Below the pieces are notes generated by a model. It saw nothing but the letters and a program-made list of their open reading frames with translations. It did not search any database and was not told the origin of the DNA. Position numbers and translations under genes: made by a program. This document shows, piece by piece, positions 1 to 64,000 of a DNA stretch of 64,000 nt (positions within the stretch are counted from its first letter, which is position 1; every line of letters starts with the position of its first letter). The stretch is from Branchiostoma floridae. Taxonomy: Eukaryota > Chordata > Leptocardii > Amphioxiformes > Branchiostomatidae. The stretch spans positions 4,125,720 through 4,189,719 of the forward strand of contig NC_049997.1 in assembly GCF_000003815.2 (NCBI RefSeq), in the 5' to 3' direction.

Positions 1-103
1 ACTGAAGAAGGTCGGAGTGTTCGGCCGAAAATTTATGGTGAGTTTCTTTTAGTGTTGGAACAAAGTTTAAACATTTCAATCATGAAATCTTGATCTTGTT
101 TAG

Positions 104-2179
104 ATCCCAGGCAGGGGGATCCCTCATGGATCTGGGCGTGTATCCTGTCCAGTTTGCCAACTTTGTGTTCAAAGGAGAAGAACCGGAGGACATCACTGTT
201 AGTGGAAACCTCACGGATGGGGGTGAGCCATGATGTCAATTGTTATGTTGAAGTATAATTTGTTTTGTACTTTTAATGCTATCTTACAAGCAATCTGGCA
301 ATGGATCAATGTTAGCTGTAATTTCTAACTGCAGTTATTGTCAAAGAATGAGCATTGATCATGATCCACTGCCTCTTTGACATCACGTTATGCATGCAAC
401 CTCCATAGAGACCCAAACCTGTCTCTCTTTACACTCTGACATTTTTTTAGAATTCTTCTCCTGCCTATCTTGTATCAGAGGGTGTATTCTAATTCTGCTG
501 CAGGTTGTGTCAGTGACATGAGTTGTATTGTGAGTATTTCATTATGACTGCCTTTTGTCATAACACACTGGCTTTGCTGAAACAGAGAGCATAAAATATG
601 TACGCATGTTCACCCATAAAGATTGCCCAATGTCAATATATATATTGCTATGTTTTGCAGAAGTGGACGAGACAGTGAGTATCATCCTGAAGTACAGCGG
701 AAACAGGATGGCCACCCTGGTGTGCTGCATGACTTCACAACTGGCAAACGAGGCATACGTGTATGGGACCAAGGGAACGCTCAAGGTGTGTGGTAATATA
801 GGGCCATACAAATGTGTATGGGACCAAGGGAACTCTCAAGGTGTGTGGTAATATAGGGCCATACATACGTGTACGGGACCAAGGGAACACTCAAGGTGTG
901 TGGTAATATAGGGCCATACAAATGTGTACGGGACCAAGGGAACTCTCAAAGTGGGTGGTAATATATAGGGCCAGTGACCTACCGAGGTCTATATGATGTC
1001 GTCAGGCCAGGGTTCAAGCCAGCGCTCGTCCTTCCGTCCTTTGAGTCTTACACAATGTTTCATAGAAGGATTACAATGCTTACTTTTCTTCCAACACAAA
1101 GGTATGCATGGATCAAATTTTCAGCGACCACTGTTACCTTCTTCACTGACTAGTGATTGTGATATTTTCCAGATCCCATCCTTCTGGAGTCCCCAGGAAA
1201 GGATCGCCCCAGACAGCACCCACAAGTTCCCCTTCCCTCCTACATTTTAGCTAATGTCTGAACTCTGACTAGTGATTGTGACATTTTCCAGATCCCATCT
1301 TTCTGGGGTCCACAGGAGCTGATCTTTGTATTGAGCTGGTGTGTTACGACGAGGGCGGTTATACTGGCTATATAAATGCAGAATCTGATACAGATTGCCC
1401 CAGATGGGCCCACAAGTTCCCCCTCCCTCCTCAATTTAGCTAACGTGTGAACTCTGACCAGTGATGGTCATATATGTTCCAAATCCCGTCCTTCTGGAGT
1501 CCTCAGGAACTGATCGCCCCAGACGGGACCCACAAGTTCCCCCTCCCTCCTCCTGGCAAACCCATCAACTATTTCAACGCCACAGGGATGAGGTTCGAGG
1601 CTATGGAGGTCAGGAGGTGCCTTCAGGAAGGTCAGGAGATGTTTGACAGAAGTTGATGTTTTTCTACCAAAATGGAAATAGAATTCTGTATTGTATGTAC
1701 ATTATACCTATTGTCATAGGAGAGTGACTGCAGCTTAAGATGGGCAAAAGTTAGGTGCGACAGGTAGTTCCGTGTAATATAACCAGCTGCGCCATGTGCC
1801 TGTAAAGCTGTTGCGTGATGTCGAAGGGTGTTTATACTGGCTGTAAAGATGCAGAAGGTGGTTATACCTGCGTTATACATTTGTAGATTTAGATACAAGG
1901 AACATTAGGTTTGGGAGGTATAGACCGTTACCACTACATGTACATGGACCAGAGCTGGTTGATATCAGAAATAATTCACAGCCTCAATTTTAACTGCACT
2001 AGATTGCATGTGCAGATGGTATTCCTGTAGCCTGTATTCAGACCAGTTCTTTTAATTTGTGCCTCGTAGGTTTGACTGAGAGTCCCCTGATGACCCACGC
2101 CATGAGTCTACAGATAGCCGGTATCCTGGACCAGGCACGGAAGGTGGTCGGGGTGGTGTATGACCAGGACAAGGAGTAA
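104..2179 (+). CDS. DHDH: Dihydrodiol dehydrogenase-like, 3' exons only (5' end outside window)
   Basis: Family: trans-1,2-dihydrobenzene-1,2-diol / D-xylose dehydrogenase, a Gfo/Idh/MocA-type NADP-dependent cytosolic oxidoreductase. Visible exons are 104 or 111-222 (AGGSLMDLGVYPVQ), 661-785 (VDETVSIILKYSG ... YVYGTKGTLK), 1483-1630 (ELIAPDGTHKF ... GMRFEAMEVRRCLQEG) and 2070-2179 (LTESPLMTHAMSLQIAGILD ... QDKE, TAA at 2177-2179). These match in order the C-terminal substrate-binding half of vertebrate DHDH, including GGxLxDLGxYxVQF, VDDTV-like, GTKG and the final ESPL...QDK. Phases agree (222 ends phase 1; 785 phase 0; 1630 phase 1). The N-terminal Rossmann half is absent, so the gene begins upstream of the window. 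Bases 1-37 end in GTGAGT and may be the tail of an earlier exon, but its frame is ambiguous. Two oddities: the exon 3 donor is tandemly copied, and the intact exon 4 copy lacks the AG at its homologous acceptor. The first in-frame AG is at 1505-1506, which would drop eight residues. Confidence 0.85.
759..975 (+). repeat. 55-bp tandem repeat (4 units) spanning the exon 3 donor of DHDH
   Basis: Units begin at 759, 814, 869 and 924. Each holds the last 27 bases of exon 3 (GTGTATGGGACCAAGGGAAC...) plus about 28 bases of intron, so the 5' splice site CTCAAG|GTGTGTGG occurs at 785/786, 840/841 and 895/896. The fourth unit is degraded to CTCAAA|GTGGG. The 55-bp period is not a multiple of three, and the exon frame reaches TAA at 849-851. 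Using the second donor would shift the frame, and later ones would also include the stop, so only the first preserves the protein. Confidence 0.9.
1143..1560 (+). repeat. Tandem triplication of the exon 4 acceptor region of DHDH
   Basis: Three copies of 'intron end + 5' part of exon 4' start near 1143, 1261 and 1447. Homologous exon starts (ATCCC) are at 1173, 1292 and 1483. Copies 1 and 2 keep TTTTCCAG before ATCCC. Copy 1 runs into TAG (1248-1250) without a donor. Copy 2 carries a roughly 72-bp insertion (about 1325-1395) and then TAA. Copy 3 is the only one continuing into the full exon, but its acceptor reads TTCCAA instead of TTCCAG. Copies 1 and 2 therefore look like decoy or vestigial exons. 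Confidence 0.85.
1325..1395. mobile_element. Short insertion inside duplicated exon copy 2
   Basis: About 72 bases interrupt copy 2 between CTGATC and GCCCCAG. The inserted segment shares 'TTATACTGGCT...AATGCAGAA' with part of intron 4 near 1828-1856 (TTATACTGGCTGTAAAGATG), which suggests a small dispersed element. The flanking GAT could be a target duplication. Family unknown. Confidence 0.45.
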
Positions 2180-3242
2180 ACCACTCGCATGACATGTTTT
2201 TTGACCTGTCAAAGATCAGGAAACATACATGTACAAGCAAAGCTGTTATGCAAGCTCCGCTGTCGATGTCCACTATAACTGACCCTTCTAAGGGGCATGC
2301 AATGTTGACTGGTTGCTTAATCAGACTAGGGGTTTGAGGCCCAGGTCTGAAGTAAATTTTCTGGCTGTTGCATAAATGTTAATTCTCTTGTAACAGTATT
2401 ATTACCATGTATTCTGCTAAATAGTATGTTGCCAGACCATGGTATGACCAAGGTATATTTGCAGTACAATTGGGCAGTTATAAACTGTGCATAACATATA
2501 ATATATTGCCCTTTTTGACAAATGAGTACATGTAAGTTCAGTTGATCTTACAACAGGAAGAGACTGTTGTTGCAAATCAAAAATGCTGTGCATGCCGTGA
2601 GCCATAATTTTTACATGTAGCATGTTTGAGCCATTTGTGCAACCAAGCAAGTAGATATCATTTGAGAGAAGTGTCAGCGAGTGTGTTTTGATGTACATGA
2701 CAATGTCACAATTCTTGTTGTTAGCATGACCAAGATAAAAAATTCAACAATTACCTCAGAATGTTTGGAGTAACAAATACAAGGATTCATGACACGCAAA
2801 GATTTGTATCTAAGAATTTCCAATGTAATATTATTGGTATTTAATAGTTACAATGAAATAAATTCTAGATCTATGATATGCATGTACATGTATCAGAAAT
2901 ACAATGTACTCTCTGCAATTATACAAAAATAAAAGACTTCAGAAAATTTTACACTTCACTTGTGATGCCTTATCTCATCATAGAATATACTCAAATGGAG
3001 AAGCCTTTCTCTATACCTTTAGCCTACTTTACATGATTGTACAAATTCTCTTCAAAAACTTCCAAACATATTGTAGTTTTCAACCACTGCTCAAAAACAG
3101 TTTCAAGGATGAAATGTGCTGGAAGAAAACCGTAAACACAATTTGGCACACTCTAAAAAGATGAACAACACGGCTGAAGAACTTAACACGGCTGAACAAT
3201 TTAACACCTCTAGATCTCTTAACATGTATACGGGGTTGAATA
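2180..3242. other. Gene-free: DHDH 3' UTR and flank
   Basis: No exon recognised. A canonical AATAAA at 2857-2862 could be the DHDH polyadenylation signal, about 680 bases after the stop; this is unproven. The sequence is AT-rich, with no convincing transposon ends visible. Confidence 0.5.
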
Positions 3243-5393
3243 AGTTTTCTTGGTACTGAGCTGGATATTACCAACAACAATCACATATCCGTGACTGGAC
3301 CTCTCCTTGGTACTGAACTGGATATTACCAACAGCAATCACATATCTGTGACTGGACCTCCTCTTGGTACTGAACTGGATATTACCAACAACAATCACAT
3401 ATCTGTGACTGGACCTCTCCTTGGTACTGAACTGGATATTACCAACAGCAATCACATATCTGTGACTGGACCTCCTCTTGGTACTGAACTGGATATTACC
3501 AACAACAATCACGTGTCTGTGACTGGACCTCTCCTTGGTACTGAACTGGATATTACCAACAACAATCACATATCTGTGACTGGACCTCTCCTTGGTACTG
3601 AACTGGATATTACCAACAGCAATCACATATCTGTGACTGGACCTCTCCTTGGTACTGAACTGGATATTACCAACAACAATCACATATCTGTGATTGGACC
3701 TCTCCTTGGTACTGAACTGGATATTACTAACAACAATCACATATCTGTGACTGGACCTCTCCTTGGTACTGAACTGGATATCACCAACAACAATCACATA
3801 TCTGTGACTGGACCTCTCCTTGGTACTGAACTGCATATTACCAACAACAATCATATATCGGTGACCGGACCTCTCCTTGGTACTGAAATGGATATTACCA
3901 ACAACAATCATATATCTGTGAATGGACCTCTCCTGTACTGAACTGGATATTACCAACAACAATCATATATCTGTGACTGGACCTCCTCTTGGTACTGAAC
4001 TGGATATTACCAACAACAATCACGTGTCTGTGACTGGACCTCTCCTTGGTACTGAACTGGATATTACCAACAACAATCACATATCTGTGACTGTACCTCT
4101 CCTTAGTACTGAACTGGATATTACCAACAACAATCATATATCTGTGACTGGACCTCTCCTTGGTACTGAACTGGATATTACCAACAACAATCACATATCT
4201 GTGACTGGACCTCTCCTTGGTACTGAATTGGATATTACCAACAACAATCACATATCTGTGACTGGACCTCTCCTTGGTACTGAACTGGATATTACCAACA
4301 ACAATCACATATCTGTGACTGGACCTCTCTTTGGTACTGAACTGGATATTACCAACAACAATCACATATCTGTGACTGGACCTCTCCTTGGTACTGAACT
4401 GCATATTACCAACAACAATCATATATCGGTGACCGGACCTCTCCTTGGTACTGAACTGGATATTACCAACAACAATCACATATCTGTGACTGGACCTCTC
4501 CTTGGTACTGAATTGGATATTACCAACAACAATCACATATCTGTGACTGGACCTCTCCTTGGTACTGAACTGGATATTACCAACAACAATCACATATCTG
4601 TGACTGGACCTCTCCTTGGTACTGAATTGGATATTACCAACAACAATCACATATCTGTGACTGGACCTCTCCTTGGTACTGAACTGGATATTACCAACAA
4701 CAAGCATATATTTGTGACTGGACCTCTCCTTGGTACTGAACTGGATATTACCAACAACAATCACATATCTGTGACGGGACCTCTCCTTGGTACTGAACTG
4801 GATATTACCAACAATAGCATATCTGTGACTGGACCTCTCCTTGGTACTGAACTGGATATTACCAACCACAATCATATATCGGTGATTGGACCTCTCCTTG
4901 GTACTGAACTGGATATTACCAACAACAATCACATATCTGTGACTGGACCTCTCCTTGGTACTGAACTGGATATTACCAACAACAATCACATATCTGTGAC
5001 TGGACCTCTCCTTGGTACTGAACTGGATATTACCAACAACAATCATATATCTGTGACTGGACCTCTCCTTGGTACTGAACTGGATTTTACCAACAACAAT
5101 CACATATCTGTGACTGGACCTCTCCTTGGTACTGAACTGCATATTACCAACAACAATCATATATCGGTGATTGGACCTCTCCTTGGTACTGAACTGGATA
5201 TTACCAACAACAATCATATATCTGTGACTGGACCTCTCCTTGGTACTGAACTGAATATTACCAACAATCACATATCCGTGACTGGACCTCTCCTTGGTAC
5301 TGAAATGGATATTACCAACAACAATCACATATCGGTGACTGGACCTCTCCTTGGTACTGAACTGGATATTACCAACAACAATCACATATCCAA
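3243..5393. repeat. 57-bp minisatellite, about 38 units
   Basis: The unit core is GGTACTGAACTGGATATTAC followed by CAACAACAATCACATATC and TGTGACTGGACCTCTCCTT. The first unit is near 3254 and the last near 5354. Because 57 = 3x19, both strands stay open over long stretches: + VTGPLLGTELDITNNNHIS and - RYVIVVGNIQFSTKERSSH. One 2-bp deletion near 3932 breaks the frame, and two 3-bp deletions (near 4813 and 5262) do not. The + frame opens just after an in-frame TGA at 3235-3237. I see no gene context on either side, so I treat it as a non-coding minisatellite. Confidence 0.95.
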
Positions 5394-5469
5394 CTCCAAA
5401 GAAGTAAAAATTGCATTTATTTATTCAGCTGTTTACAAACAGCCAGGGCTGCCCAACTAGCCGTAGGCT

Positions 5470-5892
5470 ATTGTCAAGGGCTAACCCTGTACATGTTTGC
5501 ACACGACGGGTTATAGCGCCCCTTACGGGGCGACACACCCGTCCGGGTGAATACTGTAGATCACCATGTGGCTGATACGAGACAGAGGTTTGCCAGGCCT
5601 CCAATTTGAAGTGAATCACCAAATCCCGACAGAAGGATTTGCACCAACGCACACCGCACCATCGCACGTGTGGGGGTTCTTTAACATGCATGGGGTATGG
5701 CTCTCCCCATACACGGGACCTCCATTTAACGTCCTATCCGAGGGACGACTTATTTTTCACTTGAGTAAAGTGAGGAAAGTCGTGTAAAGTGCCTTTCCCA
5801 AGGGCACAAGACCGGCAACACGGCAGGCGGATTCGAACCGGCGACCTCTCGGTCGCGGGCCGAATACACCACCACTGTGCTACACGGCCCCA
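5470..5892 (-). mobile_element. tRNA-derived SINE with conserved central domain
   Basis: Read on the - strand, the head at 5892-5824 is tRNA-like. It has an A-box TAGCACAGTGG and a perfect B-box GGTTCGAATCC (plus-strand GGATTCGAACC at 5829-5839), but no closed acceptor stem typical of an intact tRNA gene. The body downstream, with CGGATAGGACGTTAAATGG and TTAAAGAACCCCCACACG, resembles the conserved central core shared by several deuterostome SINEs. It abuts the end of the 57-bp minisatellite. Family assignment is from memory. Confidence 0.8.
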
Positions 5893-6475
5893 CAAGTAAA
5901 AATAAAAATCTATTTTTCTTTTTAATCAGACTGGCAAAAATTTATGAGGGCACTGATGTCATCCATAAAAGTTACTTTCTGTGGTATTGAGTGAGAAAAA
6001 AAAATTTCAGATTTACAAGTTTAGGTACGATTTAATTCAGTCAATCTTTTACATCACATACCATCTATATTCTCTTTACAATTTTATAAGTAAACTTATA
6101 AATGTAACTCCAAAGTTGCTTTTCTGATCCTATACAATATACAACACCAAGCAACCCTGGGTAATAGAAACTCAACAACTTTCAACTCTCATTTCTGCAA
6201 TGTGTAAGAGAAATCACTATGGCAAAAAACTGTATTTCTACATATGGAAGTCTTATTCAAAGATACAGTCAAGAACCTCAAAATTCATTGAAAATACTTA
6301 CTTATAATACTCGCTAATATTGTAACTTTGTAGGAGTGATTATTAAATTCTGGGCTTTGCCAACTCAAATTCCATAGCATAATGAATATAGTATGAAGTC
6401 TTTCATCATATATAATCCAAAATATTTCAGCGTGGTCATTACTTTCCAGTCAACCTCCTTTTGAAAACATTAACA
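5893..6475. other. Gene-free AT-rich stretch
   Basis: No coding signal. At 5940-5985 there is a short match (GATGTCATCCATAAAA) to the terminal repeat of the element described at 22165-22668, probably a solo terminus. Confidence 0.5.
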
Positions 6476-6771
6476 GGTGACAGTATAATTTCGGACAAAC
6501 ACTCAACGATACGCACAAAACAATAATTTCAAAATACATTAATCAGATGAATTAATATTTGTAGGTAAGATATACTAAAGGATGAATATGTATGTTGCAA
6601 TTAGATGTCTCCATGAAGAAGGCCAATTCTGTAGAATTCTGACATCTTATTGCAATATACATTATGCATTATCATTTGATATATACCTACAAATATTCAT
6701 CTGGTCAATCTATTTTGAAACTGTTAAGGTTTTCCAGAATTAGAGTGTTTGTCCGGCACTATAATGTCACC
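6476..6771. mobile_element. Foldback MITE with nearly full-length inverted arms
   Basis: The outer inverted repeat is GGTGACAGTATAATTTCGGA at 6476 against TCCGGCACTATAATGTCACC at 6752-6771, followed inward by ACAAACACTC / GAGTGTTTGT. Inner arms also pair (ATTTGTAGGTAAGATATA near 6559 with TATATACCTACAAATATT near 6680; TGCAATTAGATGTC with GACATCTTATTGCA). It has no ORF. The transcribed RNA would be a long hairpin. Confidence 0.75.
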
Positions 6772-6865
6772 TTATAAAGCCAGTATAAAGTGATGAGAAA
6801 AAGGTCAAAAATAAGATTGAACTCTTATCAGGGCTGTGTGGGTCGTGTCCCTTATGCAGTAATCT

Positions 6866-7055
6866 CTATATTTACCAGTGGCACAAGATAGTATCAAAGC
6901 TGGCTAAGGAATACAGCTGGCCAAAGGAAGTTATCAGCCACTCCCGTAGCCAAACACACTCCTAGCCCGGTTTCACTCGTCTGTCAGCTTTTGATAATAT
7001 CTTATGCTACCGTAGGATCTGATTGGAGATTATTCAAAGACACTGTCAAAATGTG
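6866..7055. mobile_element. Degraded relative of the 13.2-kb MITE
   Basis: It shares TAGTATCAAAGCTGGC..., the 'AGGAGTGT' type core and the terminal block ATCTTATGCTACCGTAGGAT + CTGATTGGAGATTA with the element at 13230-13482. Only the right terminus is clear. Confidence 0.5.
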
Positions 7056-8008
7056 TCATGAGGATACCCTTGGTATTTTAACTAGAACCAAGTGGGTATC
7101 TGACTTTCAGTTCAGGAAGTTGACCCACATACCTCAGGTTGCAGCACAATTGCCCATGTTTTTTTTTCCATTCTCTCCCACCTAACGTTACTGGTTGTTG
7201 CCTATTGGTTGACATTCATAAAAGGCTTAATTCATACTTCATAAATATGCCCCAAAATTTGAGTTGTGCTCCATATTTCTTGATGAGGCAGAACAGTTAT
7301 TGATCACCCCTTGTAGTATATAACTAGTTGGGTTAAAAATTACTGAAAACCAACAACATGCAGATGCAGAAGTCAAGCAAAAATACAACTTTAAACAAAA
7401 CAAATCAATTATAATTTCATAAATATTTCATACAAACTCACTAGAAACTTATCTATCTACATGTAAATACAAATATGAATGTATTCTTTTACTGAAATTG
7501 TGTGTTTTAAGGAATTTTCCCTTCTTGTTATACTATGTTTTTAGGTTGATCTTTAAGGTTTCAGCAATTAAGCAAAACACAGCAAAGACAGCATTCTTAA
7601 AAACAATTTGATTGGTGTGACAACTATGTTTTACAATGCCCAAACATTATAAGGATCTTTTAATATTACCTAGTTTGAATTCCTTTTTTCAACCTCTCAA
7701 CCTACCATAAAATTCAATAGTTACAACTTGGTACTGTTACAACTGGAAAACTTTGCTCAAGGCTTGACATAAATTTTGGGCAAGAAGTTAATTAAAAGTT
7801 AATGACAAAATCAGTCATCATTTTTTCTGCAATCAAGGGCATACATTTTCTCACCTTGCAGCTTCCTTGTAATAATTACAGCATGGTTGCAAACTTTTGA
7901 AATGGATGTAAATTGATGTACGCACAGATGTCATCCATATACATGTACAATGTAATTGAGTCAGTGAGGCCATACGTAACAAGACCAAATGTATCACACC
8001 CGGTATAA
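7056..8008. other. Gene-free; likely 3' UTR of the BTB-zinc-finger gene
   Basis: AT-rich, with no ORF of interest. It lies directly downstream (- strand) of the BTB-ZF stop codon, so part is probably 3' UTR. No AATAAA (TTTATT on +) is obvious close to the stop. GATGTCATCCATATACATG near 7929 is another short match to the GATGACATC-type MITE terminus. Confidence 0.45.
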
Positions 8009-18764
<10,756 letters not shown>

Positions 18765-18870
18765 GGCACCCTGGTCGGGAGATCGCCCTTGTCACTAACA
18801 AAATGGCGACTTCTGCTTCTCGTTCCCACAATCCTCAGTGAAAATCTGCATATGCCTCATTTGAATATTC
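18765..18870 (-). promoter_or_regulatory. 5' UTR/promoter-proximal region of the BTB-ZF gene
   Basis: It lies upstream (- strand) of the proposed start. It contains CAAAATGGCGACTTC on + (18799-18813), a good match to the YY1-type element (AANATGGCG) found at many metazoan promoters and first exons. No TATA box is clear. The transcription start cannot be placed from sequence alone. Confidence 0.35.
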
Positions 18871-18934
18871 GTGCCTAGTTTAAATATCTGTGACTGGAAG
18901 TCTGGAAATACAGTATTTCAACCATGTTACACGT

Positions 18935-21170
18935 AGTTACCTTTGCCAGAATGGCTAAGGTTATGTTTTGGGCTTGTGAGTCTGTGCGTCTGTCTGTCTG
19001 TCTGTCTGTCTGTGTGTTAACAGCATAACTCAAGAAGTCTTGGATGGATCCCGATATTTTTGGTAGGTGGGTAGGGGTTGGGAAAACGAAGGTCAAGTTC
19101 GATAATGGGTCCCCTAGCGGCTTGCTAAGGTACTGCAGCAGAACCTCAATTTTTGATATCTCCTGTTCTGGACATGCTGTGATAATGATTTTTAAGTGGT
19201 AGATAGCTCTTGAGGCAGAGAGTAAGTGCTGTGAGTTTGGGCCCCCTAGCGGCTTTCTTGGAACTGCAGTCACCGGTTTCCTTTCAAACTTTGGACGAGA
19301 ATAACTCTACAACGTGTTGACGGATCGTCATGATTTTTGGTATGTAGATAGAATGAGTGATGGCTTACATAATGGTATACTAATTATGCAAATCAACAGC
19401 TAATTTGCATAATTAATGAGGAAAATTTATAAATCCACTGCATTCCAGGATAGGACTTTCAAACTTGTCACATATGTAGCTGGGAAGGAGAGAAATGTTG
19501 ATAGATATCAATTATGCAAATTATGGCCTCATTTGCATAATTAATGAGAAAATATGAACATGTTGACGGATCATCATGTTTTTGGTATGTAGGTAGCGTA
19601 AGTGAAGACCTACATAATGAGATACCAATTATGCAAATCAACAGCTAATTTGCATAATTAATGAGGATATTTTATAAATTCACTACATTCCATGATAGGA
19701 CTTTAAAACTTGTCACATATGTAGCAGAGAAAGAGAGAAATGTCAATACATATTTATCATGCAAATGATGATCTCATTTGCATAATTAATGAGAAAATAT
19801 GAACGTGTTGACGGATCGTCATGATTTTCGGCATGTAGATAGCCTAAGTGAAGACTTATATAATGTGATACTTATTATGCAAATTAACAGCTAATTTGCC
19901 TAATTGATTAGGAAAAGTTCATAAATCCACTGCATTCCATTATAGTACTTTCATCAAAGTTGTCACATATGTAACTGAGAAAGAGGGAAGAGAGTAAGAG
20001 GTGTATTTAAAGGCTTTGAAAGAGAATAAGTCAAGAATGGATCAAAGGACCATCATGATTTTCGGGATGCTGATAGCTTAAGCAACCCTTGATACAATTT
20101 GATATCAATAAATTGTAACTTGGGATCTAATTTGCATAATCAATGCCGAAATTTTATGAACCAACTCTAAGCATATAATTATAAAGAAAATGAAATGAGT
20201 AACGCATTTGTCTACAGACATCATTCTACATACCAAACCTGGTTTATTTGGCAAAGGCATGTGTTCGTGGAACTCTAGTTCTTGTAATGATTTGCCTAGA
20301 ATTGTATATATTGCATGACAAAGGTGCATAGATTTGTCACAATAAAACCATGGCCATAATCAGAATTACTACATTTGGTGATTGAACAATGCATTGCTAT
20401 AATACTAGAGTTCGATGAACACATCTCTTCGCAAAACAAGAGTTCGGAGACCTAATACCTACATGAAATACTAGTATTCTGATAATGAAAATGACTTGCA
20501 TATCTGCATAATTTATGCTTGGTTATATATACCTTTGCATAACTTGCACAGGTCACAATGTTGACAATCCAATTATTTACTACATTTACTACATTTACAT
20601 TAATTATGCAAATTAGGGACTTATTTGCATAATTGGTATCTGCTAATATTCCACCTGTCACAAATAACATATGTTACATGTATTTGAGTCCTATAATGAA
20701 AAATACTGGAAATATAGATTTTCCTCATTAAAGATGCAAATCAAGTCCAAATCTGCATAATTTGCACTTCATGTACATCTCTGCCAAACATACTTATATG
20801 CTAAATATCATAGAAATTCATCGTTCCTATGTTCCTAAGAGCAAGCCGCTAGGGGGCCCAAACCTATATACTCCTTTCCTTACGTCACAAGCTATCTGCC
20901 ACCAAGAAATCAAGACCATAGCATGTTCAGATCAAGAGATACAAAAAAATCGAAGTTCTGCTGCAGTACCAAGGTCAAACACCAGGGGTCCAAATCGATC
21001 TTGACCTTTGTCTTCCAAACACCTACCCACATACCAAATATCATTATAATCAATTCAGAGGTTCTAAAGTTATGCTGACCACAAATATGCGGACACACAC
21101 ACAGACAGACACACAGACACAAACACACACAGACACACCAAAAACTATACCTCAACTTTTCATGGAGGTA
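18935..21170. mobile_element. 2.2-kb element with long divergent inverted arms
   Basis: The left arm (about 18935-19270) and inverted right arm (about 20830-21170) share, in the same order from the outside: GTAGTTACCT / AGGTAATTAC, a GTCT/GTGT microsatellite, AGCATAACT, GGTAGGTGGGTAGG, AAGGTCAAG, GGTACTGCAGCAGAAC, AGATAGCT and TTTGGGCCCCCTAGCGGC. The centre holds the ATTTGCATAATTAATGAG tandem array. A fragment of one arm (CTTACCTCCATGAAAAAG ... AGTACTGCAGCAGAGC) reappears at 45000-45070. No ORF of note is present, so it is presumably non-autonomous. Confidence 0.7.
19300..20130. repeat. ~244-bp tandem repeat with paired ATTTGCAT octamers
   Basis: GTTGACGGATCGTCATGATT starts near 19315, 19559 and 19804, with a decayed fourth start near 20040. 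Each unit carries TTATGCAAAT and ATTTGCATAATTAATGAG two or more times in opposite orientation. ATGCAAAT is the canonical POU/octamer core, giving about ten such sites in 800 bases. Whether they bind anything is unknown. Confidence 0.75.
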
Positions 21171-22164
21171 ATTACTATAGATTCTACTCTACTTCACTCT
21201 GTTATTTTTCTTCCACCTGCAAGTGCCAAAAGTGTGAATGCCTGATAAAATAATCTTTTAATTTTCTAATCGATCCAACATCCGGTCCACCTAATTTTTT
21301 CAGGTCCGGTTTTTCTGTACCGGTCCAATAAGAAAAACCGGTTTTGTACCGGTACGCTGTACCGATACCCAGCCCTACGCTGCACTATTTCGACGACGCA
21401 CGCAGCGATACAGGTACACACCACAGTCACGTAGCCTGTGTCTCTTTTCACAGAGATTACAAAGCAACCTACCTAACCGTAGAATGAAAATTGTATCATA
21501 TGCTTGGTACCATACCATCCATGGTAGACACACCAAAAGAATTTTGTGGCTTGATTCTTGAATACCCTGTGTAATGTTAATCATTTAAACCATCTAAACA
21601 TGTATATACAGACCGAGATAATACGTTATATACAGCCGAGGTTGTGTTGGTATACTTGCTTGTGTGTTGATGATGTTCGGTTACAGTACAGGTGTGTTGA
21701 ACTGTGTGTGGAAGGTGTTCAGTAGCAGGGCAGGTGTGTTAAACTGTGTGTGAATGGTAGTCAGTACCAACGACAGGAATTTTACAGCTGGATTGGATCG
21801 TATGTGGGGTCACTCTTACAGTTGAGATCGTGGAATTTGGGATGATGGATATGGAGTTTTGTAACTGTAGTTATGCCATGACGTATTGTGGGTCAATATG
21901 TATGTGAACAGTATAACTCGAGAAGCAGCGTTTCTGACTTTTACAAAATACTTTTACATAATACTTTATTCAGAAAAGATGTGCTTTGCAGCCCCAAGAC
22001 GGGCTGAATTATGCAACAAATTCACAGACTTCAAGTGTCCACTAACAACTGATTGATTCATAAAACTTTATGTATTATTGTCAAGAGTCTGCGAGACAGC
22101 ATAATTCATGTTACCATACACATCCTGATTTTATCTTAAACATAAGCATAATACATAGTACATA
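21171..22164. other. Gene-free; one dispersed-repeat copy
   Basis: At 21255-21385 lies the inverted copy of the GGTCCAGAAAAAC repeat (ACCGGTCCAATAAGAAAAAC, TACCGATACCCAGCCCTA). Nothing else is recognisable. ORFs here are short and unsupported. Confidence 0.5.
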
Positions 22165-22668
22165 GGCCATAGTAAGTAAATTTTATGGATGACATCCTCT
22201 GCAGACTGTAAAAATAGTGCAATAGGGCGGAAAAAAACAACAAGCCGGATGAAAAAAAGATGGCTAGATTTCAAAATAGACACCATAGACATCGTAACAA
22301 GATTTGAAGTGACACAACATACAACCACAACTAACAAGGCATTCATTCATTTCCTATAGTAAAGAAGTGAACTAGTGTAGTAAAAGTGATACAAGTGTGG
22401 TACACTGGTATTACTTGCCAAGCTGACAACTACGGTCATGGCTTCCATATTGGTGTCACTTTTACAACTATCTAACTAAATTTTTAGTTTCACTTCTATA
22501 ACTACATTCATGGCTACCGGGCTAGTGTCACTTCTACAAGTACAACCATTAGCCTACAACACAACATATTTGCCCATTTTGGTACTTTCTCGTCATGTTC
22601 ACCATCTCCAAAGAAAAAAATTAATGCGCGCGCTGATGCCATCCATAAAATCTACTTGCTGTGGCCAT
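22165..22668. mobile_element. MITE with GGCCAYAGYAAGTAAATTTT termini, full copy
   Basis: GGCCATAGTAAGTAAATTTT + ATGGATGACATC at 22165 is inverted at GATGCCATCCATAAAATCTA + CTTGCTGTGGCC ending 22665. The interior has repeated TTCACTTCTATAACTAC / CACTTCTACAAGTACAA motifs. A second copy is at 32021-32395, and solo termini are near 5945, 7929 and 27797. No ORF. Confidence 0.8.
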
Positions 22669-23055
22669 ACTCTGAATTTAGCATGAAGCGTTACGTTGCT
22701 AGGACTCCTCCATGCAGGTCCTCGTGATCTTTTTCCTTAATCAATCAATCAATCAAAACTGATAAATATTGATCTCATCAGCGATAGCCAATCGTGGACG
22801 ATACTGGGGTGGATATTTCTGAGAAATCAGCATTATTTTCGATTGACCAATCGAAACTTGTAATGCTTAGATACAATCAGCAGCGACAACCAATCGTGAA
22901 TGGTTCTGGGGGTGCATTTTTCAGACCAATGACAGACCAGCAGGCGACAGGTGATATTTGCACCTGTGGAGAAGATACCTCCACTCCACACCAGTCCGCA
23001 TTTTTCATTCACGGTCGATTCAGCAACCAGTGAAGACCGTATCCTTTTCTTCTGA

Positions 23056-23350
23056 CGGGAACGGGGGTAAGCGGCTGGGGAAGAGAGGTGCTGAGTTACC
23101 GTACTGTCCGTTGGCGACAACATCCACGGCACCGCCAAACTAGTCGCGCTGGCTCGCCAAGGAACTTTCCAGAGAGTCTCTCGGCTCGTAGACGAAATGT
23201 GAGGCCGCGGGAACGGAGGTAAGCGGCTGGGGAAGAGAGGTACGAGTTACCGTACCTTCCACCGCAACGTCCACGGCACCGCCAAACTAGTCAGTCGGCT
23301 GCCTAGCGAGGAGCCTTCAAGAAAACCTCCGGGCTTGTCTTTGCTGTATT
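23056..23350. repeat. ~152-bp tandem duplication in a GC-rich segment
   Basis: GGGAACGGGGGTAAGCGGCT (23057) recurs as GGGAACGGAGGTAAGCGGCT (23209). Both are followed by GGGGAAGAGAGGT, GAGTTACCGTAC and CCACGGCACCGCCAAACTAG. Each unit carries a good 5' splice-site match (G|GTAAGC). The GC-richer composition (about 23.0-23.8 kb) could mark a promoter or non-coding first exon, but I find no coding evidence. Confidence 0.65.
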
Positions 23351-24104
23351 TTTCAAGGTGAGACGAGCGGCCAAGTCGAGAATTGAACATAATCTTTTCG
23401 CATTCTTTTTGCTTTCTATTGGCTGAAACAAGGAAGCAAAACACGGAAAATTTTTCTTGGTGTGTTACAAGTTGTTTTAATGCTATCCTAGGCTCTATTT
23501 CCATTTTCTCTGTTCAGAAGTTCGGCTCCGACTGTTTTCGGATGTGTTTTTAGAGAGTTTTTGTTCGTCGGGCTTTCCATTCTGTACCGTTTTCTTCACG
23601 ACCGCTTATGTCCGCTTATATCGCTACTGTAGATGTTTCCGTATCATAGATAGCGACGTCGAACAACTGAACAACCGTTAACAAGCCTTTGCCTCTTGCA
23701 GTGGTGGGTGAGAAATGTGACGCGTGCGTACCCGGACCAGCCCGTGTTACACGTGCATACGCAGTACCTGAGGCACCGTCAAGACTCAGCAGAAAGACTC
23801 GACTGATGACTGGATTGGGTGAGTCGATCCTACGCAGTTACTTATCGCTAATTCTTTGACACTTTGCTATATGATTAGAACAAAGCTTAAAGCAAAACGA
23901 CTTTAGTAGCCTGACTACCTCGTTCCTGTACCCTATGATTTGACTTTATTGTCCGTAAGCGAAACTGTGCATGCCCGGTTGCAACTGTAAGTCACATTTC
24001 CACTTAACATTCAACAACCGTTAACTTGAAGCCTTTGTCTTGCCTTTGTGATGCGTGCGTGCGGACCTGCCCGGCGTTAACACCAACTGTCGACACTGGA
24101 TCTT

Positions 24105-25663
24105 AGGGACTGTACGATATTTATCAGGGGGGGAGGGCTGGTGCATTAGGGGGGGAGGGCCACGTTAATTTTTTTTGAGGTGGGGGGAGGGCCATGTTAA
24201 TTTTTTTTGCGATAGGGGGGAGGGCCATGTTAATTTTTTTGAAAGAATTGTTTATACTATTTTTTTGTTTTGATATCTTGACATGGCCCTAAAACTGATA
24301 AAATAAGCCTTCTTAATAGCCTAAAATGCAAGAGCTTCCGGGGGGCTTCGACCCCCTAGGTCCCCCAAAGTGGCGCTGCCCTGGACGTTCCCGCCAGGCA
24401 TACATCATTCCGTCTACGGACTTATTTTTTTCTTGAAAGGCGCACTCGGCTCGGCTGAGTTTCCCCAAATATTTAAGTTACAAAAGCGGTGCGCAGTAAA
24501 TATGTGAAGAATCCAAAACTATACACTTTATTTTTTATTTACAACATTTCTTTTGTTTCAAAAGGACAAAATTTGCGGCAGAAAAGTGGCCGCAATATTG
24601 TTGTCAAGCGTCGATCGACAGCACATGGCGCGGCACGCCCCCCTCCCCAGACGGACTGTCGATCGCACGCACGTTGGGACGTCTTTTGGCTACTCCCTCA
24701 AGGCTAAACCGGCACTGATCACTGCCAAAGACGCAGCAGATCACCCTCCTTCGTATAATGTATAACGTTCTTGGTCTACTCTACTCTATGTCAAAATAAA
24801 TCCAGCGGTGAGCCAAAGATTTCACGCCGAAAACGGGGTTACCTGAGGTCGCACAAAACAAACGCACGCTCGTGGAAAATGACGGCGCGGCCTTGTAAAA
24901 CCCGACCGATTCGATAGATGATAAATTTGAGTAAAATCATCGGGCAAAATAGAAAAAAGAAAGTAGAAAAAACACAAGGTGTGATGGCGCCGTCATTCTA
25001 TCCTCTGGAAAAACTAATTTGATGCGGGAGGGCGCAACATCGATCGCACGAGGTAGGCATTTTTTATTCAATGCCGGAAAAAAATTGGCAGGATTTTTCC
25101 ATGGGCTGACGAACTCACTGGCTAGAGCCCTGTTTGGAAGCATCAAAAACCCAAAATTTTCATATAGACATGACTGGACAAATAATACCCGGGCCAGATC
25201 ACGGACTGCTGATTCCCCGAGCTTATAGTAAGTTATAACGTATTTTGGGGGAGAGGGCAGACGTCGATTACTGAAAAACGAGAGTAAAAAAGGCAACCGG
25301 CATCCAATCTCGAGGGCATAATTTTCCTTTCAAATTGCAGGAAATTCTGTTTTAGAGGGTCTGAAAATCCAAATTTTCCCGGGGGAGCATGCCCCCGGAC
25401 CCCTGCCCCGACGCTGTGAAAAAATCCTGGCAAGAACACTGGCGCCCTTGTGCCCTGACGTCGATTAAGATTATTTTATCGGTTGTTTTTCTACCCGTTT
25501 GATTTTGCCTGTCGGGGGGGAGGGCCATGTTGATTTTTTTGAGGTGGAGGGGGAGGGTCACGTTAAATTTTTTTGAGACGGGGGGGAGGGCCATCAAAAA
25601 ATTTTTTGATCAGACTTCCAATGCACCAGCCCTCCCCCCCCCAATAAATATCGTACGGTCCCT
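24105..25663. mobile_element. 1.56-kb long-TIR element with G-run ends
   Basis: Left terminus GGGACTGTACGATATTTATC + AGGGGGGGAGGGCTGGTGCA. The right terminus, inverted, is GGGACCGTACGATATTTATT + a G run + AGGGCTGGTGCA. Sub-terminal GGGGGAGGGCCATGTTAATTT-like blocks repeat three times on each side. An internal module (AGCCTTCTTAATAGCCTAAA, ATGCAAGAGCTTCCGGGGGG) is shared with 61490-61640 and 62215-62290. No transposase ORF is recognised, so it is non-autonomous. Confidence 0.8.
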
Positions 25664-27495
25664 TACAACTGTTCATGGCGGCCGGACCAGGAAGAACGCA
25701 TTGTCCATGTCCAGAACAGTCGGTGTCCGTGTGTGCGGCCTGCTAGAGGAACCAGTAGATGCCACCTGGGTAGAGCGCATGAGGAAATCTTGCTACATGC
25801 CCCTTTTGATTTCCATGTAGCATATAGGCAGACTGTATCTATTTTGTAATTTTTAGAAAAGGCAGTCTTAATCACGTGATTTGTAGTGAGGCTGATACTA
25901 GTATGTCAAAGTTTGCCTAACTTGATGCTAGCGCAATACGAAGGGTGCTATTTTGTGAATTTAGCGTAAAGCGTTATAGGAACAACCAAACCCACGCAGA
26001 CCGTCTTTTAATAGCCTTTTGTTACATACATTTTTTTCTCCAAACTATTAATCTATTCTAGTACAGTACAGAACGAGATGGCTAGAGCATTAAATTTTGC
26101 GTTTATTCCTTGGCACTGACAAGACTTTTGCTCTCTATTTGAGCCGTTTTTATTTCACGTATTTTGCTTCCGTTCTTGTACAACAGTGGTCAACGGTTTG
26201 GAATTTAGCAAATGTTGACATTGCCGGTGTATTTTGGTGTTGAGGTAGTTTTGGGTCTTTTGTATTTGAAGCCCTGTCGAAAGTTCGCTGCTAAAGGCTT
26301 AGGCTGACGTTCGGACACTTAATATCGCGTACTAACGCACACACGCACATGCACGCACACATTAACAATAGTACTCACACTACATCTAACAATGGCGCCT
26401 TAACGTCTACGACCACCACCCAGCACAATAAGTCAATAACATATTAATACACTAACATTGGGAACAAATGTCTCAGCCTTAAAGAAAAAAGCAGCAAAAA
26501 AACTTTCCACGGGACTACAAGTACGGAAGGCTTCAGGTTATCCCCACCAATGCACTGGCGATATAGACATTTGCTAATTCTGAACTGTTCGCCACTGTTG
26601 TCCTAGAATGGAGGCAAAATATGTGAATACACACGAGCTTACAGAGTAAAGGTCTTTTGTTTTCAAATGTGGTCTTTATATATAGTTCTAAGTCATTGAC
26701 AGTTCTGTACTCTTAGCGATGTGTTGCATTTCCATGCAGTTATGAGTGCATGTGAGACTTTTGTTTTCATAGCTGATATGTAATTCATTATTCAGCTGTA
26801 GGTTCTGTCAAGTATCGCTAGCTATTATGCTTGACTTGGTCTGCTTGTGTTTCTTGTTCGTGACCTTTGTAGAACGCTTTACTACTGTTTTATGATCTTG
26901 TAAATAAAGTAGTAATCTTGATTACGTGTACCTAAATTGTCTTGGTCGAATTTGTCTTTTAGGCAAAAAGGAAGAAACGAACTAATTGTATCCGATTTAC
27001 ATACTTTATGTAAACGCAGTGTAGATAGACGGTGGCTGTTGTGGTGTTCTGATATCATCACTGAAAATAAGATAAGTGTAGTCGACCTCGAACAATTGTT
27101 GGAGTATCTGAAAATAAAATGAATATTAGTTGTGTCCATTCATTTACACTGTAAGCAGTGAATAAAAGTCTTTTTGCTCTCACGTACATCACTTAGCCTT
27201 TTTATTTCTTGTGTTTCGCTTCATTCTTGTACAAGAGTGGCCACATTGTCCGAGAATGGCAGCAAAACACTTGAATAAAAGTGCTTTGAGAGCCAAGGTC
27301 TTTTCTGATCTTTTCTCGCATGCCAAACTTTTATCTACTTTGCCCACCACGCCATGTCATGCCCACCACGAATATTTCATGCACAATTGAATGCTTAACG
27401 TATGGAATATACGGAAGGTAAACTTTGCTGTAAATTAAAAACTTGTCAAAAGCTAGTAGTTTAGTCAATATAGTGAAATATCGTCGTTATTTGTT
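25664..27495. other. Gene-free stretch
   Basis: No exons, RNA genes or transposon termini that I can support. A cluster of CACGCAC/ACACGCAC repeats lies near 26336-26362. Confidence 0.5.
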
Positions 27496-27725
27496 TTGAT
27501 AGCATCAGCGCTGAAGTTGGGTATCCATGTTGACAAAATAACAACCAAGGCTAAACAGACATTGGGAGTAATCAAACGCAACCTGTGGGCATGCCCAACC
27601 AGGGTAAAATCACTTGCATACACGTCACTGGTAAGACCTAGCCTTGAATATGCTGCAAAAGTATGGGATCCGTATACAAAGAAAGACAAAGATAAACTGG
27701 AAAGGGTACAGAACACTTTTGCATT
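27496..27725 (+). mobile_element. LINE reverse-transcriptase C-terminal fragment
   Basis: The + frame reads LKLGIHVDKITTKAKQTLGV, IKRNLWACPTRVKSLAYTSL and VRPSLEYAAKVWDPYTKKDK. 'G--x-KA--TLGFLKRNL...YKSLVRP-LEYAS-VWDP' is the conserved post-RT segment of jockey/CR1-type non-LTR elements. The RT palm motifs are absent. It is followed by a segment shared with the ATTTGCATAATTA repeats (27725-27790). Confidence 0.8.
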
Positions 27726-27796
27726 AATTATGCAAATCAAGGATTTATCTGCATAATAATTATCTGATAATGTTCCACCTGCCACAAACTACATAT

Positions 27797-27846
27797 TTTA
27801 ATGAGCGCGGCGATGTCATCCATAAAATTTACATGCTGTGGCCTAA
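27797..27846. mobile_element. Solo terminus of the GGCCACAGCAAGTAAA MITE
   Basis: GATGTCATCCATAAAATTTA + CATGCTGTGGCC matches the right terminus of the element at 22165-22668. No partner terminus is nearby. Confidence 0.55.
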
Positions 27847-27849
27847 TGT

Positions 27850-30800
27850 TCCTAACATCTACTTGAGATTTGATTTCCAGTTTTCCTACCCAGAGCGCAT
27901 GCGCGAGTTAAGTTGCCTTCGGTGTGTGTGTGTGTATGTTGCGAAGCGGTAGTACCCCGTACTTAAGACGGTCTTGCGGACTTAAGCAACGTCCACCAAC
28001 TTTCAAATCAACGTCGACGTCACGCAACGTTCATGTCGCCATATCCACATCGACATCATCTTTTGGTAAGTCTCAGTTTTTCTGTTAACCACATTTTTGT
28101 GTCGGTATATACGTGAAGATGTTGAAAGTGGGGAGGGGGGCGGTGGCACTTTTAGAAGTGTTGTTGGCTGCTTGAAATGTTTTTATCGGAACACAAGTAT
28201 GTAAAGAACTCGTGATTTAGAGGGGAATGTAAACAAATGCTTTTGGGAACTTGGCAACGAGGAATTGGAGTTTATATTTGGAGTATGGACAGTCTTATTG
28301 CGTGTTGTTATGCATATATTTTGAGTAGGTATGTGTGCGTGTGTGGGGGTATCACGCAACAACACCGAAGAGGATATGTTTGTAATACGTAGGCTTTGTG
28401 GATACAAAAGAATGCAGTAAGGCCTTAACTTATTAAGGGATGGCAGACTTCACCCCACATTAGTTCAAATTCACACGCACACACATGGACGCGCTCACTG
28501 ACACACACACACAACACACACACACATAACACACGCACGCATGCATGCACACAAAGTTTCTCACATGCAAATATTCTGAACAATTCAAGAAAAAGCGTAT
28601 TGTGCCCTTTCTACAAGGATTATTATTTTTGCTTGCTTGTAACGTTAACGTTACAGTTAAGTTATGCTGCAAGAAAGACAGTTTATAACTTTAATTAATT
28701 TTCCAGTGAATCGTCAAGTAACTTTTTTTAAGGAATAATTTTTGTCTTGGAACATTTATCTTTAGCGAAGGACATTAATGTTGTTAAAATCACACTCTGG
28801 ATTGTTCGCAAATTGCGTGTACGGGTTTCTCGTAGAATTAAATCCCTTTTTCCCTGGGGAGCTTTTTTACACCGCTTTGATGTAAAGATGTCAGAGGTCA
28901 CTTTGTAAACACACAACAAAGCTGCCGGGCCCTCTGGTCATTTGTCTTTGATACAGCTGGACAAAGGACTGAAGGGTGAACAAATAAAGTTGAATGTCCG
29001 CTATGCCTCGAGTGGCTTTAGCATAGAAGTGGGACTTGGAGAAAAAGTGTCGTTTCCCTTAGACTTAATCATAAATTAATAGGAAAGAAACAGTACGAAA
29101 GCGAAGCTAGGATGGAACACCACAAAGGTGTGACGGCACAGTTTAAAGTCTTGTCCGGTAATAGGAGACCTTTGTTGGTGGTTAACTCTGTGTTGAAAAT
29201 TGAACTACTCAAGTGTGGACAAGCGTAGATATTTTGGTTGCTGTTACTTGTTCACCTAAACCAATAGACCAAGACAAGGGGTTGTAGAATTGAATGGTAG
29301 TTTCTTTCTGAGCGACCGTTAGATTGGTGCAACTGTTTTAATTGGATTGTCAGAGAGAAAGAATTATAAGTCGTCATTTTATCGTTAGCGCAAAACATAC
29401 GACAATAGTTAATAAATCATTCTACAATGTACATTCAATAAAAACTTTTGGCTCGCTATCATGATAATAATAGATGGTTACGTTATTTTGCCATTCCTTG
29501 ATAATTTATATGTTTCCTAAGCTTAAAGAACTTCTGAAATCCATAACTTGCTATAGATTAGACAATATCAACCAAAAAGAGTATAATTCTGGAAGCTATA
29601 ATAAGTTACTGTAAACCTAAACTCATGCCCCCTGTAACTGTTATTTTACATAGGTTGAGTTTAGTAACATTTTAATTATTTAAAGTACTGAGAAGAATAT
29701 TTGACTACTAGAAAAGGTTGAATTTATTATTACAAAAAATTAATGCAGTATACTAGTACATGACCTAGTGTATCACTGTATGTAAAGTTCTTCATCAATT
29801 CTTATGTTTGCTTTTTCTAGATTTCAAAGTGTTTGACAGCCAGATGTTACATTTTAAACCGATAAGAGGCTTTTGTTCTTATCCTTTTCAAGAACAGGTG
29901 CAAGAAGTAGGGAGTTCCTATGAAACTTCCCTCCCCTGTGGCAAAAATTCCTTCTTTCTGTGGTCATTACTTAGGAATTGAGACTGTTGCCCATATTGTA
30001 GACTGACCCTCAGGCCACTAATACGGTCAAGCTGTACCCTGTCAAGTCCTTATGAACAAGGTCATTAAAACATTCCCCGCATTTTTAACCCTACATAGGA
30101 GCATGCATGCCATAGGGAATATTAAAAGCTCCCTTGTGTATATCTTTGGAAGACAGGTGTAGATTTAAAACTGATATGGAACAAGATATCATATATTGAC
30201 CTACATTGCGGCCACATGGGTCTATTCTGTACTGTAATTTCATTTACTTTTGCGTCAGGGCTGAATCTTGTGGGAAGAAGGGAACAGTTTTTTTCAGAGT
30301 TTTGAGTTTGCAGTCAAACAAATACAGTTGTATATGAATGAGTAAGATATTACTAGCAAATATTTGTGGTGAAACGTGTTTACTGTCTGTAACATATAGC
30401 TGCAGCAAATATTAATATATTTACAGTATATACATGTTGTGATTGGCACAAGTCTGTTACTGATTTTATATCCAAGTTTCGCCCCCCTCCCCTACTGTGT
30501 ATAGAGACATGTGCTGTATATAAGATAATAAACTATCAGGGACCACTGTTTCTTCTTGTTATGTCCACCAGTATTGAATTTAAATCATGCTGTGTGCTAC
30601 TGAAACCAAGTTTATTTGTAATTGATAGTGTTACATATAGCCTTATGATATACTAGTAGCTTCAAAAGTTGTGTCAGATGTGTGTTATGAATAATGTGTC
30701 TTGTACTAAGTTGTAGCATGTTATCGTTTAAACGAGATAATTTATATTTTCAAATTCAATGGTGGATGCAAAGAGTCACACTTATGTTACGTTTTACCAT

Positions 30801-32020
30801 GTTAAAAACACGACACATATTTTAAAAAACTAGTATTTATAAATTATATCCATGAAGGAATAATGCAAGAAATAAATTAATATTTTCAACTATTAGATTC
30901 CCCGGGCTTAAATATACGAAATATTGAACAATTATACGGTTCCACAAAAATCTCCTACCTTGACATTACATGTAGATGAATTTACTGACAACTTTACTTC
31001 CATTGAAGCCTACTGGAACTAAGTTGTTGTTTATCCCACTTCCTGATGTAGTAATGGGAGTATTTACTTTTCCTGCCAACCAGATGTTTATTTGTTTCCC
31101 AAACCAGCAGAGAGGACTGACAACGAAAGTAAACATTTTGACACCTGCCTCTTGAGTCAAAGATAATTACTTACTGGAGATCCAAGGAGAGGTTGGTTTT
31201 ATTTTAACTATATTATTACTCCTCAGGAGTAATTTCAAAAATCAAAAATTTTCACTTTTAATTCATAATTTGACAACATTTTCTTGCAGGTGCTTTATTT
31301 GAAAATAGGGAAAGAGGAATTAAAAAATGCATTTCACAGAGTGAAGCACAGTTGTAAATTGTTATATTTGGGTCCCTCATTCCGGACGAATAAATCCCAT
31401 TACGAACCTGCAGTGTTCTGCACATTTTGATAAAGGGCATTTTTTGACACTTTTCTTTATGGTCAAATTATAGAAACACTGGCAGATACTGAACGTGCGA
31501 TGTTGATGCCCTTAATTTGCACTTCAAGCGTACAAAGCGCTTGGAAATTTCATAAGCAAATTTTTGATGACTGTATCATTCTGTTATTGAGTCGAAATAT
31601 CTCTTGTCCAAAAATTATTTGACTGAATTGAACTCAGAGTCAGAAATGCAGACCGTGCATGTGTCTGCCTCAGTGCCCCCCCCCCCCCTCAAAGTTCAAA
31701 CTCTCCATGCGTGCCTTAGTTTTATCCGACTATTTAGTTTGTGTCTGTACGTTCAAGTCACTTTTGTGGTGACACACAGGGATGAAGTTCCCAGGCAAAC
31801 ATCAAATCCCTCCGAACTCGTAAATCTCACACTCAGTTTGAAGAGGTACAGCAAATCAAGCTGTCTGCTGTCTACGTTCTGGGTTGTTTTAACGCCTTGA
31901 GTTTTTGCCAGGGATGTTGAAACAGTTGAAAGCTAAAAGTGAAAGCTAAAAGCTCGCGTTCCCACATAATGATATCTTCTAATGAGCTGTACTTATTAGA
32001 AATTAATTGTTTTCATCTAA
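27850..32020. other. Gene-free intergenic stretch
   Basis: No protein-coding exon recognised. An (AC)n-rich microsatellite lies at about 28468-28555. Its + orientation gives ACACACACAACACACACACA-type runs interspersed with CGCACGCATG. A poly-C run is at 31676-31688. The ORFs present are short and compositionally non-coding. Confidence 0.5.
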
Positions 32021-32395
32021 GGCCACAGCAAGTAAATTTTATGGATGATATTGTTTGCAGAGTACAAAAATAATGAGATAGCGGGAAAAAATAAGATGGG
32101 TAAAAATAGACACCATAAACGTCGTAACAAGATTGGAAGTGACAAAAATGTGGCATCATCACTAACAAGGCATTCATTCCTGTATTAGTATTACAAGTAA
32201 CTACCACGGTATTGTGGTACACTTGCCAAGCTGGCAACTACATTCATGGCTTCCATATTTGTGGCACTTACACAACTATCCTACAAGTTTCACTTCTACA
32301 ACGATAGTCCTGGCTACCTCCCTAGTGTCACTTCTACAAGTATAAGTATAAGGCACAATTCGTTTGCAAATTTTGGCCTATCTGACCATGCCCGA
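32021..32395. mobile_element. GGCCACAGCAAGTAAATTTT MITE, second copy
   Basis: It begins GGCCACAGCAAGTAAATTTT + ATGGATGATATT and shares AATAGACACCATAAACGTCG, CAAGGCATTCATTC, TTGCCAAGCTGGCAACTAC and CACTTCTACAAGTA with 22165-22668. The right terminus is truncated or degraded. Confidence 0.75.
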
Positions 32396-32946
32396 AGAGA
32401 GATTTGTTCTGTGACTGTATAGTTTTGTTCTTATATTTGTATGCCTTCTTCTATAGGTTGTATACCTGAAATTAAGAAATTCAATTCAATTAAGCAAAAC
32501 AAACTTTCAAATTGGCTAGACAAATTCATTTGTACAGACCACCCGTCTATGTCAGTCTTTAATCGCTTTTCATCTTATCTCCTGTTATCTCCTCTGTTTT
32601 GTCCTGATCATCCCCCAAATTACCCGTCCCCCCTTTTCAATCATCCCTATAGCGTGCATCGTTACGGGTGATCGCTCACGAGTCGGGTTGGACGAGTTTT
32701 TCAAGATTCCTCAAGGAAATCCGATAAACCGCGTCAAGCTCCTTTCCCAAACCTTCGGACGAGACAATGAATTCTGGGAACAACCGCGACAACTCCACTC
32801 TTTGTGTGTTTGTGTATGGATTTTCGGACTTAGTGACGTCATTACTTGATTCTATTCTATCTTGAAGAAACAGACTAACAGTAACACAGGGGTCTTCTCG
32901 GGTATGTAGAATTCACAAATTTTCCCCATTGCTTTCCCTGTATATG

Positions 32947-33739
32947 CAGGGTTCTAGCCAGGATTTTATCGTAGCATAGTGCGTACTAGTAATGTGGAGG
33001 TGTGTACCTCTCTACTTTGACATACAATGTACAGGTAGGGGGAATGGTTTGGACGGAGGGTATTAACTAGTAGATTTTACAATTTCAGGTAAAAAGTTGG
33101 CGTACTAATTACCCATTGGGAATTACTTATTACTACTAAATATTAGTATCTATTCTTTTGAATTTGAGCACAAATGTAAGTCGGAAAATATTTTCAAGTT
33201 GAACATTTTTCACACTTAAAATTTATTACACATGTGAATGCTGAAAGAAACTTACAGTCGCCTGTGCTGCAGCTGACATGATGATGATGATGAATGCTAG
33301 CAAAATGCCAAAAGGCATGATCATACAGTTAAAAAGTGGCTTAGGGTACTTGTTTGTGAATAATACTAGCATGATGGCCCTATTCAATACACTTACATGT
33401 ACATGCACAGGGCTCGAAATACTTTTTCCTGCAGCAGGTAACATTGAAAACTACTTGCACCAGACAGGTTTTACGTGCACCTTCTCACCTTCTCAATTTA
33501 GGAACAATTGCTATATCTATATCAGATTCTATACTTAACTATTATAGTATAGAATAACAATCCTACATACACCTACATCATATGACATTTATGTATGAAA
33601 CCGGCCGTGCATGGACCAGTGCAGGTTAGGTGTACACATGTAGGTAGTCACCAGAAATACCTGCACAGCTCCAATTTAACTGTACTAACCTGCATGTACA
33701 GGTGGTATTTCAAGCCCTGATACACTAGCTAGAACCCTG
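32947..33739. mobile_element. CAGGGTTCTAGC MITE split by a nested MITE
   Basis: Left end CAGGGTTCTAGCCAGGATTT; right end CTAGCTAGAACCCTG (to 33739). These termini match the uninterrupted element at 37583-37920. The CAGGGCTCGAAATAC element at 33408-33719 lies just inside the right end, so it inserted into this one. Confidence 0.7.
33408..33719. mobile_element. CAGGGCTCGAAATAC MITE, copy 2 (nested, inverted)
   Basis: Termini are CAGGGCTCGAAATACTTTTT and GGTATTTCAAGCCCTG. It is inverted relative to the copy at 12707. The interior shows ACTTGCACCAGACAGG, GGACCAGTGCAGGTTAGGTG and AGCTCCAATTTAACTG, the same modules as the other copies. Confidence 0.8.
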
Positions 33740-36690
33740 ATGTGTATCTAAAATTAGACTGAATGGGAGCTATAATTTCTGGATTCCTCAAAAGTCAGAG
33801 CGGATGTGTGCTCTTTTTTCATTATCTCAGTAACTGATTGTTGGTAATTTTCACCCTGAGTAGTTTCAATGGCCAGCAAGCTTGGGTAATCTACTAAGCA
33901 GTTTGAAAGGCAGACAGGTATAATTATGAGGGTCTGCATCCCTAATTAAAGCGAGGTGTAACTGTGTATGTTTGCTTCTACAAAACAAGACCGAAAAAAA
34001 TCTCGAAAAGTCCTGATAAGAGTTTTTGATTTATTTTTTACTCTGTTCATTCCGTTTGCAGGGAGCTTCGATAATTCTTAGTTTGATTGTAGTCAGTCCA
34101 CTCTAATACAATGTTATAGGATCCTGTAATAATGCATGTTTCAATGCAAAATACAACAGAAATTGAGAAAATTTGATGCCTTCAAACAAAAAAATGTTAC
34201 AACAGAAATTCTAACGTCTGAATTTCGACTACTCCGCACTCGGTGTGTGCAGAGTACATTCAAATTATTTGATGGAAGCCTGTGTGATAAAACTTCGAAG
34301 CCTGTGTGATACAGCTTTTTATCACCTGGTCCAGTTTACCCGTATTAAAGTCGTTATCCAGGCCCAGGTATGACATAAATCAACACATAAAAGTGCATCA
34401 AAATAACGTCACTTGCGAAACATTCCAAATTTACCATTAAAGTTTGCCTGCCCATCTATTATATTAAAATTTCCCTTAAAGCCCTGCCAGGATCCCCCAT
34501 GCTGACCCTCAATTATAATTTTTGTGGTACTATTGAATCTGTATCTTTTATGCACTGTCACCTTCAATTGTATTTAAACAAGCCAACCTAGACCAGAATT
34601 TGCAAGTCAAGTAGGCAACCCAAGACATTCCCAGATAGCACTGTAAAGATTGGGAGGTTTTGGAGAGTTGTTTTGGGTCAGGGCATCTCGCAGGTTTGCT
34701 TCAGTGATCTCAAAGTTCAGTAACAGTTTTGTAAATCTTAGTACAGAGGTCAAGGTAAGGAGTTCACATTCCTAAGACGGTGAGAAGGAAGCCAGGTAGA
34801 TATTTTGGGAGTTTGTGGTAGCAACAACACTCCATAGGGTTTGAATTTTGAACAGTTTAGAATATTTTTTGGGCTATTGCACATGCATATAAACATTTTG
34901 CAGGGGGGGGGGGCAATCTGTTGAATATTTGAGGTTATGTCTGAAGATTATATACTGTAGGTTCTCTTAAATATGAATATATATCATATCATGTGCTATA
35001 TATATTTCTTATTGAAGTATACCAGCCTATATTTAAAATCCACAGTGTACTTTCAGCCTCAAAGTTTATAAAATGTATTTTGTATATGCAACTTGATTAT
35101 TAAAATATTTGCGGTGGAGTAATTTTGTGTTCATTACATATTGTCTTTTTTCAAAAGCGAACTTGTGCAAATGTGAAATACAGTGAATGCCTTTTCTTAC
35201 CCTATAGCTACCTACTGCAATGTTTGATGAATTTAGACTAGAGTTAAACTTCTTTATCCTCGCTAAGTTGCATACAACTTGTGTTAAAAGCACAATTTCT
35301 AGTATTCAAATCGCATTACCTATAACCGTGATATGTTGTATAGCATGTCCCATGCTCTATGATTAAGTGAGAGTTAGTGCAGCCAGATAATAGCGCTACA
35401 CGCTGCGTCCTCTAGCCTTATTTTGTTCACCTGTCACCGAATCCCTTTCACCGTGTGTGCAAACAGTCGGGCACCTCTGATCGACAACAAAGACCCTCCA
35501 TCCCCCCACACTGTGGGCCTTACAGCTTAGGTCTTGGCTTGTCAACCCGTCCGCATTGTTCCTTTTTAACCTGGGGAGAATGGTTGCCTAGGAGGCCTGG
35601 GTAAATATGCGAATAAATGGGCAAAAGATCGACTTCTAAAAGCTAAGGGCGCGAAAAGATGCTAATCAACGTGGTTTACGAAATTGTTTAGGTCTGACTT
35701 ACATGTAAGTAACAAAATTTACATGTTTTAATTTGGAATTTTAAGGTTTGATTCTGGACACTCTTACCAAGTTTCCTGTTGTAAATCAAATTAATTTGTT
35801 GCTATACTACGTACATGTTGCAACTGGGGTTGTCACTAGATTCCATCCATGGGAATTTGCTTGTCGGAATGGACAAAAATTTCTCCCCTCCTGCGCCTGA
35901 AAAATCTAAATTTCATCATTAAATTCTTTTGCGCACAGAATTTATGAAAATTTATTGTTTGAAAGCCGAAATCAACAACACGCTAAAGTCTATACTAAAG
36001 TAGATGGCCCTATTTGTTTTTTTGTTTGGGGGGAATGTTCTTAAGAATGCCCTTAAGATGGGCTCTCAGCATCTCGCTATTTAAGGTATGAAGTAGTCAG
36101 ACTGGATTTCCCAGTGGGGCTCCCTAATTAAGGGTAATTAATCTCAACTCGTATAATTAAACCAGCTTTAAGTCCGACCCTTTCTTTCTTTAAATTCCTG
36201 ACTATACTATGTAATAGTATTACTAATACACAAAATTCTACTTTTGACTGAGTGACTATAAAAGGGCTTAAGCTATGGACAGAGTTTGAGACTAAGTGTT
36301 ATATCAATTTTGTTGTATCTGTTCCATCCTATAGAGTTTTGACCTAGGCTATAGGCCAAAATTATTCAAATTACTGGTTCTGTGATCTAGAATTAGGATA
36401 TAGGAATAATTCAAAGCAAAAACAGAGCACAGTGAGAACGTTTGCACCTACAATTAGTGCACACACATGGCAAATTAACACAGGGAGTGAATTTTAAGTC
36501 CTAGCTGGCCGATTTTTTTACGATTTGTAGAAAGGGCTGTCTCCAAGACCCACCCCTCCATCCAATGACAGAGAATTTCCATTTGGTATGATGTAGAGAA
36601 AATTTTACCCTGTCCATCAAATTGGCTGAAAGTCACATGATTTAACATCCAAAGTGATCAGCATGGGCTTCCAAATAATGAGTGTGAAAG
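33740..36690. other. Gene-free upstream region of INSC
   Basis: No exon recognised, although a 5' UTR exon of INSC must exist upstream if the AG at 36979-36980 is a true acceptor. A 12-14 base G run lies near 34902-34913. AT-rich otherwise. Confidence 0.45.
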
Positions 36691-36726
36691 ACAAATAGAG
36701 AAAGCTTTGCCGAGAAACACACAAAC

Positions 36727-37030
36727 GATTTGTAGTCGCCCTAATTGTATGCTCTATTTTGCCATTCCAGTGGCAGGTGTGACATACCACACAAAAATGT
36801 ACTAGTAGGGACTACACTAGATAGTAGGGTAAAATATTGACCAGTCTGAACATCGATATCTAACATAAATACGGCGCAGGTATGATGTAATAAAGACATG
36901 TACACTGGAAAAAGGCTTGCTGAGAACCAAGATATTGATTTGTAGTGGCCCTAAATGTATGCTCTATGTTGCCATTCCAGCGGCCGGTGTGACATACCAC
37001 ACAAACATGTAGGACTACACCAGACGGTAG
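36727..37030 (+). repeat. 210-bp tandem duplication covering the INSC exon 1 acceptor
   Basis: GATTTGTAGTCGCCCTAA (36727) recurs at 36937 (GATTTGTAGTGGCCCTAA). Both run through TTGCCATTCCAG into T/CGGC(A/C)GGTGTGACATACC + ACACAAA. The acceptor-like AG is therefore present at 36769-36770 and 36979-36980; only the second leads into the INSC coding exon. Confidence 0.85.
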
Positions 37031-37050
37031 GGCGGACACAGGACCTCAGG

Positions 37051-40000
37051 ATGGCTGCAACGGCCGGCTCCAACGTGCAGCAGAAGATAGCGGAAGTTCT
37101 CGAGGTAAAGTACTTGCCTTTCTTACATCTTGTACCTTTTGTTTTTTAAGTCAAAGCTGTCACTGTGGCCTTGTATTAAGGGTTTTTGTCTCACAATCAG
37201 AGCATAAAAGTACAACTCAGGGTTGGACAAGTTTTCTAAAATTCACTTGTCCTCTATCAGGCAATTGCGCAAGTACACAATTGCCCGAACTAACGTTTCA
37301 CTTGTCCAAATAAATTCATTTCCATTGTTGGAATTCTTTTATTGTTGGCTCTATTTTTCCGTGTTGACCAATGCTTGATGCTATGACTGTGAAAAGTATA
37401 CCAAAATCTCTCTCATGGAAAAATCGTGCTTGCCCGATCAGCACATACACTTGCCATGGACAATCGTGCTTCTGCACTTGTCCAACCGGGTTACCCTGAC
37501 ACTGAGTTTGATTATCTCAATCACAAACGCTGCTTAGGAAATGCACCTATTATTAACACTAAACTTTTCACTAGACTAAGGCCAGGGTTCTAGCTAGTGC
37601 ATTTTAGCGTAGTGGGCCACTACGCTAAAATTTGTGACCACTACGCTAAAATAAGGGCCACTACGCTCATTTTTAACTAGTGTAGTGGTGCTTTGCTTGT
37701 TCAACAATGTCTAATCAATGTCTAAACAATGAAAAATGATGATATGCCATTCAAAACTGACTGTGATGTTAACAGAGTACCAACTTTTAACTCTACATTA
37801 TCAAAACCTCACTGTGGAGGGGCCAAGACCCCCCTTCCACACCAATCTCCTGGTTAGTCACTTCGGTACTGTACCATGCCATTCCCACTACGCTAAAATG
37901 AAATCCTGGCTAGAACCCTGAGGCATAAAGGAGTGCCTAGCTTCAGCTAGGAGTAGGAATGTTCCTCTGATATGACATTAAGTTCAAGTCTTGTGTTTAA
38001 TTAAGAGAGCCACACTTCAGGCATGTGAAAGTAACCACCACACTTATCGAAAACAGTAGGGGTCCTTCTTTGTGTGATCATGAGTGGATCAAATAATTCT
38101 GTTCAAATATGTAGCTTGTACTATTCAGTAGAAACCTGGTGTGTTACAATATATTGAGATAACTGTACATGTTTACTTGGTAATGTAATGTAAACATCTA
38201 GGTTAGGTTCATGAATTGAATTTACCAGATTCCCAAGTTAGCAAGAACTTAATCTAAATTCCTGGATCACCAATGTAAGATAAGAAATGGTTACACCAGC
38301 CAAACACACAACCATGTTTAGACAGCCATGGTGCATCTTAAGACAGATAGGAAGCTTCCTTAAGCCTTCACTGACTGGTCAAGATAGAGGTTGTGCTACT
38401 GTAAATGTGTTTACTTACACTGTGGGTTTTGTTTCATGGTATATATAGGAGGGAAAATAAGGTTTCACAACTGTATTTGAAGTTTGTGTCTAGTACAGAA
38501 AAAGTACAAGTTTTCAGACCAAGCCAGCCTGAAATCATTTTCATAATTTTGGGACATTCCAATAATATTATAAGGAATATCCTCGTGCGACTTGTCTCTG
38601 GGCCGTTTTTAACGGCTCAAATGATGAAATACTGAATCAGATGTAAAATTTATGTAGGAATACAGTGCAGCAGATGTAAACATTATACAGATTGACTTAT
38701 TCGGAGTATTTCCACTTTAAACGCTGTAATATTGCTTAGGTTGCCTTTAAACACAGTAATCAATACAGTAACTGTACTCTTACCCCCCAGGGTATGACCT
38801 TCCCAGCCTATATGAACAATGCAGACAATACAAAGATAAGGTAAGTGTTGACATATTGTGTCGTATCTCTATATCCGACACCCGCACGCACGGTTTGTGT
38901 GTTCAGCACTGGGAGTCCGCGTTTGCCACGCAAATTTGCGTAACGGCGGAATGTTTACCGACACGGCGGGTTGTTGACGTCTGCATGCTTGAGTAAACAT
39001 TAATAAGCAGGGATAAGAGGATGTGCCATTGTTTGGGGCTTGTCTCTAAATATGGACAGGTCGAACTTTGCAAATAACATATTAACATTGTCTATGTTTT
39101 GTGTGGCACTTATTTTGTGCAATCGAGAATTTATGGCAAGTTTCACTACATTTAGTAGCTTTTTTGTGCTATTATCTGGTATATAAAATACTAGTAATTA
39201 GACACTAAAAAGAAGGTTCTGTTGTTTGTTAGTTAATTATTATTATCAAGTGTGAAACGATAATTCGGTATGACATAATCCTTGAATGACATCACTGGTG
39301 GTATTTTGTAAACCAACAGACTAACAAAACATGTTAAAATTGAATGTACGTTTATTTGAAGAAACAAAAAGAGTCTCTTTATTCATTATGACAATGAAAT
39401 ACCATACCTCACAGGTTGATCACAGGCTAAGGGCATATATTTGAAGTATTTTCTTGGCTTTTATGATTGAAAATTCTAGGAAAAAATGCATATACTTTAG
39501 TCACTATCATAATGCAAAAACATACATTTCATAAAAAGGTACGAATCTTACACATATACGTGATAGGCACAAATCTCTGTGAAGCACACATAGCTTAATA
39601 GTATGTGATTTTATGCAAAACTCCAATCCATTCAATGCCTTGAACTAGAAACATCACAGGTAGAGACATTAAAAAACATGCCTTCAGTTCTCCCAATGTA
39701 ACTTGGTCGGGCCCCGGTTTGCCTTCATAAGATTCTCATTAAATCCATGCAAATACTTATAATTAAGGCTCTCCAGGGTCACGCAATCATAATCATAATC
39801 GTTATGATAATAATAATGATATCATAATCCTTAAAGTTTGTTTATCCTGCAGTACCCCAGTGCTAACAGACATTGACTCAGTGAGACAGTGGTTGGAGGA
39901 CCTACGCTGGATGACAGAGACAGAGTGTATGACAGTGTTACAGGGCAAGACTATACAACCAGAGGATGGGGAAAGTCTACCTTCTCCTGTTAGAAATACC

Positions 40001-43000
40001 AAAGGTACTGAAATCTTACTTAGTTAGTTTTCTTTTTTATGAAAAAGTTAGCCTGATATATAAAGTATTTCTGTTTGTGTGTGGTTTGTGCTTGTGTGTG
40101 TTTGTGTGTGTGTGTGTGTGCGTGCACGCGTGTGTGTTTGTGTGTGTGTGTAGCTGGAGCTGAAAATTTGCAAAACTTTGACCACATTTGAGCGGAAATA
40201 AGAAATGGACCTTATACCATGTTCACATGAGATCTCTAGAGGCGTATTGAGTCGGAATGCCGTCGGAATGAAAAGTTTCTTAATATGTTTATTTCTTGGT
40301 ATTTATAAGGAATTCAGCTAGAAATTCTTACAGCTGCAGTTCCGAATTTTTTTTCTTTGAATGAAAACTCAGTCGCGTTGCTTATATCTTTGTTATCTTT
40401 CCCCAGAACACATTAAGATGGTGAGGAAAAGGGCTCATATCATCACAGCAGAGTGTGCCAAATTATTTCAGTAAGTACTCTTAGTACAGTACTGTACAGT
40501 ACAAATGTAATTTACTGTAGATCTTGAAATTCTCATGGTTTTTGCTCTTTCAGTAGGACTTCTGCTAGAAGGAAAGTTGTGACTTCAAAGTGATTGTATA
40601 CTATATATGATATACTATACCTATAGTGAAGCTCACTAAAGAGCTAATCTGTCACTCAGGTCATGACAGAAAACAAATGCTACATGTAGGTTAAGTATTA
40701 ATCAATAAGTACTAGCTCCTTTAGCCAGTACAACAAACAGAGGGTTACAAGTAGCATTCATGTTTTATGAGCGAATAACAGCATGATTCAAACTCTAATC
40801 AGAATCACTTACATGCAGTTAAACCACTGGACTCAGAATGATGTGTTTGTGTTGGATTCTCCTGTCGAACGTTTAGACAGATGAGCAGGCAAATAGGCAT
40901 TTGCCAAGGTTGCACATGGCTAAATTTTGTAGTGAAGGAGGGGTGTGCACTTCCTTCTCCAGAATGACAGAATGTTTAGAATTACCAGACTTTTTTAGAG
41001 CACTGTTTAGTTGCAATCAAGACTAGATTTTGTATGAAAATTTAACAAAAAAATTGCCGGCATTCATTTAGAAAAACATTTTTTTTTCAACCTTAATTCA
41101 ACCTTGGTACATCTTCGGCCTAAGCCGTTTTTCAAGATGCACTTGATGCCTTATGTACATGTACACAAAATGTAGATTGCCACCCCTATTTTGTATGTCT
41201 GTCATCGTGAGTTTACCTGTGAATAGGATGTCTGGTAACGTTAGAAGCGTTTCCAGTCAAGTGTGCTCCAGGCACCGGTCAAGAGTCATCGTCCATTTCA
41301 CATGCAAATGAGCACCACAACTTGTCTGGCATTTTCTGTGACAATCAATTCTGACTGTAAGAGTTATAATCAGGGAATATTTTACAGCAGATGTATAACA
41401 TAATTTTGCCACCAGTTGTGAAAGTTACCTGGCGAAATTTTTTTTTTAACAAAGCATCAGTGTGTGAAATTCATTTTCCGAGATACATGTACATGTAGCT
41501 GCACTTGCAGGGCTCAAAATACGTTTTTCTGCATACCTGCACCGGTGCAGGTAACATTGCAAATCACCTGCACCAGACAAGTTTTACCTGTACCACTCTG
41601 AGTTTAGGAAGTATGGATGGTACTAAAATCGTTCAGGAACAATTGCTGTTTTTGCTTGAATGTATACTTTAGAGATAGTAAAAGTCATTGCAGATGATAA
41701 CAATTCATATACAGCTACATCATCATAGGAATGTATAAAACCCAGAACATGGACCAGTGCAGGTTAGGTGCAGGTAGACATCAGAAATATGCATACCTGC
41801 ACAGCTCCAATTTTACCTGCACTAACCTGCATATGCAGGTGGTATTTCGAGCCAGGGACATGAAAGACTTGTAGGATTTTACTAGCTTTTTACTAGCCGG
41901 CAAAGAAAATAATATTCATGTTATTTCTATTTTAATTTGTTTCCTTCACAGAGACCTATTCAATTAAAATTTATCTCTAGATGAGCTTAATACTGTAATT
42001 CACAATTGTCTTCAATCATTGGTATCAAGCTTTCACGGCCTGAGAAACTTGAACTTGTTCATGGAACTAATGTTCACAGTGGTGGCAGGTGTGTGTGAAA
42101 AGAGTCGGCAAATTATTTGTTATCGGTAATGATAAGTTCACGGTACAGGCATCACCGTGAAAACCATGAACATAAATTTTAAGTACAGTAACTGTTAAAA
42201 ATCAGGAAGTATTTTGCCATACTACCCCCCTCCCACACCCTTTCATTATCATGTGTACATTGTACTTTCAGGTTGATAAGTACATAAAACTCATAAATAA
42301 AAACAAATAATGACATTGTGATATCGGTAGAAAAAATCTGTAAAATGAATACATTTAGTCAATTTGGTTTTAATGCAGTTTTATTTCATTTTACACAGTA
42401 AACTGGACAAGGAGCGGTGGAAGAAAGTCCACAGCAATGCCCTGAGAATAACGTGCACGATCCGGTCCCTCCTACATGACATCAGCGCCCACAGTCCCAA
42501 CCTGGACATCGACGTGTTCCAACAACAACAGGTGGTCATGGAGGAGTGTGCACAGCTCATCAAACATGTCGAAAGGTAAGGGCATGGGTTTGGGGTAGCC
42601 TGATTAAATCTCGCTTACAGCAGCCCGCCCAACATCTGCCGGCCCACTCCATGGGGAGGGGCTGGTTACAGCCCTGGATAGCGTGAGTTTGTGTTACACA
42701 GACTAGACTTGGGGGTCAGGGTACCAGTATATTGTATACCGGAATAAACTCGTTTTTCTTGTTGAACCAGTCCAGAAAAAACAAAGCTGAAAAAGAATCA
42801 GTGGACCCAATGTTGGACTGATTCAAAAAGGAACAGATTATACCGGCAGACGTTCACGTGTTTTGGGTCTTACAGGTCCAAGAAGATAACAAGTTTTAGA
42901 GCAAAGTAGATGACAGTTGATAGTCATTTTTCCAATTGTATGCCACACCCACAGAAAACCTTGCCACACAATACAATATACAATACAATGATACAAAAAA

Positions 43001-46000
43001 GCATGCTGGACAGTGATATTTACAGGCTATTATTCAATGGCATTCAAAACCTGAGTTATTCTTAAAACATTGTTGACAGCATTTTGTAAAGCTAAAATCT
43101 ATTACCATTGTGTCTGTTGCATTCTTTTTGAATGTATGGGTTTGATTTAAAAGGCATCTGGCTACTTAAAGCACAATGTAGAGAAGAATAATTGTCTTTT
43201 ACACAAAACCAGGACTTTTCTGGGTTCTCACATTAAAGGGATGCATTCTTTTTGCCTAAAGGTTAACACTTCTATGGTTGACCTTCTATAGAAATTTGGG
43301 GAAAAGTTTAGAGAAGACATTTACATACACATTCACATTCTAGTAATACCAGCTAGTTTAGAAGTCATGCACGTAATGTCAGGCAAGTAAAAGTATGCAC
43401 TGTTTAAGTGACCTTTATGTATATCAGCAAGTACACAGGCACAAAAAGTTTGGAAACTGACAATTAATAACTATGTTTGATTATATCATTCTGTAGGTTG
43501 TATTCAATATCAAATCATCATCATCACAGCATAATGTTTGAAATGGACAATTGGTTTTGTTGTATTTTGTCAAGAATTTCACAAAAACTGTTATAGAAAA
43601 TACTAGACTGCAATTGGCTAGTGGGTAGAGTGTTGCCTTGCAGTTGGTATGTCATAAGTTTGATCCCTGGCTGAGTCATTTCAAAGACTTTAAAAATGGT
43701 ACATGCTGCTCTTTCTGATTTGCACTCAGCATTAAATTTTGAGAATTTCAAAGAGTATGGTACTTGAACACAGACACCACTGCGTGCCAGTGCTGTAGTG
43801 ATTGCACAACTGTTGTATGGCCCAAGGGCTATTAAAATAGAGATGGGCACTGCGCTGTGCACCATCTTTTGCAGGAAGGACTTATCAAAATATTCTGCTG
43901 GAGATGTTCAATTTCTTCTTCATGTCTGTTGAATGCTGTTTCACTTTGTTGTTCCAGTATTGGAGAAATCAATGGAGAGAAGCCCCAGAAGCTGCCCATG
44001 GTACACTCTCTCACGTGCCTGGGGCAGGCCTTCACACGACTCATAGACAAGGTCCTGGCACATGAAGTCAGGGTCAGTGTCAATTCAATATCATTCATCA
44101 TGAATTCAGAATAAATTTTATAAGAAGATCCAAAGCATATGAAATTGTACTGCTAAACATTGTCAGCCAATCAGAGATTCTCCTACAAAAGGTTTTCTTT
44201 AAATGAACTCATGCAGTTCTCTGATTGGCTGACAGCTGCTTAGAGTTTACACCCACATATATAATTGTTCCAAAACACTAATTGTGTTTGTTTTAGCTAT
44301 CAAGCAATCAGATCGCAGGGCTCGAAATACCACCTGCATATACAGGTTAGTGCAGGTAAAACTGGAGCTGTGCAGGTATTTCTTGTGTCTACCTGCACCA
44401 AACCAAACCTGCACTGGGTTTTATACATAAATGTCATATGATGTAGGTGTATCTGGATTGTTATTAGCTGTGTTGAATGTTGCCACCTATGAAGTACAGA
44501 AACAGAAAACAGAAAAAAATAGCAAATGGTTCCTGAACAATTTCAATATGATCCATAGTTCCTAAATTCAGTGGAGCAGGTAAACTTTGTCCGGTGCAGG
44601 TAATCTTCAATGGTACCTGCACCAGTACAGGTATGCAGAAAAAAGTATTTCGAGCCCTGGATAGTGACACTGAAAAGATCTCTTGTGCGGCGGTTAACAG
44701 CAAACTTCCATCCGTGTCACTGACAGAAGATGGATGATATCTGAAAAAAATAAAAATAAAAAAAAATCATATTCTTGTAGCATAACAGTTATGTTATTTG
44801 GCATAAGTTTTTACTGCACTTTGCTGAAGTCGGACATGTTTCTGCCTACAGACCATAGTTGAAGGCGTGGCCGACTCGCCCAGTGCCTACTGCATCAAGG
44901 CGTCAATCACCAGTCTGGTGGGCGTGGCCCAGGGAGAACCACAGATGTGCCACCTTATAGTCAAGGTACGGAACTTTCATCATGTAGAATTCATCTAGTC
45001 TTACCTCCATGAAAAAGTCGTTTTTTGGTCTCCTGGTGGCAGACCTAAGTACTGCAGCAGAGCTTTTGTTGTACAGTATATCTTTTGTCCAATACATGGT
45101 GTGTCTTGTTTCATCTCAGCTAATTATCTATAACCCTCTTCAAGTTACAGTCAAACCTGTCTATAGCGGCCACTCAAGGGACCGGACAAATGTGGCCACT
45201 ATAGACAGGTGGCCTCTGTATAGAGGTGGCAACTTGTAGATAAAATACCCAAGGGACCAACAAAAAGTGGCCACTATGGACAGGTGGCCCCTCTGTAGAG
45301 GTGGCCCCTTATACAGGTTTGACTGTATATAATTTAAAAATGTTACAGTTTTATTCTGCACAGGGCCTCACCATATTAGACAGTCATGTAGTGTTCTAAC
45401 AATGTGAAATACACTATGCCGCCATATTTTCTGTTATGTTAGATTAGTACACTGTTGTAGACTGTTGTAGATAGTTTGTAGTTATTAATAATACGTTATT
45501 TGCCATACATTGTACCTGTTACAATCATTGCGCAATAAACTTGACTTGACATGACTTGTAATGTACATGCATGTTTGTGGGCGTGGCCACTAAGCAGCTG
45601 TAGGGTAATCAGAGAATCACCAATTTTTTTAGGTTCACTCAATTTTCTGGCTTGCAGCTATTTTCTGTATCGTTAGAAAATACAATTGATATATACAATG
45701 TCTAGTCTGATTTAATCTTCTATACATCCCCCCCCACACACACACACACTATACAATATCTATTTCGTCCCATAGGAGGGTGGTGTTCGAGCCCTGTTCA
45801 CCATCTGTAGACAAGACACTGCCAACTTTGTGAAGTCTCAGGCCCTGAGAGCTGTGGCCACCTTGTGCTCTGTTCCTGAAGCCATAGCTGAGGTGGAAAA
45901 GGTATGACTGTTAGTGTAGTGCCTAATACATTCATTTATAAAGTGCCTAAAGCATGCAGTGCAATTGTAATACTATTACGTATCTTAATTTCAGCAGCTG

Positions 46001-49000
46001 CCGGTTTCTTTCATACACCCGACTTCCACTTGAAGCACTGCAAAGAACTTGGAAATAAACTGGGATGGTGATAAAAAAAAACAACTCTGGGCTCATACAA
46101 TATTTTATGGAGTGATCTCCTTCCAAAAAATTACAGGAACTTCTGTCAATGAGACTTGAGATGACAGACAGAAATTTCATGCTCGCTAGATCCCTACTAA
46201 CATTTTCTTGTAAGGCCTAGGAAAAAAAATGTTGTGTTTCCTGTTTCAGTCCTGAAAAAATTAGGGTCGGTAGGTAGGGGATATCTTTTTTTTTTTTAAT
46301 TTTTTTTAGGCTAGCCAAAAATCTAGTGAATACATATTACTGTAACAATACAGTTGAACAAAGGAAACTGAAATGCATGAGGACACTTGTCTTTCAATGT
46401 CAAACTTTGATTTTGTGCACAATGGATACATTAATCCTTCATTAGATAGGACAAGCAGACTGTTTTTACTTCAATAGGAAGCAGGCTGAACAAAAATTCT
46501 AACTGGAAGCTTTGTGACTCCTCTGCCCACCCAAAAAAAAGTCTAGGGTCGGCAGGTTTTTCTAGGGAAGGTAGGGAAACAGGAAACACAATATTTTTTT
46601 TCCTAGGTTTTCCTAATACAAGGTTTTCCGACAATGTCTCATTTGTTGCACACAGTATAGTTCAGTACATAGTAAAGTAAAGACTTAAGTATAGTCCAGA
46701 CTATACAATATAACATTCAACTTCAAGTTGGTAGAAAGGGTTTTTACAGTAACAGACTTATTGCTATTTGATTTTTCAAACATATTGTGATGTTGTCCTT
46801 CAGGTTGATGGTGTGGGGTGCCTGACGGACATCCTGTGTGACCCGCTGACCACTGAGGCGACCAGGACAGAGGTGGCCGGAGTCCTGGCACAGATCACCT
46901 CCCCCATGCTTGACCACTACAGACATGTGTCAGGATTTATAGAAAACATGGAGGACTTACTCAGGGGGCTCATAGGTAAGAATTTTTTTTGGAAACATGA
47001 TTTGCTTTATCGTCCTATGCAGGTACATCCAACAGTGAAAACCGCCTGTCTGGATGTACCCTGCTCTTTCAACCGTCACTCATAGTTCCTGTGGATATCC
47101 CCCCAAACCAGCTGTGAGCCAATCAGAGAATAGGTTTTTAGCTTTCAAAAGGGCCCATATATAAGGGTAAGCTCATCAATATTCATAAGCAGGGCGGTCA
47201 GGAACTAAGAGTGACGGTTGAGAAAGCAGGGTACATCCAGACAGGCGGCTTTGCTGTTGGATGTCCCTGCATAGGAGGATGGATTTGTTTTCACTGAATG
47301 GAAAAAGGACACACAGGCCACTTTTCCTTGTTTTTTTCTGTGGTCCTTTGGAGCAGATTTAATCAATCAATCAATCAATCAAAAATGGTTTATTAGTAAA
47401 ACAAAGTACTGGCAGCCAGGGGCTGAATTATGACTTGTTGTACATTAAAATCTCTGCTTACTTAATATAATTAACGTACACAATCAATTTCTAGCATGTG
47501 ATTGCACTTTAAAACAAATGATCTCGGAGAGTATTGCTGTTTAAGTGGATAGTTCATTTAACATGAATCAAAACATACATAGTTTACAGTTCATAAACAT
47601 TGTCATTTTTTCTCGTTGAGATTAGCCTTAGCATTGATGGTACCGGACTGTTGCGGAATCTTGTAGTGCGGAAGGTAGGTACTGTCAGTGTTTGTGAATT
47701 CCGCAGGTTACGGCCATGCGTTTAACTATAATACAGACATTCAATTTTTGTTTTGTACCCCCCTCCCCAGGTTTATGTGAAACAGCATCCTCCCCTGAGG
47801 TGTTCCTCCTGGGATCAGCAGCCATCGCTAACATCACCTTCTTAGACTCCATGGCATCAGAGTTCCTGGCCAGGTACCAGGTGGCTCGGGTCCTTATAAC
47901 CTCCTCCGTACGTCTTAAAGTCTCCTCCATCTTCATCAAGGATCAGGTAACTAACTGTTTCTCAAGACGCTTTGATTTTATTGTTGAAGTTTCATCTCTA
48001 TATCACCTTTTCTTCGTCATCTTTTTCTTTTGCTTTATGATTAGAAAAGATAGTGACACTCATGTCTAGCCCCATGCCCTGATTGTATGGAGCTTAATGC
48101 TAATAGCCTAATAGTATACTGTTTAGTTAGTAGAGTTTTTAAGATTTATCATGTATCCAATTCATTTCCTCTTTTTTGCAGTTTATAGACCATACAAAAG
48201 TCACTGTACATTTTGTTGTGTCAATATACTATTAATATTAGTTAGATGCACATGTGTAGGATCCTACCTCTATTAATGCAGGTCAGACGTTTCAACTACA
48301 GTAACTATTCAGTAGTTTTCATCAGTGACACTGAAGAGATTTTGTTGGAGACGGTTCATATATCCTAGCTGTGAATTGATAATGTAAAAAATTAAAAGTG
48401 TCATCTAGTTGAAGAACGGGTTTATCCTAAACTATGAACCCTCTCCAACACATATCTCTTCAGTGTCACTGATAAAAACTACTGGATAGTACTGTTGAAA
48501 TGTCTGACCATTTCCAAAACTATATCCAGTTGCTTGAGTTACTACTTTTTGGCGTTATTACCTGGATGTCTAACTTACAACGGAATTTGTATGTTTGTCT
48601 CCAGTTGTGTACAGTGTTAGCGAACGTGGCCATGTTAGAGCAGTGTCGGGAGGATATCATCCAGTGCAATGGACTGACAGTGTTGGTGGGCTGCCTACAC
48701 GAGAAGCCGCCCTACAACAAGCAGACAGAGCGGGTGGCCTGCGAGAGGGTCCAGCAGAAGGCGGCAATAGCTCTGGCCAGACTGTGTAAGGACGTCATTA
48801 CGGCCGGAGTGGTCAAGCAACTCAAAGGTGGGGATTTGTTTTGGAAGTCTTGTTTGTCAGCTTTGAATTTGTGACATCTGTATCTGTCTGTATCTGTATA
48901 GCCGGTATAACCGCCGTACGAGGGGCGTTCAATAAGTAATAACTCTGACCCACTTCCAGTTGTCTGATCTAGAGGAAATTTTGCATGTGTAATGATTCAT

Positions 49001-51347
49001 ATCTCTATAGTTTATGTTGCAAAAAAAATCTCTGAACTAATTGTGGTTTCTGATTTACTGGTGTTTAAACTGAGTTAGGTGTGAAATGGACCAGGTGTGA
49101 AATGGAGCCAGTTGAGTGTCGCGCAGTGATCCGGTTTTTGTATTTGAAAGGACGCACACCAAAGGAGACTTTGGATGAAATGAAAGAAACTTATGGTGAT
49201 GATGCCCCATCATATGACCTTGTAAAACGCTGGCATCCTGAATTCAAACATGGCCGGAAGTCTGTGGAAACAGCTCCCAGACCTGGTAGTTCCTCTTCTG
49301 CCATTGATGAGGCATCTGTTGGAGGACCAACCTGGGGTGTCCTACAAAAACGGTGTCCAGAGCTACATCAAACGATAGGAGAAATGCATAACTCTGGGTG
49401 GTTCCTATGAAGAGAAAGACTAATAACTGTGCCAAGTTTCATTAATCTCCTGCTATGGGAAATGAGTCAGAGTTATTACTTATTGAATGCCCCTCGTATT
49501 TCAAGACAGTGTACATGCAACTGTGGAAAAGAACAAGGCCAGTGGCACTACCATAAGACAAAAGTCTTTTAACTTTCCTTGTAAGAGATGTATTGTTTTT
49601 GCACTTATACATGCAACCATGAATTCATGATACAAAGTTTGATAGTCTCTATGATTTTATTTTGCATGACTACTGTCCAACAGAATTGTTTAAAAGAAAA
49701 TTTTTTCAGCCAATTAATTACTACCTGATATGTGAATGTTATACGAAATTTTGTGCAGTTTTCCAAAGCCTTTTACTTTATGAAAATTTAAAGTACATGT
49801 GTTAAGCAGATTTGTGTAACTATTATTTAAATGCAGTGCATGTTACATTGTGTTAGCAAGGGCCTGCTTGCAAGCTGAGGGCATTCTTTGGGTACCTATT
49901 TTCTTGTATATGACAATACTCCTCCAATATTGACAGTCCTTTATAATGGATAAAACTGCCTTAGATCCCTGTTTCTATGTGTAGTTGGCTCTGCCACAGC
50001 CTGCTTGACAAAGTGTACCACATCCAGTTTGTTCAATAGCCTATGGTGATTGTAACCATGGTATTTTGAGAGTTAAATACCCTTAGCAGTTATCAATGAC
50101 AGTACTGATTTTTCAGGTTTTCTTAATGAAGTTTTACGATTTTCTGTTGTTGCCACAGGTTTACAGAGACTAGTGGAACTATGCAGAAAGCCAAAGGAGA
50201 GAAACTACAGTGACTCAGTTCTAGTAGCCTGCCTGGTCAGTTTTCTTTGTTTCTTTAAGTATAATCTCCTTTAACTTCTAAACTGTTAATATCTTACATT
50301 GAAGTAACACTTAGCAGGCAAAGATAATTTTAGGTTAAAGTTTTTAAAACCTTAATGGCTCTTAGATTTTACTATATTATTGTAAGTAACCATACCCCCT
50401 TTATTTCTACTGCTGCAGGGGGTTCTTTTTTATTAACCTTTATAGTAGTGATATGTGTTTAACTCCCATACCCCAATTCCTCATTAGTGCTAAGTGCTAA
50501 GCAGAGAAAGCAGCATGTAACATTTTTAAAGTCTTTGGTATGACTCTGACGGGATCGAACTCACGACCTACAGAATGCAAGGCAAACACTCTACCCACTT
50601 GGCCATTGAACCTGAGTCTCTGTTGTCTGGCAACTGCCTTTTGGTGAATGCAGTTGATGCAGCCACTGGCTTGTTCAACATGTTGATGATGTTGTCATAT
50701 TTTCCAGGCCACCCTCCGTAAGCTGGCCAGTGTCTGCTGTACTAATATGTTATTATTTTCCAGGCCACCCTCCGTAAGCTGGCCAGTGTTTGCTGTACTA
50801 ATATGTTATCATTTTCCAGGCCACCCTCCGTAAGCTGGCCAGTGTCTGCTGTACTAATATGTTATTATTTTCCAGGCCACCCTCCGTAAGCTGGCCAGTG
50901 TCTGCTGTACTAATATGTTAATCATTATTTTCTAGGCCACCCTCCGTAAGCTGGCCAGTGTTTGCTGTGCTAATATGTTATCATTTTCCAGGCCACCCTC
51001 CGTAAGCTGGCCAGTGTCTGCTGTACTAATATGTTATTATTTTCCAGGCCACCCTCCGTAAGCTGGCCAGTGTTTGCTGTGCTAATATGTTATCATTTTC
51101 CAGGCCACCCTCCGTAAGCTGGCCAGTGTCTGCTGTGCTAATATGTTATCATTTTCCAGGCCACCCTCCGTAAGCTGGCCAGTGTCTGCTGTACTAATAT
51201 GTTATTATTTTCCAGGCCACCCTCCGTAAGCTGGCCAGTGTCTGTGGCGAGGATGAATTTTCTCAGGAAGATCTCATCCAACTGGTCCAACCAAGACTCA
51301 TCGACTCCTACCTCATCTGTTCTTCACTTCAGGAGAGTTTTGTATAG
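37051..51347 (+). CDS. INSC: Inscuteable spindle-orientation adaptor, complete (543 aa)
   Basis: Known role: links Par3/aPKC cortical polarity to LGN(Pins)-NuMA to orient the mitotic spindle in asymmetric division. Coding exons: 37051-37104, 38791-38840, 39853-40004, 40407-40470, 42399-42575, 43958-44072, 44852-44965, 45776-45901, 46804-46975, 47771-47946, 48605-48827, 50159-50235 and 51216-51347. All have GT/AG ends, compatible phases and total 1632 bp. The LGN-binding helix is at residues 42-65 (IDSVRQWLEDLRWMTETECM...), nearly superimposable on vertebrate VDSVQRWMEDLKLMTECECM. The armadillo-like repeat region spans about 145-535 (EVFLLGSAAIANITFLDSMA; ACERVQQKAAIALARL; QPRLIDSYLICSSLQ). 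The C-terminus is ESFV, the class I PDZ ligand kept in vertebrates. Length fits the family (about 530-580). Start: ATG 37051 (AGGATGG context). The frame stays open back to the acceptor at 36980, so a longer N-terminus is possible. The last-intron acceptor is amplified tenfold, and the introns are dense with MITEs. Confidence 0.95.
37218..37498. mobile_element. MITE with CAGGGTTGGACAAG ends in INSC intron 1
   Basis: CAGGGTTGGACAAGTTTTCT at 37218 pairs with ACTTGTCCAACCGGGTTACC + CTG ending 37498. The interior repeats CACTTGTCC / ACAATTGCCC motifs. hAT-like CAGGG termini; no ORF. Confidence 0.7.
37583..37920. mobile_element. CAGGGTTCTAGC MITE in INSC intron 1
   Basis: Termini CAGGGTTCTAGCTAGTGCAT and ATCCTGGCTAGAACCCTG are inverted. 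The interior has tandem CCACTACGCTAAAAT units and their inverse. Same family as 32947-33739. Confidence 0.8.
40075..40153. repeat. (TG)n microsatellite in INSC intron 3
   Basis: A long GT-alternating tract with TTTGTG and CACGCG interruptions (TTTGTGTGTGTGTGTGTGTG). It starts about 70 bases after the exon 3 donor. It can adopt Z-DNA and is likely length-polymorphic. Confidence 0.9.
41508..41856. mobile_element. CAGGGCTCGAAATAC MITE, copy 3 (inverted), INSC intron 4
   Basis: Left end CAGGGCTCAAAATACGTTTT; right end GGTATTTCGAGCCAGGG (last bases diverged). Interior modules ACCTGCACCGGTGCAGGTAA and GGACCAGTGCAGGTTAGGTG match the other copies. Confidence 0.8.
42717..42865. mobile_element. Dispersed repeat (GGTCCAGAAAAAC family), copy in INSC intron 5
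   Basis: GGTACCAGTATATTGTATAC, CCAGTCCAGAAAAAACAAAG, GGACCCAATGTTGGACTGAT and TATACCGGCAGACGTTCAC parallel 17885-18020. Confidence 0.55.
43607..43850 (+). mobile_element. tRNA-derived SINE (family B), copy 2, INSC intron 5
   Basis: The head TTGGCTAGTGGGTAGAGTGT with B-box-like AAGTTTGATCCCTGG and body CAAAGACTTTAAAAATGGTA / GCTGTAGTGATTGC match the copy at 14523. It ends about 100 bases before exon 6. Confidence 0.75.
44316..44659. mobile_element. CAGGGCTCGAAATAC MITE, copy 4, INSC intron 6
   Basis: Clean termini CAGGGCTCGAAATACCACCT and AAGTATTTCGAGCCCTG. Same orientation as the 12707 copy. Confidence 0.85.
45000..45090. mobile_element. Arm fragment of the 18.9-21.2-kb element
   Basis: TTACCTCCATGAAAAAGTCG, GGTCTCCTGGTGGCAGA and AAGTACTGCAGCAGAGC resemble the outer arms at 20930-21170. 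It lies just after the exon 7 donor of INSC. Confidence 0.5.
45148..45325. mobile_element. Tc1/mariner-type MITE with TA target duplication, INSC intron 7
   Basis: CAGTCAAACCTGTCTATAGC at 45148 is inverted at TTATACAGGTTTGACTG ending 45325. TA flanks both ends (45146-45147 and 45326-45327). The interior repeats GTGGCCACTATAGACAGGTG. A fragment of the same family lies at 60704-60740. Confidence 0.88.
46216..46607. mobile_element. Foldback element with ~30-bp inverted ends, INSC intron 8
   Basis: CCTAGGAAAAAAAATGTTGT + GTTTCCTGTTT at 46216 is inverted at AAACAGGAAAC + ACAATATTTTTTTTCCTAGG ending 46607. Sub-terminal TTAGGGTCGGTAGGTAGGG pairs with CTAGGGTCGGCAGG in direct orientation. The exon 9 acceptor is only about 200 bases downstream. 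A related end (AAGGAAAAAAAAGTTGTGTT) is at 9096. Confidence 0.8.
47013..47276. mobile_element. Foldback element with ~75-bp inverted arms, INSC intron 9
   Basis: TCCTATGCAGGTACATCCAA begins at 47013 and its inverse TTGGATGTCCCTGCATAGGA ends at 47276. Pairing continues inward (CCGCCTGTCTGGATGTACCC with GGGTACATCCAGACAGGCGG; TTCAACCGTCACTC with GAGTGACGGTTGA). In the pre-mRNA this forms a long stem immediately after the exon 9 donor. Confidence 0.85.
48919..49496 (+). mobile_element. Internally deleted mariner transposon with TA duplication
   Basis: Termini CGAGGGGCGTTCAATAAGTA and TACTTATTGAATGCCCCTCG are flanked by TA (48917-48918, 49497-49498), with long inverted ends (ATAACTCTGAC / GTCAGAGTTAT). 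A 109-codon ORF (49081-49410) keeps the N-terminal DNA-binding domain (VECRAVIRFLYLKGRTPKE; YDLVKRW; KSVETAPRPG). It jumps, within one frame, to a C-terminal remnant (LQKRCPELHQTI...GWFL). The DDD catalytic domain is missing, so it is a non-autonomous mariner, but it still encodes a TIR-binding-like peptide. It sits in INSC intron 11. Confidence 0.9.
50462..50615 (-). mobile_element. tRNA-derived SINE (family B), copy 3, inverted
   Basis: The inverse of the 14523 and 43607 copies: GGGATCGAACTCACGACCTA (B-box side), GCAAACACTCTACCCACTTG + GCCATTG (A-box side) and ACATTTTTAAAGTCTTTGGT (body). It lies in the last INSC intron, about 90 bases upstream of the acceptor minisatellite. Confidence 0.75.
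50697..51240 (+). repeat. 56-bp minisatellite of the INSC last-exon 3' splice site (10 copies)
   Basis: The exon-start sequence GCCACCCTCCGTAAGCTGGC occurs at 50708, 50764, 50820, 50876, 50936, 50992, 51048, 51104, 51160 and 51216. Each is preceded by TTTTCCAG (TTTTCTAG at 50936), and from the second on by TGTACTAATATG or TGTGCTAATATG. UACUAAU is close to an ideal branch site, about 18 nt before AG. Spacing is 56 except one 60. Only the 51216 copy continues into the true exon. Since 56 is not divisible by 3, upstream acceptors shift the frame, and any with two or more units downstream meets CCG-TAA. Confidence 0.97.
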
Positions 51348-53560
51348 AAGAGCACTTAGGTCTTAGCCTGGGTACCATCTGGATAATAGTTCGCTCCTAT
51401 GTTCGCTTCTGCTATCCGTCTGGAGACCTGCACATTCAAACTGTTTGGTGCTAGCGTCAGTTAATGAGAGAATTAAGGAATGGGTTCTAGAGCACTCGTT
51501 CGATGACAACAGCCCTCCCGCAAGCAGAAGGAGGGCTTGTGCAGTGTTTGAACACCGGTTTGAATGAGCGCTTGAATCCATTACACGATTTGCTCATATA
51601 TGGGGACCAATCAGCGTCCAAAATCTGGATGATTCCAGACATTAAGATGGTCAGGGTTCCCAGACAGAACAGCAGAGAAGTTGTATATAGTATATAATGA
51701 ACACCAGAGCGAACTACTTTCCGGATCGATGGTACCCAGGCTTTTAACTCTTAGTTCTCACCTCAACGTTTAGAATCCAACAGTGCCTTTGAATGTTTTT
51801 AAAAGCTTTTACCAAAATCCCATTTGGGATGCCTAGCTGTATACAAAATGTGTATGCTACATCGAGCTACAAGGTATTTTTAGAGGCTTTTTAACTACCT
51901 CACTTAACACTCAATTTGTTGCAAATGCATAGTACATGTATTATAGTAAAAAGCATTGAAAATTTGATATTTCTTTCACAAAGTCAATATTCAGAAGTAT
52001 TATTAGTCATCACAGCTTCTCAAAATCATGGTTAAGATTTTTTAATGTCAATTTTTGGATCCTGGGGTTTATGATTCATTGAATCTATTAAGTTATAAGG
52101 GTGGCATCTAAAACACTTATTCTGCTTTTGTAATTAGCTTGTTATTTGAATATTTCCCTCAGTAAAATTTTCTCGAACCAAAAACTTACAGCCTTTTAAT
52201 TTTCATTACATTATAAATTGTTTTTATATTTGTTATGTGGAATTTGAGACCAAATCACAATTGATAAAGTTATGTTGTCAACTAGAGTTCTTAAGAGAAT
52301 GATTGTACAAACCCTCCCCGTGCATAAAAACACACAATTCTATGTACTGTCAGCTCTAATTATGTTCCAAAAACCTTTTTTACACACCTGATGAACATGT
52401 ATGTCTGCTTATCATAATTATAATTATAAGTATATTTTGACACCTTCTTTACTAACTCTGATGCATTGTCAGCTACAAATTATGATATCTCAGATTAGAA
52501 ACCCATATTGTTGGTAGCTTCAATCTACTTCAAACTATATCTAATTGGTGTTGTTAAAAGATATAATATTGTCAGTATCCTTCAACATTTATAATTTGAT
52601 GACTATGGACTCCAACAAGTTGATATGCCCTGTTTTAAGTGTAGTATCTTCTTGATGATACTGTCTGCCATTCATTTGGTTATTTTAGTACTTGAGAAGT
52701 ACAGATATTTATGTATATTAAACTATAGCTGATACTTATAGTATTTTAGTAGTTTTTTAGTATATTTAGTGACAAGTGTGGTTTTAGCAGTGGAAAGACA
52801 GATTATATTTTGTATTATTTTGCTTTTTTTGTTGCTATTTTCTGTCGGCTCTTCTATGTTATACAGGTTTTGAATTATAGATCATTATTAATGTTATTTA
52901 TGCTGACAGTTCATTTTCTGTTGCTTTTCTGTAGATATTATATCAAAATTTACTTGACTTTAAGTGGTTTATCTTTTTATGTTGATATTTGTATTATCAT
53001 TTGAAATATGATAGTTTGCATACTATTATTTCCCTGAGCTTGTGTTATTATTTCTACGCTAATCTTTATATAAAGAGAGTATACAGTATCAGCATTGGTG
53101 TGCAAAGTTGCAGTCAAGCTAATATATGTCATCCTCATTCTGACTCATTTGACTGTCATTAATTGCATTTTATTCAATCTGTGGACAGATATGGAGTAAG
53201 AAATTTCTACCAAGTACCTCTTTTTTGATGTAGATGCAACAAAACAATTAAGAAATTAGTGAATGCTTGTGAATCAATGTTTCAAGTAATTGTTTAGTAA
53301 TCTAAGAGTAACCTTGGAGACTCAATCTTGTATTGTTTTGAAATTTGTAATGATTATTATTTTTGTAGCAACAATATTACAAGATTCTGTATGGCAGATC
53401 CTACATGAATTTTTGTAACTGGTTAATGCATTTTCATCTGTTTACCAAAATTAATAAATTAATATCATTCTAAGTGATGGTAGCTTAAAAGTGGAACTGT
53501 CCATATGTTCTGATGTATGAAAAACATTATAGAAATATGTAGTTATGATTAAAAAATAAA
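51348..53560 (+). other. Probable INSC 3' UTR
   Basis: AT-rich, with no coding signal. Candidate polyadenylation signals AATAAA are at 53453-53458 and 53555-53560. The latter is followed by TCTGAAAACCCGTGTGTTTG, a TG-rich downstream element. The UTR boundaries are inference. Confidence 0.45.
51366..51741. mobile_element. MITE in the INSC 3' UTR (GCCTGGGTACCATC ends)
   Basis: GCCTGGGTACCATCTGGATA at 51366 is inverted at GGATCGATGGTACCCAGGC ending 51741, with inner TAGTTCGCTC / GAGCGAACTA also pairing. It begins 18 bases after the INSC stop codon. No transposase. Confidence 0.85.
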
Positions 53561-54299
53561 TCTGAAAACCCGTGTGTTTGACGTGTGGGCTTGCCTTGGT
53601 ATGCAATTTTATTATCATATCATAATGTGTTTAAGGAACATATTGTTATGATTTAATTTTTTGGATAAATGTACACACATAGGATGGCAAACTCAAGTGA
53701 CAATATTTTATTTTAAAGGCACAATGTGAAATTGCCTACACGTGGACTTGTTCTCTTGGTTTGGAACAAGAGGTGTCTGAATATGCATTGTACTCTTACG
53801 TTGTTCTATTACGTTGCTACAAAATTGTCTGAAAATAATAATTTGAGGAAACGTCTTTGGTAAATGGGAAAGTTGTGAAATTTATTACAGGCATCGCCTA
53901 TGTATGGATGGAAATTGGTAATTTTCCCCTTAATTGCTCTTTATTATCCTAATTAAGGTGGTCTGAACATACAAACTACATATTCCATTGATCACATGTT
54001 GTGCAATTGCAAATTTACTACCAGATATTTTATTTTCGCAAGGACAACAAATTAAATTTTGCTGTAGAAAAAATTGTGTAATTGGCTGCATTTTGAATTA
54101 TTTAGATTCTGTAACATTTAGCTGAAAAAGTTCCTATATATACCCCACATATTACATGCATAAGTGGACAAGCCAAATTCTAGTTACCATAGCCCTTTTT
54201 CAGAAAAGTCTACGTTAAGTTTTATTGTGCTTATTGTACCAAATACTCCTCAAGGTTTTCTCTCTTGTCTTGCATCTTTTACTTAAGCGCAGATTATTT
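53561..54299. other. Gene-free AT-rich stretch
   Basis: Nothing recognisable on either strand. Confidence 0.5.
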
Positions 54300-55330
54300 T
54301 TAGTGAAAGTAGTTATTCAAGACACGCATTTCAAGCAGAATGGTTCGCAGCATTTTAAGTCGACTCCTAGTGTCTTTTAACACAAAAAGGAAAAAAGACA
54401 TAATAGTTAGATTTCATTCCAAGTGAAATCATTTATTCACGACATCAGTATTTAAAGCACATCAATTTCAGTTGACATTTAGTTTTTCTAACACTAAAAT
54501 GACCGCGACAAACTAAAATATCATGGCTAATTTTCTCAAGCAAACTGAACATTTGCCTTTAATCTTACAAACAGGCGATCCTGAAATCAGGCAGCTCTTT
54601 TTGCATTTCAACTGGCCGAAACATTCATCACAAAGAAACTACTTAAACGGAATCCCACCCATGCAGTACCAGAGGACTTTGTCAAAAACTTTTTAAGAAC
54701 ATCTTCTCTCTGGTCTAGTTAAGTACACTACAAGTGAAAGTAATGATTATTCCACATGACACAATGATTCACAACATTTTCATTTGACATTTGGTTGTTA
54801 TTGTTTCTACCACTAAAATGACAGAGACAATGTAAAATGACATCAAAATTTTTCAAAAACAAACTGAGCCTATAACCTTTAAAACACACGATCATAAAAC
54901 CACACAATCTACAGTGTCCATTTAATATTATGTAGAAATCCCTTCGTGCGCTTAAACTGACCGAAATATTCATCACACAAAAACTATGTTAACGAAATTC
55001 TAACCACCACCCTTGGGCTTTGTCAGAAACTCCTTTAAGAACATCACAGTCTCTTCTCCACAATTGTAAGTAAAAGTAATGATTATTCAAGACGTCTGCA
55101 TCAAAGCACAATGGTTTACTGTATATATTTTTTTTTCTTGTAGATTCTGCTATGCGCTGACACAAAATTGACAGAAAACCTACGAATTCTTGGCTTATTT
55201 TCTAACGCAAACTTACACATTGCCTGTAACCTTTAAAACACACAACTCTGAAATCACAGTCAACAGTGCCAATGCAGTATCAAAAACGTTTTAGCATTTC
55301 AACTGGCCAAAACATTCAAGCTGATCAAAT
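54300..55330. repeat. Degenerate ~340-bp tandem repeat, about three units
   Basis: AAAGTAATGATTATTC recurs at about 54736 and 55073, with a diverged AAAGTAGTTATTCAAGAC near 54305. Within each unit the order ACTAAAATGAC(C/A)G, CAAACTGA, CTTTAAAACACACGATC, AACTG(G/A)CCGAAA and CATTCATCACA is preserved. Strongly diverged between copies. No ORF. Confidence 0.6.
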
Positions 55331-55515
55331 GAGATTTTAGCTTTGTCATAAGAAATAAAAATCCTAGAAGAATAAAAGATTTTCAGGACCCGGATAAGAC
55401 TTCAGGACATCCCAAAGGCCTGAAGAAGACTTGGCTTGGAAAAATAATCCAAGGCACATGTGCAGAATCTAGTTCAAGTAGTGTAGTGTTGGAGACCATA
55501 GACTAGTTTCAAAGT

Positions 55516-55790
55516 CACGAACTCCTCTTTGGACTCACTACGACAAGAAATCTTTTTTTTTTTCATTTACCACAACAAGGACTAATATTTGGATCCACTT
55601 CGACAAGAATTTTTTTTATCAATTCACCACAACAAGAACTAATATTTGGGTCTACTACGACAAGAATTAATCAATTAATCTTTTGATTCGCTACGACAAG
55701 AACTCATCCTTGGATTCACAACGACAAGAACCCATATTGAGATTCACTACGACAAGAACTCATATTGAAATTCACAACGGACAGATTTCA
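55516..55790. repeat. Degenerate ~33-bp satellite (CACTACGACAAGAACTCAT)
   Basis: GACTCACTACGACAAGAA, GATCCACTTCGACAAGAA, GGTCTACTACGACAAGAATT, GATTCGCTACGACAAGAACT, GATTCACAACGACAAGAACC and GATTCACTACGACAAGAACT follow one another with variable spacing. It looks like an old minisatellite decaying by substitutions and indels. Confidence 0.75.
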
Positions 55791-56779
55791 GCAGGGTGGG
55801 CACTAGTGATATTCGTCTGGAATTTCAAAAAAATGACGGTTCTGTAACCGTGATACTTACTCAGTTCAAAATAAATACTCAGGCAACAGTTCAGTAAAAC
55901 TACATTCTATTGGAACTATTGGTCACCAAAATATTTCCAAACTGGGGCCCGGCCGAGATGTTTTAAGAAACGAAAAATCAAAATATATACCTAGAAATAT
56001 ACGCATATCATGCCCATGTATGTTATTTTGACATTTTTGTGTATTTTGATGTCAGTTATATCATTCTTTTCACTCCCGAAAGCTGCCCGGCCGGACCCCG
56101 GTTTGGAAATGTGACCTAAGCCTAACACAGGACGTTCCCCTATTCTAGGATTGCCGATGACAGGGCCCTTCTCTGATGAATTCTTGGAGACTGCATGACG
56201 TTTTATATTGCTTTACTTAGTGATATTTTCTGTGGGTCCGATCTTGTTATAATGACTTGCTGTTCAATACTTTTGATGGACAAGTCGTCATGTTTGGGAC
56301 TTGACGGACACCTTGTCTTCATCTTGTATTCATGTAGGTACAAATTTGTCTGAGAAATTTGATGACAATTTCAGCATTTCAGGCACCACCTACACATAGA
56401 CGGAAATTGTTTTACTGGGTTTCTTTATGCGTCGATTTCATAAAGAGAAGTATGAATATGCATCGAACACTTCACACCAATTAGTTGGGAACACTTGCCA
56501 ACATATAAGGTATTATTTTTACTGCAAAATTACAAGGGAAAGATCTTGATCGTTTGATGAAACATGGGTGGTAAATTGAAAGTTGCGAAAGGCAACTTCT
56601 ATATTCTTGCATGCATGGCAAAGTTTGCCTTTAAATGTCGGAGAAACTAATCATTGGCCAATCATGTTAATAAGAGCTGTACAATTATATTTCATTTGCC
56701 ACATTATGTGTTTTTACCTTAGGAGTTGCCCAATGACACCTGGACGTTCACGGCTTTGGATGATCTTCTTTATTGTAGT

Positions 56780-58035
56780 ATTGTCCACTGGCTGGGTTGT
56801 ACGAAACGTTGGATGTGCTGTCCTTACTCGAGGACTGTCAAATGACTGGGTTGTAAAAAAGGTTGCAATTGGTGTGCTGTCCTTACTCTTGGATTTTCCA
56901 CAGGCTGGGTTGTAGAAGGGGTTGGGTGTGCTGTCCTTACTCTAGGACAGTCAATCGGCTGGGTTGTACACAACGTTGGGCGTGCTGTCCTTATTCTAGG
57001 ACTATCCACGGGCTGGATTGAACAAAACGTTCAGTGTGCTGTCCTTACTCTAGGAGTGTCCGCGGGCTGGGTTGTACAGGGCGTTGGATGCGCTGTCCTA
57101 ACTCTAGGGCTGTCCACGTGCTGGGTTGTACACAACGTTGGGTGTGCTGTCTGTTCTGTCCATGGGCTGGGTTGTACAGAACGGTGGGTTTGCTGTCCTT
57201 ACTCAAGGACTGTCCACAGACTAGATGGTACTGGGCGTTGGGTGTGTTGTCCTAACTCCAGGGCTGTCCATGTGCTGGGTTGTGCACAACGTTGGGTGTG
57301 CTGTCTGTTCTGTCCATGGGCTGGGTTGTACAGAACGGTGGATGTGCTGTCCTCACTTTAGAACTGTCAACGGACTGGGTTGTACAGAACGGTGGGTGTG
57401 CTGTCCTTACTCCAGGGCTGTCAACGGGCTGGGTTGTACAGAACGGCGGGTGTGCTGTCCTTGCTCAAAGACTGTCCACGGGCTGGGTTGTACAGGGCGT
57501 TGGATGTGCTGTCCTAACTCTAGTGCTGCCCACGTGCTGAATTGTACACAACGCGGGTGTGCTGTCTGTTCTGTCCATGGGCTGGGTTGTACAGAACGGT
57601 GGGTGTGTTGTCCTTACTCTAGGACTGTCCACGGGCTGGGTTGTACACAACGTTGGGTGTGCTGTCTTCTGTCCATGGGCTGGGTTGTACAGAACGTTGG
57701 GTTTGCTGTCCTTACACTCGGGCTATCCACTGGCTGGATTGTACAAAACGTTGGGTGTGCTGTCCTTACTCTGGGACTGTTAACTGGCTGGGTTGTATAG
57801 GGCGCTGGGTGTTCTGTCCTTACTCTAGGAATATCAACAGGCTGGGTTGTACAGGGCGTTGGGTGTGCATGTGCTGTCTGTTCTCCGTGGCTATTAATGG
57901 GCTGGGTTACAGGACGTTGGGTGTGCTGTCCGTACTATGAGGCTGTCCACAGGTAGGATTGTACAGAGCGCTGGGTGTGCTGTCCTTACTCAAGGACTGT
58001 CCATGGGCTGGGTTGTAGAAGGCATTGGGTGTGCT
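56780..58035. repeat. 54-bp minisatellite overlapping the 3' coding end of the LRR gene
   Basis: The + unit is CTGTCCACGGGCTGGGTTGT + ACAGAACGTTGGGTGTGCTG + TCCTTACTCTAGGA, 54 bases, with some units shortened to a CTGTCTGTTCTGTCCATGGG variant. There are roughly 22 units with a visible higher-order pattern (the CACGTGCTGGG ... CTGTCTGTTCTG pair recurs at about 57110, 57265 and 57530). On the - strand the unit reads STPNVLYNPARGQ-SKD. The first two and part of the third unit are coding in the LRR gene; most later units carry in-frame TAG (CTA on +). Confidence 0.92.
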
Positions 58036-59894
58036 GTGCTCCTCTGCACCAGCATGCTGTAAACCACTCCTATACAATGTCCCGGTTGCAATCTCTGTTT
58101 CTTCCTCCATATCGTATGGACCCTGGCCAACGCCTGTTGATGGATTGTCGTTTTCCGCTTCTACATTTTCAGATTCAGGCTCTTCAGTGGAATCTTCAGC
58201 TGATGGTGACGATGTGTCCTCAGGTAGGGAGACCGTTTGGTTGACAATTGTTGGTGGATTGCCACTTTCTTCTTCTTCATACTCAGGCTCTTCAGTTGCA
58301 TCTTTTGGTGACGATGTGTCCTCTGATTGTTTGACGTCGACGATTGTTGGTGGATTGCCATTTTCATTTTCTCCATCCTCATCATTTGGCTCTATATCTC
58401 CACCTGTAGTGTGTGACCGGCCCTCTGCTTGTGCGAGCGGTTGTTCAACGCTTACTGCCTGTTGATTGCTGATATTTTCCAGCGATGTTGAGCCTACCTC
58501 CTTATGGCGTCCTACAGCGTGAGGTTTTCCAGGACCGCCTGAAAAGTACAATGGGATCCCGCAGCTGTCATCTTCCTCTAGGTCCTCCCTGTAGGCCACA
58601 GCATATGGTTTGATATCTGACTCTGGCGATTGGGGTTCATCGTCGACCACTTCATACGGATGGGCATTCTCAATGTCTCCTGAGGGGTGTGAAGGGTCAA
58701 GGGACGGTTGGCTGGCTGGTGGAGAGTCCATGCCAGATGCTCGCTGTCCAGCGGAGTCGGTGTTGATCACTTCATGTGGATCAACCTCCCGGTAGGCCCC
58801 TGTTTCTTCATCAACCACTCTTGCTGGTTGGTCAGGATGAGCTAACCTTGCACCGCACCAGCGCTTGCAGATAAAGATGACGCTTACCGACGCCAATACG
58901 AAGAGGAGCGGTACGACAACAGCACCAGTTATGGCAAGGATATGGATGCTGTTGTCATCCTTGTTGATGATGGGGTTTCCCCCCAGAATAATGATACGGT
59001 CCAACTCTGTTGGATGCTGAGAGACTGTTATTTCATTTGTGCACGGCAATTTTGTAATCGTTGCCGTCTGACCAGTCTTGTTGCGAGAATTTGTGATGGT
59101 AACGTCACCATGGTTTGGATTGTCGGTGGACACGTCGTTGTGGTTGCAAATTTTGATGGCCTCTTCGTCATGTTTGTGGTTCAATTCGTCATACTTGGGG
59201 CGTGCGATGGACATGCCCTGATGCTTGGGGCTTCCGATGGACAGGTGGTTCTTTGGACCTTCGAAAGACGCCTCGTCATGTTTAACACTTGTGAAAGTCT
59301 TTGCGTCATGTTTGGGTTTTGCGATGGTTACGCCTTTTTCTTTGGGTTTTGCGATGCACACGTCATCATCTTGGGGGCTTGCGATGGCAACGTCATCACC
59401 CTGGGGGCTTGCGATTGTCACGTCGTCTTGAGTGGTGTAGCCTATACCCTGGTGTGACTTGACCATGTAGGTCCTGCACATATAATTCCTCATTGTGGTG
59501 AGGAAAGTGCCTCTTATCCTCGCAGGTGACTCACACCTCAGGAAGTGGCGATCAGTGATGTGTTTCAGGTATTGCAGGTTGCAGACGAACCACGTTAGGT
59601 TCTTGTCACATCGCAACCTGTTGCCACCCAATTCAATACTCAGACACTGGTTGTGATTCAGGTACACTACATTACTGTAGATGGTACTGATGCGATTTCT
59701 TCTTGAGTGTATAGTCTTTAAAGCTTTCAGCTTTAAGAGAGGCTCAACAGGCAAAGAAGTCAGCCGGTTGTGGGACAGCTGCAGGTTGGAGAGACAAGGC
59801 AGGCCACGAAATGCATCTCGCGATATACTTGAAATTGCATTCATGTGGAGGTACAGGGATGCTAGTACTTCAAGCCCTAGAAAAGTATCCGAAT
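57907..59894 (-). CDS. LRR single-pass transmembrane protein, terminal exon (5' exons not found)
   Basis: The acceptor AG lies just beyond 59894 (TTTAATCTTCAG|ATTCGG on -), and the frame stays open for 661 codons to TAA at 57909-57907. Counting the internal Met at 59844 as 1: LRRs at 1-60 (LPCLSNLQLSHNRLTSLP), a cysteine-flanked LRRCT-like cap (about 75-123; NRLRCDKNLTWFVC), a stalk of about ten-residue repeats (DDVTIASPQG, DDVAIASPQD, DDVCIAKPKE, KGVTIAKPKH; 140-255), a TM helix at about 302-326 (LAITGAVVVPLLFVLASVSV) and a basic stop-transfer KRW. A 320-residue acidic cytoplasmic tail follows with many Tyr motifs (HPYEVV, KPYAVAY, GPYDME, TLYRSG, AFYNPA). This suggests a cell-surface receptor or adhesion molecule. 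The signal peptide and first LRRs are upstream, possibly beyond the window. The C-terminus is built from the 54-bp minisatellite. Confidence 0.85.
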
Positions 59895-61244
59895 CTGAAG
59901 ATTAAAGAAAAATATATTTATTAATGTTTTGAACCTTTCATAGCAAACTATTTTTCTTACATATTCATTATCATCAAAGAAACAAAAATTTTGATCTATA
60001 AAAATATAATTAACTAGAAAGGCCGACATTTGCTTAAGAGCAAATACAGCATATTTCAGCCATACCCCTTCCCACGCAACATTGGACTGTTCCAAATCAC
60101 CCCTGCGCAAAAATGGAACATCCTCTTAACAGTACATTATCCCCCAAAGTGGACTGGTATTGTGAATTGACTCCAGGTAAAAACAGAGCTTGCTTCTATT
60201 TTTCAGAAAATGACAATAATCACACCTTCCATTCAGAAAATTTTCATCATGACTGAAAATTGTTGAATGACTTCATGTAATGTCATTAACAATTTTCAGT
60301 ACGATAACTAGGTGTAAGTTTAAAAAAGTATAAGCTCCTTGTGATGTGGGTACATTTATTATTGCAATGAACTTTTTTTATTCAAGTAGGGCATACAATT
60401 TAATAATTATCAAGCAGGTGCAGGTACTGTAGGAGCGTTTGTTTTCTTCAAGCTGTAAAACTGTTAAACTGTTTTACTTTGTATGCAATCAACCATCGAG
60501 CCTATTCTTATTTTAGTTTAACAACTTCCTGCCAGACCCGGAAGATACGATTGAACCTTGTTCGAGGATTTATTTTCGTCTGTCTGGTCAGTCTGTTCAT
60601 ACCCTGGCGCTGAGAGTGTTTTATTGGGCTGAAACTCTGGCAGTTTGAAGTTACTTACAATTTAAATGTTCAAAGTTTATGCCAAACAACAACAGCACTA
60701 GGAAATGTGGCCACTATAGACAGGTGGTCACTATAGAGAAAATGCTGATCTATTGACTAGGAGCAATACGTTACACATGATTTCAGTACACTGATCATTA
60801 ATCATATAAACATTGCACAGGTAAGCCAATTGTTTAGATGTACAATTAAGTTCAAATAATTCTGAAGAGAAATATTGATGAGAAAATAATCATTCTCGCC
60901 ACTGTCTAACTTATAATTACGTATCAAAACTAAACGCAGATTTTCTAACTAACGCACCTTTCGCCGACTTCATCATAGGACCGCCGGCTATCAATCAAAC
61001 ACGGCTGTTGATTAGACTTAGAGTTTCAAACAGTCATGTGCTGTGTGCCAGTTGACAGCGAACTTCATGCTACGTGATGTTTTACATTGCTTGGACCTTC
61101 TTTCCTACAGCGGTGCTTCTACAAAATATTTAGACTGTAACACTGAGTTTTATAGAATAGAATTTGACGCAGAACAGCGTTTTTTGCTGGGTATTTTTTT
61201 TGAAACATGTCCGTGGGAATATCAGCGAGGCGGCGACGTAGGGA
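59895..61244. other. No gene recognised; LRR gene intron or upstream region
   Basis: No LRR-like or other exon is visible on - upstream of the terminal exon. A fragment AATGTGGCCACTATAGACAG + GTGGTCACTATAGAGA at 60704-60740 belongs to the TA-flanked MITE family of 45148-45325. Confidence 0.5.
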
Positions 61245-62615
61245 TATCAGACCGTCAACAAAAGTCGCACGGCGGCTAACGGCGCAGCGAAGATACTAGC
61301 GCTATAAATAAGCGCTTCAACTAAGGATGGCAACCCGTACAATATTTTTGTATACTGTTGAGCTAAGTAAAGTTTGTTGTTTATGAGGTTTTAGTTGTCT
61401 TTGAAGCTTTGACCCGAAATATTTTAAAGTCAAACTGCTGAAGAGAAGTAAGTGACTGCTACGATTATCGTAGATATGGCCCTAAAAAAACTGATAAAAG
61501 AAGCCTTCTCAATAGCCTAAAATGCAAGAGCTTCTGGGGGGGCTTCGCCCACCTGGGTCCACCCCACAGTGGCCCTGCCCCTGGACCCCGCCAGGGACAT
61601 TCGGCGGCCCCCGGACCCCTGTCCGACGCTTTGAAAAAAATCCTGGCGAGAAGTCTGTACGGCCTGAGTCTTCAAGTTAACGTATTGTGTGGTCCCGCTT
61701 ATGAATATTAATTAGCCTTCGCTTTCCTCTTCGCTGATTGGCTGAACCATTAATTGAATTAACTCTTCCTGCCGGCTAGACGCAGGTGCAGATGTCGGCT
61801 CTGTGGGGTGAACGTCCGAAAGGTCACGGCATGGAGAACGAAAGAAAACCAATTTCCCCTAAAAAAAGTGCTGTAATTAAGCCTTTTACAGTACTTTATG
61901 CCAAAAATTTTACTTGGATCATTTTACCAACTATATTATGCCTATCTATACCAAATGTTACTCATACCAGGGTACAGGGGTGCAAAATATACCGTTATAA
62001 GACCGTCAACAACAGTCGCACGGAGCTAACAGCGCAGCGAAAATACCATCGCTAGCGTTTCAACTTCGGATAACAAGTTATAAGTACTGTTGAACTCAGT
62101 AACGTTAAAGTTTGTTTTTAGTTGCCTTTTACGGTTTGACCTGAAACAGTGTTACGCTAAACTCCTGAAGAGAAGTTAAGTGACTGCTGCGATTATCATA
62201 GATATGCCCCTAAGAACTGATACAATATAAAGCCTTATGAATAGTCTAAAATGCGAGAGCCTTAGGCGGGCTTTGCTCCCCCTGGCGGGAACACTGCTAT
62301 ATACGGGATCATGAGGCCCCGCTTATGAATATTAATTAGCCTTTGGCCTCCTCTTCGCTGATTGGCTAGGTCTTTGATTCAATTAACTCTCCGGCTGACG
62401 CGCACAGGTGTGGCTCTGTGCGGGGTCACGGAAGGTCACGTCAGGAGGCCAAAAGAAAACAAATTTCCCCTCAGAAAAGTGCCAAAATTAATCATTTTAA
62501 AGTTGTTTATGTCAAATATTTTACTTGAATCTTGTTACCAAGTATCTAATGCCTATCTATACCAAATTTCAGGTCATTTAATTGTAATACCAGGGTACAG
62601 GAGCCAAAAGTGTCC
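61245..62615. repeat. ~750-bp direct duplication
   Basis: From 61245 (ATCAGACCGTCAACAAAAGT) the order is GCGCAGCGAAGATACTAGCG, CTTCAACT, AGTTGTCTTTGAAGCTTTGA, CCTGAAGAGAAGT-like, ATTATCGTAGATATGGCCCT, AATAGCCTAAAATGC, CGCTTATGAATATTAATTAG, CTTCGCTGATTGGCT and TGCCTATCTATACCAAAT. The same order repeats from about 61998. The two units are well diverged. The TAGATATGGCCCTAA...TGCAAGAGCTTC module is also inside the long-TIR element at 24105-25663. Confidence 0.75.
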
Positions 62616-63115
62616 TTTTTTGGTCAAAAATTGGCCAAAAATCGCAAAAATAAGCATTTTGTTGCACTGTACATCAAAAGTGTTATTGAATTTATATGAA
62701 GGGATTATCAAGGCACATCTGTGTCAAATTTCAGCTCATTCGGTTGCAATACCAAGGTACAGGAGCCAAAAGTGTCCTTTTTTGGTCAAAAATTGGTCAA
62801 AAAATCGCAAAAATAAGCATTTTGTTGTACTGTACACCAAAAGTATTCTTAAATTTATATGGGGGCATTATCAAGGCACATCTCTGTCAAATTTCAGCTC
62901 ATTTGGTTGTAATACCAGGGTACAGGGGCCAAAAGTGTCCTTTTTTGGTCAAAAATTGGTCAAAAAATCGCAAAAATAAGCATTTTGTTGTACTGTACAC
63001 CAAAACTGATATTGAATCTATATGGGGGACTTATCAAGGCACATCTGTGCCAAATTTCAGCTCATTCGGTTATAATACCAGGGTACAGGGGGCCCAAATA
63101 TACAGTTTTGGTCTT
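62560..63115. repeat. ~163-bp tandem repeat, about 3.4 units
   Basis: The landmark GGTACAGGAGCCAAAAGTGT lies at about 62594 and 62756, then GGTACAGGGGCCAAAAGTGT at 62919 and a last start near 63082. Units contain CCTTTTTTGGTCAAAAATTG, AAAATAAGCATTTTGTTG and TCAAATTTCAGCTCATT. Two of the periods are 162 = 3x54, which explains the long + strand open frames. No homology to a protein is evident. Confidence 0.85.
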
Positions 63116-64000
63116 AAGATGACCAAAAAACCTTAATAAAATCATTTAAGAGACAGATATGGAAAAAATGAAAATAAGTGTGGCAATGAAAAAGCATTGC
63201 CATGGCGACGGCAATATACTTCATAGTTGTATGTTTTTAAATGGGGGTGTTGGAGGATCAGGATACATGTGTAGCTAAAACGGGAGATTGAGATGTACTT
63301 ATCAAAAAGGGAGTACTTTACGATTGCTACATTGCAACCCAAAAACGCTAAAAACAACAATAGCGAATCAGAACCATTCAAACCCTAAACCCTTTCGTGC
63401 CTATCTTAAAAACTAGTGCTAAGTTTTAACGGCTACAATGTTTCCTGTTAATTGACGAAGCGTAAAATAATGAATTCTTGGACCATCTTTCTTGAGGTGT
63501 GCTTCAACAGTCGGCCGTATGATTTTCGCCCGTACTGATATTATCTAATCTTTTAACAATAATAAATGACACTGTTCCCTTTCAGCTTGTCATTGGTCCG
63601 GGATGTATCCGTACATATGGGAATATGGTGTCGCGATCCATATTTTCTAAGACATCGGCGAAATGAACTTGCGATGTATAAACGATAAATAACTCGCAAC
63701 TCGCCCTGATAATCCGTCTCAAACTTTTTAAGGCATCTTATCCACTATCTAGTGAATAATCGAATAGTTTAGTCGATTTTTGTTTATCATGCATCAAATA
63801 CTGAGTCATTTCAAATTAAAAACTTCCGTTAACAGTCCTGGTTTTACTGACCCCCTATTTTCTTGTTCCCAAATGTGTCTAAATGGGGATTGCTACTCTG
63901 AGGTATATACTGCTCTAATTAGATACAAAATAAAACACGTTTGTATCCACTCCGCCACATTTATCTTCTATTAAACACATACCAACATGTCTAAGTGTAA
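63116..64000. other. Gene-free stretch
   Basis: No feature that I can support on either strand. Confidence 0.5.

Follow-up and report, generated by a model that had tools for sequence, protein, structure and literature searches.

The sequence analysed here is a 64,000-nt window of NC_049997.1 from Branchiostoma floridae, a single sequence with positions numbered within the window, and it carries the cell-polarity gene inscuteable (INSC) together with a DHDH-like gene. In a profile search with a cut-off of 27, the protein assembled from ten INSC exons matches the Pfam family Insc_C (PF19427) with 450.3 bits over residues 1-434 (E 7.5e-135), and the LGN-binding domain INSC_LBD (PF16748) with 52.9 bits, which identifies the gene as inscuteable. 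When the tenth of the acceptors described below is joined, the Insc_C match extends to the final profile position (453/453), bearing out the identity given to the gene in a preliminary description of this sequence. The first two exons (A and B) are out of phase when joined, so an exon is missing or mis-set between them, and the longest of the introns other than the last (658-2394 nt) may conceal an exon. The last intron measures 980 nt by way of the tenth acceptor and 472 nt by way of the first. No solved structure matched the last exon alone up to an E value of 10. The parts of the gene are located as follows.

39853..40004, + strand: INSC exon with the LGN-binding domain (INSC_LBD), from exon assembly and profile search
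42399..48827, + strand: range of seven further INSC exons, from exon assembly and the Insc_C match (42399-42575, 43958-44066, 44852-44965, 45776-45901, 46804-46975, 47771-47946 and 48605-48827)
50159..50235, + strand: INSC penultimate exon (LQRLVELCRKPKERNYSDSVLVACL)
50236..51215, + strand: INSC last intron, donor CTG/GTCAGT, phase 0
51216..51347, + strand: INSC terminal coding exon, ATLRKLASVCGEDEF...LQESFV, stop codon included

Ten tandem acceptors at the last INSC junction

The boundary between the last intron and the terminal exon lies inside a minisatellite, which Tandem Repeats Finder places at 50698-51244 with a period of 56, 9.7 copies, 94% matches and a score of 981. The unit joins the last 27 bases of the intron to the 29 bases that open the terminal exon. 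In the array, nine full units, of which unit 4 measures 60 bp, are followed by the 29-bp exonic portion of the native copy. The sequence GGCCACCCTCCGTAAGC occurs ten times, beginning at 50707, 50763, 50819, 50875, 50935, 50991, 51047, 51103, 51159 and 51215, and the AG ends of the ten acceptors run from 50707 to 51215, with eight intervals of 56 bp and one of 60 bp. Both the repeat finder and these positions confirm the ten tandem acceptors in 56-bp units noted in the preliminary description. Among the nine full units, units 1, 3, 6 and 9 are mutually identical, units 5 and 7 are identical to each other, and the eight of 56 bp differ by 0-3 bases; private variants are found in unit 4 (the insertion and CTAG) and in unit 8. 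The longest exact self-match is 111 bp at an offset of 168 (offsets 40-499 scanned). At the outer 3' edge the native copy is identical over its 29 exonic bases, and upstream the intron side of acceptor 1 has diverged while the inner units stay near-identical. An array this long, with units this alike, cannot be put down to chance.

50698..51244, + strand: 56-bp minisatellite across the INSC last intron/exon junction, with ten acceptors
50706..50707, + strand: AG of acceptor 1, with a diverged upstream flank and a branch-like TGTTGAT instead of TACTAAT
50718..50723, + strand: weak donor-like GTAAGC, 10 nt past acceptor 1
50905..50935, + strand: intronic part of unit 4, with a 4-bp insertion and TTTTCTAG replacing TTTTCCAG at acceptor 5
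51189..51215, + strand: intronic part of unit 9, carrying the tenth acceptor and TACTAAT, its A 19 nt from the AG end

The branch heptamer is TACTAAT at acceptors 2, 3, 4, 5, 7 and 10 and TGCTAAT at acceptors 6, 8 and 9, which, together with TGTTGAT at acceptor 1, agrees with the branch sites reported earlier. The branch A stands 19 nt from the AG end at acceptors 2-10, except at acceptor 5 (23 nt), and the AG-free stretch before the acceptors is 31 nt long, or 35 nt at acceptor 5 and 43 nt at acceptor 1. Eight of the nine decoys possess the native site's TTTTCCAG/GCCACC, and eight likewise possess a branch site equal or equivalent to the native one. Reading frame and family profile point to the tenth acceptor as the native acceptor. 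All units, and the native exon as well, contain the letters GTAAGC, with an approximate score of 2.9 against 3.1-11.4 for the nine native donors, the lowest native donor being close. Purine-rich, enhancer-like words are found in the true exon of 132 nt (8/9) and are absent from the 56-nt unit (0/9), a count of nine overlapping words taken without a shuffled control; the distal enhancer proposed earlier for the true exon is compatible with the sequence. Neither AATAAA nor ATTAAA occurs in the 1.3 kb downstream of the INSC stop codon, the first being at 52717, so the 3' end expected to help define the terminal exon is not placed. Tandem acceptors of the NAGNAG type, which lie a few nucleotides apart and share a single branch point from which the second step selects among them, are ruled out by the spacing of 56-60 nt, each site here having its own branch-like heptamer.

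Reading consequences and acceptor choice

Tails were translated from the preceding exon in phase 0. Acceptor 10 alone leads to 43 codons ending in ESFV, which we take to be a ligand of Par3 PDZ domains, and the claim that only the tenth AG restores this end is thereby upheld. Acceptors 1, 2, 5, 6, 7 and 8 lead to 41-codon tails ending in CCG-TAA, and acceptors 3, 4 and 9 to tails of 33, 19 and 68 codons; most of the consequences read earlier were right, the predicted CCG-TAA two units on holding for six of the nine early acceptors. All nine early tails begin with ten shared residues and continue as translated repeat and intron sequence, and upstream-acceptor use would be predicted to yield INSC minus its last 33 residues, ESFV included. 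Exon-junction nonsense-mediated decay (NMD) is not expected for stop codons within the last exon. Since the stops from early acceptors would fall there, mRNAs from upstream acceptors should escape NMD, contrary to the earlier expectation that they would be its targets.

The preliminary description also regarded the choice of the last of ten acceptors as a contradiction of simple first-AG scanning. This argument fails, because scanning starts at a chosen branch point, and each acceptor comes with a branch-point match and an AG-free stretch of its own. The classical site-choice experiments are reportedly those of Reed and Maniatis. A passage in PMC9225289 states that in classical work the intron-proximal site is favoured, and according to that paper 3' sites separated by more than 12-20 nt are usually set at initial recognition with different branch points. 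By the same account, the upstream 3' site was preferred overall in a human study of internal exons, and this preference was reduced where the sites were of similar strength and the flanking introns long (PMC9225289). A reduced upstream preference does not alone predict the tenth site, and the human study concerns internal exons while the INSC case is a terminal exon. Given the human upstream preference and the classical intron-proximal one, the share of upstream acceptors in INSC splicing could be substantial.

RNA structure as the selector was rejected, as the tenth AG is no more accessible than the others in three settings of local folding over 50236-52200 (probability of being unpaired 0.26, 0.13 and 0.07, and 0.03-0.44 for the other nine). 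The exon stretch past acceptor 10 is predicted to be slightly the most open in all three settings (0.52, 0.52 and 0.51, against 0.50 or less for the others), and in one of them its branch region and that of acceptor 1 are jointly the most open. Compared with 20 shuffles, a stretch of 708 nt folds better (z -2.25, 0/20 as good), which says little since shuffling destroys the repeats; folding beyond shuffles was not seen for one unit (z 0.57) or for the region of the tenth acceptor (z -0.45). Recursive splicing was likewise rejected, since no donor is rebuilt when an acceptor is joined, and 10 nt stay in the product at each use of the internal GTAAGC.

Lancelet mirages and related systems

The INSC array is a striking new example of a class of lancelet splice-junction minisatellites already described as "mirages", and the parallel with them drawn in the preliminary description is borne out. 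Its unit runs in tandem across an exon-intron boundary (29 exon and 27 intron bases, ten acceptors), and its length of 56 bp, once 60, falls within the 10-160 bp range given in PMC3087553. The supposed novelty of an acceptor version is not upheld, as the globin gene BflGb6 has tandem copies of an intron 3' end and the start of the next exon in the same manner (PMC3087553). That paper describes similar units there, with 81-100% identity and concerted evolution inside the cluster, and the INSC units are similar as well. The BflGb6 units are, however, 150-160 bp long, numbering 6 in one haplotype and 3 in the other, and are backed by haplotypes and RT-PCR, whereas the INSC array is known from one genomic sequence. 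Turnover within a cluster with an excluded boundary, described for BflGb6 (PMC3087553), is typical of mirages rather than defining; the excluded boundary is there the outer unit, whereas in INSC the outer native copy is identical over 29 bases and only the intron side has drifted.

Mirages of Adh3 in B. floridae and B. lanceolatum (Canestro et al., 2002, as quoted in PMC3087553 and PMC3902484) are, as in INSC, minisatellites over an exon-intron boundary; their units are 10-72 bp, splicing is said to be undisturbed, and somatic length instability is reported, while INSC is represented by one sequence. In lancelet PGBD5 the repeats, 60 and 108 bp long, are imperfect, unlike the INSC array, and according to PMC3902484 one assembly has 2 and 3 copies of them while a second has 7 and 6. 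Duplicated splice signals are also shared with the Rogers model of intron gain by tandem duplication, where they are able to create introns (via PMC3087553), with repeat expansion in Cryptococcus, where new introns are potential products (PMC2395259), and with human tandem repeats at exon-intron boundaries (PMC2812944). INSC differs from the intron-gain systems in that its predicted spliced product matches the family profile up to the end; no new intron is needed, as the penultimate exon and acceptor 10 give the family protein to that point. Among the literature matches listed, none concerned a repeated junction in an inscuteable gene, and those for amphioxus and inscuteable included none about such a junction by title.

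Explanations for the array

We consider it likely that the INSC array is a tolerated minisatellite of the mirage type, in which the tenth acceptor wins through its complete terminal exon and copy number is near neutral. A 56-bp segment of 27 intron and 29 exon bases would have been duplicated, after which unequal exchange or replication slippage would have raised the number of copies and homogenised them; all except the last now lie within the intron. In the anatomy observed, each of the nine upstream copies offers a 29-nt scrap of exon with a weak donor-like site and then more intron. The tenth acceptor would be the one predominantly used, because it alone precedes a complete terminal exon and is favoured by terminal-exon definition. 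Occasional use of upstream acceptors may give INSC without ESFV, and copy number is probably close to neutral.

That acceptor copy number instead governs how much INSC is made with the Par3-binding tail and how much without it, in a regulated or selected way, seems unlikely to us, although ESFV is lost through all nine early acceptors, the resulting mRNAs should escape NMD with stops in the last exon, and the conserved C-terminal tail is called the prominent determinant for Par3 PDZ binding of human Insc in PMC5844954. According to PMC3087553 and PMC3902484, splicing is left undisturbed by the mirages of the Adh, globin and troponin C genes, the nine tails past their ten shared residues are translated repeat and intron, and repeats are not enriched at the splice junctions tested. 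In the latter comparison a second ungapped copy within 1 kb, at >=80% identity, was found for 2/22 junctions (19 of INSC and 3 of the DHDH-like gene) against 244/3000 random points, and at 75% identity for 3/22 against 285/3000. This is a small test confined to those two genes of the window; the long arrays are among its random points, and it was these genes, both positive, that attracted attention. Such a lack of enrichment is as expected if arrays land on junctions by chance. Still a little less probable is a splicing rheostat, in which more decoys would raise the amount of ESFV-less INSC and an unstable minisatellite would tune spindle-polarity coupling between individuals or cells.

An equally small chance is given to an assembly artefact, with copies multiplied or collapsed so that the true number differs. 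Short near-identical repeats are prone to such errors, and lancelet PGBD5 shows 2 vs 7 and 3 vs 6 copies between two assemblies; its authors, however, state in PMC3902484 that resequencing argues strongly against assembly error, and the INSC units carry private variants. With these variants and a longest exact self-match of 111 bp, longer reads can place most copies. Very improbable, finally, is an intron nursery, in which the unit is a near-complete 46-nt intron between 10-nt exons and spliced-in microexons are or become coding. GTAAGC, TACTAAT or TGCTAAT, and TTTTCCAG elements are present in each unit, three consecutive 10-nt microexons would keep the frame and add ATLRHPPPPS, and a mirage-based model of intron gain is published (PMC3087553); yet the approximate donor-like score is below that of all nine native donors, if close to the lowest, a 46-nt intron would be far shorter than the remaining introns of the gene, and one or two microexons break the frame.

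The array offers ten near-equal acceptors with matched branch sites, an unusually clean natural test of 3' site choice at a terminal exon, and distinct reading frames let uses of individual acceptors be told apart. Splicing to the upstream copies, should it occur, would deprive INSC of the Par3-binding tail, and NMD would probably not follow. INSC, and probably also the DHDH-like gene, now join the known mirage genes. The DHDH-like gene has a donor-type array of four copies at 759-965, with donor-like sites at 786, 841, 896 and 951, as well as extra acceptor copies at 1172 and 1291, the last copy reading AA, so that donor and acceptor sides can be compared within the same window.

The inscuteable gene and the array at its last junction

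The exons and profile matches place the inscuteable gene (INSC) on the + strand of the window, where we modelled ten exons (A-J) by hand, guided by open frames and splice signals. The nine-exon product B-J (434 residues) matches the Pfam profile Insc_C (PF19427) with 450.3 bits over profile positions 15-453 of 453, and its second Pfam match, ARM_ARMC5, falls under its cut-off. This match through the last profile position, together with the LGN-binding domain listed below, confirms the gene identity proposed in a preliminary description. A search of solved structures with INSC returned three matching sequences, one of them a chain named INSCUTEABLE (5a7d, E 3.3e-07) and the other two being designed repeat proteins. 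Exons A and B join out of phase as modelled, so an exon is missing or mis-set there.

Features of INSC
39853-40004, + strand: exon with the LGN-binding domain (PF16748, 52.9 bits)
50236 to 51215, + strand: last intron, with donor CTG/GTCAGT at 50236 and the acceptor AG whose last base is 51215 (splice signals, exon model)
50698-51244, + strand: splice-junction array at the last junction (Tandem Repeats Finder, period 56)
50707, 50763, 50819, 50875, 50935, 50991, 51047, 51103, 51159, 51215, + strand: AG ends of acceptors 1 to 10

The ten-acceptor array is almost certainly real, the tandem acceptors previously described at this intron being recovered both by Tandem Repeats Finder and as ten mapped AG ends. 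Each unit consists of 29 bases of the native exon start, whose sole departure from the native sequence is a single C/T position that differs in units 2, 5, and 7, followed by 27 intron-type bases comprising a branch-like heptamer, a short T-rich tract and AG. The heptamer reads TACTAAT before acceptors 2, 3, 4, 5, 7, and 10 and TGCTAAT before 6, 8, and 9, in agreement with the branch sites reported from the second unit on. Eight 56-bp units differ from one another by 0 to 3 bases, unit 4 carries a 4-bp insertion plus TTTTCTAG, and on the intron side, acceptor 1 shows only a loose alignment with the rest. No copy of the unit was detected outside the array by blastn over the window (E up to 0.01).

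Acceptor choice and its consequences

By local signals the ten acceptors are hardly distinguishable: all have a branch match, their pyrimidine share is 65-71%, and nine of the ten read TTTTCCAG immediately before GCCACC, acceptor 5 having TTTTCTAG. Predicted AG accessibility does not favor the tenth acceptor among the ten; the exon stretch that follows it is predicted to be slightly the most open. Only the tenth has the complete terminal exon directly downstream, and purine-rich words (with length uncontrolled) occur there in eight of nine cases and in the unit in none of nine. For human internal exons with competing 3' sites of similar strength, a strong upstream preference is reported with short introns, significantly reduced with long ones (PMC9225289). 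The modelled INSC introns measure 658-2394 nt, and the human result does not by itself predict use of the tenth acceptor; some leakage to the upstream acceptors is plausible. The array had also been thought to contradict first-AG scanning, a paradox that disappears because a separate branch match precedes every acceptor, with zero AGs in between.

Read in phase 0, acceptor 10 yields the native tail and, as had been anticipated, is the only one to restore the C-terminal residues ESFV. Acceptors 1, 2, 5, 6, 7, and 8 give 41 codons each, acceptor 3 gives 33, acceptor 4 gives 19, and acceptor 9 gives 68, ESFV being absent from all these tails. Nonsense-mediated decay that depends on exon junctions is not expected for stop codons inside a last exon. 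The early-acceptor stops fall in the last exon if no further splicing occurs, so such decay, one of the outcomes proposed earlier for these products, is not expected. No AATAAA or ATTAAA lies within 1.3 kb past the INSC stop, the first being ATTAAA at 52717. In human Insc the conserved C-terminal tail is described as the chief contact of the Par3 PDZ domains (PMC5844954), so INSC isoforms made from upstream acceptors, if these are used, would lose this contact.

Comparison with lancelet mirages

Mirages are minisatellite-like repeats of amphioxus intron-exon boundaries, with units of 10-72 bp in Adh3 (PMC3087553), and further cases are reported in PGBD5 and troponin C (PMC3902484). In its DNA sequence, the INSC array has the structural features of mirages and is therefore classed with them. 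The parallel drawn earlier thus holds in structure, and its acceptor type is already published, BflGb6 having such an array, of 6 units in one haplotype and 3 in another (PMC3087553). In that work, RT-PCR is reported to point to normal splicing, cryptic use still being considered possible (PMC3087553). We consider the INSC array probably a mirage-type minisatellite with acceptor 10 predominantly used; that it acts as a functional rheostat or switch, as in the suggested tuning of Par3 coupling by copy number, is highly improbable.

Other repeats in the window

Near the window start, the joined sequence of three exon pieces gives an alignment with dimeric dihydrodiol dehydrogenase (2o48, E 2.2e-28), and this DHDH-like gene also has repeats at its junctions.

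Junction repeats of the DHDH-like gene
759-965: donor-type array, exon end plus donor in four copies at 55-bp spacing (donor-like sites 786, 841, 896, 951)
1146-1552: next acceptor plus exon start in three copies, the extra ones at 1172 and 1291 before the protein-continuing copy

The fourth donor is altered (CTCAAAGTGGGT), and the protein-continuing copy has AA where the acceptor AG belongs; if splicing used the in-frame AG at 1506 instead, eight residues would be lost. In a small test, repeats at 22 splice junctions showed no enrichment over random points of the window, as expected if arrays hit junctions by chance in repeat-rich DNA.

A weak minus-strand Rfam tRNA match at 5818-5889 scores 30.4 bits (gathering threshold 29) and has no ARAGORN call. 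A 57-bp unit is repeated about 38 times at 3249-5390, and each strand has one frame that stays open for hundreds of codons; variants by codon position number 16, 13, and 29 in 35 units, a mild third-position excess. Inside the last INSC intron, a dispersed repeat (50445-50608) that by eye looks tRNA-SINE-like has copies at 14690-14531 (85%) and 43735-43611 (82%). A MITE-like inverted repeat (51363-51741) with ends GCCTGGGTACCATC (51366; 51728 on the other strand) starts about 15 bases past the INSC stop codon. Finally, a minus-strand open frame of 664 codons (57907-59901), which by eye resembles a leucine-rich-repeat protein, is overlapped at its end by a 54-bp array of about 24 copies (56782-58037).
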